Virus record (IMG/VR): IMGVR_UViG_3300043122_000207
Coordinates: 124,001-188,000 of that record
Direction: 5' to 3' (one strand)
Source of the DNA: a virus
Length of the DNA: 64,000 nt
Shown here in pieces: positions 1 to 64,000 of this stretch. Positions within the stretch are counted from its first letter, which is position 1, and each line of letters starts with the position of its first letter. The translations under genes and the position numbers were made by a program. The notes below the pieces were generated by a model. It had not been told where the DNA came from, made no database searches, and saw only the letters and a program-made list of their open reading frames with translations.

Positions 1-18
1 GTGGGTTTTAAACCCACC
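1..18. terminator. Hairpin terminator at left edge
   Basis: GTGGGTTT and AAACCCAC form an 8-bp stem just past the stop codon of the minus-strand gene at 24-578. It is a likely terminator for the leftward lysis-like operon, although the window edge hides any T-tract. Confidence 0.6.
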
Positions 19-23
19 GTGTG

Positions 24-578
24 TTATTTTAATATAAGGTAAGTTATTCCAACACCTATACCAAAGTATAAGTATTTATTTATTTTGGATTGAATTCTCA
101 ATCTTGTATTTTCTCTTTCTAATGATTCGTTTATCTCATCTAAATTTACGATAGTCTCATCCTGTGTTTCGGTTATGTCTTCTAATTTCATGGTGTACTG
201 ATCATTAGCTATACGTTCTTCTTTTAATGATTCCTTTAACAATCGGTTTTCTTCCATTAAAGCACCAACCAATTCCATATAGTAATCTTTAATGGTGGTT
301 AAATCGGCATTTTGTTTTTCCAGTGTATTTATGGTTCCTTTAAGTTCGTTAACTCTTTTATCATGTATCTCACGTTCTTCTTCTAGCATAGATTTTAATT
401 CTTCATTATTTGTTTCTAATACACCGATTTCATTTCTTAATTTCACAATTTCCTCGGCTATCTTTTTCTCTTCCTCTTCGTTTAGTTCACCATGTGCAAA
501 AACAACAGGACTAATTTGTATCGTCATTAAGAATACTATCAAAAGTATCGCTAACTTCTTCATCTGTGAGTTCAACAT
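24..578 (-). CDS. Secreted coiled-coil protein, spanin-like
   Basis: 184 residues. A signal-peptide-like N-terminus (MKKLAILLIVFLM followed by a small-residue region ending near VFA|HGE) is followed by a long Glu/Lys-rich coiled coil (about residues 32-160). A C-terminal hydrophobic segment (about 168-183) could be a membrane anchor. There is no lipobox cysteine, so it is not a classical outer-membrane spanin. It is the last gene of a leftward set of three, and its start lies 68 nt inside the upstream gene, which is typical of compact lysis cassettes. GAGGG six bases before the ATG at 578 supports that start. A role in the envelope stage of lysis is inferred from architecture and context only; a structural coiled-coil protein is the alternative. 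Confidence 0.6.
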   Translation of the reverse strand: MLNSQMKKLAILLIVFLMTIQISPVVFAHGELNEEEEKKIAEEIVKLRNEIGVLETNNEELKSMLEEEREIHDKRVNELKGTINTLEKQNADLTTIKDYYMELVGALMEENRLLKESLKEERIANDQYTMKLEDITETQDETIVNLDEINESLERENTRLRIQSKINKYLYFGIGVGITYLILK

Positions 579-1032
579 CCTCTTCCCTCACTTTCTTTAA
601 TTCCTCTTCCTGTTCCTTTATTTTTTTGTCATTTTTTTCTCTTATTTCTTCAACTCTCTCAGCTGTTTCTTCAGCTAATTCTTTTTCTTTATCTATAATT
701 TTTCCCCGTTCTTTAACCTGTTTTCTTAATCGATCTATCTTATCTTGGTCCTCTTTTATTATGCCCGTTTTTTTAGCTGCCTCTTTTAATTCTTTTTGGT
801 TTTCTTTTATAATAGTTTCTTTTTCTTCCTTTTTCTTTTTAGCTTCTTTTTTTAGTTCTTTAGTCTTTTCTTTCTTTTCCTCTACTTTCTTTTTTCTTTT
901 CTCTCTCATTTTTTTACCATCACTATTTAATGACACACTAATTATGATGGACAAAACAATGGTTAACCCATAAAGAATATATTCTTTGTATTCAGAGAGT
1001 TTAGCAAGAAATAATTTAAATTTAGTTTTCAT
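511..1032 (-). CDS. Membrane-anchored coiled-coil protein, spanin-like
   Basis: 173 residues. One N-terminal transmembrane helix (about residues 17-36) is followed by an extremely Lys/Glu-rich coiled coil and an acidic C-terminus. This is the general layout of an inner-membrane spanin (Rz type): anchored in the cytoplasmic membrane with a helical rod outside. GGAGGTGAG precedes the ATG. The 3' end overlaps the start of the next coiled-coil protein, and a small two-helix membrane protein lies directly upstream. Together the three look like a lysis cassette, but no endolysin is adjacent and sequence similarity to a named family was not recognised. Confidence 0.6.
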   Translation of the reverse strand: MKTKFKLFLAKLSEYKEYILYGLTIVLSIIISVSLNSDGKKMREKRKKKVEEKKEKTKELKKEAKKKKEEKETIIKENQKELKEAAKKTGIIKEDQDKIDRLRKQVKERGKIIDKEKELAEETAERVEEIREKNDKKIKEQEEELKKVREEDVELTDEEVSDTFDSILNDDTN

Positions 1033-1045
1033 TTTTTCTCACCTC

Positions 1046-1345
1046 CTATTTTTTCTTATTTTTTAAATATTCGTGTGCTTCTTCTTTGAAATATTTAGCA
1101 CCCGTACCTACAACTATCAAAGAAGAAATCCATTTAAGAGAATTGAAAAATGAAGTATCTTCTATAAGTCCCTCTTTCAGGAAAAGAAATAAAAAAAATA
1201 CTATTGCAGTTAAAATAACATCATTTCTTATATCATCTTTTCCTAGTGTGGAAATTATAACTCTTTTGAGTATACTAACCCAGCTTGTGTTTTCATTATA
1301 GTTTTCTATAGGGTTTTCTTCAACCTTCTTTTTTTCTTCATCCAT
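1046..1345 (-). CDS. Small membrane protein, holin-like
   Basis: About 99 residues from the ATG at 1345; a GTG at 1354 is in frame but sits too close to the ribosome site. It has a charged N-terminus, two hydrophobic segments (about residues 40-58 and 68-84) and a Lys-rich tail, the usual build of class II or phage-holin-like proteins. It is first in the leftward cassette with the two coiled-coil membrane proteins. Holin function (timed permeabilisation of the cytoplasmic membrane) is inferred from size, topology and neighbours; no family signature was recognised. Confidence 0.55.
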   Translation of the reverse strand: MDEEKKKVEENPIENYNENTSWVSILKRVIISTLGKDDIRNDVILTAIVFFLFLFLKEGLIEDTSFFNSLKWISSLIVVGTGAKYFKEEAHEYLKNKKK

Positions 1346-1367
1346 TATGTTCACCCTTTCCTTTTAT

Positions 1368-1379
1368 ACACTATAGTGT
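1368..1379. promoter_or_regulatory. 12-bp palindrome between divergent genes
   Basis: ACACTATAGTGT is a perfect palindrome between the divergent holin-like gene and the gene at 1439. It is a possible operator or part of a divergent promoter region. Short AT-rich palindromes are common, so support is weak. Confidence 0.25.
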
Positions 1380-1438
1380 TTGTTTCCTTTGACCCCCAAA
1401 TGAAACAATTATAATAGTTTTATAAAGGAGTGATGAAT

Positions 1439-2899
1439 TTGAAAATAAAAAAAGATATCTTCGAGAGTGATTATGAATATAAGTCAACAGCACTCATAGA
1501 TTTAGCCTACATATACGGTGAAATAGTTTCTATATTTAAATATTCAGTATTAGATGATTTGGATGACATTTTAAACTTCAAATATGACAATATAAATACC
1601 CGAATAGCAATTAAAGAGAATTTAATCAAAACACCAAAAAGTTTATTGACTAATCCTAAACCTATATTGAATTTAAATGTTAGTATAGATACATCTTACG
1701 AGGGTGGTGTATTATCACCTCTTTTATACAATACAGATTTAAGCCACATAATGGATGTGAGAACATTTACAGATCCATTTATACTAACACACAACAGAGG
1801 AGACAATGCCAAAAATATAGCTGTATCTTTTTCTTTTAAAAGAATTAAGTTGACGGTTGAGGCCAATGTAATAGATGACTATAGATCTAAGTTGATAAAT
1901 GTGTATCACTATTGGAGAGCTAAAAGATACCCCGGAAGGTTATATAGGAAGACAGTGGTTATACCTTTCCCAATACCCAAAGATGTTTATTTAGAGTATT
2001 GTGATGCACACGATATAAATCCAGATAATATAGAAGAAGCTTACCACCATATCAAAAGACAATCCTTTTTCCCTGTTGAACTTAAAAAGAATCTCGGTAA
2101 CGGAAACCAAGAGATATTTTTAAAATATGAAACATTTTTAGATTATACTGGTATGGGTTCCAATCTAACAGATGGAATGAGAAAGGGTTCCATCACAACA
2201 GATTTCATGTTAACAAGACCTTTTGAAATAGAAATAAATGTTCCTTCTATGTGTTTTCTAAAATTGGATAGACCTAGAATGTTTGTGACCAATGATGCTG
2301 AAGCACCAGATGACGCTTTAGAAATTGGTGTTAGAGATTGGGTTAGATACGACTGGAAAGTTTATGAGGATGAGGATTATAAACAGATAATCAATGCAGA
2401 CTGGAAATTCGATAGAGCAGAGGAAACTATAGATTGCAAAAATCTATTATATGACAATTTCGATAACTTCTATGGATTTTTGACAAATAGAAAAGGTAAA
2501 AAGATTATTAAACCAGAAGAATATGATGTACCTTATGATATTGGTTTCAATGTAAATGAAAACACAGTAAGACTTTTGGTTGGTCAAGAGAGTGATGATT
2601 ATGAAATAAATTATAAAAACAATACAATCACCTTTTTATCTACAGGTAATCTCTTAGTGGACGGTGATAATGAATATACAGTTAGATTCGAATATGCGAT
2701 GAATGTTGAAAATTATATAAAGATCAAATATTTTAAAGATGAGGAAGAAAATATGGATAGGTCCTTTATTATAGATTCACAAAATTTATTGATAGAAGAA
2801 AAGAGTGCAGATTTCGGTGCAAACTATAATATAGGTATGTATGTTAAATTAGGTTTCTATAACGAATGGTTAGAGAATGTCAAATATAACGAAAAGTAA
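1439..2899 (+). CDS. Unrecognised virion-type protein
   Basis: About 486 residues if translation starts at the TTG at 1439, eight bases after AAGGAG; the ATG at 1433 and GTG at 1430 crowd the ribosome site. The sequence is mixed alpha/beta without membrane segments or known catalytic motifs. The C-terminal half looks beta-rich, with alternating hydrophobics and many Asn/Asp. It sits between the lysis-like cassette and baseplate-type genes and is followed by a strong hairpin, so a tail or baseplate structural role is likely. I do not recognise a family. Confidence 0.55.
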   Translation: MKIKKDIFESDYEYKSTALIDLAYIYGEIVSIFKYSVLDDLDDILNFKYDNINTRIAIKENLIKTPKSLLTNPKPILNLNVSIDTSYEGGVLSPLLYNTDLSHIMDVRTFTDPFILTHNRGDNAKNIAVSFSFKRIKLTVEANVIDDYRSKLINVYHYWRAKRYPGRLYRKTVVIPFPIPKDVYLEYCDAHDINPDNIEEAYHHIKRQSFFPVELKKNLGNGNQEIFLKYETFLDYTGMGSNLTDGMRKGSITTDFMLTRPFEIEINVPSMCFLKLDRPRMFVTNDAEAPDDALEIGVRDWVRYDWKVYEDEDYKQIINADWKFDRAEETIDCKNLLYDNFDNFYGFLTNRKGKKIIKPEEYDVPYDIGFNVNENTVRLLVGQESDDYEINYKNNTITFLSTGNLLVDGDNEYTVRFEYAMNVENYIKIKYFKDEEENMDRSFIIDSQNLLIEEKSADFGANYNIGMYVKLGFYNEWLENVKYNEK

Positions 2900-2907
2900 T
2901 TTAAAAC

Positions 2908-2928
2908 CCCAGGGCATTGCGCCCTGGG
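2908..2928 (+). terminator. Hairpin after the virion-type gene
   Basis: CCCAGGGC and GCCCTGGG form an 8-bp stem with a five-base loop a few bases after the stop codon at 2899. The tail is AT-rich but not a clean T-run, so termination may be partial. Confidence 0.6.
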
Positions 2929-2957
2929 TAAAATAAATATTTAAAAGGAGTTGATAC

Positions 2958-3038
2958 TTAGGTTATATTTTTTATTTAATTAGGAGATGATATAACCTAA
3001 ATATCGGTGGCAAGTACAGAACAGTTTTTCTGACTTGC
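2958..3038 (+). ncRNA. Two consecutive strong hairpins, candidate structured RNA
   Basis: The first hairpin is a perfect 11-bp inverted repeat (TTAGGTTATAT at 2958-2968, ATATAACCTAA at 2990-3000) whose loop carries AGGAG. The second pairs 3010-3021 with 3028-3038 (GCAAGT and CAGAA against TTCTG and ACTTGC) with one bulged A at 3016 and a six-base loop. Both lie in the 442-bp gap 2900-3341 and precede a possible 32-codon ORF. They could be a small RNA, a leader or an RNA-processing site. Transcription is not shown by the sequence. Confidence 0.4.
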
Positions 3039-3084
3039 AATTATCGTGAAAAAGCTTTACTTATTAAAGGAGAGTATTCATATT

Positions 3085-3183
3085 ATGCAAAAAACATTTA
3101 TATTAAAAAGATTGCAAGAATATACTAGGCAATACAAAGTCTCATTTGTATTTACAGGAGCTGAATCATTTTATATTTATTAA
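3085..3183 (+). CDS. Possible 32-residue peptide
   Basis: A short ORF starts at ATG 3085, eleven bases after GGAG, and reads a basic, aromatic-rich peptide ending SFYIY. It is the only ribosome-site-linked ORF in the gap 2900-3341 and follows the double hairpin. No family was recognised. It may be a real small gene, a leader peptide or a chance ORF. Confidence 0.3.
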   Translation: MQKTFILKRLQEYTRQYKVSFVFTGAESFYIY

Positions 3184-3288
3184 CTGAATAAAGGAAGCTA
3201 TTATTTATATTAAAGGGTGCTCAGAGGCAGAAAAGATAAAACAAGAATTATTTGTCATAATATATTGTAAGAAAGTTATATTTTTGTA

Positions 3289-3315
3289 TTGGTTGTACGC
3301 CCAGTATACAACCAA
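3289..3315. terminator. Inverted repeat ahead of convergent gene end
   Basis: TTGGTTGTA (3289-3297) and TACAACCAA (3307-3315) form a perfect 9-bp stem 27 bases beyond the 3' end of the minus-strand gene at 3342. On the minus strand it is followed by an A/T-rich run. It is a plausible terminator for that gene. The rest of 3184-3341 shows nothing else recognisable. Confidence 0.45.
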
Positions 3316-3341
3316 GAAATCGTTAGAATGTTATCATAAAC

Positions 3342-4505
3342 TTAAGTCACCCTTAGCAGCTTAAGTTTAGATAAAGACCGTTTACCTTGTATTACTGTTG
3401 TATATCCTGCAATCCTATATTTATTGTTAGACAATTTACCCTCTAACTTGAAATAAGTGTATGGTTTTACATCTAATGGTAAATTACCTAAATAAACATC
3501 CATGAGTTCGGTATCAAACTTAGTTTTTTTGTGGTGTTTAAATCTATTACTTTTCATTTCTAAAACATTTATCTCATCGTATGGTCTTGGTCCAACAGGA
3601 CCTGTAAGTTCAGGATCTATATTAGAGACTATTGATTCTACATTGCCAAAACGTTCCAATATAAGTTCGTTTTTAATATCGTTTTCCTCAAGAACATAAT
3701 AAGTCCAATCATCTCTCATATCTAAAGAGTTTTGCTTTGGTCCTTCATCTGCTGCTATAGTTTTTATCTTGATAGTTTTTTCATATTCATCTGTGCTTTT
3801 TAATTTTATACCATGATCGTTTTTCTTATTTAGGATATAAACAACACCGTCATCAATAAAGATATTGTAACTGGTATCATAAATACCCATTTCGTTATCC
3901 AAATATCTAACGAATTGGTAAAACCCCATTGGTGCTATCAAATCCTGTTTATAACTTGTCGTATTATCGGGTGGAGATATAATGAGTTTCATATCACCAT
4001 TAGTTGCTGTATTAAAACCATAACCTAAAGCGTCAAGTACAGTGAAATTCTTCATAACCGTATTGATATAGTCGTATTTAAAGGCATTAATATCTTTTTT
4101 CTTATAAAGTGCTATTCTCATTACCTGGTTTTCCTGTTGTGCCTGTGATATTCCCCTTTCTGTTGGTTCACCATCTGAGAATGGGCTGTAACTTAAATAG
4201 GGTGTGTCAATCACACCAAGGTATTCTCCAGATGAATGTAATCTAAAAGGGGAGTCTTCTTCAAGATCTGTTGCCTTATAGAACGTATTTAGGTTCACCT
4301 TCACCACTGGATCTGATATATCTACATCTCTTAAAATCTCATAAAAAATTTTAGGAGGCATATTCATCGTTAAAACCATGAAGGGAAATCTATAATCGAG
4401 AAAATTCTTTTTAACAACCAAACTCTCAAAATACATATATGGGATCTCAACATCTTGAATTTTGATCTCTGTGGCAAACAAAAAATCAACTGATGGTTTT
4501 TTCAA
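3342..4505 (-). CDS. Probable baseplate or tail-hub type virion protein
   Basis: 387 residues starting at TTG 4505, seven bases after GGAGGTG. It is a soluble, beta-rich protein with no catalytic motif seen. The layout, an N-terminal domain of alternating strands (about 1-110) and a C-terminal domain ending in a basic segment, is reminiscent of phage tail-hub or late-control proteins that bridge tube and baseplate. The wider neighbourhood has a gp25-like wedge protein and a zinc-ribbon baseplate protein on the same strand. Assignment rests mainly on context and overall style; the family itself was not clearly recognised. Confidence 0.4.
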   Translation of the reverse strand: MKKPSVDFLFATEIKIQDVEIPYMYFESLVVKKNFLDYRFPFMVLTMNMPPKIFYEILRDVDISDPVVKVNLNTFYKATDLEEDSPFRLHSSGEYLGVIDTPYLSYSPFSDGEPTERGISQAQQENQVMRIALYKKKDINAFKYDYINTVMKNFTVLDALGYGFNTATNGDMKLIISPPDNTTSYKQDLIAPMGFYQFVRYLDNEMGIYDTSYNIFIDDGVVYILNKKNDHGIKLKSTDEYEKTIKIKTIAADEGPKQNSLDMRDDWTYYVLEENDIKNELILERFGNVESIVSNIDPELTGPVGPRPYDEINVLEMKSNRFKHHKKTKFDTELMDVYLGNLPLDVKPYTYFKLEGKLSNNKYRIAGYTTVIQGKRSLSKLKLLRVT

Positions 4506-5057
4506 ATGACTTCACCTCCCAAAAATTATTTTTAAAAATGCTTCAAGAATATTGTTATCAGAAAAAAATGTGAAGAATAAAAAATAATATTTTTATGTGG
4601 GGAACAACTATAGACAAAAATCGAAAAGTGACGGGGTAAAAACAGACAACAAAGAAGAACTTATAATTTTTAAAATAAATTTAAAAATTATGTTAATAAT
4701 TTATATAGTACCCCCGTAAGGGATAAGGTACGTTAAATATAAATTATTAACATAATTTATATATTAACTCTTTATTAAACCTATGAGTAAATAATTAGTT
4801 CTATTTGTTCTAGAGATTTAACCCGTACTTTCATAAAAAACCAAAGTGACCAAAGAAAAGTTATAAACAAAAGAAATAGTTGTGCCAGATTAAGAGGCTG
4901 AGGGGGTGGTGTGGTGCCGCCGCCGGCTGCCGATGACTGTTATGACGGTGATCTTAAATTTAGATGTTATTATTGACTTTTGATTCAGACATTTTTCATT
5001 TTTCAATAACAAAATATTAGTCGGAATTAAAAAATAAAATTTAGGAGATGAAATCTT
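4506..5057. other. 552-bp noncoding region with cruciform and GC-rich island, candidate origin
   Basis: This gap separates a leftward and a rightward gene and has no convincing ORF. It contains a 22-bp perfect inverted repeat (4685-4706 and 4737-4758) around a 30-base loop that itself folds (GTACC with GGTAC, and CCC with GGG). About 150 bases further on, near 4906-4965, an abrupt GC-rich, G-run-rich island stands out from the AT-rich background. AT-rich DNA, a cruciform and a G-rich tract together resemble phage replication origins or divergent control regions. The function is inferred. Confidence 0.4.
4685..4758. repeat. 22-bp perfect inverted repeat
   Basis: Arms 4685-4706 and 4737-4758 are exact reverse complements. 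The 30-base spacer contains nested complementary pairs (4708-4712 with 4727-4731; 4713-4715 with 4720-4722). It can form a long hairpin in RNA or a cruciform in DNA. Confidence 0.9.
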
Positions 5058-5618
5058 ATGTCAGAAATCGAAAATGTGGAATTGGAAAGAAGATTTGAAC
5101 TAGATGAAAAGAAATTTTATCTCAATTTATTAACAGATGAACACATAAAACCAAATGGTGTACAAACTATTTATTACCAAAACTATATTTATCATGATAG
5201 CAATAACCAAATCGAAGAAAGAATAAGAAAGATATCTGGATTGGGTGATTTTGCTGATGCTGAACCCATTTATAAAAAAACAATGAAACTCGGTATAGGC
5301 GATACTAGAAAAGAATTCAAAAATAAAATGACTGAAAAGGAATTTGAGTGGTTAAAAGATTATCTTGAAAGAGAACTTGGATACAAACCATTGATTAAAT
5401 TACACAATGAGTTTGAATATTTTTTAAATGGTAAAATATATACTTTAGAATTATCGAGTTTTTTAAAACCTCATAAACAGAGTTCGATCATTGAACTAGA
5501 ATTCGATACAATAAACGAAATGGAGTCATTTGAGCCTTTAGATTGGATGGGTAGGGAAATCACTAACGAATATTCGAATGTCGATATATGGAAGAAATAT
5601 AACCTGATAGGGGAATAA
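5058..5618 (+). CDS. CYTH-domain (triphosphate tunnel) protein
   Basis: 186 residues. The N-terminus carries the charged ELERRF strand characteristic of CYTH enzymes (compare ExExK), followed by a basic RIRKI strand, a Y-K-K-T-M-K-x-G segment, an acidic/basic alternating barrel and the ITNE motif with a following tyrosine near the end. CYTH proteins form a beta tunnel that binds metal and a triphosphate; members hydrolyse thiamine triphosphate, inorganic triphosphate or RNA 5'-triphosphates, or make cAMP. The substrate cannot be told here; an RNA- or nucleotide-triphosphatase role would fit a phage with its own RNA polymerase. GGAGATG precedes the ATG. Confidence 0.75.
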   Translation: MSEIENVELERRFELDEKKFYLNLLTDEHIKPNGVQTIYYQNYIYHDSNNQIEERIRKISGLGDFADAEPIYKKTMKLGIGDTRKEFKNKMTEKEFEWLKDYLERELGYKPLIKLHNEFEYFLNGKIYTLELSSFLKPHKQSSIIELEFDTINEMESFEPLDWMGREITNEYSNVDIWKKYNLIGE

Positions 5619-5639
5619 TGATAATAGAGGTGATAGGAT

Positions 5640-5942
5640 ATGTTGAATACAAAAAAACATAGTTTTATTAATAGGATAAACACAGATAAAGAAGAGTTTC
5701 AAACATTAGTAACACAGTTGATGGATATCATACATGAGAGTTATCCTTTAGGGGATTTTAAAATAGGGTGGCTTATAGATGGTGAGTGTTTATTAATAAA
5801 TAGCCAATACAAACTTAATAATCCAGTGTTTGGTTTCACCAGTGAAGATGAAGATTTTGAAAACCAATTTAACGAAATTTATTCTCATTTATTGAAAAAC
5901 GATTATATCTATTTTGGTAAAAAAAGTGAGTTTGTCCATTAA
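5640..5942 (+). CDS. Small hypothetical protein
   Basis: 100 residues, ATG preceded by GAGGTGATAGG, 21 bases after the CYTH gene and probably co-transcribed with it. Acidic C-terminal half, no membrane segment, no cysteine motif. No family was recognised. Confidence 0.55.
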   Translation: MLNTKKHSFINRINTDKEEFQTLVTQLMDIIHESYPLGDFKIGWLIDGECLLINSQYKLNNPVFGFTSEDEDFENQFNEIYSHLLKNDYIYFGKKSEFVH

Positions 5943-6167
5943 TAAATATAATCTAACAATATACTAGTGGAAATTAGTGAATTGATCACTTACAATTTAT
6001 CCTTTGCTCCTGGGATTAATTGTGGCAGCTAATTATCCTTATTCAGCAGCTAAGCAGTTGTCAATTCTTTTTTCAATTTCTAACCATCTCCCTTTTTGAT
6101 TTGCGGGTGTTGTGAACCGGAAATAAAACAACACCCGTTACATACTTAATTCTAATTCTTATATATT

Positions 6168-6190
6168 CCCAGGGTAAAACCTGGGATTTT
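6168..6190 (+). terminator. Rho-independent terminator
   Basis: CCCAGG and CCTGGG pair around GTAAAA and are followed by ATTTTAATTT. It probably ends rightward transcription from the CYTH gene pair. Confidence 0.65.
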
Positions 6191-6204
6191 AATTTGGCAA
6201 AAAT

Positions 6205-6232
6205 AAACCCAGGGAATAACCCCTGGGTTTTG
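6205..6232. terminator. Bidirectional terminator
   Basis: AACCCAGGG and CCCTGGGTT form a strong stem flanked by A-rich and T-rich runs. It lies nine bases beyond the stop at 6241 of the frameshifted minus-strand product, which supports 6241 as the true 3' end of that coding region. Confidence 0.75.
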
Positions 6233-6240
6233 TTAATCTA

Positions 6241-6444
6241 TTACATACCTTTATTTTTTTGCTGTTCCATATATTTTTTTCTTTCTAAAAATTCCATTTT
6301 GGAATCAACCATATCTTCAATTTCAGAATTAGTCATAGTTTCCAATTCTGTTTTGGTTATTTTATCATCGAAGAATTCAAGCAGTTCGATCGTTAGTTCT
6401 GATTTCTGTTTGATAGTCTCTCTTGTATCGAACTGTTGATCGTA
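6241..6444 (-). CDS. Minus-1 frameshift extension of the zinc-ribbon tail protein
   Basis: Shifting back one base on the T8 run changes the reading from ACG ATC to TAC GAT CAA. It then continues for 67 codons without a stop, ending at TAA 6243-6241 just before the bidirectional terminator. The extension is acidic and helical (QQFDTRETIK... to ...KKYMEQQKNKGM), with normal codon use for this genome, unlike the 15-residue zero-frame tail. Programmed -1 slippage at T-runs is well known in phage tail genes (for example P2 E/E' and lambda G/GT). The alternative is a genuine indel or a sequencing error in the homopolymer. Confidence 0.65.
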   Translation of the reverse strand, partial: YDQQFDTRETIKQKSELTIELLEFFDDKITKTELETMTNSEIEDMVDSKMEFLERKKYMEQQKNKGM

Positions 6445-7853
6445 AAAAAAAGCATATCATTCACATTTTTATTATCGTTTTCAATCCACTTACCACACTC
6501 TGTACATTTAAACGGTTCACCTTGGAATTGATACTCTATATCTGATATCAATTCTTGGTCAGCACCATCTGAAATTTCCATCATCAATTCATCTGGTAGA
6601 TTATCTATAGCTTCTTGTATTTCTTCAACCTCATCGTGAATTGTTGAGAACTGAATTGTACCCACATTATCTTTTGTATCTCTTAAATCTTCAATGGTTA
6701 AAAGATCAATGAATAATAAAGATTCAGTGTATGTTTCATGGATGTTATTAACTTCAGCTCTTTTATTGTGCCATAGATATTTAAGTTTTTCATCTGTATC
6801 TGTGCTTCTTCTTAATCTCTGTGGTAAATATTCTGATAACCTATTGATGATTAAAATCCTAACCTGTTCATCAATAAACATATATTTTTTAAGATTAGGA
6901 GCTGATAACTCTACAGTATATTTAATTTCATCTTTTTCTAAAGTTACTTCTTTTTTCTTACCCATTACTGTTTTGCTTTGTAATTCATCGATTGTTTTGG
7001 TTGGATCATATTCGAAATCTTCCATTTCGTTATTCAATGAATTATCAAATATTTCTCTTATATTTTCAGTGGCTTTATTCTGTGTACCACAATGTGGGCA
7101 GTTAATAACTGAATCTACCCCTTTATTTGGTGTATTAGCTAAAGCCCATACAGCATTGATTAAAGGTAAATCCCCTGGTGATGTGATTTCTAAGAAAGTA
7201 GAAAAGTCAACCTTTTCACCATCTTTAAATTCAAATTCAGAATTCTCAAAGATGGTTTTGATTTTTTCTAAACTCTGGAAGAAACCAAACTCTTTCTCAT
7301 ATAAAACATTATATGCATCCCTTGTTTTAATGAATGTATTGAGTCCGTGCATTTTGATTATATAATTACTTTCAAAAAGAGGGAAAGATACACCTCTGTC
7401 TTTTCTACTTATGGTTTTAAGTTTCTGGAGTTTACTTAAATCACCAGCACGCTTTTTATTAGATACTCTGGATTCCATATCGATGACTTTATTTTTTTTC
7501 TTGGGTTCTTTATCTTTTTGATCTCTTTTTCTTTTGATCTCTTCTTTTTCTTTTTCTTCCTGTTCCTTAGATTCAATAGCTTTATTGTGTACTTCCGATA
7601 CAGTCTTTAAAGTGTTTACTGCATCTTTCATACCTTTATCTATTTCCTCCATATCTTCTTTTGGGATTCTATCTTTCATTGTGACCTTTTGTTCTGGTAA
7701 ATCCATATCGAGATTTAATTCTTTCTTTTCTTCTTTTGTTGGTTTTTCAAAATTGACTTCCTCTTTACTATCCTCGGCTCCATTATTATCTTCAACTTTA
7801 TCGTCAGCATTTTCTTTAAGAAAATCACTAACTTTATATTTCTTTTTTTCCAT
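6393..7853 (-). CDS. Zinc-ribbon baseplate/tail assembly protein, zero-frame product
   Basis: 486 residues. The first 150 residues are highly charged and probably disordered. The core (about 165-420) is globular with a CPHCG motif, and a second CTECG pair lies near the C-terminus, together able to bind zinc. The style (INCPHCGTQN followed by helices) resembles T4 gp26/gp51-type baseplate-hub assembly proteins. It lies just downstream of the gp25-like gene. Near the 3' end the coding strand reads ATG CTT TTT TTT ACG: a run of eight T (window A-run 6444-6451) where a -1 slip opens a 67-codon extension to 6241. Zero-frame reading stops soon after, at 6393. GGGAGG precedes the ATG. Confidence 0.65.
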   Translation of the reverse strand: MEKKKYKVSDFLKENADDKVEDNNGAEDSKEEVNFEKPTKEEKKELNLDMDLPEQKVTMKDRIPKEDMEEIDKGMKDAVNTLKTVSEVHNKAIESKEQEEKEKEEIKRKRDQKDKEPKKKNKVIDMESRVSNKKRAGDLSKLQKLKTISRKDRGVSFPLFESNYIIKMHGLNTFIKTRDAYNVLYEKEFGFFQSLEKIKTIFENSEFEFKDGEKVDFSTFLEITSPGDLPLINAVWALANTPNKGVDSVINCPHCGTQNKATENIREIFDNSLNNEMEDFEYDPTKTIDELQSKTVMGKKKEVTLEKDEIKYTVELSAPNLKKYMFIDEQVRILIINRLSEYLPQRLRRSTDTDEKLKYLWHNKRAEVNNIHETYTESLLFIDLLTIEDLRDTKDNVGTIQFSTIHDEVEEIQEAIDNLPDELMMEISDGADQELISDIEYQFQGEPFKCTECGKWIENDNKNVNDMLFFTINSSIQERLSNRNQN

Positions 7854-7921
7854 TAAATAAACCTCCCATAATGATTTAATATTAATTGTTTACACTAAAA
7901 GTTTGTTTCGAGTAAATCTTA

Positions 7922-8338
7922 TCACCCGTTAAAGTCTTTCTTGGGTACCTCTATAGACAAGTCGAATATATTGTTTTTATCAGATATCACATTGAAACTG
8001 AAATTATCATCTGTTAATGCTTCAATTTTTACCGAATCAAAACCATCCTTTTCAACAGTCACATCTGACATACCAAAGGGTAAGTATGTTCTGCATTGGC
8101 TTCTTAATTCTTCTTCCATTTCAGCTATATTCTGATCTTTGTCCAACATGTGCATATAAGAAGGTAAGTCGAAACCTGCATCTGGTTGATGTTGTATAGA
8201 ATTCTTTTTCATTAATAATAAATTTAAAAACATATTTATTTTTGCGAATTTACCTTTAAGAACACTTTGTTTACTGAATTTATCTATGTTTAATGTATAG
8301 TCTAAAACTGTACTTTTATCTATTGTGGTATATTCCAA
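7922..8338 (-). CDS. gp25-like baseplate wedge protein
   Basis: About 138 residues from TTG 8338, seven bases after AGGGGG; a TTG 18 bases further upstream lacks a proper ribosome site. The centre reads like the T4 gp25/GPW family: a disordered start, a Gly-Phe-Asp-Leu-x-x-Tyr segment where the family has its conserved G-x-D/S-L motif, then a helix of the EELRSQCRTYLPF type and paired beta strands. gp25 proteins link baseplate wedge to tail tube or sheath. It is divergent from the nuclease-like gene at 8447 and precedes the zinc-ribbon baseplate gene on the same strand. Confidence 0.6.
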   Translation of the reverse strand: MEYTTIDKSTVLDYTLNIDKFSKQSVLKGKFAKINMFLNLLLMKKNSIQHQPDAGFDLPSYMHMLDKDQNIAEMEEELRSQCRTYLPFGMSDVTVEKDGFDSVKIEALTDDNFSFNVISDKNNIFDLSIEVPKKDFNG

Positions 8339-8446
8339 TTTGATACCCCCTATCAAAGAAATTCTTCTATAATAGTGTTCTATTGCTTTTTAAATGGTAT
8401 GGGAAACAAATGGTATAGTTTAATTATAAAACGGAGGTGTCTTAAG

Positions 8447-9766
8447 TTGGCTTATAAAAGAAATATACATTGTCCTCTATGTTCTTATAAATCGAAAAAC
8501 GAAGATAGGGTTGTATCACATATAAAATCGATACATAAAAGAGAATTAAACAAAAAAGGTTTTACTGCAAAGGAATTACTTTATAGAGATAGAAACAAAG
8601 ATAACCCAAATATTGGCCAGTGTGTTGAGTGTGGCGACGAAGTAGAATGGGATGAATCTAAAGAAAGATACCCAAGATTGTGTGACAAAAGTTCTTGTAA
8701 GAGGATTGCTCACAATAGGCATAAAAAAAACACGAAAGAAAAGTACGGTGTAGAATACAGATTAAGAGATCCGAAATATCAAAAGAAGATGTTGGAAAAC
8801 CATAAAGACGCAAAAAAATATCAGTGGTCAAACAATGGTCCTGAATTTATAGTTGTGGGTAGTGTTGAGTATGAGTTATTAAAAAAGATAGACAAAGAAA
8901 ATTTATTAGATCCAAAGAAGATTTCAGCACCTGCTGATTTTAATATTTCTTATAAAACACCTGACGGAAAAAAACATAATCATTTTCCTGATTTTTTTGT
9001 AAAGGATTTGAATCTTATTATAAGTTGTAAAGATGGATTAAAAAACCCTAATACACACCCAGGTTTTAAAAAAGATAGATTAAAAAACCTATGTGAATAT
9101 AGAGAGATATTAAATAATACAGATTATAACTATGTACAAATAGAAGGTAAAGAAGAAATTAAAAAGATTTCTAGTATTTTAAAGTCGGTGAAAAAATCTG
9201 TTAGAGCTAATTCACGATATGTCATGCCTCCCAGAATAGATTTTGTTATGTATAATGAAAGCCCATCGGAAGGTGTCCATATAGAATTAAATTATTTACT
9301 TATAGGTTTGAGAAATGAAGCACCTATCTTTTTTTTATTATCTCGGGATATCTTAAATTCCAAAGAACTTTATCATTTCAATGGTGAAGATTTATTGATT
9401 GTAGATGGGGATAATATTTTAGAGGAGTTTAATTTCTATTGTGTTGATTTACAAGAGACCGATAACTCTATAGATATTTTAAAAATGTATGATGACTTAC
9501 ATTCTTTTAAAGGTGAGACTATGATTGATATTATTTCTTATTATCTAGGTATACCTAATGAGTATAGTTTATCTGAAAAAATAGAGACCGTTATAGATAA
9601 TGTCGGTGGAGAAGAGTCTCTTACAACCTATAAAGATTATAAAGATGAATTCGATGAGAAGTTGAGAGAATTGTCCGAAGAAGAAAAAGGAGATTTAAAC
9701 GATATCTTTAAAGAACCACTAAAGGGTTTTTTAAATGATATGACAGGGGGTGTTGATGGTGAGTGA
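8447..9766 (+). CDS. Zinc-finger, PD-(D/E)XK-nuclease-like protein
   Basis: About 439 residues from TTG 8447, eight bases after GGAGGT. Residues near 7-27 form a C2H2-like finger (CPLC then H-x5-H). A four-cysteine unit (CVECG then C-x4-C) follows near 62-86. Next comes a domain with H-N-H-F-P-D-F-F then hydrophobics and S-C-K, which resembles the PD...xxK core of phage endonucleases. The C-terminal half is acidic and unassigned. Similar zinc-finger nucleases occur in phages as free-standing homing or repair nucleases. It sits opposite the baseplate genes, consistent with an inserted element. Catalytic assignment is tentative. Confidence 0.5.
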   Translation: MAYKRNIHCPLCSYKSKNEDRVVSHIKSIHKRELNKKGFTAKELLYRDRNKDNPNIGQCVECGDEVEWDESKERYPRLCDKSSCKRIAHNRHKKNTKEKYGVEYRLRDPKYQKKMLENHKDAKKYQWSNNGPEFIVVGSVEYELLKKIDKENLLDPKKISAPADFNISYKTPDGKKHNHFPDFFVKDLNLIISCKDGLKNPNTHPGFKKDRLKNLCEYREILNNTDYNYVQIEGKEEIKKISSILKSVKKSVRANSRYVMPPRIDFVMYNESPSEGVHIELNYLLIGLRNEAPIFFLLSRDILNSKELYHFNGEDLLIVDGDNILEEFNFYCVDLQETDNSIDILKMYDDLHSFKGETMIDIISYYLGIPNEYSLSEKIETVIDNVGGEESLTTYKDYKDEFDEKLRELSEEEKGDLNDIFKEPLKGFLNDMTGGVDGE

Positions 9767-10646
9767 AGTGATATTTGATAATAGCTATTATGAAGGGGAA
9801 TTAATTAAAGAAACTTATGATTTTAATAATAGTGATGATTTAAAAAGAAAGACGAGTGGTTTAATTCCGGTATACATTATATTCAATAATTCTGGTGCTT
9901 TAATTTCTAAAATAATAACCAAATTCACAAAGGGAGATTTTTCCCATAGTAGTTTATCTTTAACAGGGATGGATGAAATTATTTCTTTTGGTGACGGAAA
10001 TAAAAATAACGGTATTCAAGTTGAAAACATTTATGAATTTTATTCTAGTAGGTCCCCTGAAAGATTAAAAGTAGTTGCTTTTTTTGTGAGTGAAAGGGAT
10101 TATGAAAAAATATATGAGGTTCTTGCAAGGTTTAGAAAACAATTTAAAAAGTATAGGTATTCATATAAAGGTTTAATATTATTTCCTTTTCTACCTTCGG
10201 TGCCACCACACAACAGTTTATGGGAAAAAGATAAATTCTTTTGTTCTCAATTTTTAAGCTGGTGTTTAGGAAATATTACTAAAGCAATAACAGATGTAAA
10301 CATATCACCAAATGATTTAAATAAAATAATAGATGAATCAGAGGTTATGAATACACTTGTGTTATTTGATGGGAAGACTGAAGACTTCGACGAAGAGATG
10401 ATATATAAATTTGAAAAGTCTTTGGATATTAATAAGAATAAGCTGAATAAAAAAGTTAAAAGAAATATAGATTCTAAAAAAGAAATAAATATGACTAATT
10501 TTTTTAAAGAAAGTGGCGATGATTTAATTTCAGAATTAACTGCTGATTTAATTAATTTGGTTTATCAAGAAGAACTATCTGAGGATGAAAAGTACAGATA
10601 CAATAATAAATTGAATATGGTTATTAATGCGTACCAAAAAGACTAA
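9756..10646 (+). CDS. Permuted NlpC/P60 (papain-fold) peptidase-like protein
   Basis: About 296 residues from ATG 9756. Residues near 36-175 match the circularly permuted NlpC/P60 (YiiX/YebB) layout: a GDFSHSSL motif with histidine 64 comes first, and FFCSQFLSW with cysteine 163 follows. These are the expected catalytic pair, in permuted order. Such enzymes hydrolyse amide bonds in peptidoglycan, lipids or proteins. The C-terminal about 110 residues are charged and unassigned. It overlaps the end of the upstream gene by eleven bases, so the two are probably translated together. No signal peptide is seen, so it may act in the cytoplasm or inside the virion. Confidence 0.65.
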   Translation: MVSEVIFDNSYYEGELIKETYDFNNSDDLKRKTSGLIPVYIIFNNSGALISKIITKFTKGDFSHSSLSLTGMDEIISFGDGNKNNGIQVENIYEFYSSRSPERLKVVAFFVSERDYEKIYEVLARFRKQFKKYRYSYKGLILFPFLPSVPPHNSLWEKDKFFCSQFLSWCLGNITKAITDVNISPNDLNKIIDESEVMNTLVLFDGKTEDFDEEMIYKFEKSLDINKNKLNKKVKRNIDSKKEINMTNFFKESGDDLISELTADLINLVYQEELSEDEKYRYNNKLNMVINAYQKD

Positions 10647-10655
10647 TGGGATTTT

Positions 10656-10678
10656 AATTATATATTATTAAAGAGAAG
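10656..10678 (+). promoter_or_regulatory. Phage promoter-like motif, copy 1
   Basis: AATTATATATTAT, six bases, then GAAG. One of five near-identical plus-strand copies (others at 15735, 18647, 24878, 55485). Here the distance to the next large gene (10849) is longer than for the others, and a two-codon ORF with its own ribosome site lies between. Confidence 0.65.
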
Positions 10679-10720
10679 TGATAGAATAATAAATTAAACA
10701 TACAGTTTTAAAACAGTTAA

Positions 10721-10743
10721 AGGAGTTGATTCATATGAAATAA
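10721..10743 (+). promoter_or_regulatory. Two-codon leader ORF with ribosome site
   Basis: AGGAG (10721-10725) is followed at normal distance by ATG AAA TAA (10735-10743). It sits at about the same distance from the promoter motif as the real starts downstream of the other copies. It may be a remnant of a lost gene or a minimal leader; 10744-10848 is otherwise AT-rich with a TTAA tandem run. Confidence 0.3.
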
Positions 10744-10848
10744 AGAAAAAATTTTTACACACAACAAAAGAAGTAGATAAGAGAATCAAAAAGATTTAAT
10801 TAATTAATTAATTAAAAACTAAAAAATTTAAAGAGGAGATGGTTTTAA

Positions 10849-11733
10849 ATGAACACAGTATTTACTAAGCCGATTTCGCACGATAGTCTACAAAGAATGT
10901 TTGACAATATTGATATGAGTTTGGACGCAATCAATAATAGTAGACAGTTGATTTGTCCACACATGAAAGAAGTTGGATCCAATAACATGGATGAAGAAAC
11001 TTCTTTTAAATCTCAAGCTAAAAAAGTTGGGGAGAAAACTCTAAGTTTCTATATTGATGATCACGAGATTACATTGAAGGGTAACATGTTTCAGTGTCAT
11101 GTCTGTGGTTCAAGGTTCTTTGTACCTATGCAGAGACTTAAAGAAACAGATAGTGAATTAGAAAGATTTGCTAGTTGGGCACAAATGTTCCTTAACACAT
11201 TGAAACTTTTCAAAGGTTTCGTTTATGCGGATCCTATTATTCGTGGAGGTTTCGATGGAGATATGGGACTTAATGTTCCAAAGAAAGTTCGTGCCAATGT
11301 TGGTACACCATATTTAAAAGAACTTGCTGGCATGAATGTCCACATGAGTTCAGATTCTAGAGCAGCTAGAGCTGATAGAAGTCTTCAGCTTGATAGAGCA
11401 TTGTTTATTGCTCACCTTGAGGCTTTAGAAGAAATCTATTCTGCAATCGTTCGTTACTTACAGGGCGAAGAAGTAATTATGTCAGAAGAAGATTTAGAAC
11501 TCGGTGCTTTCATGACAGGTGTTGGTGATGGTGGATATAACCCATATAGAGGTGATGTCCCAAACGCTTATGTTGACAGTAGAAGAGAACCAAGATACTT
11601 GGATTCCATCGTTCAACCTAATGAGCGAGAAACCAATATTGGTGGAAGACCAAGACAGCAAGCCACAAGAACAGCAAGTAAAGAAAAAAAATCATCAGGT
11701 AAAAAATCTGGTGGAATGAAAAAAGATGTGTAA
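10849..11733 (+). CDS. Zinc-ribbon protein with basic tail, possibly DNA-binding
   Basis: 294 residues with a strong GAGGAGATGG site. A likely zinc ribbon is formed by CPH near residue 38 and CHVCG near 83. The middle is helical, and the last 40 residues are rich in Arg, Lys, Ser and Gly. Codon choice (more CGT, CTT, GTT, GGT) differs from neighbours and looks tuned for high expression. It has its own promoter motif and a very strong terminator, so it is probably a single, abundant transcript. Zinc ribbon plus abundance suggests a single-strand DNA-binding or virion protein, but neither is proven. An FDGD stretch is present but the protein is far too small to be an RNAP beta' subunit. Confidence 0.5.
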   Translation: MNTVFTKPISHDSLQRMFDNIDMSLDAINNSRQLICPHMKEVGSNNMDEETSFKSQAKKVGEKTLSFYIDDHEITLKGNMFQCHVCGSRFFVPMQRLKETDSELERFASWAQMFLNTLKLFKGFVYADPIIRGGFDGDMGLNVPKKVRANVGTPYLKELAGMNVHMSSDSRAARADRSLQLDRALFIAHLEALEEIYSAIVRYLQGEEVIMSEEDLELGAFMTGVGDGGYNPYRGDVPNAYVDSRREPRYLDSIVQPNERETNIGGRPRQQATRTASKEKKSSGKKSGGMKKDV

Positions 11734-11742
11734 ATAAAAAGT

Positions 11743-11771
11743 GCGAGGGTTGATTCCCTCGCTTTTTTTTT
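11743..11771 (+). terminator. Strong rho-independent terminator
   Basis: GCGAGGG and CCCTCGC form a 7-bp stem with a TTGATT loop, followed by nine T. It ends the transcript of the zinc-ribbon gene. Confidence 0.9.
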
Positions 11772-11853
11772 GTTAATTTTGTGCGTTCCTAGGTAATAAT
11801 ACTTTCTTGGAACAATCATCATAGAACCTATTATTAGGAAAGGTGATGATGAA

Positions 11854-12930
11854 ATGAGTGTGAAAGAACATTTTGAAAGTTATATAAAATTCCCAATTGT
11901 GAATCCAAAGGTTAATAAATATATAGAGAATTTTGTTACAGAAAATATTGATGTATTGGGTTCTATAGGTGTGGATCAAAAATTAGTTTTTGGTGACGAG
12001 AGAAAAAAGAGATTTTTAGATTTATACGGTTTTGATGAAAGGTCTTTTAAAAGGTTTATGAGAGGAAATAAAGTTATAAAATCCAATTTTAAACATTCAA
12101 GAAAACCTGAATATCTTTTGCCTGTGACATCTTATGCTCTTGCTTCTAAAAAAATAAAAGATAATTTTTTGTATTTTTTATCGATTATGATTTATACCAA
12201 TAAACATCAAAAGTATTTCGAGTATGGTGTTAATCAAGAGAGAATGGAATATACTATATCTAAATTATCGAATAGGTATCTTCTTAAAAAGAATGGGACA
12301 ATTTTAAAAACTTTACAGGAAACAACTGATACAATAAAAAATGCAAGAATTGGTAGTAAGACTTTTAAAGAAAGAATAAAAAGATTAAACGATGAAGATT
12401 ACCTACAGATTGTAAACCGTTTTGATACGAGTATTAATTTGATGATGAAGAACATAGCAAACGAATACTATGAAAATGATACTGTTGTTTGGAAAGATGA
12501 AGAAATTCTTGATAGAGAGAATTTAAGAACTACAACTAATGATTCTCTTAAATTTGAAAATGTCAAAACAAATTTATCCGATAAGACAATTAAATACGGT
12601 TTGGATACATCTATACTTAAAGAAACAAACGGAATGAAATATTCCAAACAAATGAAAGAGTTACTGAATAACCATTCCAAAGAGATATCAGATCTTTATG
12701 AAATGATCCTTGATGATTATATGAAAAATACTGCTGTGCCTGGTATTGAATATGCGAAAAGATATGGGTTTGTGAAGTATTACAAAAATTCGAGAAAAAA
12801 AGATAAAAATATAAAAAGAAAGATAGAAAAATTAATGAATAAAGTTGACGATATAAATAGATATAAATTTTCTAAAGTTCTAAATAGATATTTGGTTGCA
12901 TCAATCCATAAAGAATTACAGAATGTTTAA
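11854..12930 (+). CDS. Unrecognised protein in the replication region
   Basis: 358 residues, ATG preceded by AGGAAAGGTGATG. Predominantly alpha-helical and very basic (many Lys/Arg), with no membrane segment, cysteine cluster or nucleotide-binding loop. It begins a run of closely spaced genes through the UvsX gene. A nucleic-acid-binding or scaffolding role would fit the charge, but no family was recognised. Confidence 0.5.
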   Translation: MSVKEHFESYIKFPIVNPKVNKYIENFVTENIDVLGSIGVDQKLVFGDERKKRFLDLYGFDERSFKRFMRGNKVIKSNFKHSRKPEYLLPVTSYALASKKIKDNFLYFLSIMIYTNKHQKYFEYGVNQERMEYTISKLSNRYLLKKNGTILKTLQETTDTIKNARIGSKTFKERIKRLNDEDYLQIVNRFDTSINLMMKNIANEYYENDTVVWKDEEILDRENLRTTTNDSLKFENVKTNLSDKTIKYGLDTSILKETNGMKYSKQMKELLNNHSKEISDLYEMILDDYMKNTAVPGIEYAKRYGFVKYYKNSRKKDKNIKRKIEKLMNKVDDINRYKFSKVLNRYLVASIHKELQNV

Positions 12931-12941
12931 AGGAGGAAATT

Positions 12942-13622
12942 ATGAAAAAGTCTGGAATCAAAAAAGCTAAAAAAAGAATATTAGATTTTTTTTCTGATGT
13001 CGACAAATCTGGAAAAAATGTTGAGCTCTATAAAGAAAAATTTAAAAATATGACAGATAAAGAATTCGTTGAAATGATTAAGCAAGGATTATTAAAATTA
13101 TATATCAAACCCTTTGATATAGAGCCAACATTAGAGGATGCAAAAAGAGCGTGTGAACATGTGGGTCTACCAACTGAAGAAGAAATAACTTTACCTTTTT
13201 TATATGAAGATGAAGAATTGGGGGCTGCTATCAGTAATGAAAAGGTCATGGTTCTTGAAATACCTTTTAAAAGATTACAGCAGATGATATATAAAGAAAA
13301 CTCCTCCTCATCAGATATGACAACACGGGATAAAACTAACCAACCGATTAAGGATTCAAAGTCAGCAAAAATATCCGATCAAGAAGTCAGTGTTTTAGAT
13401 TATAAAGGTTTTGAAAAAACATTAGAAGAGTTTTTAACATTTAGGGCAGACCATACAATAAGTAAAAATGAAGCTTATGATAATATTGTAAAATCAGGAA
13501 AAACAAATATACCCGATAGTATAAATGATCCAGAAAGTAAAGTTGCTGTCAATTATTTGCATGCTTTATTTTTGGCTATGGGTATATCTACAGATTTAAT
13601 AGAAGATTTAGATCAATTATAA
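12942..13622 (+). CDS. Unrecognised protein
   Basis: 226 residues with a good AAAGGAGG site, 11 bases after the preceding gene. Basic helical N-terminus, a central globular part and a Ser/Thr/Lys linker near residues 120-145 before a helical C-terminal domain. No motif was recognised. The tight spacing suggests an operon with 11854 and 13639. Confidence 0.5.
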   Translation: MKKSGIKKAKKRILDFFSDVDKSGKNVELYKEKFKNMTDKEFVEMIKQGLLKLYIKPFDIEPTLEDAKRACEHVGLPTEEEITLPFLYEDEELGAAISNEKVMVLEIPFKRLQQMIYKENSSSSDMTTRDKTNQPIKDSKSAKISDQEVSVLDYKGFEKTLEEFLTFRADHTISKNEAYDNIVKSGKTNIPDSINDPESKVAVNYLHALFLAMGISTDLIEDLDQL

Positions 13623-13638
13623 AAAGGAGTGTTAAAGA

Positions 13639-14439
13639 ATGTTTGCTAAAATAATGAATTTAGATAATGAAGAAATTAAAGATTATTTAATTACTATTCT
13701 ACCTTGGTTAATAATTTTATTGATGGCTTTTAATATGTATTATCAACAGGTTCAGTTCTCTGAGTTTAAAAGCTCAATCATAGCAAGAATTCAGTTTGAG
13801 ACAACTAAGGAATTTAAAAATGAAATCAATATTTTAAGTGAAGAAATATCTGGTCTTAGAGAAGAGATAAAAAATTATAAAGAAGATAATGAAAAAGAAA
13901 TGGCTGCCGTTGTGAATGATGGAGATGAAGAAAAAAGATTATTAGAAAACTACCAATATATCATGAGTAGAGAAAATGGTTTGTCAAAACAAAATATTTT
14001 AACATTAGAAAAATATGCTGAAACTGAAGATATGCCGGATATAAATCCACACTTGGTTTTTGCGATGCAATATGTGGAATCAAGATTTAATCCTGATTCT
14101 GTAAATGGTGGTGTTTATGGTTTAGGACAAATAAGTTTATCGACTGCAAAATATATCAAAGATTATTTTGGGTATAATGACATTATAAATGAAAACACTT
14201 TAAAGGATCCAAATTTAAATATAAAATATCATGTTTCGTATCTTAAACTTTTATATAAGACTAAAGGTAGAAATTGGTATAATGTAATTATGGTTTATTC
14301 TGGTGCAAAAATGGCTGATGACCCCAATGCTTTTATGTGGAAATACATTGGTAAAATGAATGATTTTCTTTCTAAAACAAGGGGTACTAGTTTTCAAAAA
14401 ATAATAGCAGATAAGGATTTCAAAATAAAGTTGGAATGA
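13639..14439 (+). CDS. Membrane-anchored lytic transglycosylase (SLT family)
   Basis: 266 residues. One transmembrane helix near 16-35, a short coiled coil (about 55-95), then an SLT-type domain. The catalytic glutamate is E147 in the segment AMQYVESRFNP, followed by the signature GLGQIS near 161-166 and a later Y-x-x-x-Y-S-G-A segment typical of the fold. These enzymes cleave the MurNAc-GlcNAc bond of peptidoglycan to form anhydro-muropeptides. With a membrane anchor and no adjacent holin, it may open the wall during DNA entry or lysis. It belongs to the tight gene run ending before uvsX. Confidence 0.85.
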   Translation: MFAKIMNLDNEEIKDYLITILPWLIILLMAFNMYYQQVQFSEFKSSIIARIQFETTKEFKNEINILSEEISGLREEIKNYKEDNEKEMAAVVNDGDEEKRLLENYQYIMSRENGLSKQNILTLEKYAETEDMPDINPHLVFAMQYVESRFNPDSVNGGVYGLGQISLSTAKYIKDYFGYNDIINENTLKDPNLNIKYHVSYLKLLYKTKGRNWYNVIMVYSGAKMADDPNAFMWKYIGKMNDFLSKTRGTSFQKIIADKDFKIKLE

Positions 14440-14506
14440 TAAATAATTTTTTTATATCCACAACAATTTTTTGAAGGAGAAATAAACATATTTGGGAGGG
14501 GACATT

Positions 14507-15709
14507 ATGGCTAAAAAAAATACATCTACTGATGATATGGAGCTAGGTTTATTTAAAACTGGTTTTCCTATGTTTGACCTTTTGGTTGGTAGAGACCATG
14601 TGACAGATAAAGAAAACCCTGATGATTTCGTGAAAATAAGGGGTCTACGTTCTGGTTCCATGGTTTCGTGTTTTGCAAAATCAACATATGGAAAAACCAC
14701 ATTACTTTTAAATAAAGCTGGTAATATAATAAGAAAATATAAATATGATGCAGAACCACAATTACACATAGTTGATGCTGAGGGTGGTGCTGAGTTAGCT
14801 AGAGTTTGTGCCACAACAGGTATACCTTATGATAAAAATGTGAATCAAAGAATAAAGGTTTACCCAAGACATAAGGTTACAACTGAAAAAATGTATGATT
14901 GGTTTTTAGAATTATATGAGGAGAAAAGAAAAAATAAAGATAAATATTTAGGTGAGGTTGTTTTAGGCAATGGTAGAAAAGCAAAAAGATATTTACCTAC
15001 AATTTGGTTTATAGATTCAATATCATCACTTATCCCTGAAAAATTAAAAGATAAAAATCAGGTTGATGAAATGTATGCGGCAACAAAGGCTAGAGTCAAT
15101 AATAACTATATTGAGAAAATGCGTGATAAAGCAAGTGAAGTTAATATTATGATTTTTTTGATTCAACACGAGGGTAACACTATCAATACCAGTTTTTATG
15201 CACCCAGAGAAAATAGAGGCTATAGTAGTGACATAAAACCTAAGGGTGGTACTAAAGCTATTTTTGAATCTGATGTGTCTATCTGGATAAGTAGGATAGT
15301 TGCCCATAATAAAAAGAAGACAAATAAGAAATACCCTAATGAAAAGGGTTTTACATCCATTATGGAAGCAACCATAGTAAAAAATAGATATGGTGAAGCC
15401 AATAATAGAACCAAATATTCACTGGTTCAACATAGGGAATATGGATTTGATCCACTTCATTCTTACCTTTTTGATGTTTTAGAAAAAACAGATGTTATAC
15501 AAACTAAAAGGGGTTCTGGTTGGAGGTCACTGGAAGGGTACGATGATAAATTTTATGAATCTGATATCCTTAATTTAATAGAGACTGATGCAGACTTTAG
15601 AATAGCTTTATCTAAAGAAGTATCCAAAGCTTTCCATGATACTATTAGATACCAGGACACTGACGATATATTAAAGAATGCACAAAATTTAATAGATGAT
15701 CTTTTGTAG
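14507..15709 (+). CDS. uvsX: UvsX/RecA-type recombinase
   Basis: 400 residues from ATG 14507 (GGGAGGGG six bases before; the upstream TTG at 14492 overlaps that site). Walker A is AKSTYGKTT near 57-65, with alanine in place of the usual first glycine. Walker B is TIWFIDSIS, followed by a long helix and a GGT segment matching the loop region of UvsX proteins. It forms filaments on single-stranded DNA for strand exchange and recombination-dependent replication, as in T4 with gp46/47; a gp46-like gene is at 22276. It is the last gene before a regulatory inverted repeat. Confidence 0.85.
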   Translation: MAKKNTSTDDMELGLFKTGFPMFDLLVGRDHVTDKENPDDFVKIRGLRSGSMVSCFAKSTYGKTTLLLNKAGNIIRKYKYDAEPQLHIVDAEGGAELARVCATTGIPYDKNVNQRIKVYPRHKVTTEKMYDWFLELYEEKRKNKDKYLGEVVLGNGRKAKRYLPTIWFIDSISSLIPEKLKDKNQVDEMYAATKARVNNNYIEKMRDKASEVNIMIFLIQHEGNTINTSFYAPRENRGYSSDIKPKGGTKAIFESDVSIWISRIVAHNKKKTNKKYPNEKGFTSIMEATIVKNRYGEANNRTKYSLVQHREYGFDPLHSYLFDVLEKTDVIQTKRGSGWRSLEGYDDKFYESDILNLIETDADFRIALSKEVSKAFHDTIRYQDTDDILKNAQNLIDDLL

Positions 15710-15721
15710 TGGTATAAAATA

Positions 15722-15789
15722 TTAACTCCTCCTTAATTATATATTATAATGGTGAACGAATAAATAATAATTTAAAAAGGAGGAGTTAA
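15722..15789 (+). promoter_or_regulatory. Inverted repeat hiding the next ribosome site, promoter in loop
   Basis: TTAACTCCTCCTT (15722-15734) is the exact reverse complement of AAGGAGGAGTTAA (15777-15789), which is the ribosome site of the gene starting at 15791. Read-through RNA from uvsX would fold and hide that site. RNA started at the promoter motif in the loop (15735) would lack the left arm and be translatable. T4 uses similar hairpins to keep late genes silent on early RNA. Confidence 0.75.
15735..15757 (+). promoter_or_regulatory. Phage promoter-like motif, copy 2
   Basis: AATTATATATTAT at 15735-15747, six bases, then GAAC at 15754. The G lies 37 bases before the start codon at 15791. 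The motif begins immediately after the left arm of the inverted repeat. Confidence 0.75.
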
Positions 15790-15790
15790 A

Positions 15791-16618
15791 ATGAATGTTA
15801 ATTTAAAAAATTTAATTACTGATTTAAATGGAAAAAGAATATTTTATCTAAGTGATGAAGATTTAGGAGAAGAAAAAATGTTGAAACCCGATAATATCGA
15901 TATTGAACCACCACCTCTATTAAGGGACACAAAAAACAATATAGAGGATTTGGATATTGATGGTTTAAATAAGATACCATTTTATGAGACCATAGGTGGT
16001 GCCTTAAGATATTACGGTGAAGACTTTGATGGTGAGAAATTATATGTTTACTCACCAGTTAAAGAATTTGAAAATGTCAACATAATAGAGAATGAGGACT
16101 TAGTTAAGATTACACCAATGTTTAAATATCTTGATGAACTTTGGGTTATGGAAAATGTTAAAGTTAAATGTTTAGGTATAATAAAGATGTTTAAAAACGG
16201 GGATGATTGGGATTGGAAATGGGTTGGTTATTCTTTAGAGATGGGTGAATTAGTAAGGGAAAATATAGATAAGAATGAACCTGAATACTTAGAGAAGATA
16301 CCAACATACATGAAAAAACTGGTTGAAAAAATGAAACTAAATAAGATACCAAAAAAAGAGATGGTTCATAAAATTTTAAATAACCCAAAACTTGATATAC
16401 CAATGACAGATACAGGAATAAAACCTGGAGACTTTGTTCCTATTGTGAAAATAAATATGTTGACTGGTAGACACTTTACGATGTATTATAAAATCAAATA
16501 TATAGAATATGAATCTAAAGTGGTCGTTTATTATAAATCACCTTGGACATATGAGTATGAAGAGGATATATTTGAAACTATAAACAATGGTTACATTTAT
16601 ATACGTTTATACAAATAA
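15791..16618 (+). CDS. Unrecognised protein upstream of RNAP beta C-half
   Basis: 275 residues with a perfect GGAGGAG site controlled by the inverted repeat described at 15722. Acidic, with several Trp/Tyr-rich beta segments in the C-terminal third (IYIRLYK end) and no membrane helix or known motif. The next gene, the C-terminal half of an RNA polymerase beta subunit, starts 13 bases later, so the two are expressed together. A transcription-linked role is possible but not shown. Confidence 0.5.
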   Translation: MNVNLKNLITDLNGKRIFYLSDEDLGEEKMLKPDNIDIEPPPLLRDTKNNIEDLDIDGLNKIPFYETIGGALRYYGEDFDGEKLYVYSPVKEFENVNIIENEDLVKITPMFKYLDELWVMENVKVKCLGIIKMFKNGDDWDWKWVGYSLEMGELVRENIDKNEPEYLEKIPTYMKKLVEKMKLNKIPKKEMVHKILNNPKLDIPMTDTGIKPGDFVPIVKINMLTGRHFTMYYKIKYIEYESKVVVYYKSPWTYEYEEDIFETINNGYIYIRLYK

Positions 16619-16631
16619 GGAGTTGATTGTT

Positions 16632-18629
16632 ATGGAGTTCAGTAAAAAGATTAGAGGTATGGTTGCAAATGCTAGACAAGAACCTGAAGACAAATTAGAA
16701 GAATATTCTGGTAAAGGTAATACAGTTCCTTTTGCAGGGAAGGTGATGCCCAATAGGGGCATCATGCATTCAGCCGCTTTAGACCAATTTGTAGAACCAA
16801 TCGATGGTGATATACCACAATGTAATACAGTATATGCTAACGATATTTTTCGTTCTACAGAGCAACTATTTGCTAAAGATGATATGGAAATACTTCATAT
16901 TATACCAAAAGTTATTGCTGGTAAAGAGACATGTGTTAAAGCATATATTCTGAAAGATAAAGATGATAAAATTCATCTACACATTAATCCTGGTTTTAAA
17001 GAAACAAATGAATCTTACGGTTTCAGGGTTGACTCATCATTAGATGAAAAAGAAGTGGGTGACAAATTATCTAGTGAAGACACAATAATGAGACCACATG
17101 CCTTTGATAAGAACGGCATTTATAAAGGTGGAATAAATGCAAACACAATATACATGACAGCTTGGGAAACAGTTGAAGATGCATTTTTGGCTTCAGAGAG
17201 TTTCATGAAAAAAGCTGCCAACTATAAAGTTTTCCACTATAAAGATGAATTTGATTTAGACAATGCAGTTATTAAAAATTTATATGGGGATATGAATAAT
17301 TACAAACCATTCCCTATGATTGGTGAAAAGATACAAGATAATCCAGATAATAAATATGCTAATACAGCTGGTTTCTTATTATCTTATTCCACCAATGCAT
17401 CAAATGAAACTTTTCTGCGTTCCAATGAGAATCTGATGAAGATATCACAGGACGACACATTTAAAAAATATCCTGATGGTTCTGTTATAGTGGATATAAC
17501 AGTTAGACAAGCTAGAGGTCAAGAATGTAAATCTGAATTTCTAAAAGGTTTGATTGATGACAATAGGGAATTCGAATTAGAAATATATGATTTATTAAAT
17601 GAATACAAAGATGAAGGGTACGAGTTTTCAATCGATACCGAAGACCAGTATTTAAAATACCAGTATATTTATGAGAGGATAGCACCCAATGATGAACCAT
17701 ACACATTTAGAAGAGGTAAACACGGGTATGTTCCTTCTAATAAAATTTTGATTGATATTAAAATGGTTAAAATAAATATACCATTTACTGGTCAGAAATT
17801 CACAGGACAACATGGAAACAAAGGTGTTTGTTCGGTTGTTGTCCCTGATAAGGATGGAGATCTAAGGGATATGAAATGTGCAGGAGTTTTTAAAGATGGT
17901 ACAATAAAAACAGAAGATGGTAGAAATGTTGATTTTGTTATGTCAACAGCTGGTGTGATATCTCGTGCTAACCCGGGACAGTTGGATGTTAGAACCATAA
18001 ATCAAATGTCATATAAGGTGGTTAAACATTTAAAAGATAACGACGATGAATACTCTGTTGCTGATAAATTAGATATCATAATGATGTTTGTTAAAATATT
18101 TTCTGATAAGCAAGTTGAAGCTTATGAAGAATTAGTAGAAGAGTTTGGTCCGGAGCATTTTCTAGATTATATCTATGAAGAAGGTATACTTTGGAATTTA
18201 AAACCATTCTCTCATGGTATTACTGCAAACACTTATTTTATTGCGACAGAGTTTATGGATGAGGTTGGAATTGATTATGGTGATTTTGGTAAAGACTGGG
18301 TTTTGGTTGATGGTGAAAAAAGATTTAAAGCTGAGAATGCATCCATGTATATTTATCTTTTAAAACAGGATGCTCTAAAAAATATGTCAATAAGAACCAG
18401 GGGTGCCTATAATCAAAAAGACTCACCAACGAAAACTGAAAGTAAGAAAAAGCATACAGAAAAATATAGTAGTACACCCATAAAACAATCTTCAGATGAT
18501 ATGTTTTTATTGATGGGTATGCTTGAACCGGAAACTGTTAAGGGGATATTTTCAACTTCTGATTCATCGATAGTGGAAACACTAGAAGCACATCTTTCAA
18601 TAATGGGTGTTGAATTATCTAAGGATTAA
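16632..18629 (+). CDS. RNA polymerase beta subunit, C-terminal half
   Basis: 665 residues from ATG 16632 after AAGGAG. Near residue 40 the segment NRGIMHSAALDQFVEP matches the region of RpoB following the rifampicin pocket. Near 386 GQKFTGQHGNKG matches the universal KxxGRHGNKG loop whose lysines contact RNA and nucleotide. Near 430-445 VDFVMSTAGVISRANPGQ matches the DxVLNPxGVPSRMNxGQ motif. Split multisubunit RNA polymerases of this kind are known from phiKZ- and AR9-type jumbo phages. The N-terminal half is encoded separately at 20690, downstream instead of upstream. No beta' gene with a DFDGD motif is present in this window. Confidence 0.9.
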   Translation: MEFSKKIRGMVANARQEPEDKLEEYSGKGNTVPFAGKVMPNRGIMHSAALDQFVEPIDGDIPQCNTVYANDIFRSTEQLFAKDDMEILHIIPKVIAGKETCVKAYILKDKDDKIHLHINPGFKETNESYGFRVDSSLDEKEVGDKLSSEDTIMRPHAFDKNGIYKGGINANTIYMTAWETVEDAFLASESFMKKAANYKVFHYKDEFDLDNAVIKNLYGDMNNYKPFPMIGEKIQDNPDNKYANTAGFLLSYSTNASNETFLRSNENLMKISQDDTFKKYPDGSVIVDITVRQARGQECKSEFLKGLIDDNREFELEIYDLLNEYKDEGYEFSIDTEDQYLKYQYIYERIAPNDEPYTFRRGKHGYVPSNKILIDIKMVKINIPFTGQKFTGQHGNKGVCSVVVPDKDGDLRDMKCAGVFKDGTIKTEDGRNVDFVMSTAGVISRANPGQLDVRTINQMSYKVVKHLKDNDDEYSVADKLDIIMMFVKIFSDKQVEAYEELVEEFGPEHFLDYIYEEGILWNLKPFSHGITANTYFIATEFMDEVGIDYGDFGKDWVLVDGEKRFKAENASMYIYLLKQDALKNMSIRTRGAYNQKDSPTKTESKKKHTEKYSSTPIKQSSDDMFLLMGMLEPETVKGIFSTSDSSIVETLEAHLSIMGVELSKD

Positions 18630-18650
18630 AATCATAAATGATTTATGATT
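18630..18650. promoter_or_regulatory. 21-bp palindrome touching a promoter motif
   Basis: AATCATAAAT and ATTTATGATT flank a central G. The palindrome starts right after the stop codon at 18629 and overlaps the first four bases of promoter copy 3. It could be a repressor site or an RNA hairpin insulating the downstream transcript. There is no T-run for termination. Confidence 0.5.
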
Positions 18651-18669
18651 ATATATTATTAGAGTGAAG
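18647..18669 (+). promoter_or_regulatory. Phage promoter-like motif, copy 3
   Basis: GATTATATATTAT at 18647-18659, six bases, then GAAG at 18666. The G lies 46 bases before the start codon at 18712. Confidence 0.75.
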
Positions 18670-18711
18670 CAAGTTGAATATTAAAAAATATTTTAAAAGG
18701 AGATGTTAAGT

Positions 18712-19353
18712 ATGAGTTTAGTTATTAAGAATTTGGTGAAAAGCTTAAACGTTGATGAGAAGAATGGTAATGTTTATCTCGCAGATGGTAATGGTAAAGG
18801 CAATAGTCAAGAGGGTGACAAGTTTGTGAATGTTGTTAAAGGAACAACATATCCAATTGAGGGTTTAACTTTTATCGAGGGTAGCGATGATAATTACATG
18901 ATTCCTGATGATATGTCTGGTATGTATTTGGGTAAAGGTAACAAAGTAACAGGTTTACCTGATGATGATTATCTTATCGGTAATTGGAAGCTGGCATCAG
19001 TAAATCCTAAACACTATGAAAGAAATACCAGAAGTACAGCTGGGGGAAGAAGTAGTGGTGGAAGAAAACCTAAGGTTACTATCAAAGAAAAGTTTAAAAG
19101 AAGTAAATCAGATAGTAGACCGACCGATGCTATTAAAGCGACACTGAATAGTATTATTCCATACGAAACTAATGATCTCACAAAAGGTGAGACAAAAGAT
19201 TTAGAAAACATCGTGAATAATGTAGAGAAGAACACAGCATCTTATGATGACATGTTCTACTTATTAGATATTCTCGGTATTCGTAATGAGGTTGTTATTG
19301 GAGGTAAAAACCCTAATGGTGTATCCATGGGGAAAATTTATGTCAGAGTATAA
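18712..19353 (+). CDS. Paralog A of a small protein pair
   Basis: 213 residues. The start at ATG 18712 is chosen because ATG 18703 lies on the ribosome site and because MSLVIKN then aligns with MSLIIKD of the next gene. The N-terminal about 85 residues end with GNKVTGLPDDDYLIGNW, shared in pattern with the paralog. A Ser/Gly/Arg-rich linker (about 103-125) leads to a helical C-terminal domain. Function unknown. It has its own promoter motif, which points to early or strong expression. Confidence 0.6.
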   Translation: MSLVIKNLVKSLNVDEKNGNVYLADGNGKGNSQEGDKFVNVVKGTTYPIEGLTFIEGSDDNYMIPDDMSGMYLGKGNKVTGLPDDDYLIGNWKLASVNPKHYERNTRSTAGGRSSGGRKPKVTIKEKFKRSKSDSRPTDAIKATLNSIIPYETNDLTKGETKDLENIVNNVEKNTASYDDMFYLLDILGIRNEVVIGGKNPNGVSMGKIYVRV

Positions 19354-19375
19354 TTAAAAAAAGGGGGTCTTTGTT

Positions 19376-19981
19376 ATGTCATTGATAATCAAGGATATAA
19401 ATAGATGTATTGTTGGAAAAAATAAATTTAATTTAGTCTATACAAAAGATAATGATGCAGCAGGGATTAAAGAAGACCTCCTGTTAAATACAAGGACAGA
19501 ACAAATTAAATCAAAAGATGAGATGACTTGTATTTATACAGAAGATGGGGATTGTTACTTATTCCCAAAGGATGAAGAAAAAAAATATATATCTAAAAAG
19601 GGTAAGGTTTCGCGATTACCAAAAGACGTATATTTGATTGATAATTGGCTCAGGACATCATCATCGGACACTGATATATTAAAGATGGTTGGTGATGATT
19701 ATGTTATTACAGAAAAATTCCATCCAGCCGGTGGTGATGATGAGCTAACACTTCTAGCAAAAAATGTTATGAATCAGGTTATTCCAATAGTTATAAAAAT
19801 ACAGGGTAAATCTGATAAGACATGGCTTGATGCTAGAATGAAAGAAATAGAAAAGAATTCAATTTCGGCAAAGATGTTTCTGCAACTTTGTCAGACTTTG
19901 AATCTTCATGTCGACATGAGGGTTTATAGAGAAGAATTTGAAGGGGAAGAATTCATTGAGCAGAAAAGAAAATTAATTTAA
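19376..19981 (+). CDS. Paralog B of a small protein pair
   Basis: 201 residues with a GGGGG-type site. MSLIIKDINR at the start and GKVSRLPKDVYLIDNW near residue 80-95 match paralog A, as does the C-terminal helical part (LLAKNVMNQVIPIVIKI against IKATLNSIIPYE). It lacks the basic linker seen in paralog A. The pair probably arose by tandem duplication. Function is not recognised. Confidence 0.6.
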   Translation: MSLIIKDINRCIVGKNKFNLVYTKDNDAAGIKEDLLLNTRTEQIKSKDEMTCIYTEDGDCYLFPKDEEKKYISKKGKVSRLPKDVYLIDNWLRTSSSDTDILKMVGDDYVITEKFHPAGGDDELTLLAKNVMNQVIPIVIKIQGKSDKTWLDARMKEIEKNSISAKMFLQLCQTLNLHVDMRVYREEFEGEEFIEQKRKLI

Positions 19982-19994
19982 AGGAGATGGTAAA

Positions 19995-20618
19995 ATGAAT
20001 GGAAATAGAAATCAGATATTCAATGACATTATTGATGCGATGGAATACCACATCGATAATAATTTATCGGGCGGTGTGATAAGCAATGATCGAATGGAAG
20101 AGATTAATATGATGCTCTTCAATCACTTAGCCAAAGGATCCAATAACCGAGATAGACAATTGGTTATTAATCGAAAGGTTAGAGGAAGAAGAGGTGAATC
20201 TGATAAAGATTTTAAGCTGAGGTTGAGGGTTGACGTTGATGAAAGTCTGCGTTCCCGTAGACCACATGTTGATAGGTCAAGGATTGCTGAAAGAGAATCC
20301 AATGACCTCAGAGAGGTATTTGAAAGATACACAATGAGTGTTTCAGAAATGGACAATAAAAGAGACATTGTTCAGCTCTATGTTAATACTTACATGTGTA
20401 TCGAAGATGGGTTTGCGGATATGTTTGAAGAACTATTCCAAGATGGGAAGATGTCAGACCCAGGGTATCTCGATATGATTGCCAGTGGTGAAGTGTTCTA
20501 TGAGTATGGTGGTTTTAGAATATTCCCAATGGCGAATGAATCGACATGGTCTTTAAGTTATGAAACTACACCATTAATTTCAACTGGAATCAAAAATGAT
20601 TTTGGTTGGAATAATTAG
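19995..20618 (+). CDS. Unrecognised Arg-rich protein
   Basis: 207 residues, AAAGGAGATGG site, 13 bases after paralog B. The middle (about 50-105) is rich in Arg/Asp (RKVRGRRGESDKDFKLRLR and RSRRPHVDRSRIAERES), the C-terminal half globular and aromatic. Codon use resembles the well-expressed gene at 10849. The transcript ends at a clear terminator, so 18712-20618 form one three-gene unit. No family was recognised. Confidence 0.55.
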   Translation: MNGNRNQIFNDIIDAMEYHIDNNLSGGVISNDRMEEINMMLFNHLAKGSNNRDRQLVINRKVRGRRGESDKDFKLRLRVDVDESLRSRRPHVDRSRIAERESNDLREVFERYTMSVSEMDNKRDIVQLYVNTYMCIEDGFADMFEELFQDGKMSDPGYLDMIASGEVFYEYGGFRIFPMANESTWSLSYETTPLISTGIKNDFGWNN

Positions 20619-20630
20619 TGTGGTGTATAA

Positions 20631-20661
20631 AATAGCGGTTGTTATGGCCGCTATTTTTTTC
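20631..20661 (+). terminator. Rho-independent terminator
   Basis: AATAGCGG and CCGCTATT pair around a nine-base loop and run into a T-rich stretch. It closes the unit 18712-20618. Confidence 0.85.
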
Positions 20662-20689
20662 TTTAATATAGAAAAAGGGAGATGATATT

Positions 20690-22111
20690 GTGGCAAGCGA
20701 TATGACCAATAGACTATATGAGTTGATGCAAGAAAAGATTGTAAACGATTCTATATTGGATCCTGAATTAAGGGATATGATACCAGTCGTAATTGAGACA
20801 TTAAAGAAACTACCAAAGTTAACAATGGTGGGGTATAGGAAAGAAAGAATAAATCCTAGAAAACAATTTGAAATCGAAATGGAAGATTCAATAATCAAGA
20901 AAACAAACAATACAAAAAGAAATAATGTTGAGTATTCCATTGACTTAGAAGAAAGCAAAGTGGATATTTTAAGATGTTATTTTATAATAACACCAGAGAT
21001 TATTTCTGACTCTAAAAAAGATGTCGCAATTACAAATACCAAATATAAGCTTCTCAGAGTTATGGATAGGTTGGATGAAGTTTTTGAAAGTGAACTTTTA
21101 ACCGAGTTATTAGAGAGTAAAGATAGAGTATCAACTGAAAATGTGGATCCTGAAAACGAAGATGTAAATATGGTATTAGAAGTTCCATTTTTAGTGCCGA
21201 GGTTAGTTGATGGGCAATATTTTCTATTAAACAACAGAAGATTTTTCTCTGCTTTCTATTTACAAAGAGAAGCTAGGGTTACCAATGAAGGGAAACTGGA
21301 GATAGTGAATATTAACCCTGGTGCGTATAATGGGGAAGATGAAATACTTTCTTATATCTATCTCACAGATGAAGAATCAGAAGAAGAAGTTATAGAATAT
21401 TATTTCTTCGGTAATAAGCTGAATCCTTTTTGTTTCTTACCAAACAATATAAAACTCCATAAAATGTTTCCCGAGTATTTTTCATATAGAGCAAGGGTTT
21501 ATAATGATAAAAGGAATAAAATAGAACCCGAAACTAAAGAAGGAAAAATACTTTTGAGAACATACAATAAATGGAGAAACGAGGATAGGGCTAAGTTTAG
21601 AAGGGCTAGAAAGAAATCTTTAGAAGGTGATGAAGAAAACGATTATGTTTATAAGTTGATCAGTAAAATAAATCCCGATGAGATAGTGGATGCAATAAAT
21701 GCTGTTTTGAATCCGGGTGACCAAATTATAATGTTTGATATCCATAAATCTTTAAGGAAGTTTTTAAAGATTAATATAATAGATTCATTCCCTGGCTTTA
21801 GAAAAAGACAGCAACCTAGCATGGTAAAGAAAAGATATAGGATAAATCCTGAAACCGTAGTAATGATAATGAAAATGAAAAAACAATATACATCAACTGT
21901 GGTTCAGGCAGCTAACACTATAGATTTATTTCCTAGGTTCACTTATATTTCTGAAATGGAAAGTGGTTCTAAAATAAAAGATAAGAACTTACGAAAATTC
22001 AGAAAAAAACATGTCGGTTTAATTGACCCTATAGCCACATCCACATCTGAGAATTTGGGTTTATCTGGTGGTATGGTTTTTTCTGTTCCAGATAAACATA
22101 TAATGAGGTAG
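20690..22111 (+). CDS. RNA polymerase beta subunit, N-terminal half
   Basis: 473 residues starting at GTG 20690 after GGGAG. Around residue 165-190 the segment VPFLVPRLVDGQYFLLNNRRFF matches the beta protrusion/lobe region with its conserved FIING-E-R motif. At the C-terminus KHVGLIDPIATSTSENLGLSGG matches the CPIETPEGPNIGL motif near the rifampicin pocket. The protein ends about where the C-terminal half at 16632 begins in sequence terms, so the two together equal one beta subunit of about 1,140 residues. Gene order is reversed relative to protein order, with three unrelated genes between. This is the architecture of jumbo-phage RNA polymerases. Confidence 0.85.
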   Translation: MASDMTNRLYELMQEKIVNDSILDPELRDMIPVVIETLKKLPKLTMVGYRKERINPRKQFEIEMEDSIIKKTNNTKRNNVEYSIDLEESKVDILRCYFIITPEIISDSKKDVAITNTKYKLLRVMDRLDEVFESELLTELLESKDRVSTENVDPENEDVNMVLEVPFLVPRLVDGQYFLLNNRRFFSAFYLQREARVTNEGKLEIVNINPGAYNGEDEILSYIYLTDEESEEEVIEYYFFGNKLNPFCFLPNNIKLHKMFPEYFSYRARVYNDKRNKIEPETKEGKILLRTYNKWRNEDRAKFRRARKKSLEGDEENDYVYKLISKINPDEIVDAINAVLNPGDQIIMFDIHKSLRKFLKINIIDSFPGFRKRQQPSMVKKRYRINPETVVMIMKMKKQYTSTVVQAANTIDLFPRFTYISEMESGSKIKDKNLRKFRKKHVGLIDPIATSTSENLGLSGGMVFSVPDKHIMR

Positions 22112-22120
22112 GTGATTAAA

Positions 22121-22186
22121 ATGAACTCAACATTCTATTACCTATATTTAGATTGGGATGGGAGTGTATGGTTGAGTAACTTTTAA
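22121..22186 (+). CDS. Possible 21-residue peptide
   Basis: ATG at 22121 has a GAGGTAGGTG site overlapping the end of the beta N-half gene and reads an aromatic-rich peptide (MNSTFYYLYLDWDGSVWLSNF). It ends four bases before a terminator. Position and ribosome site favour a real microprotein or leader; the family is unknown. Confidence 0.45.
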   Translation: MNSTFYYLYLDWDGSVWLSNF

Positions 22187-22191
22187 TTAAA

Positions 22192-22225
22192 AGCGACCCT
22201 TTATTGGGTCGTTTTATTTTTTTAT
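22192..22225 (+). terminator. Rho-independent terminator
   Basis: CGACCC (22194-22199) and GGGTCG (22206-22211) pair around TTTATT and are followed by TTTTATTTTTTT. It closes the beta N-half unit. Confidence 0.85.
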
Positions 22226-22275
22226 TATCAAAAACAATTCTTTAGGATATATACAAACCAAAGGGTGTGGAAATT

Positions 22276-24870
22276 ATGTGGCTTAGATATATAAGGTTAG
22301 AAAACTATACTTTTTTTAATTCGGGCATGGATAAAAATGTGGTGGAAATGGAATTTGATAAAGAGGATGATATTGTAGTTATAAGTGGTGATAATGGGTC
22401 TGGTAAAACAACATTCACTAAACTTGCTCACAGTCCTTTACCGAAGATAGATAATAACTATGGTATAATTAAAAATCATGCTGGTAAAAAAATTCAAATA
22501 TACGTTGATGAAAAAAATGACAGAGAAATAGAAGTTATCCATAACTTCAATCCTAAAAAGGATACACATTCATGTGATTCTTTTATGAACATTATAGAAG
22601 ACGGGGAGAAAAAGGAACTAAACAATAATGGCAGTGTTAGGTCTTTTTATGATCTTGTAGAGGAGTATTTTGGTATAACAAGAAACAATGAAGATGTTTT
22701 ATATACGGCTGTTAAGGAATTGGGTTTAGTGACTAAGACAGCAGCTGAAAGAAGAGAGTATGTTAAAGGATTTATAAATGGTCTTGAAGAAATAGATGAT
22801 AGGTATAAGGTAGTTAATGAAAAATACTCTATAATAAAAAAAGAGCTTAAAGCTAATGAGATTAAATTAAAAAAATATCCAGATAGTGACGAGATGAAAT
22901 CAGAGATAAAAGAAATGAAAAAAATGGTTACTATCAAAAAATCTGAATTAAAAAATATCCATAAAAAGATGGGTACTATAGAAAATATATCTGAAGACGA
23001 GTTAAAAGAAATAAAAGAAACAAAAAAGAAATATCAAAAGGATATATCTGATGCAAAAGAGGCTATAAAGATATTGGGAAAATTGGATTCAAATAAATCT
23101 TTAAAATATAATGAAGATGAATATAAAGGATATCTCAAAAGAAATAAAAAGAAACTTAAAGATATTGAAGAAGAAATAAAATCAAAAAATAAAGCTCTTA
23201 TAAATTTAAAGAAAGACTCGAAGGGTTTGGTTAAATTAAAAGAGGATAGACAATACGTTGAGTCTTTAGGTGAGAGATTAAACGAAGTTGATGACGAGAT
23301 AAAGGGTATCAAAACAGATTATACTTATGAGGAATACTCTGAGATTAAAACCTTTATTAATAATGTCATCACATCCTTAGATATGTTATCTAATAATATT
23401 ATTGAGATTGGTTCATTAAAAAGAGATTTAAAAAAAGAATTGGAAAAAAATAAAAAAGATATTGAAGATTTGACTAAAGAACAAAATGAAATCAAAAAGA
23501 ATATGGAGTCTATATCTGGTTCCTATGGTGGTTTTTTTGATGAAAATATAAAACCACATCCTAAGTGTGAATTTGAAAGTTGTGATTTAAGACAGGCTTT
23601 TAATGGATACATCACCAATATGGATGAAATAAATGAGTTGTCTACCAAACTTAATTTGATTTCTGAGAAGATAGAAAACATTGAAGAAGAAACACAAATT
23701 ATAAATAATGATCTTCAGTGGAAAGAAAGATATGATAGATTAGTTTCAGAGCTAGAAGATAGAGATACATTATTAAAAAAGGATGAAGATTTAAAAAATC
23801 TAACAAAAGACAAAATTTTTAATACTTTAAAAATAGGGAAATATTCTCAATTAGAAAATAAGATCTCTGTAAAATTTGATAAGTTAGATAAGTATTTTAA
23901 ATATTTGGATGATAAAAAAAGATATGAGTCTTTTAATTCTGTTTCTGAAAAGGAGAATGATCTTTTAGATAGGTATGAAAAAGAAAAGGAAAAGATTTTA
24001 GAAAAAAGAGAAGAATTAAATGAGAAGAAAAAAGAAATAGAAAAGAAGGTAAAAAAATATAAAGATAAAATAGATAAATTATCTATTGGTTTTAATAATA
24101 ATCTGGTAGAGAATTTAAATATGGAGTCTTTAAAAGAAATAATAAAAGAGCGAGAACTGTCATTGGAAAAATTGGATAAACAGTTAGAAGAAATCCAAAA
24201 GAAAATAGAGAGTAAAAAAGCTTTAGAAAAAAATGAGAAAACTATCAATGAAGAACTGAAGACATATGAAAAAAGAGTAGAAAAACTCAATGAAGATTTA
24301 ACCATTATGAAACATCTGGAGAAAGAATTCGTTCGATTAAATAAAGAAGAAAAGATAACTTATGCTATAAGAGAAACACTTAGAATACATTTACCTATAA
24401 CTTTAATTGATTCTTTTCTTGAAAGTGTAAAGCTATATGCTAATAAGTTTTTGAAAGATGCTAATTTAGAATATAGGGTTTCTGATTTTGAGATATCAGA
24501 AAACACATTTAGGATTGAATCTATGAAAAAAAATCATATTTATACCGATGTTTCAAATATGAGTGACGGCGAAACATGTTTTATGTCTTTAGCAATATCG
24601 TTTGCCATACAGGTTGTTTTAGATTCATTAAACAATTATAAAATTGTGGCTTTAGATGAAATGGACTCTCTTTTAAAAGATTCAAGAAAGAAAAAATATA
24701 TGGATATAGTTATGTCTCAGTTTTCTAACTTCGATTTGTCACAGATGTTTATTGTGACACATAATGAGTATTTTAATGATTTAAATAATGTATCCCATAT
24801 ATGTCTTAAGGATTCGACTGTAGATAAATTTGATAAATCAAAGAAGATAATTTACCATTATGACGATTGA
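22276..24870 (+). CDS. gp46/SbcC/Rad50-type recombination ATPase
   Basis: 864 residues from ATG 22276; GTG 22267 is too close to the site. The start WLRYIRLENYTFF is typical. Walker A is SGDNGSGKTT near 37-46. Two long coiled coils flank a central HPKCEFESC segment near 430-440, a possible metal hook with four residues between the cysteines instead of the usual two. The C-terminal ABC signature is MSDGE, followed by Walker B KIVALDEMDSLL. With a gp47/Mre11 nuclease these ATPases resect DNA ends to load UvsX. A metallophosphoesterase that might be the partner is on the minus strand at 28408, but the pairing is uncertain. Confidence 0.85.
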   Translation: MWLRYIRLENYTFFNSGMDKNVVEMEFDKEDDIVVISGDNGSGKTTFTKLAHSPLPKIDNNYGIIKNHAGKKIQIYVDEKNDREIEVIHNFNPKKDTHSCDSFMNIIEDGEKKELNNNGSVRSFYDLVEEYFGITRNNEDVLYTAVKELGLVTKTAAERREYVKGFINGLEEIDDRYKVVNEKYSIIKKELKANEIKLKKYPDSDEMKSEIKEMKKMVTIKKSELKNIHKKMGTIENISEDELKEIKETKKKYQKDISDAKEAIKILGKLDSNKSLKYNEDEYKGYLKRNKKKLKDIEEEIKSKNKALINLKKDSKGLVKLKEDRQYVESLGERLNEVDDEIKGIKTDYTYEEYSEIKTFINNVITSLDMLSNNIIEIGSLKRDLKKELEKNKKDIEDLTKEQNEIKKNMESISGSYGGFFDENIKPHPKCEFESCDLRQAFNGYITNMDEINELSTKLNLISEKIENIEEETQIINNDLQWKERYDRLVSELEDRDTLLKKDEDLKNLTKDKIFNTLKIGKYSQLENKISVKFDKLDKYFKYLDDKKRYESFNSVSEKENDLLDRYEKEKEKILEKREELNEKKKEIEKKVKKYKDKIDKLSIGFNNNLVENLNMESLKEIIKERELSLEKLDKQLEEIQKKIESKKALEKNEKTINEELKTYEKRVEKLNEDLTIMKHLEKEFVRLNKEEKITYAIRETLRIHLPITLIDSFLESVKLYANKFLKDANLEYRVSDFEISENTFRIESMKKNHIYTDVSNMSDGETCFMSLAISFAIQVVLDSLNNYKIVALDEMDSLLKDSRKKKYMDIVMSQFSNFDLSQMFIVTHNEYFNDLNNVSHICLKDSTVDKFDKSKKIIYHYDD

Positions 24871-24877
24871 GTTCTAT

Positions 24878-24900
24878 GATTATATATTATATATGCGAAA
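24878..24900 (+). promoter_or_regulatory. Phage promoter-like motif, copy 4
   Basis: GATTATATATTAT at 24878-24890, six bases, then GAAA at 24897, 41 bases before the start codon at 24938. Confidence 0.75.
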
Positions 24901-24937
24901 TGAAAAAATTATTTAATCAATATAAGGAGTTGATTTT

Positions 24938-26488
24938 ATGGAGATGGATAGAAAAGTTTATTTTGCAGTTAGGAATGAAAAAGAATTAGAGTTTAATGTT
25001 TATCAAAGGAGTTATATTTTTCATGCAAGTCAAAAGAAGTCTTATGATGGTAAGACTATAAAATCGATTGAGGCAACATGTTCTCAATTAAACCATTTTA
25101 TTCTTTATTTAGAAAGAAGAATGGAAGATGAATCAATAGATGAATCAGAAGGTGATTTAGGATACTTTATAGTTAAGATGATGCGTCTAAATGATTTATT
25201 AGATAGAAATAATATGGATCAAGCAGTTTGGGAGGAAGTAAAAGAAAAGTCAACCAGATTTTATGATGAAAAGCTGAAGTATTTTAAAAGAGTTGTGACT
25301 GAAGAGTTAGTAAACGATGTCCACTTGGGTACTCTGATATCAGATTATGTTTATTCAAATACACTTAAAAACCTAACTTCAGCAGATAACATAAAAGAGA
25401 AATTGTTTTATAGTGATATTCATATTTATCATTGTCTGTCGGTATATACTAAAATATTGTATTTTATGTATTTTAGGTTTTCTGATGAGACATCTTATAA
25501 AAGAATATCTAAATCAATAACTATAGAACTTTCATCTTTAATGAATCAGATGGCTTTGGATATCTTTCCTAAGGAATATACTAGAATCAATAATATTTCT
25601 TTTATGGATAGATTGTTCAATTATATTCAATTCCAGAACAGAATAAATTCTAGAACACACACTAAATTACAGGATAAGTTTTCTGCTATAGGTTATAGTG
25701 AGGAGTCACTTTCGATTAGTATGTTAGATAGTGTTATATCTTCCCTTAAAAATTTTGGTGTGATAACTTATAAAAGAAGTAGAGGTAAAAGAAAAACTTT
25801 TGATATATTTAAACACAAGTATGAAAATTGGGGTTATGTTGCTAAGAACACAGCAGCAATCATTTCCTCTACAACCAAAAGAACTGTGAGTTATATGTTT
25901 GCTCAGACTACACCGTATGTTATAAATAAGAAATCACCGACTGTTATGGTTGATGGTGTTTCAGAAAGTAGTAAGTACGAGATACTTTTAGAAAAGAAAA
26001 ACAAAGAACACTATCAGGATATGAAAAGGATTAAACGATATATTATCAATGATTGTTATGAGAATATATCAGCTGAAAGTCGTGATGAGATTGATAAACT
26101 ATTGGAGGGTGGCACAGATATTAGACATCAATTAAATAAATTTATGGTGTCTTTATTTTTGGAGCAAAATTATGAAGCCAATGTTTTGGATCTTATAACC
26201 TATGAGGAGTTTTTAACTATATTATTTAGGGTTTATGAAAGAATGGATAAATACTATAGAATAAAACATGCTTTGATTTCCCCAGTGGGTAATCGGTTAA
26301 ACGGTATTAGAGTAAGAGAAAAAGATTTGGAAGGTTTATTATTTTATAGGAACTGTAATAAACCTAAAACCATAAAGATATTAAATAAGATAGTTGGTTA
26401 TTCATATACATTCAATCGTGATGTTGTTAGAAATTTAAATATTAAAGATGAAATGATAGATTTTATTGCGGATGGTCTTGTGATATGA
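24938..26488 (+). CDS. Unrecognised protein coupled to the primase
   Basis: 516 residues, AAGGAGTTGATTTT site. Mostly helical and charged; a basic patch near 280-295 (RSRGKRKTF) could bind nucleic acid. Its stop overlaps the primase start by four bases (ATGA), so translation is coupled and the two products may act together, for example as a replication accessory or loader. A promoter motif directly upstream suggests this starts an early replication operon (24938-28043). No family was recognised. Confidence 0.5.
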   Translation: MEMDRKVYFAVRNEKELEFNVYQRSYIFHASQKKSYDGKTIKSIEATCSQLNHFILYLERRMEDESIDESEGDLGYFIVKMMRLNDLLDRNNMDQAVWEEVKEKSTRFYDEKLKYFKRVVTEELVNDVHLGTLISDYVYSNTLKNLTSADNIKEKLFYSDIHIYHCLSVYTKILYFMYFRFSDETSYKRISKSITIELSSLMNQMALDIFPKEYTRINNISFMDRLFNYIQFQNRINSRTHTKLQDKFSAIGYSEESLSISMLDSVISSLKNFGVITYKRSRGKRKTFDIFKHKYENWGYVAKNTAAIISSTTKRTVSYMFAQTTPYVINKKSPTVMVDGVSESSKYEILLEKKNKEHYQDMKRIKRYIINDCYENISAESRDEIDKLLEGGTDIRHQLNKFMVSLFLEQNYEANVLDLITYEEFLTILFRVYERMDKYYRIKHALISPVGNRLNGIRVREKDLEGLLFYRNCNKPKTIKILNKIVGYSYTFNRDVVRNLNIKDEMIDFIADGLVI

Positions 26489-27486
26489 TTGAACCTAAAC
26501 AAAAAATAGTAGATTTTTTAATGGATCGTTATGATGCAAAGACCCAAAATAACGGTATATGGTATAAGATAAGATGTCCTTTTTGTGGTGATAGTAATAA
26601 ACACAAATATTCGAGACATTTAAATATAAGAATACCATATGATGATAATATGATGGTTGCCAAATGTTTTCAACCTAAATGTGATGTAGGTGGTCTTTTA
26701 AATAGAGACCACCTTGTGAAAATGGGGATGTCAGATACTTCTGTTTTGAAATTTATAACTGATAAAGCTAAAGTAAATAAGTCTATTGTCAATAAAATTT
26801 CATCTACTAATTTACATTTGGCTCTACCGGATAAACCACATGACGAGGTTTCAGAATATTTTAAAGCAAGAACCAATGTTCCTTTAAACGATAGGAGTAT
26901 TAAAAGATATAACGTCGTGGGGGATTTTGGTTGGTTTTTAGAGAGAAATAAAAATAAGTTTAAAGAGAATCGAAGATTAAATAAGTTAAGAGATAATGAA
27001 AAAGAAGGATACAGGTATATTGGTTTTTTAAATGAGACAGGGACATTTATGAATATACGTTCCATAAATGATGATAGGAAAAAGCATATAAAAGTCCCAA
27101 TAGTTAAGTTTCCTATATATGTTTACCATAAACCTTATGCTATAGATAATAATTTTGATATTACACATGACGAAGTTTATATAGTTTTGGCTGAGGGTAT
27201 ATTTGACACCATAAACATCAGTAATTACCTTGGAGGTATAAATGCCTTATATGTGCAAACAGGCTCAGCAGGAGGTATGTATGGGATGTTTAAGCGGTTA
27301 TCTAAATACTACTATGTTGATTGGATGTTTGTTAGAGATGAAGATGTAGAAATAAGTTTCTTTAAGAATATAAAAAAATACAATGATTATAGGTTCAGGA
27401 ACAAAGCTTATGTAGTTTATAATGAACTATCTAAAGATTTTGGTGATTTTAGAGAACCTGTAAGAATGCACAAAATAAAAATATAA
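26485..27486 (+). CDS. DNA primase-like protein (zinc-binding plus Toprim)
   Basis: 333 residues. The N-terminus has a CHC2-like zinc-binding unit: C31-x2-C34 (CPFCGD) and C61-x4-C66 (CFQPKC). The C-terminal half shows a Toprim core: IVLAEGIFDTINISNYLGG with the catalytic glutamate, then VRDEDVE with the paired acids. This matches bacterial/phage DnaG-type primases that make RNA primers for lagging-strand synthesis. It lacks an obvious helicase domain, so it resembles the T4 gp61/DnaG arrangement rather than the T7 fusion. It overlaps the upstream gene by four bases. Confidence 0.8.
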   Translation: MIEPKQKIVDFLMDRYDAKTQNNGIWYKIRCPFCGDSNKHKYSRHLNIRIPYDDNMMVAKCFQPKCDVGGLLNRDHLVKMGMSDTSVLKFITDKAKVNKSIVNKISSTNLHLALPDKPHDEVSEYFKARTNVPLNDRSIKRYNVVGDFGWFLERNKNKFKENRRLNKLRDNEKEGYRYIGFLNETGTFMNIRSINDDRKKHIKVPIVKFPIYVYHKPYAIDNNFDITHDEVYIVLAEGIFDTINISNYLGGINALYVQTGSAGGMYGMFKRLSKYYYVDWMFVRDEDVEISFFKNIKKYNDYRFRNKAYVVYNELSKDFGDFREPVRMHKIKI

Positions 27487-27497
27487 GGAGGAAAACA

Positions 27498-28043
27498 TTG
27501 TTAAATTATATTCTTAAAATATTCGTAAACATAAAGAACTATTTTTCTAAAGGTGATTCTAATAAGTCTAGAAGAATAGCAAAGAGAATTGTCGATGAAA
27601 ATGATATTGTCAATTTAAATGGTGTGATAAATTATATGAGGAAAAATTTTGATTATGGTAGTGACCCCCTTAATGGTATAATTGATACCCAATATGATTT
27701 GGATAAAATAATAGAGACTGGTGGTGTTGATGATTGTGATGGGTTTGCTATAATATCAAAGAGGTTGTGTTCTGCAATCGGTTTACAATCTAAAATATTA
27801 ACTTATGTTCCTTTAAATATTACTAAATCACACGTCATTTCAGTTATTGAGATTAATGATGTTTTTGATGCTGAAAAATTGGGGAAAGAAAAAATTATAA
27901 AAAATAAAAAACCATATTATATGGTGCTCAGTGTTAAGAATATTTATGGTTCATTTGATAGTATAGAAGAAATTATTTCTTTCTTTGAAGAAAAAATTGA
28001 TAGTAAAATAATTGCTTATGATTTAAGAGATGGTATAAATTAA
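27498..28043 (+). CDS. Transglutaminase-like cysteine protease fold
   Basis: 181 residues starting at TTG 27498 after AAGGAGG. Near residue 74-90 GGVDDCDGFAIISKRL carries cysteine 80. KSHVISVIEI carries histidine 112, followed by an aspartate, giving the Cys-His-Asp order of transglutaminase-like (papain superfamily) proteins. Family members cleave or cross-link amides; phage members are found in tails and as anti-host proteins. The N-terminus is basic without a clear signal. It closes the operon begun at 24938. Confidence 0.65.
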   Translation: MLNYILKIFVNIKNYFSKGDSNKSRRIAKRIVDENDIVNLNGVINYMRKNFDYGSDPLNGIIDTQYDLDKIIETGGVDDCDGFAIISKRLCSAIGLQSKILTYVPLNITKSHVISVIEINDVFDAEKLGKEKIIKNKKPYYMVLSVKNIYGSFDSIEEIISFFEEKIDSKIIAYDLRDGIN

Positions 28044-28047
28044 TAAA

Positions 28048-28079
28048 AAAGCAGGGTATTTCACCCTGCCTATTTTTTT
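28048..28079. terminator. Bidirectional terminator between convergent genes
   Basis: AGCAGGG and CCCTGC form the stem, flanked by A-rich and T-rich runs, between the convergent ends at 28043 and 28080. Confidence 0.85.
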
Positions 28080-28439
28080 TTATATTTTTCCTTTTATTTG
28101 TGTTCTGGTTTTATTAAAATTTAGTTTATCGTTTACAGATCTTATCTCTATTTTAACATTGTGTTCTTTTGCTTTTTTTATTCCTTCTCTCATACCAGAT
28201 GAAAAACCATTGTCTGTGTATACTGCACAGAGGTCAGCCTTTTCATACCAACTTATACCAGCTTCAATACCCATCTGTCTTTCTTTTGGTATCTTATCGT
28301 TTAGAACTTGGGTGTATAAGAGGTGGCTTGCTATTGGGGCTTCTCCACGTAATAGGGAATCTAATAAAGCTAACCTTGCATATTTGGTGTTTTCTTTACA
28401 GTCACCTTTATAGGGTGATTCGATTATTACATTCTTCAT
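28080..28439 (-). CDS. DUF7768-like protein (nucleoside deoxyribosyltransferase-like fold)
   Basis: 119 residues from ATG 28439, giving the family-like start MKNVIIESPYKGD. Conserved-looking elements are ESPYKGD, LLRGEAPIASHLLYTQVLND, ERQMGIEAG and YTDNGFSSGM with the later IEIRSV. These fit the small phage family of nucleoside 2-deoxyribosyltransferase-like proteins often listed as DUF7768. Activity is unproven; nucleotide or NAD-type ligand binding is expected from the fold. It overlaps the 3' end of the metallophosphoesterase gene by 32 bases. Confidence 0.7.
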   Translation of the reverse strand: MKNVIIESPYKGDCKENTKYARLALLDSLLRGEAPIASHLLYTQVLNDKIPKERQMGIEAGISWYEKADLCAVYTDNGFSSGMREGIKKAKEHNVKIEIRSVNDKLNFNKTRTQIKGKI

Positions 28440-29964
28440 ATTCATCACTCAAATCTATTTCGGTATTTATCATCCATTCTTGACCTTTTTCTTTATGCCA
28501 AATAAATGATTGGTTTCTTGGGTGGGATAAATATCCTTTATTAAAATGCCAATCATCCCGACCTGTGACAGATGCTAAGTTTCTAACTATAACACCATTA
28601 TCTTCTTTTGATAATTCAGAATGTAAGTGAGCACCATGCCACTCATGGAATGTTGTTTCTGACCAATCCTTTTTTGCTTCAACCTGCATACACCCAAATA
28701 TCCTTTTTCTTTCTTTATCTAGATGTGTGAAACCGATTAAGCTTTCCCCATAACGCACATACTTTCTACTTGCCGGGTTGGTATTTACATTTACATCTTC
28801 GTTTTCTCTATACCATGATTTTATATTGACTATACTGTGGAAGGATGTCATCCAGTCGTGGTTTCCTGGTACCAAGAAAACATTTACTGGTGCTATCTGT
28901 GATAATAGATCTATTCCCATTATTAAAATCTTTTGACCTTCTATGTACATCTTCTGCCATCTGTCATCGTTTCTTTGTATTGTGCCTTTTGTGGTTCTAC
29001 CATATGTATCATCAAAATTAAAGAAATCATTACCTATTGGAAATATGATTTTTTCGATTCTATCTTTAAGGTTGGTTTCTAAAATTTTAGATATGACGTC
29101 ATTTATAACATACATGAACCTTTCTTTTGCTATATCTGTGTCATAAGACTCTCCGGTTTCTGGATGCCAAGCTAATTTATTTAAATGTAGATCTACAATT
29201 GGGACTTCCAGAAGTAAATCTTTTTTAACATCTTCTTTTTGTTTTAGTTTGGGTAATTTGGGAGGATTATATATTTGTGCGAATTCAACAAAATGAGATG
29301 TCACTAAATCGTGGATTTTATGAATGAAGAAATCTTTTTTCTTATATTTTTCATTTTCCCTTATTATCTTTTTTATTTCCTTTTCTTCTATTTTCTGAAA
29401 AAAGTCATCCTTTTCTCTTTCCAGATGGTCTTCTACTAATGGGTCTACACCAAACTTCTCTATTTCTTCGTCGGTGTATTCTATATCGTCATGTATAAAC
29501 CCGAATGCATTCTGCAACATAAGGAAATGTTTTCTTCTTATTTTGTGTTTTTTACATATCTCAGGTATCTTAAGATATCTGCTTGCTCTACCTTTTGGGT
29601 CACAATAATCCCTTCTTATTTCCCTGTATTTTTCTTTTGTTATTGGGAAGGTATCTTTACCATCTGTAATAACCCAAAAATCACCATTATCTTTTTTTTC
29701 TATTCTCTCTTCTACATTGGCTTCTTTTGTACCTACTTCTTGACCCTCGAAACTATCCTCAAACACCCATTCTTTTGCTGAACGGATGTATTTTAAACCA
29801 TTATCCTTCACAAATCTAGAGATTGTTGTTGAATGAACACCATAATCTTTTGCTATCGATTCTCTTTCGTTGTTGTTTAATCTTTTTTTGAAATCCTCTA
29901 AAATAGATCTCTTTTCTTTTTTATTTTTATTTTCGAATTGTTTTTTAAATTCGTTCCATTCCAA
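28408..29964 (-). CDS. Metallophosphoesterase with N-terminal HTH domains
   Basis: 518 residues starting at TTG 29964 (GGCGGTGA site). Residues near 34-60 look like a helix-turn-helix (RESIAKDYGVHSTTISRFVK), and a second similar unit lies near 128-157. The catalytic domain begins near 250: VDLHLNK (D258, H260), GNDFFNF, VPGNHDW and GAHLHSE, the standard calcineurin-like metal ligands. Such enzymes are DNA nucleases or phosphodiesterases. A gp47/SbcD-like partner for the gp46 protein is possible, but the HTH arm and separate strand are unlike classic gp47. It is divergent from 30101. Confidence 0.75.
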   Translation of the reverse strand: MEWNEFKKQFENKNKKEKRSILEDFKKRLNNNERESIAKDYGVHSTTISRFVKDNGLKYIRSAKEWVFEDSFEGQEVGTKEANVEERIEKKDNGDFWVITDGKDTFPITKEKYREIRRDYCDPKGRASRYLKIPEICKKHKIRRKHFLMLQNAFGFIHDDIEYTDEEIEKFGVDPLVEDHLEREKDDFFQKIEEKEIKKIIRENEKYKKKDFFIHKIHDLVTSHFVEFAQIYNPPKLPKLKQKEDVKKDLLLEVPIVDLHLNKLAWHPETGESYDTDIAKERFMYVINDVISKILETNLKDRIEKIIFPIGNDFFNFDDTYGRTTKGTIQRNDDRWQKMYIEGQKILIMGIDLLSQIAPVNVFLVPGNHDWMTSFHSIVNIKSWYRENEDVNVNTNPASRKYVRYGESLIGFTHLDKERKRIFGCMQVEAKKDWSETTFHEWHGAHLHSELSKEDNGVIVRNLASVTGRDDWHFNKGYLSHPRNQSFIWHKEKGQEWMINTEIDLSDEYEECNNRITL

Positions 29965-30100
29965 GATCTTTCACCGCCTTATAATTATTTATAAAAACGT
30001 TCTACACAATTGTTAAAATCGGGTGTTGAAATTTGGGGTTTTAAAAAATTATATCCAAACAAAAATATGAAGAAAAATAATTAAAAAGGAGCTGATGGTT

Positions 30101-31054
30101 TTGGATAAAAAAATAAGATTAAAGATGAGTGATTTACAGTTTGATGAAAATGTTTCAGATATTTTTTTAAATAAAATAAATGTTCCATTACCGATGGTGG
30201 GGGATTATCCAGTACAGGAGACTTTGGATATACTTCGGACTGGTAGTGTTAGGTCTAAAGGCAAAAGATATAATATTTTAAAATATATCAAATCAGTTTA
30301 TGCTCCGGTTCATATAGACGATGGGGGGTCTGGAAGAGGATTTTTGTATCCTTATAGAAAAGAGACATATATAGATGTCTTAAAAGAAATATCTTCATAT
30401 GTTGATTTGATTATAACTTATCCCGATGGTGAACCAGATATAATGGAGGAGTATATTAGTTACGGAGCAAATGGCTTTATGGTTACAAATTGGAAAGAAG
30501 AATATCAGAAGATTAAAAATAACTATGAAGTGAGTATATCAAGAAGTGTAGTTGGGAATGCGTATAATAAAAATTTCGATGGTGGGTTTGATGGGTACGT
30601 TGTCCCAGACGGAGGTTTATTGGATTATGATTTATTAGAAAAAATTAAAAAAGATGATAGAAATTTCAGTGGTATGCCAAATTTATTGTGTAAAACGACT
30701 TGTCCATATTTAGACGAGCATGTTTTGTATTTGAAAGAAAATGGTAGATTTGATTATACATGGGATAAATATCATAGTTGTCCATCGAATACTAAAAAAA
30801 GTTTTTTTATACCAAGACCTGTTTTGGTTAAACTTCTAAGAGAAGGGTACATTGATAGTGTAAAACTAGTTGGCAGAAACTCTTATTTAGAAAAAAATAT
30901 AAGTGTACTTTTATATTATATTTTTGGGGAAGCCTACCCTAATATTGAAAAAATATACAACCATATCGTGGTCAACAATAATTGGATGTTCTCTAATATG
31001 GTGTCTTTAAATTGTAAGTATGACTGTCTAAATTGTGATAGAAAATGTTACTAA
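30101..31054 (+). CDS. U32-like protein, copy 1
   Basis: About 317 residues from TTG 30101, nine bases after AGGAG; ATG 30095 sits on the site. The second half contains a cysteine cluster (LLCKTTCP, then HSCPSN) followed by VKLVGRNSY, the order seen in peptidase-family U32 proteins (UbiU/V, TrhP, RlhA) where cysteines bind an iron-sulfur cluster and K-x-x-GR follows. The C-terminus ends in a second cluster C-x3-C-x2-C-x3-C. U32 proteins carry out oxygen-independent hydroxylations of RNA or quinones. The substrate here is unknown. It is related in style to the protein at 49135. Confidence 0.5.
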   Translation: MDKKIRLKMSDLQFDENVSDIFLNKINVPLPMVGDYPVQETLDILRTGSVRSKGKRYNILKYIKSVYAPVHIDDGGSGRGFLYPYRKETYIDVLKEISSYVDLIITYPDGEPDIMEEYISYGANGFMVTNWKEEYQKIKNNYEVSISRSVVGNAYNKNFDGGFDGYVVPDGGLLDYDLLEKIKKDDRNFSGMPNLLCKTTCPYLDEHVLYLKENGRFDYTWDKYHSCPSNTKKSFFIPRPVLVKLLREGYIDSVKLVGRNSYLEKNISVLLYYIFGEAYPNIEKIYNHIVVNNNWMFSNMVSLNCKYDCLNCDRKCY

Positions 31055-31083
31055 AATCAAAAATATTTGGAGGTTTTTAATCA

Positions 31084-34000
31084 ATGAAAACTGTTGTAAA
31101 AAGAGATGGCAAAGAAACTGAGTATAAACCTGAAAAGATAAAGAATGCGGTATTAAAGGCTGCGACTGAAGTGGATGCAAAAGATCCTGAGACTATTTCG
31201 GTTAGGATGATGAAGACCGTGGATAATCTTTTAGAAAAGCACTATTATAAAGAAGATGAGACCCCTAGTGTTGAAGAAATACAAGATTTAGTGGAAAAAG
31301 GTTTAGTTTATGATAATAACTATGAGGTTTCTAAAGCATATATTCTGTACAGAGAAAAACAAAATGAGAGAAGAAAGTTTAAGAATAAAGATAATGGGTT
31401 ACTTCCACATGATTATCTTAGTGATTTTAAACATATAGTAAACCCTTTCCCAACAGAACTGGGACAATTCATTTATTATAGAACTTATTCTAGATGGCTT
31501 GAAAAAGAAGAAAGAAGAGAAAATTGGTGGGAGACAGTTAAAAGAGCAGTAGAATACAATACATCTTTATTACCAACCAGTAAAAAAGAAATGAAAAAAT
31601 TATATAAAAATGTTTTTTCATTTAAGAATTTCTTAGCTGGTAGAACACTTTGGGCTGGCGGTGGAGAGGTAAGTAAGAAATATCCTATGAGTAATTTTAA
31701 CTGCTCATTTACTGTGCTTGATTCTATAGAGTCTTACGGTGATATTTTTTATCTTCTGATGTTGGGGAGTGGTACCGGATTTCGAGTTCTTCCGGAGGAT
31801 GTCGATAAGTTACCTAAATTCAGAACAGATATAAAGGTCATAAATAAATCATATGAGCCTAGAGATAAACCGTATAGGAATGAGCACACAGAATTAGTCT
31901 TTAATAAGAATATTGCAACTATACATGTTGGTGATTCAAAAGAGGGTTGGGTTCAGTCTTTATTGAGATATTTTGATCTACTGACCAATTCAATATACAG
32001 GGATATAGATACTGTTGTTTTTGAATATGATTCTGTGCGACCTAAAGGGGAGAAACTTGAGACATTTGGTGGAACAGCCTCTGGATATGAGAGCTTAGAG
32101 AGAATGTTTAAAAAGATAGATACTATTTTAAATGGTGTTAAAAAGGAAAAATTAGATGGTATGAATAGATATAGTTTAAGACCTATAGACGCAATGGATT
32201 TTGCGAATGTTATAGCTGAGAACGTGGTTTCTGGTGGTGTAAGAAGATCATCGCAAATATGTTTGTTTTCGGCTGATGATAAAGAAATTATAGAAGCAAA
32301 ATCGAACCTATATAAACAGGTTGACGGTGAATGGGTCTTAAATGAAGAGATTTCCCATAGACAAATGAGCAATAATACTATATATTATGAAGATAAACCA
32401 TCTAAAGAGCAATTATCTTGGCATGTTAAACAAATGAGATTCTCTGGTGAACCTGGTTTCTTAAATGTAGAAGAAGCTAAAAGAAGAAGAGAAGATTTTA
32501 ATGGAGTTAATCCTTGTTTCACTGGTGATATGAAACTACTAACTGATGATGGATACAAAACATTTGAAGAATTGAATGGTAAAAATGTCGGTGTTGTCAA
32601 TATTAATGGTGAAGTCACAAATGGTAAGGTTTGGTCGAATGGTGTTAAAGATGTGATAGAATTAAAAACCTCTGATGGTAAAGGTATCAGATGTACACCC
32701 GACCATATTTTTATGGATAGTGATGGAAACGAAATAGAAGCAAAAGATATGAAACACAAAAGAGTGATGCCAGCATTCTATAAAAATACTAAAAATAATA
32801 CTCTATATTCTGTTTTGGGATTCATACAGGGTGACGGAAGTCTGACTAGATTAAATAGTGAAACACATAAAGGTATAGAGATTAATTTATCAAAGAAAGA
32901 CGATGATGTTTTAGATCTGTTGGAAGGTGGTCAAAAACAAGCAAGGGAAAGAGTATACTACACCGGTGCTTATCAGGATGAATTGATAGAGTTAAAATTT
33001 AGTTCTGAAAGATTACCTAACAGAACATTACCTGAAACATTTGATGAGTGGGATATAGATAAGAAAAAGAACTTCATTAAAGGTCTATATTCTGCAAATG
33101 GATCTGTTATTGGTGGTGAGGGTAGAGGTAGAGTCACACTCAAGTCAACGTGTAAAGATTTAATAAAACATGTCAGTGAATTCTTAAAAAGTATATGCAT
33201 TGATAACTATATAACAACAAATAAAGCAAAAGAAAATGAATTTCAGAATGGTAGTTATGAAATGAAAGAAAGTTATGATCTTAATATTGGAAAACATTCT
33301 GAGAGACTGAAGTTTTATAGAGAAATTGGTTTTATTCAAGAATACAAAGAATTAAAATTAAAAAGATACCTTAAACTCAATGCACCAAAAGTAATATCTA
33401 TTAATGAAATAGGTGAAGAGGAAGTTTATGATTTTAATGAACCTGAAACACACTGGGGTGTAGTTGAAGGTTGTGTTGTACACAATTGCGCAGAAATTCT
33501 TTTAGACTCAAAAGGTGTTTGTAATTTAACCACTACAAATTGTATGATGTTTGTTAATGACGGTGAATTGGATAGAGAAGGTATATTGGAAGCTCAAAGA
33601 TTAGCTGCAAGAGCTGGATACCGTATGGCCAATGTGGAGTTTGAATTAAATGATTGGGACAGAATCAATGAGAGAGATAGACTCATTGGTGTGTCTATTA
33701 CAGGGTGGCAGGATATGGTCAATGCACTTGGATGGGATGATTCTTTTAAAGAAGCCCTGAATAAAAAAGACGAACTTATATCATCTTATTTAACAGGTGG
33801 AAAGACTGGGGATGGATATTTACCTTCGGGTATATTAAAACAGATCAAACTACTGAATGATATGAAGAAGGCAGCTATCGATGGTGCTGAAAGTTTAGCA
33901 GCAGAAGTTGGTGGGATTGAACCTAAACTTGTCACCACAGTTAAACCAGAAGGCACACAATCACAAATGCCAACTGTTTCCAGTGGTCTCCATTATTCAC

Positions 34001-34515
34001 ATAGCCCTTATTTTATTAGAAGGGTTCGTATATCAGGTACAGATCCTTTAGTAGATGTTTGCGATGAATTGGGTTACACGATTAAACCTGAAAATGGTCA
34101 TGATCCTGAAAATCCAGAAACAGTAGTATTGGAGTTTCCTGTTAAAGCACCTGATGGTATAACTAAAGCAGATGTCAGTGCTATAGAGCAATTAGAGATG
34201 TATAGAATGTTTATGAAAACATATGTTGACCATAATGCATCAATTACTGTCCATGTTCGAGACGATGAATGGGGTGATGTTGAAAAATGGTTATGGGATA
34301 ATTGGGATGATGTTGTTGGTGTTTCATTTATTTCGTATAACGATAATTTCTATGATCTTATGCCGTATGAAGAAATTGATGAAGAAACTTATTTAGAAAT
34401 GGAAGATAATATGAAACCCTTTAGAACTTCTCTAATAAGTAAATATGAAATAGAGCACAAAGAAAGACTGATCGATGATTCTTCATGTGAGTCAGGTGCT
34501 TGTCCAGTAAGATAA
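31084..34515 (+). CDS. nrdJ: Adenosylcobalamin-dependent (class II) ribonucleotide reductase with intein
   Basis: 1,143 residues including a 324-residue intein. An ATP-cone (KTVVKRDGKETEYKPEKI) is at the N-terminus. NFNCSF supplies the first redox cysteine, VSGGVRRSSQI the substrate region, and the active-site motif NP|CAEI is split by the intein and restored after splicing. VCNLTTTNC, TKPEGTQSQMPTVSSG and a C-terminal C-x4-C pair complete a monomeric B12 ribonucleoside-triphosphate reductase of about 819 residues. It makes deoxynucleotides without oxygen, supporting phage DNA synthesis in an anaerobic host. Start at ATG 31084 after GGAGG. Confidence 0.9.
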   Translation: MKTVVKRDGKETEYKPEKIKNAVLKAATEVDAKDPETISVRMMKTVDNLLEKHYYKEDETPSVEEIQDLVEKGLVYDNNYEVSKAYILYREKQNERRKFKNKDNGLLPHDYLSDFKHIVNPFPTELGQFIYYRTYSRWLEKEERRENWWETVKRAVEYNTSLLPTSKKEMKKLYKNVFSFKNFLAGRTLWAGGGEVSKKYPMSNFNCSFTVLDSIESYGDIFYLLMLGSGTGFRVLPEDVDKLPKFRTDIKVINKSYEPRDKPYRNEHTELVFNKNIATIHVGDSKEGWVQSLLRYFDLLTNSIYRDIDTVVFEYDSVRPKGEKLETFGGTASGYESLERMFKKIDTILNGVKKEKLDGMNRYSLRPIDAMDFANVIAENVVSGGVRRSSQICLFSADDKEIIEAKSNLYKQVDGEWVLNEEISHRQMSNNTIYYEDKPSKEQLSWHVKQMRFSGEPGFLNVEEAKRRREDFNGVNPCFTGDMKLLTDDGYKTFEELNGKNVGVVNINGEVTNGKVWSNGVKDVIELKTSDGKGIRCTPDHIFMDSDGNEIEAKDMKHKRVMPAFYKNTKNNTLYSVLGFIQGDGSLTRLNSETHKGIEINLSKKDDDVLDLLEGGQKQARERVYYTGAYQDELIELKFSSERLPNRTLPETFDEWDIDKKKNFIKGLYSANGSVIGGEGRGRVTLKSTCKDLIKHVSEFLKSICIDNYITTNKAKENEFQNGSYEMKESYDLNIGKHSERLKFYREIGFIQEYKELKLKRYLKLNAPKVISINEIGEEEVYDFNEPETHWGVVEGCVVHNCAEILLDSKGVCNLTTTNCMMFVNDGELDREGILEAQRLAARAGYRMANVEFELNDWDRINERDRLIGVSITGWQDMVNALGWDDSFKEALNKKDELISSYLTGGKTGDGYLPSGILKQIKLLNDMKKAAIDGAESLAAEVGGIEPKLVTTVKPEGTQSQMPTVSSGLHYSHSPYFIRRVRISGTDPLVDVCDELGYTIKPENGHDPENPETVVLEFPVKAPDGITKADVSAIEQLEMYRMFMKTYVDHNASITVHVRDDEWGDVEKWLWDNWDDVVGVSFISYNDNFYDLMPYEEIDEETYLEMEDNMKPFRTSLISKYEIEHKERLIDDSSCESGACPVR
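32515..33486 (+). mobile_element. LAGLIDADG-type intein inside NrdJ
   Basis: 324 codons, C478 to N801 of the precursor. It starts CFTGDMKLLTDDGY (splicing block A), has a TPDHIF segment (block B) and ends VVHN followed by the extein cysteine. LGFIQGDGSL and IKGLYSANGSV are the two LAGLIDADG motifs of a homing endonuclease. Insertion falls exactly between NP and CAEI of the reductase active site, a favoured intein site in this enzyme family. Confidence 0.9.
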
Positions 34516-34522
34516 ATATAAT

Positions 34523-34556
34523 AGGTGGGTGGTTTTAAAAATCATCCACCTTTAAT
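34523..34556 (+). terminator. Hairpin after nrdJ
   Basis: AGGTGG and CCACCT pair, with further G-T/A-T pairs inside, followed by TTTAATATG. Termination may be partial because the next gene starts soon after. Confidence 0.55.
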
Positions 34557-34572
34557 ATGTGGGGTGTATTAA

Positions 34573-35043
34573 ATGATAAAATATATGGTTGGTGACCTAT
34601 TAGAAGCTAAAGAAGATATAATCTGTCATCAGGTTAATTGTCAGGGTGCCTTTGGTGCTGGTATAGCTAAACAGATAGCTAAAGAATACCCAGAATCTAA
34701 AAAGAGTTATGTGGAATATTGTGAGAGATATAATGATATTCTTGGGGATTGTTTGGTTACTAAAGAAGATGATTTATGGGTTGCTAATTTATTTGGTCAA
34801 GATTATTATGGTAGATATGGTTATTACTATGAGAAATATAACCGACAAACAAATTATGATGCTTTAAAAAAAGCTATGGTGTTATTAGTTAATGAATATC
34901 CTGATAAATCGTATGCTTTCCCTTATTTGATTGGTTGTGGATTAGCAGGCGGTGACTGGGAAATAGTTTTGGGTATAATTGGGGACGTTTTCAAAGACAA
35001 CAGTGTTGTTATATATGATTTAGAAAATAAGAGAGGTGTATAA
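34573..35043 (+). CDS. Macro-domain protein (ADP-ribose binding)
   Basis: 156 residues covering a single macro domain: MVGDLLEAKEDIICHQVNCQGAFGAGIAKQIAKEYPE is the ADP-ribose-binding strand and loop, and FPYLIGCGLAGGDWEIV the second loop. Members bind ADP-ribose and many remove ADP-ribosyl or phosphate groups. In phages they may recycle ADP-ribose-1''-phosphate or counter ADP-ribosylation defences; which applies is unknown. It follows nrdJ and precedes a nucleotide-kinase-like gene by two bases, so nucleotide metabolism is the local theme. Confidence 0.85.
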   Translation: MIKYMVGDLLEAKEDIICHQVNCQGAFGAGIAKQIAKEYPESKKSYVEYCERYNDILGDCLVTKEDDLWVANLFGQDYYGRYGYYYEKYNRQTNYDALKKAMVLLVNEYPDKSYAFPYLIGCGLAGGDWEIVLGIIGDVFKDNSVVIYDLENKRGV

Positions 35044-35045
35044 AA

Positions 35046-35696
35046 ATGATCTATATCCTTTCAGGACCAACATGTTCGGGTAAGACAACCATTGGAAAAA
35101 GATCTAAACTTCCTGAATTAATTTCACATACATCAAGAGATATGAGGGAAGGAGAAGTACATGGTGAGACATATTATTTTGTGACAAAGGATGATATATC
35201 GAAAATGGACAAAGTAGAGTTCACCGAATATGGTGGGGGTATATTACACACTCTAAAGAATTTTCTCAAAAAACACGACATGTATGGTTTCGCTAATATG
35301 ATAAACGATAGTGGTTCAAACTATTATTGTCTATCAAAAAAAGAAGTAGAAAAAAAACTTGACAAATACAAAGATGTTTTTGTGATAATGGACAAAGTGG
35401 GTATTGAAATCATGCGTGAAAAATATAAAGAAGAAGTTGTCGTTATTTATATAGATGTACCAATCAAACAGTTAGTAAAAAGAGTCTTTAAAAGAGATGG
35501 TTTTATTAAAGGTATAAATAGACTTTTCCATATGTATGTAACTAAAGAAAGGGATAACGAGTATATTGCGGACTTCGTTATAGATAATTCTGACGGACAT
35601 TTAAAATATGCTGTTCAAACATTTAAGAATATAATACTTGGTAATAGAGTAGAGGATTATAAAGATATATTTAGAACAGATTATATGCATCTATAA
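35046..35696 (+). CDS. Guanylate-kinase-like nucleotide kinase
   Basis: 216 residues. The P-loop is LSGPTCSGKTTI at the N-terminus, followed by SHTSRDMREGEVHGETYYF, which matches the GMP-binding SHTTRxPRxGExxGxxYxF motif of guanylate kinases. The middle and C-terminus (KRVFKRDG) resemble the lid region. It probably phosphorylates GMP/dGMP or another monophosphate for DNA synthesis. Start codon lies two bases after the macro gene stop. Confidence 0.75.
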   Translation: MIYILSGPTCSGKTTIGKRSKLPELISHTSRDMREGEVHGETYYFVTKDDISKMDKVEFTEYGGGILHTLKNFLKKHDMYGFANMINDSGSNYYCLSKKEVEKKLDKYKDVFVIMDKVGIEIMREKYKEEVVVIYIDVPIKQLVKRVFKRDGFIKGINRLFHMYVTKERDNEYIADFVIDNSDGHLKYAVQTFKNIILGNRVEDYKDIFRTDYMHL

Positions 35697-35698
35697 AG

Positions 35699-35722
35699 GA
35701 AACGGGGTATTCAACCCCGTTT
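35699..35722. terminator. Bidirectional terminator
   Basis: ACGGGG and CCCCGT pair around TATTCAA with flanking A and T runs, between convergent genes ending at 35696 and 35723. Confidence 0.85.
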
Positions 35723-36214
35723 TTATATTCTGTCGTATATGGTTCTTTGGTTGGTTGCCTCTGTGTTATCAACATACTTCATATTGTATAGGTCTTTATT
35801 ATCTCTATTGTAACCATCAAATAAAAAGTTATATGCTATGTAACCAATGACTGCTCTTTTATTGTATTTATTTACCGATACTTTTGTACATTTTTTTTCT
35901 TCTATACAAAAGATGAGTGTTTCTTTAAAATACCCTTTGTCTTTATATTTCCCTAAGATATATATATCATGTATAAAACTTTTATCTTCATTTAATGCTA
36001 ATAGACCAGCAGGTACATTGTTTTTAAAAGATATAACATATACGTCTGTATCGTCATCGTGTAATAATTCTTTATTAGCTTCACTATAATCTATTTCTTT
36101 TAGATATTCGTCTATTTCTTTATCTGTTTCTAAAGGGTTTAGTTTTAGGTTAGTTGCTTTCTTACCTTTTGTTTTTATCTCAAATAAGGCATCCTGAAAA
36201 GTTTTTCTAGCCAC
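35723..36214 (-). CDS. GNAT-like acetyltransferase
   Basis: 163 residues. The strand VYVISFKNNVPAGLLALN, the IHDIYILGKYKDKGYFKETLI segment (acetyl-CoA loop and helix) and the following KVSVNKYNKRAVIGYIAYNF segment fit the GNAT order. The usual R/Q-x-x-G-x-G/A loop is only partly conserved, so the family call is moderate. Substrate unknown. It begins a leftward set separated by a terminator from the virion genes to its right. Confidence 0.55.
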   Translation of the reverse strand: MARKTFQDALFEIKTKGKKATNLKLNPLETDKEIDEYLKEIDYSEANKELLHDDDTDVYVISFKNNVPAGLLALNEDKSFIHDIYILGKYKDKGYFKETLIFCIEEKKCTKVSVNKYNKRAVIGYIAYNFLFDGYNRDNKDLYNMKYVDNTEATNQRTIYDRI

Positions 36215-36241
36215 TATTTTTCACACCTCACTTTAATAATA

Positions 36242-36268
36242 AATGGTAGGGGTTCCCCCTACCATTTT
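36242..36268. terminator. Terminator hairpin
   Basis: ATGGTAGGGG and CCCCTACCAT form a 10-bp stem with a short loop. On the plus side it runs into TTTTT, on the minus side into TTATTA. It separates genes 36274 and 35723, both leftward. Confidence 0.75.
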
Positions 36269-36273
36269 TATGT

Positions 36274-36687
36274 TTACTCTTCATCCTTTTTTTCTTCTTC
36301 ATCTTTTTTCTTTTTGGATGAAGATTTCTTATATTTTTTCTTGGAAGATGTATATGATTTTTCTTCCTTTTCATCAGCACTGGATTTTGATTTTTCTGTG
36401 TTCACTTTTGTTTTGGGTTCTCTTTTTTTGGGTTTAGATTCTTCTTGAATCTTTTCCCAAACTTCTTTAGCACCTTTATCTCCACGCTTAATCATTTTTT
36501 GGATATATTTCTCATCCACATCGACATTTACACCGGAAGGTGTTACAACCTTTACTTTATGACCTTCATTAACAACATTCATTAATGTTTTGAGATTAAC
36601 AAGTGTTGGTGTCATAATTGGTGCCTGCATTCCCAGTGTTTCTACTATACCATCAGATTCGATTAAAATTTTTAATTTCTTTGACAT
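36274..36687 (-). CDS. Small protein with Lys/Glu/Ser-rich tail
   Basis: 137 residues, AAGGAGG site. The first about 75 residues are globular (IPT-like alternating strands: LKILIESDGIVETLG...). The last 60 are a low-complexity Lys/Ser/Glu tail. It is possibly a structural or DNA-associated virion protein, by neighbourhood. No family was recognised. Confidence 0.5.
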   Translation of the reverse strand: MSKKLKILIESDGIVETLGMQAPIMTPTLVNLKTLMNVVNEGHKVKVVTPSGVNVDVDEKYIQKMIKRGDKGAKEVWEKIQEESKPKKREPKTKVNTEKSKSSADEKEEKSYTSSKKKYKKSSSKKKKDEEEKKDEE

Positions 36688-36707
36688 TTAAAATCCTCCT
36701 TGAAATT

Positions 36708-36836
36708 TTATAAACTATAATCTCCATTTTCTTCTTCTGAGCTTTCTAAGATGTCAGAAGTTAAAAGTATATCAAAATGTGTCATATTGTTGGTGGTATC
36801 CATAACCGAATTAATCATATCAGCTATAAGGTCCAT
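36708..36836 (-). CDS. 42-residue acidic small protein
   Basis: ATG at 36836 follows AAGGGGG by nine bases and reads MDLIADMINSVMDTTNNM, with an acidic C-terminus (SSEEENGDYSL). It ends 21 bases before the next leftward gene. Ribosome site, spacing and codon use support a real small gene; function unknown. Confidence 0.6.
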   Translation of the reverse strand: MDLIADMINSVMDTTNNMTHFDILLTSDILESSEEENGDYSL

Positions 36837-36860
36837 TCATACATACCCCCTTAATAAATT

Positions 36861-38117
36861 TTATAAGATCTTATTGGAAAACATTTCTTCATATCCAATC
36901 ATTGACTGACCTATTTTATTGTTATATTCATATCTAGCTATGAATAAAATTAGTGGTATTTTGAAGAAATTATCCAGACAATAATTATTAAAAATGTTAT
37001 CGAAATCTAATAATGAGATATCGAAAACACCGTTTAAATAATTGTATAAAAATATATCTATGGTGTTGGATGATGTCTCTGAAGGTTCTGATAACTCTAA
37101 TAAATCTACATCCATTCCCATGTCAAACATATCGTATATCACTTTATTTCTTTCTATAACCTTTATATCTCTATTATGGTAAATATTTAATGATGTGAAA
37201 TTAAATTCAAAACTATTATCATCTATATATCTTACTGTAAAAGTCATATCTTTTTTAGTTAGAGTATCTTTATTCATTACCTTTATAAAGAAAGAATTTT
37301 GGAAATTATAACTGAAGTTATTTTCTATACTAAATTCTATTGGTGATATGATTTTATTACCGAATTTGCTATCGTATAGAATATCACTTTCATTGATAAA
37401 TTGAGAAACATAAGGTGAATAAATGATCTCGTTTGGTAGTTTTAAAATTATGGTCTCTGTATTCTCATCATAATATTGGGACATATATAATGTGTTTAAT
37501 TTGTCTATTGATTTTTCGATTACTTCTAAATTGTCTATAACATTATTTTTTATTATACTTTTTAAATCTGTACCGATATTATCATACAACATGGTATATT
37601 CATCTATCACTTGTTCTTCAATATCTGTGTATTCGCTGTCTTCATCAGAGAAAGCTTTTTCATATTTTATTTTATAATTTGATTGATTTCTTATCATCGT
37701 TCTTTCTACTTTAGTCACTCTATATAAGTAAACATGGTTATCCAATTCTAGTGTGAAAAAAGAGTTAACGATAGGTTTGAATGAATCCAAAGGTATAATC
37801 GATACGTTGTCGTTTTCTATCCTCATACCCTTGTATTCATCATCTTCTTTATTTTTTGACCAGTCTTCTAAACCGAACATAACACAATCGATTATTTTAT
37901 TAAACCTTAAAGGAGAATCATCTCCTATGTCGTTTTGTATATCATCGGTTCCTGATAGAGTGGTTGATTTCTTTTCGTCTACATTATAAAAGGTACCAAA
38001 AATTGGTGTTCTATCTGTAAATTTTACAGCTGGAGATTTTCTAAGTTTTTCTGTATTGTCTTTAACAGTGTTTATTTTTTCTCTTATACTAGTTTTATTT
38101 ATATTTGTAAAACCCAT
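36861..38117 (-). CDS. Unrecognised virion-region protein
   Basis: About 418 residues from the ATG at 38117 (AAAGGGG site; upstream in-frame ATG 38141 has none). Acidic, soluble, Asn/Asp-rich, with alternating beta and helical segments. It lies among head and tail genes and is divergent from 38209. A structural role is likely from context; no family was recognised. Confidence 0.5.
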   Translation of the reverse strand: MGFTNINKTSIREKINTVKDNTEKLRKSPAVKFTDRTPIFGTFYNVDEKKSTTLSGTDDIQNDIGDDSPLRFNKIIDCVMFGLEDWSKNKEDDEYKGMRIENDNVSIIPLDSFKPIVNSFFTLELDNHVYLYRVTKVERTMIRNQSNYKIKYEKAFSDEDSEYTDIEEQVIDEYTMLYDNIGTDLKSIIKNNVIDNLEVIEKSIDKLNTLYMSQYYDENTETIILKLPNEIIYSPYVSQFINESDILYDSKFGNKIISPIEFSIENNFSYNFQNSFFIKVMNKDTLTKKDMTFTVRYIDDNSFEFNFTSLNIYHNRDIKVIERNKVIYDMFDMGMDVDLLELSEPSETSSNTIDIFLYNYLNGVFDISLLDFDNIFNNYCLDNFFKIPLILFIARYEYNNKIGQSMIGYEEMFSNKIL

Positions 38118-38208
38118 ATTGACAACCCCTTTCTTTAACATCTATTGAAATGTTCTGTTAAGGTTGGTATGAACAATTAATTGATATCAAATTTAAGGAG
38201 GTATATAA

Positions 38209-39738
38209 ATGGATTTAAAACCTTACGATAGTATGGAATATATAGAATTTTATACTGAAACAGTAGCTATTTCAAATCAAATTGATAGCACAATCAAACA
38301 CATTGGTGTTTTAAAAGAAAAGAATTATAGATTATATGGTGAAGCCAATGTTTTTAAAGCTTTGATTGCTGCTGTCGCTAAAGCAGTGAAGTTTGTAGGA
38401 CAATTATTTAAAAAATTAATTTCCAAAATATCAGGTGGTAAATTATTTGGTGGAACTAACAGTTCAGCATCTAGTGTTGCAATTAACTCTATGGATGTGG
38501 TTAAGGGTATTTATAAAACTGTATCTAACACTTCATCAAGCGAGATTGAAAGTACAAAGACTGATATAAGAAATGAGATCCAAAGGACTTTAAAAAATAA
38601 AGCTGAAAAGGAAAAATTAAACAGCTTAGTTGGTAGTTTGTCAGATACCTCAGATGATGATTTAGAAAAAAGTATCGTTAATATTTCTAAAAGATTAAAC
38701 GATAGAAAAATATCTAAAGCCAATGAGTCTATCAACTATATAGAGAAGGAAAACTTTGGTGCAGAAAATAATGTTTTAAAGAGTGAGTTTAAAGGTTACT
38801 TTCCAAAAGCTATCAAAGATAATTTAGACGATTCTATTATAGATGCTCTTAATATGGTTTATAAAAATAATAGAAATAAATTTTTAAAGATAGTGGATAA
38901 GGGTACAGAGGTTATTTTTAAAAATGGGAACATATCAGATCCTAAATTTAAAGATTATTATAATCAATCAAATGCTTTACAATTTTTATATGTTGATAAG
39001 TTAGAAATGGATAAACAGGTTTCCTTTGCTAATCATATGAATAAAGTTATAACAAAAGTGATTGGTGGTATGAAAAAGGTTGAGGCGTCCATTGAAGAGG
39101 GTGGGAAATCCCTTGAAAATAGTCTTAAGAGTACATCAAATAATAAAACGAATATAATGATGGGTGTGGCTGATAAATTTCCAAAATACGCTGGTAGTAA
39201 AATAGAGAGAAGAAGAAACATGTTAAAACAAAAAAAGAATGTTGAACCTCTACCTCAACCTAAACCAGCAGAGCCTACATCTTATGCAGGTTACATAAAG
39301 GGAGCTAGAATTGAAAACCCCCAATCTATTTTTAATAAGGGTGACAATTTTAAAAACTTCTTAAAGTTCCATAATATATTCAGGGTAAATAAAGAAATGT
39401 ATAATTTATTACAGTATGTTTATGGTTCATTTAATAATGAAAAACCTGAAGCTAAAAAATTAGTGGAGTCTTCAAATAAAGTTGTAGACGCATCTGATAA
39501 ACTTTCAGAGTTATTAACTTCAGTTGACAGCGAGAATGTCACTGATAATATGTTAGCAGACCTTAAAGATATTATTAGTTCTTATAGGGTTCTTGGGGAA
39601 TATGTTATCGCAATGGATATGGTAGCTAAAAATCAGTTAGTTAATGCAGCTAACTTAAAAGATATATTTGTTCAGATAAGATATCAATTTATGCTTTTAG
39701 TTATGCTCGATTCAATAAGAAAATACAATGAGAAATAA
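38209..39738 (+). CDS. Inner-head-type virion protein with cleavable propeptide, member 1
   Basis: 509 residues, AAGGAGG site. The N-terminus MDLKPYDSMEYIEFYTETVAIS aligns with that of the protein starting at 41439, and both continue to L-Y-G-E|A/G. Cleavage after E45 would leave an amphipathic, basic segment (VFKALIAAVAKAVKFVGQLFKKL). This looks like a T4-style capsid-targeting propeptide removed by the prohead protease (gene at 58349). The rest is helical and charged, with a Pro-rich stretch near 345. Probable internal head protein, by motif and context. Confidence 0.55.
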   Translation: MDLKPYDSMEYIEFYTETVAISNQIDSTIKHIGVLKEKNYRLYGEANVFKALIAAVAKAVKFVGQLFKKLISKISGGKLFGGTNSSASSVAINSMDVVKGIYKTVSNTSSSEIESTKTDIRNEIQRTLKNKAEKEKLNSLVGSLSDTSDDDLEKSIVNISKRLNDRKISKANESINYIEKENFGAENNVLKSEFKGYFPKAIKDNLDDSIIDALNMVYKNNRNKFLKIVDKGTEVIFKNGNISDPKFKDYYNQSNALQFLYVDKLEMDKQVSFANHMNKVITKVIGGMKKVEASIEEGGKSLENSLKSTSNNKTNIMMGVADKFPKYAGSKIERRRNMLKQKKNVEPLPQPKPAEPTSYAGYIKGARIENPQSIFNKGDNFKNFLKFHNIFRVNKEMYNLLQYVYGSFNNEKPEAKKLVESSNKVVDASDKLSELLTSVDSENVTDNMLADLKDIISSYRVLGEYVIAMDMVAKNQLVNAANLKDIFVQIRYQFMLLVMLDSIRKYNEK

Positions 39739-39743
39739 AAATA

Positions 39744-39771
39744 AACACGGGGTTTAAACCCCGTGTTTTTA
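39744..39771. terminator. Bidirectional terminator
   Basis: ACACGGGGT and ACCCCGTGT flank TTAA with A- and T-runs on the sides, between convergent genes ending at 39738 and 39772. Confidence 0.85.
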
Positions 39772-41439
39772 TTATACGTTTAATACAGATTTTAAGTTCT
39801 TTCTTAGTCCTTTTAGTTTGGGGTATTCGTCTATGTTTTTGAGTCCAGTTATTTGAATATATAGACTCATCATTCTTTTCATATAGTAGTCGAAAGCTAA
39901 AAGTTGTGTGTATAGTAATGCTGAGCGTTCTGATGTTTCCATTAGTGTTAGGAATTTAATGATATCGTTTGTAGCTTTCATGACACCATTTAATAGTTTT
40001 TTAAGCATATTTAGATCATCAGTTAAATTCGTCTTAACGGATGAGAAGTTATCGTTTTCTTTAACATTTTTCTCTACTGAATTTTTACCATTGGAACCTT
40101 CTATTTTGTTTAGTTTATTTATTGCGGGATTCAATACTTCTTTTTGTATACTTAATCTGATGGATTTATTGTCTGCTATATTCATAGTGGATTCACTATA
40201 TCTGTCTGGTACTGTGCTTATTGGGTTTTTAGAATCACCGTAGTTTGTAACTCTATATTGTATACCTGTTATTTTTTTTACTGAACCAACATGTCCCTTT
40301 CCATTTTCAATCGAAAGTGGTGTGAAATTTCCATCCTCCAATCTAATCATATCTTTAAGGAATGTGGTTTTGTATCCCTGGGATTCATAATTAATCTTAT
40401 CTCCGGTTGATGATGATAATATCGAACTTAAATTTTTTAAGTTTTCTTTAGATGATTTGGTATAGTTGAAATTGTTATTGATATATTCGCTATAACTGAT
40501 TATATCGTCCTCACCATCCATACTTTCAATATATGTTATTATGTTCTCAAAGAACACAGATAATAAATCGAACCCATGTCTGAACTCGGAATTTTGTATA
40601 CTACCTTTTGAATTGGATAATTCTATGACATTGAGTTCCTTTATAACAAGATGTTCATTTAAATCAGATACAGATACGTATTTATCCATATCTTTAAAAC
40701 GTCTATTAGACATTAACTTATCTATCTCTAAATTAGCCTTGATATTTTTGTTTGCTACACCTATTATATCGTCGTCTGTTTTGATATCTTCTGATTTGAA
40801 AGCCATAGCATTATTAAGAACCTTTTGTACTTTGTCTAATTTTTTTTTATCACCATTAAATTGTCCTAACATTCTTGTAACTTCATCATCACTGAAAGAA
40901 ACATTGTCACTTTTATTTAGAGTTTTATTTGCTTCTTTTTGAATTGTTTTCATATAGTCACTGTAAATGGGAAATACATTTTTAATTTTTATTTTCTCAA
41001 ATGATAGGAACCCGTTAGAGGATGGGTTTATATATTCTTTATCAAATATATTCATATTAGCGACATCGTTATTTTTCTTTGCTTTAGAAGCGGAGGGTGA
41101 ACTACTACTCCCACCACCGAATCCACTAGAACTTTTACCACTGCCACCAGAGTCATCATCCTTAAGTGCCCATTTGAATCGTATACCAAATGGTTTAGTT
41201 ATTAATCTTACAGCACCTTTAATAAAATTAATTATGAATTTCCAAATTTTTTTGGCGATATTTACTACACCATCTTTGATTTTGGATAAAACCCCTTCAC
41301 CATATAATTCAATTTCATCGTCCATAGATTCGAAGTATAAAATACATTCATTAAATAATTTCATACTTTCTCTTTCTATAGCTAATCTTTCTGTTTCAAA
41401 TATAATAAAATCATGAGATACATCGTTTGTTAATTCCAA
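39772..41439 (-). CDS. Inner-head-type virion protein with cleavable propeptide, member 2
   Basis: About 555 residues from TTG 41439, nine bases after GGAGGT; this start aligns residue by residue with member 1 (M-E-L-T... against M-D-L-K...). The propeptide ends IELYGE|G at residue 48, then a Lys-rich amphipathic segment (VLSKIKDGVVNIAKKIWKFIINFIKG). A Ser/Gly run (about 120-140) links to a helical body. The convergent arrangement with member 1 suggests an inverted duplication. Likely packaged inside the head and processed by the gp21-like protease. Confidence 0.55.
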   Translation of the reverse strand: MELTNDVSHDFIIFETERLAIERESMKLFNECILYFESMDDEIELYGEGVLSKIKDGVVNIAKKIWKFIINFIKGAVRLITKPFGIRFKWALKDDDSGGSGKSSSGFGGGSSSSPSASKAKKNNDVANMNIFDKEYINPSSNGFLSFEKIKIKNVFPIYSDYMKTIQKEANKTLNKSDNVSFSDDEVTRMLGQFNGDKKKLDKVQKVLNNAMAFKSEDIKTDDDIIGVANKNIKANLEIDKLMSNRRFKDMDKYVSVSDLNEHLVIKELNVIELSNSKGSIQNSEFRHGFDLLSVFFENIITYIESMDGEDDIISYSEYINNNFNYTKSSKENLKNLSSILSSSTGDKINYESQGYKTTFLKDMIRLEDGNFTPLSIENGKGHVGSVKKITGIQYRVTNYGDSKNPISTVPDRYSESTMNIADNKSIRLSIQKEVLNPAINKLNKIEGSNGKNSVEKNVKENDNFSSVKTNLTDDLNMLKKLLNGVMKATNDIIKFLTLMETSERSALLYTQLLAFDYYMKRMMSLYIQITGLKNIDEYPKLKGLRKNLKSVLNV

Positions 41440-41508
41440 ATTTAATACACCTCCAAAGTGAGTATTACTAATTAAATTGTTCATATATACTATGGTTACA
41501 AAATAAAA

Positions 41509-41532
41509 ATACCGGGGAATCAACCCCGGTAT
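41509..41532. terminator. Terminator hairpin
   Basis: AATACCGGGG and CCCCGGTATT form a 10-bp stem around AATCAA, just past the 3' end of the minus-strand gene at 41563. Confidence 0.8.
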
Positions 41533-41562
41533 TGAATTATATTTATATTTTGTTATTTTGTA

Positions 41563-42801
41563 TTAGTTAGAAGTACCTTCACTATCATATAGACTTTGGA
41601 TAGTAGAAGTTACAGAACCAACTTCTCCAAATAATTTATTTGAAACAGATGATCCTAAGTTATAGGATTTAGTAACTACAACTGTCATCATTGAAACTAA
41701 AGTGGCGTACTGGTTCATAACACCTGTTACTGTGGATACTGCTGTTTGTACTGCAGCTTTTGACTCTCCATCTTCACCAGGGTTATCGTTCTTTCTTTTA
41801 GCCTGGTCAGCTGATTTTTCTAAGTTCTTACCAGTTGATTCGAGAGCTTTAGCTTTATCAGCGAATTTCTTAGCACCATCGTTAAGAGCTTTAATAGCTT
41901 CTTCGATATCGAATGCATCGAAACCTTCTTTAATAGGCTGAAGAACGTTATCTTTAATTTCTCCACCAGTATAAGTTCTGGTATCTGTATCGAAAATTGC
42001 ATCTTTAACCTGTTCAGCTGGATCTTCTGTACCATCTTTCTTGACGGGACCTAAGTTTTTAATTTTATCTACAACTTGAGCGTTATAGATAGCAGCCATT
42101 AATTTATTTTGGCCAGTTTTGTTATTTTCTGTACCAACTACATTCTGAATGTTTTGTACAGATTTTTGTAGATTGTTAGCTTTAGCTGAATCAAATGAAG
42201 ATAAGTCTCCAGATAATTCTTTAGCTAATGTTTGTGCTGTGGAATCTAGTGATCCAAAAGTAGTTCCACCGATGTCAGCTTTGGTGTAAGTTTCTTCATA
42301 TTTAAATGCAGCTGAAACAAATGCCATACCACCTTTAAAATCAGTTTGCTTAGCTTCATATCTAGCTGAATCAGGAAGCTTTTTGTTTCCAGCACTTTCC
42401 ATTAGAGCTTCAAAAGCAGCTTTTTTCTTACGGATATCTTTTCCTGTGTTTTTGAACTTAGAAATAAGTCCACGAACCATATCTGCTAACTTATTATAAA
42501 GCTTCTTTAAGAAGTCCATAATTTTAGCGATAATACCTTTTTTGGAATCTCCACCAAAAGCAGCTTCTGCATATAATTCTGCAACCTGTTCGTCATCGTC
42601 TGCAATACCATTGCTTTCCATGTATGTTTGAATTTCATAATCTGCCTCTTGCATTTCGTTACCAAACTGGCTAACTTCCATTGCACTTGCTACACATTCT
42701 GCAACGAGCATTGTGTAATCTTCTGCACTGATTTCAGGTCCTTCCATGTGTAGTTCATTAGTTTTCTTGATTTCTTTAATACTATTACCAAATGTTTTCA
42801 T
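41563..42801 (-). CDS. Abundant inner-head-type virion protein, member 3
   Basis: 412 residues, AGGAGG site. The N-terminus has LHME|GPE at residue 20, also found in the scaffold-like protein at 61201, and ELYAE|AAFGG at residue 79, matching the Y-x-E cleavage motif. After this comes the same kind of Lys-rich amphipathic segment as in members 1 and 2 (IIAKIMDFLKKLYNKLADMVRGLISKFK). The body is Ala/Lys/Asp-rich and helical. Codon use (many GCT, GGT, AAA) is more expression-tuned than in neighbours. Probable major internal head protein. Confidence 0.55.
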   Translation of the reverse strand: MKTFGNSIKEIKKTNELHMEGPEISAEDYTMLVAECVASAMEVSQFGNEMQEADYEIQTYMESNGIADDDEQVAELYAEAAFGGDSKKGIIAKIMDFLKKLYNKLADMVRGLISKFKNTGKDIRKKKAAFEALMESAGNKKLPDSARYEAKQTDFKGGMAFVSAAFKYEETYTKADIGGTTFGSLDSTAQTLAKELSGDLSSFDSAKANNLQKSVQNIQNVVGTENNKTGQNKLMAAIYNAQVVDKIKNLGPVKKDGTEDPAEQVKDAIFDTDTRTYTGGEIKDNVLQPIKEGFDAFDIEEAIKALNDGAKKFADKAKALESTGKNLEKSADQAKRKNDNPGEDGESKAAVQTAVSTVTGVMNQYATLVSMMTVVVTKSYNLGSSVSNKLFGEVGSVTSTIQSLYDSEGTSN

Positions 42802-42948
42802 TGATATAGTAACCTCCTTGTATTTTAAATTAAAAAGTTTTTATCTTCAAATCTATATTATTTGTTCATCGATATTACCTTACAGTAGCAACAATTTTAA
42901 TAGTCGAATTAAATACATTAATATAATAAAAAGAGGTGAGTTTAGACT

Positions 42949-44604
42949 ATGGCTGGAAATAATAGACAAGTAGCAGTTATACCTATTAAATATAAAGATA
43001 GAGAGTTAGCATTACCAGGAGAAATTATCCTGGATAGTGATGGACGAATGTTTGCTAAATTAAATGATGGAACTGTCAAACCCATACGTGGCGAACAATT
43101 TAATTTTATTCAAGATTTAATTAAACATAATTGGCATGTCGGTGACCAGGAATCTTTAGATTATGATATGGCAAGTTGGATTAAAACTGGAGACTATGAC
43201 CCTTCTATTGATTATGAACGAGGGACAATATTAATTAAGGAATATTATTTAGAACCTGATGGTACTGAAAAGGAAAGATGGAGGGCTATAGCACCTATAA
43301 CGGAGTTAAGTGGTGTAATAGTCAATGATAATACTGGGAAAACTTTAGAGGATATGATAAATGATGATCTATCTGATGGTTTTATATCTACAGATGATAA
43401 ATTAGGAGATGGTGATTTACAATATGTTTCGGGGAATACATTCACTATCGTTGGTGATTGGTTAGATATATTCTTAGAAGATAGAAAACTTAAAATGCTA
43501 TCAGATGGTAATGAAGTTTTTTCTTTGATAGATCATGTGAATTATGATGGGACAGTTACGACTGTGACATTGGAGGATTCTGTTCTTGGGTCATCTATAG
43601 AGGAGGTTTTATATTCTATAATATCCCCTGGTGAAACTGGACCTATTTCGGATACCGATACATATTCTAAGATAGCTGAATATTTGGAAGCTGGAAATAA
43701 TATAGATATTGATTTATCTAATGCTGATAAATTGAAAATAAGTTCTCCAACCGATACTGATGGCATAAAATCAGTTATAGGTGATTGGATTCAAGGTGGC
43801 GGTGCGACCACTGTATCCTATAATCCGACTGCCGGTACTCTTAAGATATCCAGTGTCAACACACAACGAAGTGATGGAGAAATAAATAGTTTGATAGAAA
43901 GCCACATGAATGGACCTGTTGAGATCGGGGATAATTTAAAAGTCGGTGGCAATATAGATTTAACGGGATTTGATTTAGTTTGGGATGAACATACAGACGG
44001 TGCTAGAATCACATTCGTTAATCCGAGTGATGCAGATGAAACATATATGCTTTTTGAAACAAACGATAACAGTGATGAATATTTTAAATGGGGGCATAAA
44101 GATGTTTCTTTTGAGGAATGGATGCGTTTAGAACAAAGTGGTTTGACAGTTAATGGTGAGATTACAGGCACAAAAGTTTGGAATGCAGTGTATAATGGTG
44201 ATGTCGCGGAACTTTTTGATTGTGTAGAGCATCAAGAATTTGAACCTGGTGATGTTTTGGTTTCGATGAAAGGTTTATGTTGTAAAACATCAGAGGAAAA
44301 ACACCGTGGTGTTGTGGGTGTTGTTTCAGATCCTGAATCATATGGGTATTTGCTTGGTGGTCCTGAAAGAGATTCCATTGATGACTATGGTGAAAACCAA
44401 CAACCTGTAGGGATAACAGGGCGTACTAAAGTAAAAGTTACAGGTGATATAAAAGAGCATGATCTTTTGGTCACATCTAAAAAATCTGGATACGCAACAA
44501 AGATTAATAGTGATGAATATATGCCCGGAACTGTTTTTGCTAAAGCTTTAGAAGGTAACAATGGTGAAGACAAAAAAATTTGGGCTTTAATAATGAACGC
44601 ATAA
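42949..44604 (+). CDS. Tail-fibre/spike-like protein with C-terminal trimer-type domain
   Basis: 551 residues, AGAGGTGAG site. The N-terminus (RDRELALPGEIILDSDG) resembles phage structural attachment domains. The middle is Asp/Gly/Ser/Thr-rich, with repeated beta segments as in fibres. The C-terminal about 140 residues (GDVAELFDCVEHQEFEPGDVLVSMKG..., later HRGVVGVVSDPESYGYLLGG) resemble the Peptidase_G2/self-cleaving or assembly domain of fibre proteins. It is the first gene of the long operon with the radical SAM genes and may be one of their targets. Confidence 0.6.
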   Translation: MAGNNRQVAVIPIKYKDRELALPGEIILDSDGRMFAKLNDGTVKPIRGEQFNFIQDLIKHNWHVGDQESLDYDMASWIKTGDYDPSIDYERGTILIKEYYLEPDGTEKERWRAIAPITELSGVIVNDNTGKTLEDMINDDLSDGFISTDDKLGDGDLQYVSGNTFTIVGDWLDIFLEDRKLKMLSDGNEVFSLIDHVNYDGTVTTVTLEDSVLGSSIEEVLYSIISPGETGPISDTDTYSKIAEYLEAGNNIDIDLSNADKLKISSPTDTDGIKSVIGDWIQGGGATTVSYNPTAGTLKISSVNTQRSDGEINSLIESHMNGPVEIGDNLKVGGNIDLTGFDLVWDEHTDGARITFVNPSDADETYMLFETNDNSDEYFKWGHKDVSFEEWMRLEQSGLTVNGEITGTKVWNAVYNGDVAELFDCVEHQEFEPGDVLVSMKGLCCKTSEEKHRGVVGVVSDPESYGYLLGGPERDSIDDYGENQQPVGITGRTKVKVTGDIKEHDLLVTSKKSGYATKINSDEYMPGTVFAKALEGNNGEDKKIWALIMNA

Positions 44605-44625
44605 AATTGAAAGGGTGATGGTTTA

Positions 44626-45336
44626 ATGTTTGATCCACATTATATGCCTAGAGAAATAGTGGATAAAATGTACAATAAATATTTTATCCATAATTTCAAA
44701 ATGATGCTTAAATATGTAGATTATGATTGGGTTCATCCGATGGATGTAAAGACAAACGACCATATGGTTTCATGGGATAATGACCCGTATTTGGAAAAAA
44801 CAAAAAATGAAAGAATAAAGTTAGGGTTGGATGTTTTGGAGAATGGGAACTATTGGCCATTCACAGGGGACTGGGGCATGAATGTTTCTGAAGGATGTCA
44901 TAGGATATGGTCTTTACAGGAGGTTTATAAAAACATCAAAAAATATGAAAAAAGATATTTGATGTTTAAGCATAGTTGGCAATTTTATTATGATTTTCGG
45001 AAAATACAGCTCGACCATACAATTGAAGGTATCGATAATTTTGACGAATTATATAGCACATTCACAGAGTATGTGTATGTTCCTGATAAATGTATAGGTG
45101 AACCTTATTTAAAAAACACACTTGAAGACAAGACTGTAGATAAAATAGATTTTGGAGAATTTAACCTTTGTGTGATGGAATGTAAAAACATCTATGATAT
45201 ATTTTTGGCTTATATATCAATACCGGTTTTAATGAGGTATCCTTTAGCACACCAAGAGAAGATAGGTAAAAGAGTTCCTTCTTTACCACATATGAATGAT
45301 GAGGGATTTTTTAGAGAATGGTACAGTAAAAGGTAG
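44626..45336 (+). CDS. ParB-like protein, copy 1
   Basis: 236 residues, 21 bases after the fibre gene. The centre reads GLDVLENGNYWPFTGDWGMNVSEGCHRIWSL, aligning with GLDVHKNGMYNPILLQ... and EGRHRSLG of the two later copies. A P-I-x(n)-E-G-x-H-R core is typical of ParB/Srx-like domains, which bind nucleotides and in some families cut DNA or modify proteins. In this copy the flanks differ and the C-terminal NGIYYGGIS motif of the other two is missing. The role in this operon is unknown; it may be an adaptor or enzyme. Confidence 0.5.
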   Translation: MFDPHYMPREIVDKMYNKYFIHNFKMMLKYVDYDWVHPMDVKTNDHMVSWDNDPYLEKTKNERIKLGLDVLENGNYWPFTGDWGMNVSEGCHRIWSLQEVYKNIKKYEKRYLMFKHSWQFYYDFRKIQLDHTIEGIDNFDELYSTFTEYVYVPDKCIGEPYLKNTLEDKTVDKIDFGEFNLCVMECKNIYDIFLAYISIPVLMRYPLAHQEKIGKRVPSLPHMNDEGFFREWYSKR

Positions 45337-45348
45337 GGGGTATATATA

Positions 45349-46452
45349 ATGGAAAAGGGAGATATTTTTTTTAATAGCTTAAATAGTGTGCAGTTGATAT
45401 TGAATAAGAAATGTAATTTTAATTGTAGCTATTGTTTTTCAGATAATGATGGTGAGGAAATGGATTCCGAATTACTGTTTTCTGATGTTTATAGATTTTT
45501 AAAAGAAAACTTATCGGATGATACAACTTTAAATTTTTTTGGTGGAGAACCAATGTTAGATTACCGAGAAAAGATAGACCCGTTAGTTTGTACTTTAAGG
45601 GATGACGGGTTTGAAGGTGGTATAGGTATAGTTACAAATGGGAGTCTTTTCAACGAAAAAATAATGGATGAAATCATTGAGACAAATGTATCTGTTATGG
45701 TTAGTTTGGATGGTGATTATGAGACATTCTCTAAAAATAGAAATTCAGATCGTGAAGTTTTTGATGATATTATAAATAGTATAAAATATTTTGTTTCTAA
45801 AGATTACCCGAATATCAGTGTTCGTTTAACATATGGCGAAGATGACATTGAGAATTTAACCAAAAATATTAAATTTATATATTCACTTGGGGTGGATGTG
45901 ATTGAATTTTACCATGTTGATGAAATAAAACTCGATAAAAAATCAGCGGAAAAGTTAAAAGAAGAATTTGATAAATTGTTTTTCTTTTATGTGAAAAACG
46001 ATGTTAAAATAAAATATATAGATGACTTGGTTCATTATTATTTAAATCCGGATGAGCATTCCAGAGGTAAATTACATCAGTGTGGATTGTTAAATAAAGA
46101 TAATTTTGATATGACAATCGATACTTCCGGTGATATTTTTACATGTCATCATTTTAATTCTGATGATAAAAAATATGATAGTTTTCATATCGGTAATATA
46201 AAGGAAACTTTCTATAAAGAAAAAATAAAGAATTTGAATTTGGGTCATTTAAAGAAAAAATATGTTTATGCACATAATGCAAGAGAAAATACCTGTTCAA
46301 AATGTAAATTGTATGATTTGTGTAATTCTATTTGTACTATGCAAAATATAAAGCAAAACAACAATATTTTTTTAAATTATAATGTCGATTGTTTTATAAA
46401 AAGGTCCTTCTATGATGTTATAGAATGGAGATTGAATGAGGTGAGACAATGA
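45349..46452 (+). CDS. Radical SAM protein with SPASM-type domain, copy 1
   Basis: 367 residues. C22-x3-C26-x2-C29 (CNFNCSYC) binds the radical SAM iron-sulfur cluster. FFGGEP is the SAM-binding GGE motif, and VTNGS and MVSLDG are barrel strands. The C-terminal part holds CGL...TCHHF and C-x2-C-x5-C-x3-C, the cysteine pattern of SPASM domains with auxiliary clusters. Such proteins modify peptides and proteins (sulfatase maturation, RiPP thioether or cyclophane links). It follows ParB-like copy 1 by 12 bases and overlaps the next gene by four. Confidence 0.85.
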   Translation: MEKGDIFFNSLNSVQLILNKKCNFNCSYCFSDNDGEEMDSELLFSDVYRFLKENLSDDTTLNFFGGEPMLDYREKIDPLVCTLRDDGFEGGIGIVTNGSLFNEKIMDEIIETNVSVMVSLDGDYETFSKNRNSDREVFDDIINSIKYFVSKDYPNISVRLTYGEDDIENLTKNIKFIYSLGVDVIEFYHVDEIKLDKKSAEKLKEEFDKLFFFYVKNDVKIKYIDDLVHYYLNPDEHSRGKLHQCGLLNKDNFDMTIDTSGDIFTCHHFNSDDKKYDSFHIGNIKETFYKEKIKNLNLGHLKKKYVYAHNARENTCSKCKLYDLCNSICTMQNIKQNNNIFLNYNVDCFIKRSFYDVIEWRLNEVRQ

Positions 46453-47204
46453 CAGATAGGGATATTTTTGGTTGTTTGTATAAAGATTATATAGAAACCA
46501 ATTTAAAAAATATTGTAAGTCACAGTTTATTCGATATAGAATTTGTGACTCCAGAAAAACTGGCATGTATGGTTGATCTACCAAATAAACCATATTTTTT
46601 TGACGAGAATGGAAAGATAAAAAATGAGAATATTAATTTAGAGGGTATTGAGGGGTTAAATAAATCTAGAGATTTAGCTTTGGATATTCTAGAAAATGGT
46701 TTTTATTATCCCTTGATTGTGCAAAAGGATGAGTTAGGGTATATTGGTGCTGAAGGGAGACACCGTTCCTTGGGTATTTTATCTTTATATAATAAGGGTG
46801 TTTGGCCCAGAGATAAAAGAATACCTGTTATAGTGTGTTATTTTGATTATCAGTCCCTCGTTAAGGGTGTAAAAGATGTTAGAAGTGGAAAAAAGGATTG
46901 TATAATAGGGGAATACCCAATGAATGAAAGTCTTTTTTTGAATGCATCCACATTAGCAGATTTATTTTCAAAGAAAAATTATTTAATCAATTACGATAAA
47001 AAGAAACTTATTGATGATGAGTTAGGGATATTTCAATGCGAGATAAATGATCTCTATAGTTTTTTCATATTAAATGGTATTTATTATGGTGGTATAAGTA
47101 GAGATATTTTGAAATATAAAAAAAGAGATAATCCTATTGAACCATCTCGTGTTATAAACAATATCCGTGATTTTTATTTATTTTTCAAAAATGGGAGTGG
47201 ATGA
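46449..47204 (+). CDS. ParB-like protein, copy 2
   Basis: 251 residues, start overlapping the radical SAM stop (ATGA). It aligns along its length with the following gene: IETNLKNIVSHSLFDIEFVTPEKL, ALDILENGFYYPLIVQ, IGAEGRHRSLGILSLYNKGVW and a C-terminal FFILNGIYYGGIS. The EGRHR core with a preceding PLI strand is ParB/Srx-like. Interleaving with radical SAM genes suggests a shared pathway, perhaps substrate recognition or cofactor/nucleotide handling. Function not established. Confidence 0.55.
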   Translation: MTDRDIFGCLYKDYIETNLKNIVSHSLFDIEFVTPEKLACMVDLPNKPYFFDENGKIKNENINLEGIEGLNKSRDLALDILENGFYYPLIVQKDELGYIGAEGRHRSLGILSLYNKGVWPRDKRIPVIVCYFDYQSLVKGVKDVRSGKKDCIIGEYPMNESLFLNASTLADLFSKKNYLINYDKKKLIDDELGIFQCEINDLYSFFILNGIYYGGISRDILKYKKRDNPIEPSRVINNIRDFYLFFKNGSG

Positions 47205-47205
47205 A

Positions 47206-47973
47206 ATGAAACATAGGGAAATAACCGAATACTTTTATAATGATTTTATTGATACAAATTTACGCAATTTAAACAACCACCCACAATTCAATATCGAATG
47301 GATGACACCAGAAGAAATTATAAACAAACTGAATATACAGGGTGAAGAACATCATATGTTCGATGGTGATATGGATTATACTGATATACCTGGGGATCTT
47401 TTTCTCTATAACTCCTTTAATGATGCGAAAAAGTTGGGTTTGGATGTTCATAAAAATGGAATGTACAATCCCATTTTATTACAGAAGGTAGATGGTGTAT
47501 ATTCTAGATCCGAAGGAAGTCATCGTTTAAGAGGGATACTTCATCTTTATAAATCTGGTGTTTGGGATAAAAATAAGAAAATATGTTTTTTGGTGTGTGA
47601 ATTTGGATACGAAAAAATGAGATTGGAAATTGTTGATATAAGAAAAAATATCAAAAAAACTTTAGATGATCCTGATATGTATAAGATGGACGATGTTTTA
47701 ACTCTTAATGCACCTTTATATCATGGATGGGATAGTAGAACTAAACTCCTAGTCAAGTATGAAAGAAAAAAATTAACAAACGAAGAGCTTCAAATATACA
47801 GTTTTGATATAGAGAATTTTTATGACTTTTTTTTTATTAATGGTATTTATTATGGTGGTATAAGTAACGATTTATTTTTATACCATAATACAGATGAAAT
47901 GATTCATCCTAGTCCAGTAGTTAATGATGAAAAATTTTTTAAAAAATATATGGGGGATGTTAAAGATGAGTAA
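47206..47973 (+). CDS. ParB-like protein, copy 3
   Basis: 255 residues from ATG 47206, chosen because MKHREITEYFYNDFIDTNL then aligns with the start of copy 2. Shared blocks: FNIEWMTPEEI, GLDVHKNGMYNPILLQ, SEGSHRLRGILHLYKSGVW and FFFINGIYYGGIS. The core arginine of EGRHR is replaced by serine (EGSHR), so if catalysis needs it this copy may be inactive or different. Tandem duplicate of copy 2, one base after it, and overlapping the next radical SAM gene. Confidence 0.55.
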   Translation: MKHREITEYFYNDFIDTNLRNLNNHPQFNIEWMTPEEIINKLNIQGEEHHMFDGDMDYTDIPGDLFLYNSFNDAKKLGLDVHKNGMYNPILLQKVDGVYSRSEGSHRLRGILHLYKSGVWDKNKKICFLVCEFGYEKMRLEIVDIRKNIKKTLDDPDMYKMDDVLTLNAPLYHGWDSRTKLLVKYERKKLTNEELQIYSFDIENFYDFFFINGIYYGGISNDLFLYHNTDEMIHPSPVVNDEKFFKKYMGDVKDE

Positions 47974-49114
47974 CATAAAGAGAGGTTTCACTTTTGATGA
48001 ATATGAAAAAAGTATTAAAAATAGATATAATGCTTCTTTAATATTTAAGATAACTAATTATTGTCCACACAATTGTAGTTATTGTTATCATAAATATAAA
48101 AATGAAGAAGATCTTGATAAAGAAATGTCTTTGGATGTTTTTAAAGAAGCACTTTATAAACTAGGGGATAGTTTCGAAGTTATAAAATTACACTTACATG
48201 GTGGTGAGCCACTTACTGTACCATATGAAAAGTTAAAGTCTATGTTGGAGATAATAGAAGAATATAGACAAAAAAGAAATAGGGGTAAATTTATAATCAC
48301 TATGGCCACTAATTTATTGCTTCTTGATGAGGAAAAATTGGAAATTCTTGAAGAACACGATGTTAAGATTTCTACCAGTTATGATGGGAAATACCATAAT
48401 GAAAAAAGAGCGGTTAATCTTGAGAGAGTGAAAGAAAAAATTGATATGACCCAAGGTGTTGGGATGATAGGTGTTATGACAAAAGATTGGGTTGAGGATT
48501 TGGATGAATCAATAGATTATGTTGAAAATAGCAAAAAAGGGAAACCCTTGGTTAATCCAGTTATGGCTTTTCCTGCAGATGATGAAGATGTTCTCGATCC
48601 AGGTGATTATTCAGATTTTGTCATTCGACGTTTTGAAAAACAAATGGAGACTGGATTGTTTAGTTGGGGGACATTAAGATATCTACAAGCGGTTCTGGGT
48701 CATTCTGGCGACTGTTTTGTTTCGGGTTGTCTTAACTCAATATTTACAGTAACACCATCAGGAAATATAAAGGGTTGTGATTCCCGTAATGAAGATTATT
48801 GGTATTATTGTAATATATCTGATATAGAATGTGTTGAAGATATTTATGAGACTGAAAAGTATAAGAATATGCAGAGGATGTATTACAATAGATTAAAAAA
48901 ATGTGAAAAAGAATGTGATGTTTTTGAGTATTGTGTTGGTGGCTGTCCTAATAATTATAGGCTTAGACCGGATGGTGAATTCAGCAAAGATTACATGTGT
49001 TATGATTATAAACAGATGATATACTATTTTCGGGATTTTTATGAAAGCTTTGGTAGTAAAGAAGAGAATCTACCCGAAAGAATTAAGGATGTTTTGATGT
49101 TAAAAAATGATTGA
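47966..49114 (+). CDS. Radical SAM protein with SPASM-type domain, copy 2
   Basis: 382 residues from ATG 47966 (GGGGGA site, overlapping the upstream stop as ATGAGTAA). C33-x3-C37-x2-C40 (CPHNCSYC) binds the catalytic cluster; LHGGEP is the SAM motif. The C-terminal SPASM region includes GDCFVSGC, NIKGCD, CEKECDVFEYCVGGCPNNY and a last MCYDY cysteine, the full twitch/SPASM spacing of peptide-modifying enzymes. It differs substantially from copies 1 and 3, so it probably has its own target or reaction. Confidence 0.85.
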   Translation: MSNIKRGFTFDEYEKSIKNRYNASLIFKITNYCPHNCSYCYHKYKNEEDLDKEMSLDVFKEALYKLGDSFEVIKLHLHGGEPLTVPYEKLKSMLEIIEEYRQKRNRGKFIITMATNLLLLDEEKLEILEEHDVKISTSYDGKYHNEKRAVNLERVKEKIDMTQGVGMIGVMTKDWVEDLDESIDYVENSKKGKPLVNPVMAFPADDEDVLDPGDYSDFVIRRFEKQMETGLFSWGTLRYLQAVLGHSGDCFVSGCLNSIFTVTPSGNIKGCDSRNEDYWYYCNISDIECVEDIYETEKYKNMQRMYYNRLKKCEKECDVFEYCVGGCPNNYRLRPDGEFSKDYMCYDYKQMIYYFRDFYESFGSKEENLPERIKDVLMLKND

Positions 49115-49134
49115 TAAAAAGGAGATGGTGGGAA

Positions 49135-50121
49135 ATGTTTAGTGTACCGTTTAATCAAACCGAGGAGGAAATAGAATTATATAGGGATAATGAAGATATT
49201 ATAAAAGAAATTTATGCACCTATATCACCCAATTTTTTACACACTGCCCGACATATTGGGTGGTCAGAAAAAAATGATTATTTACTAGAGGAGCTTTTAA
49301 AAACTAGTTCTGAAACATCCATAGGATTGAATCTCTTGATGAATTCTATAAATGACGATAAAATATTTATGATGAATGATTTAAAAGATATGTTAAACCA
49401 AGTGTATGAATATCAAAAACTTGGTTTAAAAAAAGTTACAGTTGCAAACCCTATTCTGTATCGGGCTATAGTGGAGAATTTACCCGGTATCGATATCGGT
49501 TTATCTGTTATTGCTAATGCTGACACCATAGAAAAAATAAAGCAATTTTATGATTTTGGTAATCTAGTAGAATATTGTGTTCCACCAAAATTAACAAGAA
49601 ACAGGGATTTTATAGAAAAGATAAAATCACTATTTGATGGTGTTAAAATTAAAATGATGGTTAATTGTTTTTGTAATCCAAACTGTGTTGGTTTTATACA
49701 CCATCACATTGAGGCTTCTAGTGGAAAAAAAGAAAAGGATACAGGGTATTTTAATTATGTTTGTAGCCAACATACAATAAACCCTCTTAAAAAGAATATA
49801 ATTTTCCCCAATGAAATAGAGCATTATTCAGAGTATGTGGATGTTTTCAAAATATCAGGAAGAGAGACACATACCGAAACTATGTCGGAAATTTTGGATC
49901 TATATAGAAATCCTAAAAAATTAAAGGAATATAATTTTCTTAAAGTTTTAGATGGATATAAAGCAAAGGGTGCTTACCTTTATGACATAAGTCCAAAGAA
50001 TGGTCCAAGCAGAAACTTAGATTTAATAGAAAACTGTGACTATATGTGTATAGAAAATAAATGTGACCATTGTGGGGAAATGTTAGCTAAAAATTTTGAA
50101 TTTATGGAGGGTGAATTATAA
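49135..50121 (+). CDS. U32-like protein, copy 2
   Basis: 328 residues from ATG 49135 (AAGGAGATGGTGGG site). The barrel strand VTVANPILYRAIVENLPGIDIGLSVIANADTIEKI is typical of U32 proteins, followed by a cysteine cluster (NCFCNPNC, later YVCSQH), KISGRE and a C-terminal C-x4-C-x2-C. U32 proteins (UbiU/V, RlhA, TrhP) bind iron-sulfur clusters and hydroxylate without oxygen. In an operon of radical SAM enzymes it may carry out a linked oxidation. Its stop overlaps the next start. Confidence 0.6.
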   Translation: MFSVPFNQTEEEIELYRDNEDIIKEIYAPISPNFLHTARHIGWSEKNDYLLEELLKTSSETSIGLNLLMNSINDDKIFMMNDLKDMLNQVYEYQKLGLKKVTVANPILYRAIVENLPGIDIGLSVIANADTIEKIKQFYDFGNLVEYCVPPKLTRNRDFIEKIKSLFDGVKIKMMVNCFCNPNCVGFIHHHIEASSGKKEKDTGYFNYVCSQHTINPLKKNIIFPNEIEHYSEYVDVFKISGRETHTETMSEILDLYRNPKKLKEYNFLKVLDGYKAKGAYLYDISPKNGPSRNLDLIENCDYMCIENKCDHCGEMLAKNFEFMEGEL

Positions 50122-51092
50122 TGAATATTATGTTAAATAATTATTGCAATTTAAATTGTGAATATTGTTTTGTAGAGAAACAATCAGGTCCCAATGCCAG
50201 AAATATAACTATGGAGAATTTTGCAAAATATATCAAATTCTTAAAAAACAATGGTATTAGAGAGGCTAAGTTGTTAGGAGGTGAACCAACACTTCATCCA
50301 AAATTTAAAGCTATAGTTAAATATTTAAATAGTGATGATTTTTTTGAGAAAATATTGATATTTACTAATGCTCTATCTCTCAATGAAGAAATGGTTGATG
50401 AAATAATTTCACCTAAAGTTAGTTTTTTAGTGAACTATAATAAAGAGGAAGATATAGGGAAAGAAAATTTTAAAAAAACATCTGATAATATCGATTATTT
50501 GGTTGGTGAATATAATAAACACAATAGTGGACATAGAGTCACTCTCGGTATAAACATATCTGAACCTGATTTTGATTATAAATATATAGTGGATAAGAGT
50601 CAGGAGTTGGGGTTAGATAATATAAGGTATAGTTTAACTGTGCCAACTAAAATAAATGAGGATTATGTGTCAATAAAAGAATATGAGAAATTTATACCTG
50701 GTATCTTAGAATTTTTTAAATATGCTAATAGAAGGAATATTAGATTGAGTATCGACTGCAACAATATTCCAAAGTGTTTATTTGAAAAAGAAGAATTGTT
50801 GGAAGTGATTTTGGGTAATAACGATATGTGTGAAAGAAAATATTGCACAATGCCTCTTGATATAGATATGGATCTAAATGTCACTAGATGTTTTCCTTTT
50901 AAAAACAGATTTGAAGTGAATTTAGAGGATTTTAATGATATGGGTGAGTTAGTAGATTATTTTGGGTCTAGAATAGACAAGTATAGGTTCAATGAACCCA
51001 CATTTAAAGAATGTGTTGATTGTGAACTTTTTAAAGAAAGACTATGTCAAGGTGGATGTTTGATTTATAAATTTGGTAACAACAAACTCTAA
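50121..51092 (+). CDS. Radical SAM protein with SPASM-like C-terminus, copy 3
   Basis: 323 residues. C9-x3-C13-x2-C16 (CNLNCEYC) lies almost at the N-terminus, then LLGGEPTLHP and the barrel strands. The C-terminus has MCERKYC, TRCFPF and ECVDCELFKERLCQGGC, a SPASM-like auxiliary cluster site. It is the last of the seven enzyme-like genes and sits directly upstream of the small protein and the tryptophan-array gene, so those are its nearest candidate substrates. Confidence 0.85.
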   Translation: MNIMLNNYCNLNCEYCFVEKQSGPNARNITMENFAKYIKFLKNNGIREAKLLGGEPTLHPKFKAIVKYLNSDDFFEKILIFTNALSLNEEMVDEIISPKVSFLVNYNKEEDIGKENFKKTSDNIDYLVGEYNKHNSGHRVTLGINISEPDFDYKYIVDKSQELGLDNIRYSLTVPTKINEDYVSIKEYEKFIPGILEFFKYANRRNIRLSIDCNNIPKCLFEKEELLEVILGNNDMCERKYCTMPLDIDMDLNVTRCFPFKNRFEVNLEDFNDMGELVDYFGSRIDKYRFNEPTFKECVDCELFKERLCQGGCLIYKFGNNKL

Positions 51093-51104
51093 GGGGGTTT
51101 CAAA

Positions 51105-51389
51105 ATGGAAATTAAAATTAATGGAACAGATGTAGTTAGTGATATTGAATATTGGGAAATAAGTAAAGCTAGTGAGGGAAATTTATCTACAATGATTTTG
51201 AAGGCTGAATTTTCTTCTAATTTGTTTGATTTGGTGGATACAGATACAACAGAGAATATTCTTTTTGTAGAGGATGATGAAAATAAATCGGTTAAGTTTG
51301 ATATTGACAATATTAAATTTATCGGACTAAAATCTAAAGAAGGTTCAATGCAGCAACAATTTGTAGCACATGGTGTTTTAGAGAAATAA
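51105..51389 (+). CDS. Small beta-rich protein
   Basis: 94 residues, AAGGGGG site. Acidic, beta-rich (MEIKINGTDVVSDIEYWEISKA...), no membrane segment. Its opening resembles that of the protein at 52128 (ILIDGVSISDY), so the two may be distant relatives flanking the tryptophan-array gene. It could be a small virion protein or a substrate/partner of the modifying enzymes. No family was recognised. Confidence 0.5.
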   Translation: MEIKINGTDVVSDIEYWEISKASEGNLSTMILKAEFSSNLFDLVDTDTTENILFVEDDENKSVKFDIDNIKFIGLKSKEGSMQQQFVAHGVLEK

Positions 51390-51407
51390 TTATTGGAGGT
51401 GGGTCTT

Positions 51408-52094
51408 GTGCCGTATAAAACTTGGTCTAACAGAACCATTTGGGGTAGATCTAATTTGGTTGGATTGATAGTTAAAAAAGATGACTTACAGGAAATAGAA
51501 GACGCGATAAAAAACCATAGAGATTTTTTAGATAACTACCCTCACAATTTCAATCAACCTAATACAAATTACCCAGTTACAAAAGAAGGTAAAATTGTAT
51601 ACGATACTATAGATGACATAAAAGCCGGTATAAACTCCTTCTATTACGGAAATAACCCAAACAGTGGACTCGTTTCTGATGATAAAACAGGGGACCACAT
51701 CACAGCTGAAGATATATCCTCTTTAAGGGATAGAGTCAACCATATAGAGACTAACTGTGTTGCGTGTGATACCTGTCAATTTTCTACTTGGACAGCCCGA
51801 TGGTCAACTCGATGGACAACCCGATGGGACAATAATTGGGGTGCTAGTTGGACAACTAAATGGACAACCCGATGGGACAATAATTGGGGTGCTAACTGGA
51901 CAACCCGATGGGATAATAATTGGACCAATAGTTGGGGTAACAGTTGGGGTGGCAGTTGGGGTTCTAGTTGGAATAACAACTGGGGTGCCAATTGGGGTAC
52001 ACACTGGAATAGTCGTTGGGGTTCTAGTTGGGGTGGAAGATGGGGTAGCCGATGGGGTAGTAGTTGGTCTAGTAAATCCTCTTACTTCTCTTAA
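51408..52094 (+). CDS. Tryptophan-array protein (24 Trp, period four)
   Basis: 228 residues from GTG 51408, seven bases after GGAGGT (a TTG at 51393 overlaps the site). Residues 1-110 are a globular, phage-structural-like region with a helix (DLQEIEDAIKNHRDFL) and AEDISSLRDRVNHIE. A C-x2-C-x2-C motif (C117, C120, C123) follows. From W128 to W220 every fourth residue is Trp, 24 in all, with small or polar residues between (Gly, Ser, Asn, Thr, Arg) and no interruption. A short SSKSSYFS tail ends it. Possible roles are a rigid adhesive or sugar-binding tail, or the substrate of the upstream radical SAM enzymes. Both are inference. Confidence 0.7.
   Translation: MPYKTWSNRTIWGRSNLVGLIVKKDDLQEIEDAIKNHRDFLDNYPHNFNQPNTNYPVTKEGKIVYDTIDDIKAGINSFYYGNNPNSGLVSDDKTGDHITAEDISSLRDRVNHIETNCVACDTCQFSTWTARWSTRWTTRWDNNWGASWTTKWTTRWDNNWGANWTTRWDNNWTNSWGNSWGGSWGSSWNNNWGANWGTHWNSRWGSSWGGRWGSRWGSSWSSKSSYFS
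51789..52067 (+). repeat. Array of 24 twelve-base units, each starting TGG
   Basis: TGG recurs every 12 bases without exception from 51789 to 52065. Units vary inside (for example TGGACAACCCGA, TGGGACAATAAT, TGGGGTGCTAGT), and groups of three or four units recur in order in the first half, indicating growth by tandem duplication. Because the period is a multiple of three, long spurious open frames also appear in other frames and on the opposite strand. Confidence 0.95.
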
Positions 52095-52127
52095 TACCCA
52101 AAAACAAATAATGGGGGTCGAAAATAC

Positions 52128-52487
52128 ATGAATAAGAACGATACAATATATGGATTCAAAAGACCCCCCATTTTAATAGATGGGGTGTCTATTTCTGATT
52201 ATTCGAAAACCAAATATGATATTTTAAATGAAGAATTTCATATTTTTTTTTATGGACTTGACGGTACCAGTAGATTGAAAGTTTTAGAGAGGATAAATTT
52301 TTTTAATGGTATCATGGATAAAGATAATGTTGGTTTCTGTTTTAAAAATAGTGATGGGGAATCAATTGGGTATTTAAAAAACCCTAAATTACTAAGATAC
52401 GGTATATCTGGTGAGACAGTGGATAGACAAAAATTGGAAGTTGTTTTTGGTGGTAAATTAATTTACAAACTTGGGGGTGACATTTAA
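52128..52487 (+). CDS. Small protein after the tryptophan array
   Basis: 119 residues, GGGGG site. The RPPILIDGVSISDYSKTKYDI start and beta-rich body with VVFGGKLIYKLGG end suggest a compact beta domain. Possibly related to the protein at 51105 and perhaps a virion or tail-associated subunit. Its stop overlaps the next start (TAATG), linking it to the sugar cassette. No family was recognised. Confidence 0.5.
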   Translation: MNKNDTIYGFKRPPILIDGVSISDYSKTKYDILNEEFHIFFYGLDGTSRLKVLERINFFNGIMDKDNVGFCFKNSDGESIGYLKNPKLLRYGISGETVDRQKLEVVFGGKLIYKLGGDI

Positions 52488-53626
52488 TGAAAATATGTAT
52501 GATAAGTGATCCCATGGCTTCTTACCCGGAAAAGTCATACCATAGTAGTTCTATTCAATTAAACCATATGGTTGATGGTCTTTTGGAATTGGGACACGAT
52601 ATAGATCTGGTTATTGGGTCTGGTGAGAATATTGATAATATAGAGGGTTTAAAGATATTTGATTATCCTAACAGATATGTCGATTTAGGGGATAAGTTAA
52701 ATGATCATAGACACCAGGCAACTAACGACTTCTTTCACAATAGGGTTATTGGTGTTCTAAGGGATAATATGGGAGAGTACGATATTATACATGTACATGA
52801 TACCAATTTGTTTAATAAACTGAAATTGATTGATGATTTGAATACACCTATATTGTACACTCTACATGTTAGTATTGATTACGATGATTCTAATGAAACA
52901 TATATGTCTGCACCTTATTTGCAAGATACTGTAGACAAAACAGAAGGCAATTATTTTACTGCAATGAGTAATTTCGTTAAAGATAACTCAGTTAAGAATG
53001 CCGATAAAATATATGTTGTTTATAATGGTATAGATTTAGATATGTTCAGTTTTGAAGAAAACAAAGAGGATTTTTTTATATTTGTGGGAAGGGTATCCGA
53101 TAAGAAAGGTTTTTCCTATATATTGGATGCGTTGGATCATTATGATTTCAATATTAAGATTGCTGGACCTTTAATGTATAATAATGATAGTGACAATGAT
53201 ACACTTAATGTTGATGGTAGATTGAGAAATTACAATATAGAGGAGTATTTTAACAGAAGTAATGTTGAATACCTCGGTATATTAGACCACGATCGGGTTT
53301 CAGAATATTTGTCTAAGGCTAAAGGTTTGATTCATCTTCATGAGTGGGGTGAAGGTTTTTCTATGGCTATAGCTGAATCTTTATCGTGTGGTACACCGGT
53401 TTTATCTACTGATCGTGGTGGACCTGGTCACTATCTTTTAGATGGATATGATTCCATAGTTTTAGAGGGTGAGACATTCAAAGACCCTATAAAGGTGGTT
53501 TCTTCTCTTAAAGATTTGGAAAATATAAAACCAGAAAATTGTAGGATTTCAGCAGAAAGATTTGATAAAAATAAATTGGGAAATCAATATGAGGAAGTTT
53601 ATCGAGATATTCTAGAAAATATGTAA
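52487..53626 (+). CDS. GT4-type glycosyltransferase
   Basis: 379 residues of GT-B fold. N-terminal domain with GLLELGHDIDLVIGSG and IIHVHD; then FVGRVSDKKGFSYILDAL, KIAGPL and LGILDHDRVSEYLSKAKGLIHLHEWGEGFSMAIAESLSCGTPVLST, which contains the E-x7-E nucleotide-sugar motif. It transfers a sugar from an activated donor, probably to a protein or glycan. Translationally coupled to the preceding small gene and followed by nonulosonate-type genes, so decoration of phage or host surface structures is plausible. Confidence 0.8.
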   Translation: MKICMISDPMASYPEKSYHSSSIQLNHMVDGLLELGHDIDLVIGSGENIDNIEGLKIFDYPNRYVDLGDKLNDHRHQATNDFFHNRVIGVLRDNMGEYDIIHVHDTNLFNKLKLIDDLNTPILYTLHVSIDYDDSNETYMSAPYLQDTVDKTEGNYFTAMSNFVKDNSVKNADKIYVVYNGIDLDMFSFEENKEDFFIFVGRVSDKKGFSYILDALDHYDFNIKIAGPLMYNNDSDNDTLNVDGRLRNYNIEEYFNRSNVEYLGILDHDRVSEYLSKAKGLIHLHEWGEGFSMAIAESLSCGTPVLSTDRGGPGHYLLDGYDSIVLEGETFKDPIKVVSSLKDLENIKPENCRISAERFDKNKLGNQYEEVYRDILENM

Positions 53627-53639
53627 GGGGATGGATAAT

Positions 53640-54290
53640 ATGGAAAAAGATATTGGTATTTTTATGCCTGGTAGACTGAAAAGTGAAAGGTTACCTAATA
53701 AACTATTATTGGATATCGATGGTACCAATTTATGGGAGATAGCATGTAAAAAATTATCCAAATTACCAGATAAATATGGTAAATATGTTTTAGTTTATGA
53801 CGACAAATTAATCGATATTGCAAATGAATATGGGTTGAATGTTATAAAAAGAGATATTGGTACTACTGAGGCTGATGGTCCATTGACATATATTTATGGT
53901 GGGGTTTCAGAGATAGATAAAACCCATATTATGTTTCTTAACCCCTGTCTTTTATTTTTGACAGTCGAAACTATTGAAAATTCTATTGAGGAATTTTTAA
54001 ATTCTGATGCAGACTATGCAACAAGTGTCAAAAAATTGGAGAATTGGATTTTTGATTCTGAGGGTGATAATTTAAATAAAATCAAATATAAATTTTTATC
54101 AACTAAAGATATCGACCCCCTTTATCAAGCCGCACATGCTTTCCATATTTTTAATAAAGAAAATTTTTTTAAAGATGGTTATATGTTAAAAAAGGGACAT
54201 CAATTGATTGAGATACCTGAAGATGAAACTATTGATGTTGATACAAGGGATGATTTTTTATATGCTAAATGGAGGTGGAGTCTTACTTGA
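53640..54290 (+). CDS. CMP-nonulosonate (sialic acid-like) cytidylyltransferase
   Basis: 216 residues from ATG 53640, nine bases after AAGGGG. The start IFMPGRLKSERLPNKLLLDIDG matches the R-x-x-SxRLPxKxL motif of CMP-NeuAc/CMP-KDO synthetases. IMFLNPCLLFLT fits the substrate strand and DVDTRDDFLYAKW the conserved D-x-x-D-F end. It activates a 2-keto sugar with CTP. Slightly shorter than most family members. The stop overlaps the HAD gene start by four bases. Confidence 0.7.
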   Translation: MEKDIGIFMPGRLKSERLPNKLLLDIDGTNLWEIACKKLSKLPDKYGKYVLVYDDKLIDIANEYGLNVIKRDIGTTEADGPLTYIYGGVSEIDKTHIMFLNPCLLFLTVETIENSIEEFLNSDADYATSVKKLENWIFDSEGDNLNKIKYKFLSTKDIDPLYQAAHAFHIFNKENFFKDGYMLKKGHQLIEIPEDETIDVDTRDDFLYAKWRWSLT

Positions 54291-54568
54291 AATATGTTAT
54301 AGATATTGATGGTACTATATGTACACAAGAGGATGACTATGAAGATGCCAAACCTTTAAAAGAAAATATAGAACGATTTAATAAATTGTACGACGAAGGT
54401 CATACAGTCTGGTATTTTACAGCTAGAGGTACAGAAACTGGTATAGATTGGACCGAAACCACTAAAACACAATTTGAAAAATGGGGTGTTAAATACCATG
54501 AACTTCTATTTGGTAAACCCAGTGCTGATGTATATATAGATGATAGGTGTGAGAATATAAATAAATAA
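54287..54568 (+). CDS. HAD-type phosphatase
   Basis: 93 residues from TTG 54287 (GGAGG/GGTGGAG site; overlaps the previous stop as TTGA). YVIDIDGTI contains the nucleophile and general acid aspartates, WYFTARGT the motif II threonine, LFGKPSADVYIDDRC the lysine and acidic motif IV. Its build is that of the short HAD proteins in capsule and surface-sugar loci. In this cassette it could dephosphorylate a sugar phosphate made by the NeuB-like enzyme. Confidence 0.75.
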   Translation: MKYVIDIDGTICTQEDDYEDAKPLKENIERFNKLYDEGHTVWYFTARGTETGIDWTETTKTQFEKWGVKYHELLFGKPSADVYIDDRCENINK

Positions 54569-54593
54569 ATGGATGGGATGGGTGGTTATTGTG

Positions 54594-55409
54594 ATGTTTA
54601 TTGGGGAGATTGGAATAAACCATAACGGTGATCTTAGAGGTTGTAAGAGACTAATAGCATCCTGTAAGGCTTCTGGTGTGGATATTGTTAAGTTTCAGAA
54701 AAGAAATCCTGATGTATGTGTCCCAGATAATAAGAAAGATATATTAAGAGAAACCCCTTGGGGGACTATGAGATATATTGATTATAAGAAAAAGATTGAA
54801 TTCGGTAAGGAAGAGTTTGACGAGATAGATAAATTTTGTAACCAAATAGGAATTGAGTGGACTTCGAGTGTCTGGGATATAGATAGTTTAGAATTCATTT
54901 TAAATTATGATGTTCCGTTTATCAAAATACCAAGTGCTATGGTCACAAATAAAAAACTATTGAGAAAGATTAAATCTTCAGATATTCCAGTTATTATGTC
55001 AACAGGAATGAGCACAAAAAAAGAAATAAAAGATGCAGTTGATATACTGTCTGGTTGTGATTTATCAATTCTACATTGTAATAGTAGTTACCCATGTGCT
55101 GATGAGGAAATAAATTTAAAAACAATACAGACACTTAAAAAGGAATTTCCAAATCATACTATTGGTTACTCTGGACACGAGAGTGGTATATTACCCAGTG
55201 TTTATGCTAGAGCAGCTGGTGCTGATATAATAGAAAGACATGTTACTTTGGATAGAAATATGTGGGGAACAGATCAATCCTCTAGTCTTGAACCTATTCA
55301 ACTAAAAAAATTGATTAATAGGTTATGGGAGCTTGATAGGATAATGGGTGACGGTAAGATTAAAGTCTATGATTCTGAAAAAGAGATTAAAGCTAAACTT
55401 AGAAAATAA
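54594..55409 (+). CDS. neuB: NeuB-family nonulosonate synthase without SAF domain
   Basis: 271 residues from ATG 54594; the upstream ATG at 54573 has no clear site. IGEIGINHNGD is the family start, followed by VKFQKRNP, TPWGTMRYIDYKK, FIKIPSAM, VIMSTGMS, LHCNSSYP, GYSGHESG and IERHVTLDRNMWGTDQSSSLEP, all typical of sialic-acid or pseudaminic/legionaminic synthases, which condense PEP with a hexosamine. The protein ends after the barrel: the usual C-terminal antifreeze-like (SAF) domain is missing. Last gene of the long operon. Confidence 0.8.
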   Translation: MFIGEIGINHNGDLRGCKRLIASCKASGVDIVKFQKRNPDVCVPDNKKDILRETPWGTMRYIDYKKKIEFGKEEFDEIDKFCNQIGIEWTSSVWDIDSLEFILNYDVPFIKIPSAMVTNKKLLRKIKSSDIPVIMSTGMSTKKEIKDAVDILSGCDLSILHCNSSYPCADEEINLKTIQTLKKEFPNHTIGYSGHESGILPSVYARAAGADIIERHVTLDRNMWGTDQSSSLEPIQLKKLINRLWELDRIMGDGKIKVYDSEKEIKAKLRK

Positions 55410-55413
55410 TTGT

Positions 55414-55447
55414 ATACCAGGGTTTATTCCCTGGTATTTTTTTTATT
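55414..55447 (+). terminator. Rho-independent terminator of the long operon
   Basis: ATACCAGGG and CCCTGGTAT pair around TTTATT and run into a long T-tract. It marks the end of the 42949-55409 operon; no comparable terminator was seen inside it. Confidence 0.9.
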
Positions 55448-55484
55448 TTTTGGTAACACCATTATAGAGGTTTTAGGTGTTTAA

Positions 55485-55507
55485 AATTATATATTATATA
55501 CTTGGAA
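55485..55507 (+). promoter_or_regulatory. Phage promoter-like motif, copy 5
   Basis: AATTATATATTAT at 55485-55497, six bases, then GGAA at 55504, 41 bases before the start codon at 55545. The G position matches the other copies although the next base differs. Confidence 0.7.
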
Positions 55508-55544
55508 TTGAAAAAAAAAAATATAGAAAAAAGGAGATGTTAAA

Positions 55545-55997
55545 ATGAAAATTTATGTGGGTAAATTTAATGAAAATGTTGATGTTGAAATGGGTTTTTT
55601 TAATGAGAAAACGGCAGCAGAATTAACTGCTAGTTATAAGGAGGTTGATTTAGATTTATCTGATTTTAAGAAAAACAATCTAAAAGATTTTAAAAAAGAA
55701 TACAGTGATTGGATGGAACACGAATTTAAACACAAAAGAGAGGAACTGGATGAGGATAAAAAAATAGTACAAACATGGTCTAATCCTGAGGAGAGAAAAG
55801 CTCACGAAGATAAATACCCAAGTCTTAGTAAATGGGGTGTTGATGATATAGAATTAAATTCTGAGCATCTAGAGTACGTTTATATTGATCACAGTAACCA
55901 TGATGATACAGTTGTAAAAAAACACATTGAGATAAAGGACGAGATGTCTATAGATGAGCTTGTTGATGTTAGACATTTTGTGGACGATAATTTTTAA
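55545..55997 (+). CDS. Small acidic protein, paralog C
   Basis: 150 residues, AAGGAGATGTTAAA site, directly under promoter copy 5. Beta strand start (MKIYVGKFNENVDVEMGFF), charged helical middle, and a C-terminal EYVYIDHSNHDDTVV...DVRHFVDDNF that resembles the end of the next protein. The two are probably diverged duplicates. Function unknown; the promoter suggests early expression. Confidence 0.55.
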   Translation: MKIYVGKFNENVDVEMGFFNEKTAAELTASYKEVDLDLSDFKKNNLKDFKKEYSDWMEHEFKHKREELDEDKKIVQTWSNPEERKAHEDKYPSLSKWGVDDIELNSEHLEYVYIDHSNHDDTVVKKHIEIKDEMSIDELVDVRHFVDDNF

Positions 55998-56050
55998 AAA
56001 ATATTTTGATTAACAATATTTATGAAACCAAATAAAAAGGAGATGTTAAA

Positions 56051-56512
56051 ATGAAAGTATTTATTAGCAATTTGGAAAAAGAAACACCTCAGGTTAATTT
56101 TAATATGGTAGATGGTTTGGAAGATGGAGATTATAAAGAAGGTAATCTTATAATGTCAGAGATCACTAAAGAAAATGTTTTGGATATGAAACATGAATTG
56201 GGTGACCATATTGAAGTTGTGGCAGAAGAGATGCGTATGGATAAATTACCTATAGAAAATAAAGAACCTGTTGTTATGGAGGCCAGTCTTTCAGAAGTTA
56301 ATTCGAGACATATCGTTATAGAAGAGGATTGTGCTGTGGGTGTGGTTGTTGAATCTGCAACAGAAGAAAATAAAAACCATGTCGTGTATTTAGATCACGA
56401 AATTAATGATGTTCAAGAACACGATATGAACCCAGAGAGTTTTATGATTGAGGACTATGTTACAATTCGTGATACAATAAGTGAAGCTAAAAATTGGGAA
56501 CCAAAAGAATAA
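56051..56512 (+). CDS. Small acidic protein, paralog D
   Basis: 153 residues with the same AAGGAGATGTTAAA site. MKVFISNLEKETPQVNFNM at the start and HVVYLDHEINDVQEHDM near the end parallel paralog C. Very acidic. Acidic early phage proteins sometimes mimic DNA or inhibit host enzymes, but nothing here shows that. No family was recognised. Confidence 0.55.
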   Translation: MKVFISNLEKETPQVNFNMVDGLEDGDYKEGNLIMSEITKENVLDMKHELGDHIEVVAEEMRMDKLPIENKEPVVMEASLSEVNSRHIVIEEDCAVGVVVESATEENKNHVVYLDHEINDVQEHDMNPESFMIEDYVTIRDTISEAKNWEPKE

Positions 56513-56519
56513 GCAGTGT

Positions 56520-56543
56520 TTGCGGTGGTCTCTTCCACCGCAA
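56520..56543 (+). terminator. Hairpin between small genes
   Basis: TTGCGGTGG and CCACCGCAA form a 9-bp stem around TCTCTT, followed by TAATTTTT. It may terminate or attenuate before the gene at 56573. Confidence 0.65.
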
Positions 56544-56572
56544 TAATTTTTAAACCAAAGGGGATGGTAAAC

Positions 56573-57211
56573 ATGGGTGTCAAATTGAAAGGTTTGTCTT
56601 TAAATATCAAAAAAGAAGATATTGATGTAGAATTAGAAATCGATGAAGTCACATTAGATTTAGGAGACTTATTCTCCTTGATAAGTGAAGATGAAATTAT
56701 GAGCTTACTTGGTGATATCGATATCACTGAGGAAGGATTTGGAGAGTCACTGTCATATGATAATGAAAAGGAAAACAATAAAGAAATTAGTCTTAATAAA
56801 AAGAATGTAATGTATGACTTAAATAATATGATGAGCGAAACATCTAAGAGTAAAAACCCAAAAGGTTTATTACCTATTGATCAATATTTTGAATCTAGTT
56901 TTGATTATTGTGTTTGGTTTGTGGATGATGAAAGTTTTCTTTCAAATTCTTTCATAAATGCTGATAGTAATACACCTGTTGACTTTTTTGTTGGTGTCCA
57001 CTTTAAAGATTATAATGGAAAAACTGCAATGGGTTTTGAAACTCAATTTGCATTTGAAAATTTTATGGGTGATGTACAACGTAAATTTGAAAAACACTTA
57101 CCATCAAATAATGTCCAAATAGGTGTGATGATGGAACCACTGACACAGATTAGAAAGAAAGCTGGAGATAATGTTTTTGGTGAATTAAAATACACAAACA
57201 CTCAGATTTAA
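56573..57211 (+). CDS. Unrecognised protein
   Basis: 212 residues from ATG 56573 after AAGGGGATGG; the in-frame ATG at 56516 lies inside the hairpin and lacks a site. Acidic N-terminal half (DVELEIDEVTLDLGDL...), then a globular beta-rich part (FDYCVWFVDDESF, VDFFVGVHFKDYNG). No motif of known function. Confidence 0.5.
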   Translation: MGVKLKGLSLNIKKEDIDVELEIDEVTLDLGDLFSLISEDEIMSLLGDIDITEEGFGESLSYDNEKENNKEISLNKKNVMYDLNNMMSETSKSKNPKGLLPIDQYFESSFDYCVWFVDDESFLSNSFINADSNTPVDFFVGVHFKDYNGKTAMGFETQFAFENFMGDVQRKFEKHLPSNNVQIGVMMEPLTQIRKKAGDNVFGELKYTNTQI

Positions 57212-57227
57212 AAGAAGGGAGAATAAA

Positions 57228-57461
57228 ATGCTTGATGATTTAAAAGAGAAGTTTGAGAAAGTCAAGAAAGAAGAGCATTATAAAAAAATGAAAGAGGAAA
57301 ATCCCAATGGAACATATGTGTATATTGATAGATCTGGGAATAATGAAAGATCTGGGAATAATGAAAGATATGTGTGTATGGAATGTGGAGGGGAAATGTC
57401 TTTTAATGTGTATGGTGTTATACAATGTAATGATTGTGATTCTTTAGGTGTTAATATGTGA
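57228..57461 (+). CDS. Small zinc-ribbon protein
   Basis: 77 residues, AAGGGAG site. The C-terminus has C-x2-C (CMECGG) and C-x2-C (CNDCDS), a zinc ribbon. The middle contains a duplicated RSGNNE unit from an exact 18-base tandem repeat (near 57331-57366). Probably a small nucleic-acid- or protein-binding factor. Last gene of the rightward set. Confidence 0.6.
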   Translation: MLDDLKEKFEKVKKEEHYKKMKEENPNGTYVYIDRSGNNERSGNNERYVCMECGGEMSFNVYGVIQCNDCDSLGVNM

Positions 57462-57471
57462 CAGATTATAT

Positions 57472-57496
57472 ACCCGAGGATTTAACCTCGGGTTTA
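57472..57496. terminator. Bidirectional terminator
   Basis: ACCCGAGG and CCTCGGGT pair around ATTTAA with flanking T-rich sequence, between convergent genes at 57461 and 57502. Confidence 0.85.
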
Positions 57497-57501
57497 TTTT
57501 T

Positions 57502-58263
57502 TTATACAACTAAAACTGTTGGGTAGTCTGCAATGAAATCTTCTTCAAATTGTTCCACTAATTGTCTTCTTCTTTCTCCTGCTGACTGCCAATCATCTTT
57601 ATTTAAGTTTATTTCTGAGTATCCTATATTCAATCTATTTAAGTAACTAACCACATTATTCCATAAGTTTTCTTTAATATCTAATTCAGCTAACTCTTCA
57701 AAAGTTTCTGCATAGCTGTCCTTTATTGTGGATAGATTTTTGGGATGATCAGTAAATAGTTCCAAACGATAAAGGTTCTCTGAGATATCATAATATTCTT
57801 TTTTTATTTGTATTGAATGTGGGGATAGAAATTCTGCCTCTATAGGGCTCTCATAGATGTCTCTACGCATTTTATTGTAAGCAGCCCCTAAGAACACACC
57901 ACTTTGGTTTCCTATCGCATTATTGTATCCTGGGAGCATAGCCATCTCTTTACCTATAAACATTTTATCTCTTTCTTCCATGGGTACTATTTCTTTTATA
58001 CCACTTATGGATATCTCCTGTTTTTGTAACACACTTATCAATTCATCTGGTAGAAGATATATATTTTTACTTCTTCTACTTTGATTGCTAGAATTGAACT
58101 GAACATTCTCCACAATAAAAAAATGTTTAAAATATCTTGAGAATGTGTCTCTTGTAAAAAGATTTATAATATCATATATTTCTTGGTCTTTAGCCACATC
58201 TTTCAATATACCATTTAATCCACATTTATATCTCATCTTTTTTATTAAAGTATTTATCTTCAA
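57502..58263 (-). CDS. Head-completion/neck-type virion protein, tentative
   Basis: 253 residues starting at TTG 58263 (GGAGGGG site). Soluble, mixed helix/strand. YLLPDELISVLQ and a long C-terminal helix ending in acidic and hydrophobic residues. It follows the prohead protease and capsid genes on the same strand, where myophages often keep neck and head-completion genes. The family was not recognised, so the call is from position. Confidence 0.4.
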   Translation of the reverse strand: MKINTLIKKMRYKCGLNGILKDVAKDQEIYDIINLFTRDTFSRYFKHFFIVENVQFNSSNQSRRSKNIYLLPDELISVLQKQEISISGIKEIVPMEERDKMFIGKEMAMLPGYNNAIGNQSGVFLGAAYNKMRRDIYESPIEAEFLSPHSIQIKKEYYDISENLYRLELFTDHPKNLSTIKDSYAETFEELAELDIKENLWNNVVSYLNRLNIGYSEINLNKDDWQSAGERRRQLVEQFEEDFIADYPTVLVV

Positions 58264-58321
58264 ATATACCCCTCCTTTTCTTTCTATTATATTGTTTTTA
58301 AAAGACTCTAATATGTATAAA

Positions 58322-58345
58322 AGACCCGGGGTTAAACCCGGGTTT
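58322..58345 (-). terminator. Terminator hairpin after the protease gene
   Basis: ACCCGGGG with CCCGGGT form the stem just beyond the protease stop at 58349; the minus strand then reads CTTTT. Confidence 0.75.
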
Positions 58346-58348
58346 AAT

Positions 58349-59161
58349 TTATATGTTCATGAAACTATCTAATTCATTTGATAACTTCTTTGAAACTTTA
58401 GCTTGCATTGAAACAGATTCACTGTAGTATCCAATAACCTCATCACCAGGTGTGTATAATACTTTATCTGGTTTGAACCCATTGAAACTTTCTGCAATTA
58501 AATCAAGATGACCGTTTACTTCTTTAAATACACCGTCTATCTTATCTACAGAACATTCTCTAAATAATTTCTTAGCCACTTCGTTACCTTCATCATCAGG
58601 GTTTAATGGATCTACTACTTTGAAACTATTTGTCTGTGCCCAACTATCTTCAGCTGATGCATCATAGACACAATCCCATGTTACAATTCTTAGTTTTCTT
58701 TGTTTTTGCCCATTAGGGAATTTCTTTATTTTACCTACAGCTCTTAAAGAAAAGGCTGGTAAAGTTCTCTGTTCAATCATTCTAGCTAAGTCTCTACCAT
58801 ATTTAGATTTAGCTGTTTCTATTCTCCCCATTAAATATTCACCCTCAAACCATACATCGGTTATAAGGTGACTTCTATTTTTGTTCCATACTTGCAAATA
58901 TCTTTCTGGGTTCTTTCTTAAAGGGTGATCGTATTCCCCATAAAGAGCTCTGTTATTTAATCTCTTTTGAAAATGTGGGTCATTGATTCCAGATTCTAAA
59001 TATTCTCTATCAAAAACATTACCGTTTCTGGTTTTTTTAGAAGTGTGGTTTAAAGGTGTCTCAAATTGGTATACCTGACCATTGTTTAAAAATGTACCAT
59101 TGGAAGGATCGAAGGACATACCCTCAGATATTAAAACACCCATTTCTACAACATTATCCAA
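58349..59161 (-). CDS. T4 gp21-type prohead protease
   Basis: 270 residues starting at TTG 59161 (GGAGGG site). EYDHP supplies histidine 79 and LPAFSLRAVG serine 138, the expected catalytic pair of the herpesvirus-like prohead protease family; W-D-x-V follows near 162-165. It cleaves scaffold and capsid proteins during head maturation. Possible self-cleavage sites LIAE|S (after E224) and YYSE|S (after E248) lie near the C-terminus and fit the motif seen in its likely substrates. Adjacent to capsid and scaffold genes in the usual order for the group. Confidence 0.8.
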   Translation of the reverse strand: MDNVVEMGVLISEGMSFDPSNGTFLNNGQVYQFETPLNHTSKKTRNGNVFDREYLESGINDPHFQKRLNNRALYGEYDHPLRKNPERYLQVWNKNRSHLITDVWFEGEYLMGRIETAKSKYGRDLARMIEQRTLPAFSLRAVGKIKKFPNGQKQRKLRIVTWDCVYDASAEDSWAQTNSFKVVDPLNPDDEGNEVAKKLFRECSVDKIDGVFKEVNGHLDLIAESFNGFKPDKVLYTPGDEVIGYYSESVSMQAKVSKKLSNELDSFMNI

Positions 59162-59224
59162 TTATATTCCCTCCTTTATTTAAATTGTATTTAAGTTCTA
59201 ATATATTGTTTTCGTATGAATTAA

Positions 59225-59248
59225 AGGAGCAGGGGTTAACCTGCTCCA
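59225..59248 (-). terminator. Terminator hairpin after the capsid gene
   Basis: GGAGCAGG and CCTGCTCC form an 8-bp stem around GGTTAA, downstream of the capsid stop at 59280 on the minus strand. Confidence 0.75.
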
Positions 59249-59279
59249 TTTTATATTATATATAATGAGGCAAAAATTA

Positions 59280-61082
59280 TTATACTAAGTTAACTCTTGC
59301 CATGATTGCATGTACAGGGAACATATCGAATGTATCAACATATGCTAGAGAAGGTAACTGTAGATGCTGAATGTCACGAATTTCTCCATTCTTAAATAAC
59401 TTAGAGTATCCTTGGTAGAATGTGAATGTTTCTTGTTCTTTATCATTACTACGAGGTACAATAGTTAATTCATCTAAGTCTCCAGCTCTTTCTGTGGATA
59501 CCACTCTGATTTGGTTACCTTTAATATTAATGGAATATACATCGTAATCAACTGCAACACCTGCATATTCTTTATCCTTAGAAACAACTGATACCATCTT
59601 AGGCATAAGTCTTGTAGTTCTAGGATCTGCATACATAACATTTTTGATACCATTTTTAGCATTGAACTTTTTCTGTAATTCAATAACCATTTGGTCAATG
59701 GTATCTGGTAACATTTCTTCACGCCAATTAACCGGAGTGTTTGGTCTGTAAGCTTCAGAAGTAGTAGGATCTTTCTTGAAGTCTTCTTCAAACCAATCAT
59801 TAGGTGTTCCGTCTCCAACAGGTAATCTGTTTGCAAGAGCAAGACTTTCTTTATAATCTCTAAGAGTTTTAAAGATTTTGTGGTCTTTAACATGTCCTGC
59901 TAAATCTAAAATAGTAGCAGTAAGCTTCATCATACCATCTGTATTCTCAATAGTACCAAAATCTTTTAAAGTTTTTGGATCATATGATAATACCATGTTA
60001 AGACGTTCTTTAATAACGAAGTCCATTGGTTCTCTTTCAACACCAACAGATGAAACTTTAGAAATAGTAGAACCTGAAATTCTACCCTGAACTTTAAAGC
60101 TTTTAACTTCTGATTGTGTTCTCCAGCTAATCTCACCAGTTGTGAAATCTACTTTACCACCAATAGCAACCTCTACAGTAGAACTTCCATCTTGTGCAGC
60201 AGAGTTATCCACTTCAGTTACAACGAAGAACTGTGGGTTGTTTTTGGAACCTTCGTGCTGTGTAATAATGTTATCGTTAACTTCTTTGAATACACCAGGT
60301 CTATCTGTAGGTGTACCTCCAACGTCAACTGTAGCAACTACATCAGTAATTTTAATTTCAGGGAATAAGTTATTCTTATCAGCGTTCACATTTGTTACTC
60401 CACTTTCAGCAATTAAGTTAGCTGTATTATCAGCGTGATCTGCTGTAATCAATTCAGCTGTAAATTCTGGCTGAGAGTGATTTAAGAAATTATCCATGAA
60501 ATCTTGATCTTTTACTACATCTGGGAAATATCTTTTTTCCCCGTCAATCTCTAAGTAGCGTCTTTCCCATTTTTTTCTGAAAGTATACTTATCTGTAGTT
60601 TTGTGATCTACAATTAAGCGACCATTACTTTTAATGGTTTCCAGATATTGAACAGGAGGAATAGCTGCCATCATAGGGGCAATTGATTCACCAGTAGTGA
60701 ATGCCTCTTGATAGAGTTCCCAAGTTGTGTCCATTCTTTCTTGTACCATAGCCATATCTTCGTTAATTAAATCTGCCTTCTCACCAATCAGCATGTCATC
60801 TTCACTTAAAGAACCATTGAAACCTTCTCTTCTAGAGTTGTTTACGTTATTGGATTCTGCATATAATGGTGACATGAATTTTTCTTTTAGTGATTTAGAG
60901 CGACCTTCATCTTGTATGTACCCACCAAATCCAGCTGATAAAGGAACACCTACTGATTCACAGTATGCATTAACCTCTTCAATAGCTGAAGCATATCCAG
61001 AAATAGAGCTTAAGGATTCTGGGTTAATATCATGAGATAGTTTACCTTCCATTGTATTTACATCAAATCTTGTATCATTCAT
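59280..61082 (-). CDS. Major capsid protein (T4 gp23-like fold, tentative)
   Basis: 600 residues, AAGGAGG site, codon use tuned for strong expression. The N-terminal 76 residues form a charged propeptide ending SPLYAE|SNNV, matching the Y-x-E|[AGS] cleavage motif; T4 gp23 likewise loses an N-terminal segment of similar size. The body has capsid-like beta sandwiches and a long spine helix region; the C-terminus (FDMFPVHAIMARVNLV) is typical of major capsid ends. It lies between a scaffold-like gene and the prohead protease. Capsid identity is strong from context and size, the exact family less so. Confidence 0.8.
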   Translation of the reverse strand: MNDTRFDVNTMEGKLSHDINPESLSSISGYASAIEEVNAYCESVGVPLSAGFGGYIQDEGRSKSLKEKFMSPLYAESNNVNNSRREGFNGSLSEDDMLIGEKADLINEDMAMVQERMDTTWELYQEAFTTGESIAPMMAAIPPVQYLETIKSNGRLIVDHKTTDKYTFRKKWERRYLEIDGEKRYFPDVVKDQDFMDNFLNHSQPEFTAELITADHADNTANLIAESGVTNVNADKNNLFPEIKITDVVATVDVGGTPTDRPGVFKEVNDNIITQHEGSKNNPQFFVVTEVDNSAAQDGSSTVEVAIGGKVDFTTGEISWRTQSEVKSFKVQGRISGSTISKVSSVGVEREPMDFVIKERLNMVLSYDPKTLKDFGTIENTDGMMKLTATILDLAGHVKDHKIFKTLRDYKESLALANRLPVGDGTPNDWFEEDFKKDPTTSEAYRPNTPVNWREEMLPDTIDQMVIELQKKFNAKNGIKNVMYADPRTTRLMPKMVSVVSKDKEYAGVAVDYDVYSINIKGNQIRVVSTERAGDLDELTIVPRSNDKEQETFTFYQGYSKLFKNGEIRDIQHLQLPSLAYVDTFDMFPVHAIMARVNLV

Positions 61083-61200
61083 TTTACGAAATGACCTCCT
61101 TATTTTTATGATTAATATGATAATATCTACTTAAGATTATACTAAAATATTTGTTAATTTTGTAATTCCTAGTATTACCTTTATACCTTTAATATCATTA

Positions 61201-61869
61201 CTAGTCTTCTTCTAATAATTCTCTAAAGGTATCTAATTTTTTATTCAGATAAATAAAAGAAATTCTAAACTCCAAAAGTGTTTGATATTTTACACTAACT
61301 GTATCAGATGTATTTTTGAAATACTCTAAAAGCATTTCCAGTTTTCTTTTGTATTCTCTTGTGATGTCATCTAATATATCACGTTTATCTTTTGTAGTGT
61401 CTATATTTTCTAATTTCTCAACTAAATCTGAATAATTGTCATGAAGTATTTCAAAATTTTTATCTAATAATTTTTCTCTTTTTTTCTCAATCTCATCGTC
61501 TTCCGATTCTTCCATTTCATCTAATCCTTCTTCAGGATTTTCATCCATGGTAAGATCAGGATCATCAGGATTATCAGTTTCCCCTGTATCGGCATCTGAT
61601 GTATCTCCTTCATCGTCTGTCCCATCACTATCACCAACACTATCGTTATCTGCAGAGCCATCATCGTCAGAACCATCCTGAGCATCATTATCTGTTCCCA
61701 CAGGTTCTGGGGTTTCTTGATTGTCCGGTCCAGAATCTTGTGTATCTTCTGAACCGGTATCATCATTATTTTCTTGATCTTGTCCATCATCTTCTGGTGC
61801 CTCCATATGGAGAATTTCTTTTTCACCTTTGTCTTGAAATATTTTCTCTAAGCCATTAAAAAAACTCAT
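61201..61869 (-). CDS. Acidic scaffold/prohead-core protein
   Basis: 222 residues, AGGAGG site. An N-terminal helix ends ILHME|APE at residue 23, shared with the protein at 41563. Residues about 25-125 are almost entirely Asp, Glu, Ser, Gly, Asn and Pro, and the C-terminal 100 residues are helical coiled-coil. This is the composition of prohead core/scaffold proteins such as T4 gp22/gp68, normally destroyed by the prohead protease. It lies immediately upstream of the capsid gene on the same strand. Confidence 0.7.
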   Translation of the reverse strand: MSFFNGLEKIFQDKGEKEILHMEAPEDDGQDQENNDDTGSEDTQDSGPDNQETPEPVGTDNDAQDGSDDDGSADNDSVGDSDGTDDEGDTSDADTGETDNPDDPDLTMDENPEEGLDEMEESEDDEIEKKREKLLDKNFEILHDNYSDLVEKLENIDTTKDKRDILDDITREYKRKLEMLLEYFKNTSDTVSVKYQTLLEFRISFIYLNKKLDTFRELLEED

Positions 61870-61988
61870 ACCAAAAACCTCCTTTTAAGAGGATAAATAA
61901 GATTTGAAGATTAAAAACTTTTTATAAGCTTTTAATATATTTAAGCTATAGTAATTGTTTACTTGTCCTTAATAGTATAATTTAATTT

Positions 61989-62014
61989 AAAAGCAGGGAT
62001 ATTAAAACCCCTGC
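61989..62014 (-). terminator. Terminator hairpin
   Basis: AAGCAGGG and CCCTGCTT pair just past the minus-strand stop at 62022. It separates the large membrane protein gene from the scaffold gene. Confidence 0.7.
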
Positions 62015-62021
62015 TTATTTG

Positions 62022-64000
62022 TTATTGTAGTCTATTTTCGTATCTTATTCTATCCACTTGTCTTTCTAATTTCTTTTTCATTCTCTTCATTGTGTCTCTT
62101 GCTTTCCTGTCGTTTTCGTTTCTGGCATCCTGGATGTTTTCTTCCAACATATCTATTTCGTCTTTTAGAATTTGAATAGCTAACTCTTTTCTTTTGACTG
62201 TCCTATCATGCATTTTATATTTTAATACTGTAGCAGAAAGAACACCGACTATTAAGGATAATATTGGGTTTACAAATACTACAGCATAAACACCATACCC
62301 TAAAGCTAGAGAAACAAACCATTCTAATATCTCATCTAAAAATGGTATGATTTCATCATTAATCAATTTTTCTTTTAGTTTCTCTCTTTTATTTTTTCTT
62401 CTGTTTGAGATAATATGTTCAGCTTTTGTTTTGAATCTCTTAAGCTGGGTGAATGCTTTCTTTGGTAACTTAGTAGTTGTCCTTTTTATTTTCCGTAATT
62501 GATGTTTGAAATCTCCGATAGCACCCTCACCATAGAACACCTCTTCATTAACTAAACCCATCACTTCTTCATTTGGGATGGATTCACTTTTATAATATGA
62601 CTCACTAAATAATAGTTTTGTTTCTCCCATAAAACTACCAATGAATGATTCTATATATTCGACTGTTACTGTTTCTTCTGAGTCTTCATCTGGGGTATAA
62701 AGGTATGCTTCACCAATCAATTCTCCATCTTTAACTTCGATATCATAATGTTTTGCTATACCTATATATTTACCATTAACATATTCTTTGATGTTTTCTA
62801 CTATAACTGGAACTTCTCCAAAATCATCTTTGATGGTTTCATAAAGTGGTTCCCAAAGCATTTTGTTTTTCATCTTTATCCAATACCTTGTGATATATTT
62901 ATAAGTTACATGTTGTATACCTTTTAATGTTAGGTTTGATAAAGCAAAATACGTTAACCCTAGAAAAAGACCAAATCCTAATGATCCAGTAACCAAAGTT
63001 CCTGTTATACCAGCCGCACCCCCTAAATTAATTGAAGCCATATAACGATAAACTTTCATTTGGAACGGCATCCAATTATTAGTGACCCATTTACCGAGGG
63101 CCTCTTTATTTGACGGGTCTAGGATTTTAAGTTGTTCCATTAATTTTTTCTGTTCTTTTTTATACTCTTTAAACTTTCTTTTCAATTTACCCGGTAGTTT
63201 AGTTAGTTCTGGTGCCTCTCTCACTACACCGGTATTCATTTCAACTACACCGTCACCAGCTATTATGTTATTATCACTTTTTAGAATTAAAAAACTGTTT
63301 TCGTTTTCCACATCTTCAAAGTTCTTGATTTTATATGTTAATAAATCGTGACGCTGAATACCTGTTGCAAAATCTTCTCTTACAGCTTTTCCTGTTATAA
63401 AGTCATAAAACAAACTAGAAGAACCATCTTCTAAAGTTTTAAATAGAAATCTTTTTCTAATCGGTGCTAAAGATGCAAGGTAATCTTCATCTTTACAAAA
63501 ATGCTCTAAAAGAGAAAGATATTTTTTATAACTAACTTCTCTAAAATGATAAACATTATCCATAACATTATTGAAGTTAATATTGTTTTTTAAAGCAAGT
63601 TTCAATTCACTCTCATCTTCATCATCATTGTATGTTAAAACACTGGATGATTTAAATAAGTCTACATTTTCCTCTGGGAAGTTAGAATCATAAATGCTCA
63701 CTATATCATCATCATTATTTAAAGCAAGTAATCTTATAGTTTCACCTCTTGATAAAACATAGAAGTAATCGATTGCACCTTCTACATATTTCTTCTCCAC
63801 CCGTAAAAAGAGATGATACTTTTCATCATAAAAAGCTGATAGTCTCTCTACCTTACAATCTTCTGAAAGTAAGTAGTCTGTTATTTCTTCAACTGTCTCC
63901 GACAAAAGTTTTTTGTCCAAATAATCGTTTATTCTAAAAAGATTAGAATATTCATTATCTTCTTCTAAACATCTTAAAAAATTATGAATTCTAAAATTAT
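62022..64000 (-). CDS. Large virion-region membrane protein, 5' end outside window
   Basis: The frame is open to the window edge: codons before TTG 63920 read LRCLEEDNEYSNLFRINDYL without a stop, and no ribosome site precedes that TTG, so the gene is partial here (at least 658 codons). Counted from that TTG, a membrane region lies near 298-330 and another near 540-565, with Lys-rich coiled segments after. At residues 462-466 VFYGE|GAIGDF matches the prohead cleavage motif and is followed by a Lys-rich segment as in the inner-head-type proteins. Probably a head-associated or injected protein. Confidence 0.5.
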   Translation of the reverse strand, partial: NFRIHNFLRCLEEDNEYSNLFRINDYLDKKLLSETVEEITDYLLSEDCKVERLSAFYDEKYHLFLRVEKKYVEGAIDYFYVLSRGETIRLLALNNDDDIVSIYDSNFPEENVDLFKSSSVLTYNDDEDESELKLALKNNINFNNVMDNVYHFREVSYKKYLSLLEHFCKDEDYLASLAPIRKRFLFKTLEDGSSSLFYDFITGKAVREDFATGIQRHDLLTYKIKNFEDVENENSFLILKSDNNIIAGDGVVEMNTGVVREAPELTKLPGKLKRKFKEYKKEQKKLMEQLKILDPSNKEALGKWVTNNWMPFQMKVYRYMASINLGGAAGITGTLVTGSLGFGLFLGLTYFALSNLTLKGIQHVTYKYITRYWIKMKNKMLWEPLYETIKDDFGEVPVIVENIKEYVNGKYIGIAKHYDIEVKDGELIGEAYLYTPDEDSEETVTVEYIESFIGSFMGETKLLFSESYYKSESIPNEEVMGLVNEEVFYGEGAIGDFKHQLRKIKRTTTKLPKKAFTQLKRFKTKAEHIISNRRKNKREKLKEKLINDEIIPFLDEILEWFVSLALGYGVYAVVFVNPILSLIVGVLSATVLKYKMHDRTVKRKELAIQILKDEIDMLEENIQDARNENDRKARDTMKRMKKKLERQVDRIRYENRLQ

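Follow-up and report, generated by a model that had tools for sequence, protein, structure and literature searches.

An exchangeable gene cassette probably carries out the post-translational modification of a repeat-array protein encoded within it; its enzymes would most likely target a long repeat of a phage protein, and their block recombines together with the fibre tip. The cassette was analyzed in a window of 64,000 nucleotides (the whole stretch of DNA, to which the positions below refer), part of a phage record of 194.6 kb that encodes its own RNA polymerase (RNAP beta subunit family match) and is syntenic with Fusobacterium phage JD-Fnp1, which, as judged from sequence, identifies it as a jumbo phage with its own multisubunit RNA polymerase. 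The preliminary description had placed three radical SAM (rSAM) genes, three ParB-like genes and a U32 gene between a tail fibre and a Trp array, and this set was recovered as the following ORFs:

42949..44604, + strand: tail fibre (phrog_19567, E = 2.7e-9)
44626..45336, + strand: P1, putative ParB-like paralogue (SEGCHR; assigned by paralogy, fold predicted from the P3 model)
45349..46452, + strand: rSAM1, SPASM-type (PF04055, E = 7.6e-15; nearest named model PapB)
46449..47204, + strand: P2, putative ParB-like paralogue (by paralogy)
47206..47973, + strand: P3, putative ParB-like paralogue (by paralogy and model; longest ORF from 47167)
47966..49114, + strand: rSAM2, SPASM-type (PF04055, E = 5.7e-15; longest ORF from 47924)
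49135..50121, + strand: U32-family protein (PF01136, 29.8 bits, cut-off 22.4; longest ORF from 49111)
50121..51092, + strand: rSAM3, 323 aa, marker of the conserved cassette (PF04055, E = 1.5e-16)
51105..51389, + strand: 94-aa protein (from the ORF list; the G323 tail cluster described below also has a 94-aa gene at this position)
51408..52094, + strand: repeat-array protein, 228 aa (longest ORF from 51393), with an N-terminal domain, CVACDTC and then 24 W-x-x-x units
51789..52076, + strand: the 24 WxxX units, with R, S, N, K or H at position 4 in 24/24

The tight packing described for the enzyme genes is borne out by the ORF list, with the correction that the 94-aa gene separates rSAM3 from the array. 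The operon had been taken to end at 52094, but the gene run continues through genes for a glycosyltransferase, a cytidylyltransferase-like protein, a HAD-phosphatase-like protein and NeuB. Judging from the upstream sequence, 47206, 47966, 49135 and 51408 are likelier gene starts than those of the longest ORFs. Residues 323–407 of the tail fibre resemble the phage Mu tail fibre S (PDB 5yvq, E = 1.5e-8), and the enzyme/array block as a whole is situated among virion genes.

In line with the proposed rSAM identity, all three products matched PF04055, and they contain the CxxxCxxC core together with C-terminal SPASM/twitch-like cysteines, the C-terminal Cys being conserved in the rSAM proteins. 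The best named model was the PapB ranthipeptide maturase for rSAM1 (134.5 bits, cut-off 340), and the best scores were 83.9 bits for rSAM2 (cut-off 300) and 56.7 bits for rSAM3 (cut-off 284); among the best 25 models for each protein, all three fall far under the cut-off of every named model, those of triceptide maturases and PapB included. The substrate motif of PapB is Cys-x3-Asp/Glu, and no such repeat was found in the phage array. A PqqD-type peptide-recognition domain, the usual criterion for a RiPP pathway, was not found in the ten proteins scanned. Comparison of rSAM2 with clostridial SPASM proteins gave 66–83 bits, and general SPASM models did no worse (83.9 bits); among the block enzymes, rSAM3 alone is clearly specific. 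In phage records, rSAM1 matched 143 entries at E ≤ 1 (best 2e-15, a human faecal phage), of which two Campylobacter phages and Phass-1 were inspected by gene list, while no match was obtained for rSAM2 (1e-5) or rSAM3 (1e-3). Homology searches of viral contigs with rSAM1, rSAM2, U32, the P1–P3 alignment and the flanking virion gene returned the same two contigs only.

The 24 evenly spaced Trp residues noted previously follow a perfect four-residue period, and the longest array ORF contains 26 Trp in total. The codon TGG opens 24/24 units, whereas the remaining three codons are just 41–48% identical among units; this invariance of TGG amid diverging codons indicates that the Trp pattern is kept at the protein level, and selection appears to maintain the Trp period. 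The array fills 12/12 period-4 slots, and the runner-up among the 199 called ORFs of the phage record fills 6. The constrained residue lies at i+3 from Trp: position 4 holds 0/13 of the Gly and 11/11 of the basic residues, a post hoc statistic on partly duplicated units. The predicted structure was uninformative (pLDDT 37). Against phage records, the whole protein found no match (E 0.01), its N-terminus found four records at E 1–5 only, and a 35-aa junction query gave only E 7–8.

Among 398 genomes of a Clostridia phylum, four contained close relatives of rSAM3, at six places in all (E ≤ 2.5e-92; 35–45% identity); one of the four, G323, was itself in the rSAM3 search profile. The co-occurrence check that had been suggested gave a favourable outcome: a repeat-array gene adjoins the rSAM3 relative, or lies one gene off, at 6/6 places. 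At 5/6, a SPASM-type rSAM gene comes first, followed by U32, a Tyr/Trp array and rSAM3 (Pfam SPASM and U32 verified in two of these five). The five belong to one lineage (rSAM3 74–93% identical), and the array co-occurrence rests on two lineages besides the phage. At the sixth place, in G323, the order is rSAM3, a 94-aa gene, a period-4 Tyr/Cys array and three rSAM genes, within a cluster of contractile-tail type with baseplate, sheath-initiator and holin genes as neighbours; in the order (3 genomes) and the class (15 genomes) to which G323 belongs, searches found G323 only. Between the phage and G323, the two 94-aa proteins have no detectable similarity, and neither do the array proteins. The five clostridial arrays fill 13–14 of 16 period-3 slots and the G323 array 8/12 period-4 slots, while the other ORFs of the 398 scored reach at most 7 periodic slots; over all residues, the period-3 signal is modest in the three clostridial arrays tested (z 2.8–4.1). 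The clostridial motif is [YW]-x-N, with N at +2 for 13–16 of the 19–23 aromatics per array. The clostridial rSAM3 of L458 partly matches three phage records (E 4e-5 to 1e-4), and the clostridial locus L459 adjoins pilus-type genes. Two distant rSAM3 relatives lie on plasmids, one of them in a PqqD/YcaO/TfuA cluster, and at neither was a Trp/Tyr array scored.

Since rSAM/SPASM enzymes mostly mature small peptides, and a subtilase adjoins rSAM3 in the G323 cluster, the array might instead be the precursor of a released toxin, bacteriocin or signal peptide. This is very unlikely given a 228-aa array protein with a large N-terminal domain, the lack of a recognizable exporter among the scanned block proteins, and the setting of the relatives, which is a tail cluster in one case and, at L459, the vicinity of pilus-type genes.

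The U32-like assignment stands, with PF01136 above its cut-off, and cysteines are present in the protein; its PDB sequence matches include no U32. It scored 23–32 bits against the clostridial U32-type proteins (E 1e-9 to 7e-7) and higher, at 69 bits, against enterobacterial phage U32 proteins; U32 relatives were found in 217 phage records (E ≤ 0.01), which we take to be mostly from enterobacterial and T4-like phages. As for the three ParB-like proteins, P1–P3 are paralogues with a common E-G-x-H-R, and the P3 model (pLDDT 58) gives a low-confidence fold hint, its first structure matches being of ParB type and sulfiredoxin (E 0.0038 and above), but no ParB family was detected above threshold by sequence (phrog_1033 at E = 0.16, for 46449 alone). 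Relatives of P1–P3 were found in 0 of 10 genomes and, in a search run without a positive control, in 0 of 398; among phage records, P3 found none (0.01) and P2 one (E = 10). U32 proteins function in tRNA hydroxylation and, as seen above, are carried by phages, and the enzymes could accordingly be imagined to modify nucleic acid, as phage DNA hypermodification or on host RNA. However, a thymidylate-synthase-family gene is absent from the phage record (0/1, against 9/14 positive control genomes), the block is surrounded by virion genes and its bacterial counterparts accompany arrays, which makes this reading highly improbable.

The block extends beyond the array, as follows:

44113..57914, unstranded: exchanged block (12 differences from contig 3300017923_000004)
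52128..52487, + strand: 119-aa protein (no PHROG/Pfam match at E ≤ 0.1)
52487..53626, + strand: GT4-type glycosyltransferase (PF00534, E = 4.8e-20)
53631..54290, + strand: cytidylyltransferase, CMP-sugar type (PF02348, 26.2 bits, cut-off 22.6; PseF-like match at E = 4.3e-10, under that model's cut-off)
54269..54568, + strand: HAD-phosphatase-like protein, capsule type (TIGR01689, E = 1.7e-6, under cut-off)
54573..55409, + strand: NeuB-family sialic/nonulosonic acid synthase (PF03102, E = 6.1e-72)

Outside this block, the aligned window differs by 3.0% from contig 3300017923_000004, the single diverged relative found. The near-identical segment spans 13.8 kb, from the 3′ part of the fibre gene to ~57.9 kb, and contains the enzymes, the Trp array and four sugar genes; its near-identity against ~3% divergence elsewhere indicates that it was exchanged as one unit, the fibre 3′ part, enzymes, array and sugar genes moving together. 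The four sugar genes, absent from the preliminary description, leave room for a glycan reading, in which an unusual nonulosonic-acid sugar, produced or altered by the rSAM, U32 and ParB-like enzymes, is transferred by the glycosyltransferase to the fibre, to the array protein or to the host surface. Their position directly downstream in the same moved block fits such a role, but phmmer (E ≤ 0.1) detected no relative of the four phage sugar proteins at six ~20-kb loci around the strong rSAM3 matches; the rSAM, U32 and array genes therefore occur without them, and the glycan reading is considered unlikely.

A movable cargo block could also gather unrelated genes, and rSAM clusters form an interchangeable module in Campylobacter phages (PMC2853527). 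The array might then be structural or sticky (Trp-rich surface binding) and carry no modification, the enzymes acting elsewhere and the neighbourhood being a shared cargo site. This would leave unexplained why arrays accompany 6/6 strong rSAM3 loci (~4 kb) but 0/20 loci with weaker rSAM matches (rSAM2-like outside those genomes, 0/5; rSAM1-like, 0/12; weak rSAM3, 0/3), the latter being short (~2.4–4.1 kb) and scored for Trp/Tyr only, and it is judged improbable. The underlying searches matched 12/395 genomes for rSAM1, 8/398 for rSAM2 (G193, G218, G267, G323, G120, G241, G354 and G395) and 7/398 for rSAM3, three of these weak and partial. Gene regions were inspected for one rSAM1 match (L445) and for the rSAM2 matches of G193, G218, G267 and G323; no array was found in the short loci around the rSAM2 matches of G120, G241, G354 and G395. 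A DNA-pattern search for Trp arrays in viral contigs gave at least 120 stretches with each of two loose patterns, mostly judged by eye to be 12-base DNA repeats. A stricter pattern gave 38 stretches, and a scan of genome contigs gave at least 119. Across all stretches retrieved, seven loci passed a composition filter; two (L280 and L294) are the window's own virus, and the others (viral L273; genome L317, L353, L399 and L401; 6–11 units) had no rSAM1–3 profile match (E ≤ 1).

The earlier suggestion, of a system that modifies tail proteins and possibly the Trp array, is supported in part: close rSAM3 relatives consistently co-occur with arrays, once within a contractile-tail cluster, but the bacterial arrays are Tyr/Trp or Tyr/Cys and not Trp alone. 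The analysis shows which genes are present, their paralogy, the selection that acts on the Trp period, block co-transfer and rSAM3–array co-occurrence; from there on, the substrate, bond type, virion location and purpose proposed here are inferred, as are the roles of the ParB-like and sugar genes. The rSAM/U32 set would act on the array most likely via aromatic, cyclophane-type cross-links, with rSAM2, U32 and rSAM3 as the core and rSAM1, P1–P3 and the 94-aa protein as accessories. Radical C–C bonds would link the ring of every Trp with the side chain at i+3 (R, S, N, K or H), yielding a ladder of small cyclophane rings, to which U32 might add oxygen-free hydroxylation. The product may be a rigid, chemically armoured appendage beside or on the tail fibre, probably decorated through the sugar genes. 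Three rSAM enzymes and a U32 protein thereby gain a named substrate candidate with a predicted mass change, and rSAM3, as one marker, links the phage, the contractile-tail cluster and the bacterial loci. Such a system could reveal how phages whose hosts are presumably anaerobic make their attachment organs tougher or readjust them. More tentatively, rSAM3, a SPASM-type rSAM and U32 may produce a general enzyme-built material, turning aromatic arrays into cross-linked, hydroxylated surface rods. These would be used beside bacterial pili and on a prophage contractile tail, and a jumbo phage would swap them along with sugar genes and fibre tip, altering the encounter with the host.

Radical SAM peptide chemistry is known chiefly from small peptides. 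A literature search yielded no described phage system with this gene set. If the proposal is true, the virus particle would carry a ladder of aromatic residues cross-linked by enzymes, and no description of such a structure was found. The triceptide rSAM/SPASM enzymes XncB, OscB, MscB and YhhB couple Trp, Phe, Tyr or His with the residue at i+2 (Asn, Arg, Asp, Ser or Ala; PMC11002830); known cyclophane peptides carry the motif Aro-x-Asn, and larger cyclophanes have been proposed for Aro-x-x-Asn repeats (PMC9062424, PMC11002830). The clostridial arrays resemble triceptide substrates in being strings of [YW]-x-N, whereas the phage array differs from characterized triceptides in its period of 4 with R/S/N/K/H at i+3, its 24 units on a 228-aa protein and the presence of U32 in the set. 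The Cluster 27 Aro-Xaa-Xaa-Asn peptides and the TVGG-repeat peptide TvgA similarly place a repeated motif beside an rSAM gene, but the Cluster 27 peptides have two repeats (PMC9062424), compared with 24 repeats, three rSAM and U32 in a phage block. Campylobacter phages CP220 and CPt10 resemble the present phage in that a virulent phage carries several rSAM genes as an interchangeable module (PMC2853527), but their cluster includes a possible amidinotransferase, contains no P1–P3 relative in the stretches compared and reaches a best rSAM similarity of E 1.6e-21 (rSAM1–3 profile). ParB/sulfiredoxin-fold proteins resemble P3 in the fold-level match of its model and in the E-G-x-H-R motif, whereas P1–P3 are three paralogues without a sequence family match. 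Phage U32 phrog_5757 belongs to the same family as the block U32, the two being ~27% identical across 59% of the protein, and differs in that the block U32 is encoded in a gene run that also includes rSAM and array genes.

The virus record containing the window (bases 124001-188000) is 194,604 bases long. It carries genes for subunits of an RNA polymerase and for a ribonucleotide reductase, and follows the gene order of Fusobacterium phage JD-Fnp1 across much of the genome. Two stretches of the ribonucleotide reductase ORF (window 31084-34515, 1143 aa) match the family; weak matches to helicase and recombinase occur further inside, and the ORF perhaps contains an intein. Beyond the window, the phage record (G000) carries at 60312-61418 (L264) an ORF that by eye resembles an alpha-amylase-type enzyme, and the ORFs at 43679-45511 (L263) and 191816-192874 (L260), which have almost identical N-termini, are possibly duplicated fibre-type genes. 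The ORFs claimed in the preliminary description were confirmed in the window, where a tail fibre gene, residues 323-407 of whose product resemble the phage Mu tail fibre S (E 1.5e-8), precedes P1 in the following arrangement:

From P1, in order: P1 (ParB-like), rSAM1 (radical SAM), P2 and P3 (ParB-like), rSAM2 (radical SAM), U32 (U32-family), rSAM3 (radical SAM), 94-aa protein, Trp-array protein, 119-aa protein
Downstream of the 119-aa protein: glycosyltransferase, cytidylyltransferase, HAD-phosphatase-like protein, NeuB

The latter four sugar genes (window 52487-55409) could give this jumbo phage a CMP-nonulosonate pathway.

The array comprises 24 uninterrupted W-x-x-x units (51789 to 52076) and fills 12 of 12 period-4 slots, the runner-up among the 199 ORFs taken from the phage record filling 6. 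TGG opens every unit (24/24), whereas the remaining codons are only 41-48% identical among units, indicating that Trp is kept by selection at the protein level and that the array is not a young DNA repeat. Position 2 is Gly in 11 of the 24 units, and position 4 is occupied by R (8), S (7), N (6), K (2) or H (1); Gly occurs 13 times, never at position 4, and each of the 11 basic residues is found there; if positions were free, the chance probabilities would be 0.003 and 8e-7, respectively, both calculated post hoc on non-independent units.

Between two phage variants, the array protein has two substitutions, both at filler residues, and every Trp is unchanged. The second variant, contig 3300017923_000004, was the sole diverged relative found and is 3.0% different from the window outside the block 44113-57914, within which there are 12 differences over 13.8 kb; no other stretch with 12 or fewer differences is longer than 3,954 bases. 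At synonymous sites, the four genes to the left, among them the tail fibre gene, which lies partly within the block, diverge by 0.08-0.25, and those from 44626 to 57211 by 0-0.008. In this one genome pair, the block moves as a single unit. Across window 4717-64000, kilobase bins without differences from this contig are interleaved with bins of 5-12%, a sign of frequent recombination. Contig 3300036466_000332 shows no differences from the window over the compared parts and adds no information. In JD-Fnp1, searched over all except bases 50,001-53,513, the block ORFs had no match at E 1e-3, and the sugar, P1-P3, 94-aa and 119-aa proteins had none even at E 0.1; its homologues of the genes that flank the block (36861-38141 and 57502-58263) enclose mainly small hypothetical ORFs.

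A search with rSAM2 of 398 genomes, a sample of the phylum of a Clostridia genome, led to a contractile-tail cluster in one of them (G323), which also encodes YQBQ-like, sheath-initiator, Baseplate_J, Gp48, holin and amidase proteins:

L443:7504-14461, subtilase, 323-aa rSAM, 94-aa protein, period-4 Tyr/Cys repeat protein, three further rSAM genes

The 323-aa rSAM is 37% identical to phage rSAM3 (E 5e-61), and the repeat (YSNH YNSG YDDH YDCG ... CNTH SNTG) has period 4 with z 5.8-9.0 in three stretches tested. A two-protein rSAM3 profile (phage and G323), which recovers G323 by construction, was then searched against the 398 genomes and identified five new strong places in G193 (two), G218 (two) and G267 (E 6e-94 to 2.5e-92), together with three weak partial matches. 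All five strong places share one gene order, SPASM-type rSAM, U32, array, rSAM3, with a [YW]-x-N repeat protein between the U32-type and rSAM genes:

L456:10213-14803
L457:5661-10162
L458:5962-10457
L459:6066-10520
L455:9576-14084

Pfam searches of L456 and L459 detected SPASM in both and U32 at 5.7e-12 and 5.6e-11, respectively, and the types at the other three were assigned by similarity to rSAM2 and U32. Their array proteins have a hydrophobic N-terminus, [YW]-x-N strings in the middle, with N at +2 for 13-16 of the 19-23 aromatics per array, and a C-terminal part that is beta-rich by eye. Pilus-type genes (T2SSE, T2SSF and prepilin peptidase) lie upstream of the L459 set, and L458 is alike by eye; the five loci are apparently bacterial modification loci in their own right. 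With rSAM3 proteins 74-93% identical, the five places represent one lineage, which makes three lineages with the phage and G323.

As a control, among loci of about 2.4-4.1 kb, all fetched in the same way and scored for Trp and Tyr only, an array was present at 6/6 strong rSAM3 matches and at 0/3 weak rSAM3, 0/12 rSAM1-like and 0/5 rSAM2-like loci from other genomes. Within the rSAM3 genomes, one of seven rSAM2-like loci (L427) has an array, and the other six are taken to be too short to include it.

Phage rSAM3 is, by sequence, a clear relative of the clostridial (43-45% identity) and G323 (35-37%) proteins. For the clostridial SPASM-type and U32-type proteins, rSAM2 gave E 5e-20 to 6e-25 and U32 gave E 1e-9 to 7e-7; since general models give rSAM2 similar scores, and enterobacterial phage U32 proteins give U32 a higher one (69 bits), the resemblance is one of protein type and not of proven orthology. 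The phage and bacterial array proteins have a common design without common sequence, and no counterpart of P1-P3 or the sugar proteins was found in the six loci around strong rSAM3 matches. On a Chlorohelix plasmid (L461:6333-9026), a 98-aa protein, PqqD-like by eye, lies between two rSAM genes, the second a distant rSAM3 relative.

The array would become a cross-linked, perhaps hydroxylated rod on the phage tail. U32 proteins carry out hydroxylation without oxygen, and one paper on tRNA hydroxylation reportedly names this family. Proteins of the ParB/sulfiredoxin fold bind nucleotide, and by analogy P1-P3 may do so. No described system with this gene set was found in the literature, chiefly outside subscription journals, or in family libraries. 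Known cyclophane-forming rSAM enzymes link Trp, Phe, Tyr or His to residue i+2 (Asn, Arg, Asp, Ser or Ala) through the latter's beta-carbon (PMC11002830), and the clostridial [YW]-x-N arrays fit this pattern. For Aro-Xaa-Xaa-Asn repeats adjoining rSAM genes, larger rings have been proposed (PMC9062424); the phage array is similar to these repeats, with position 4 as the putative acceptor.
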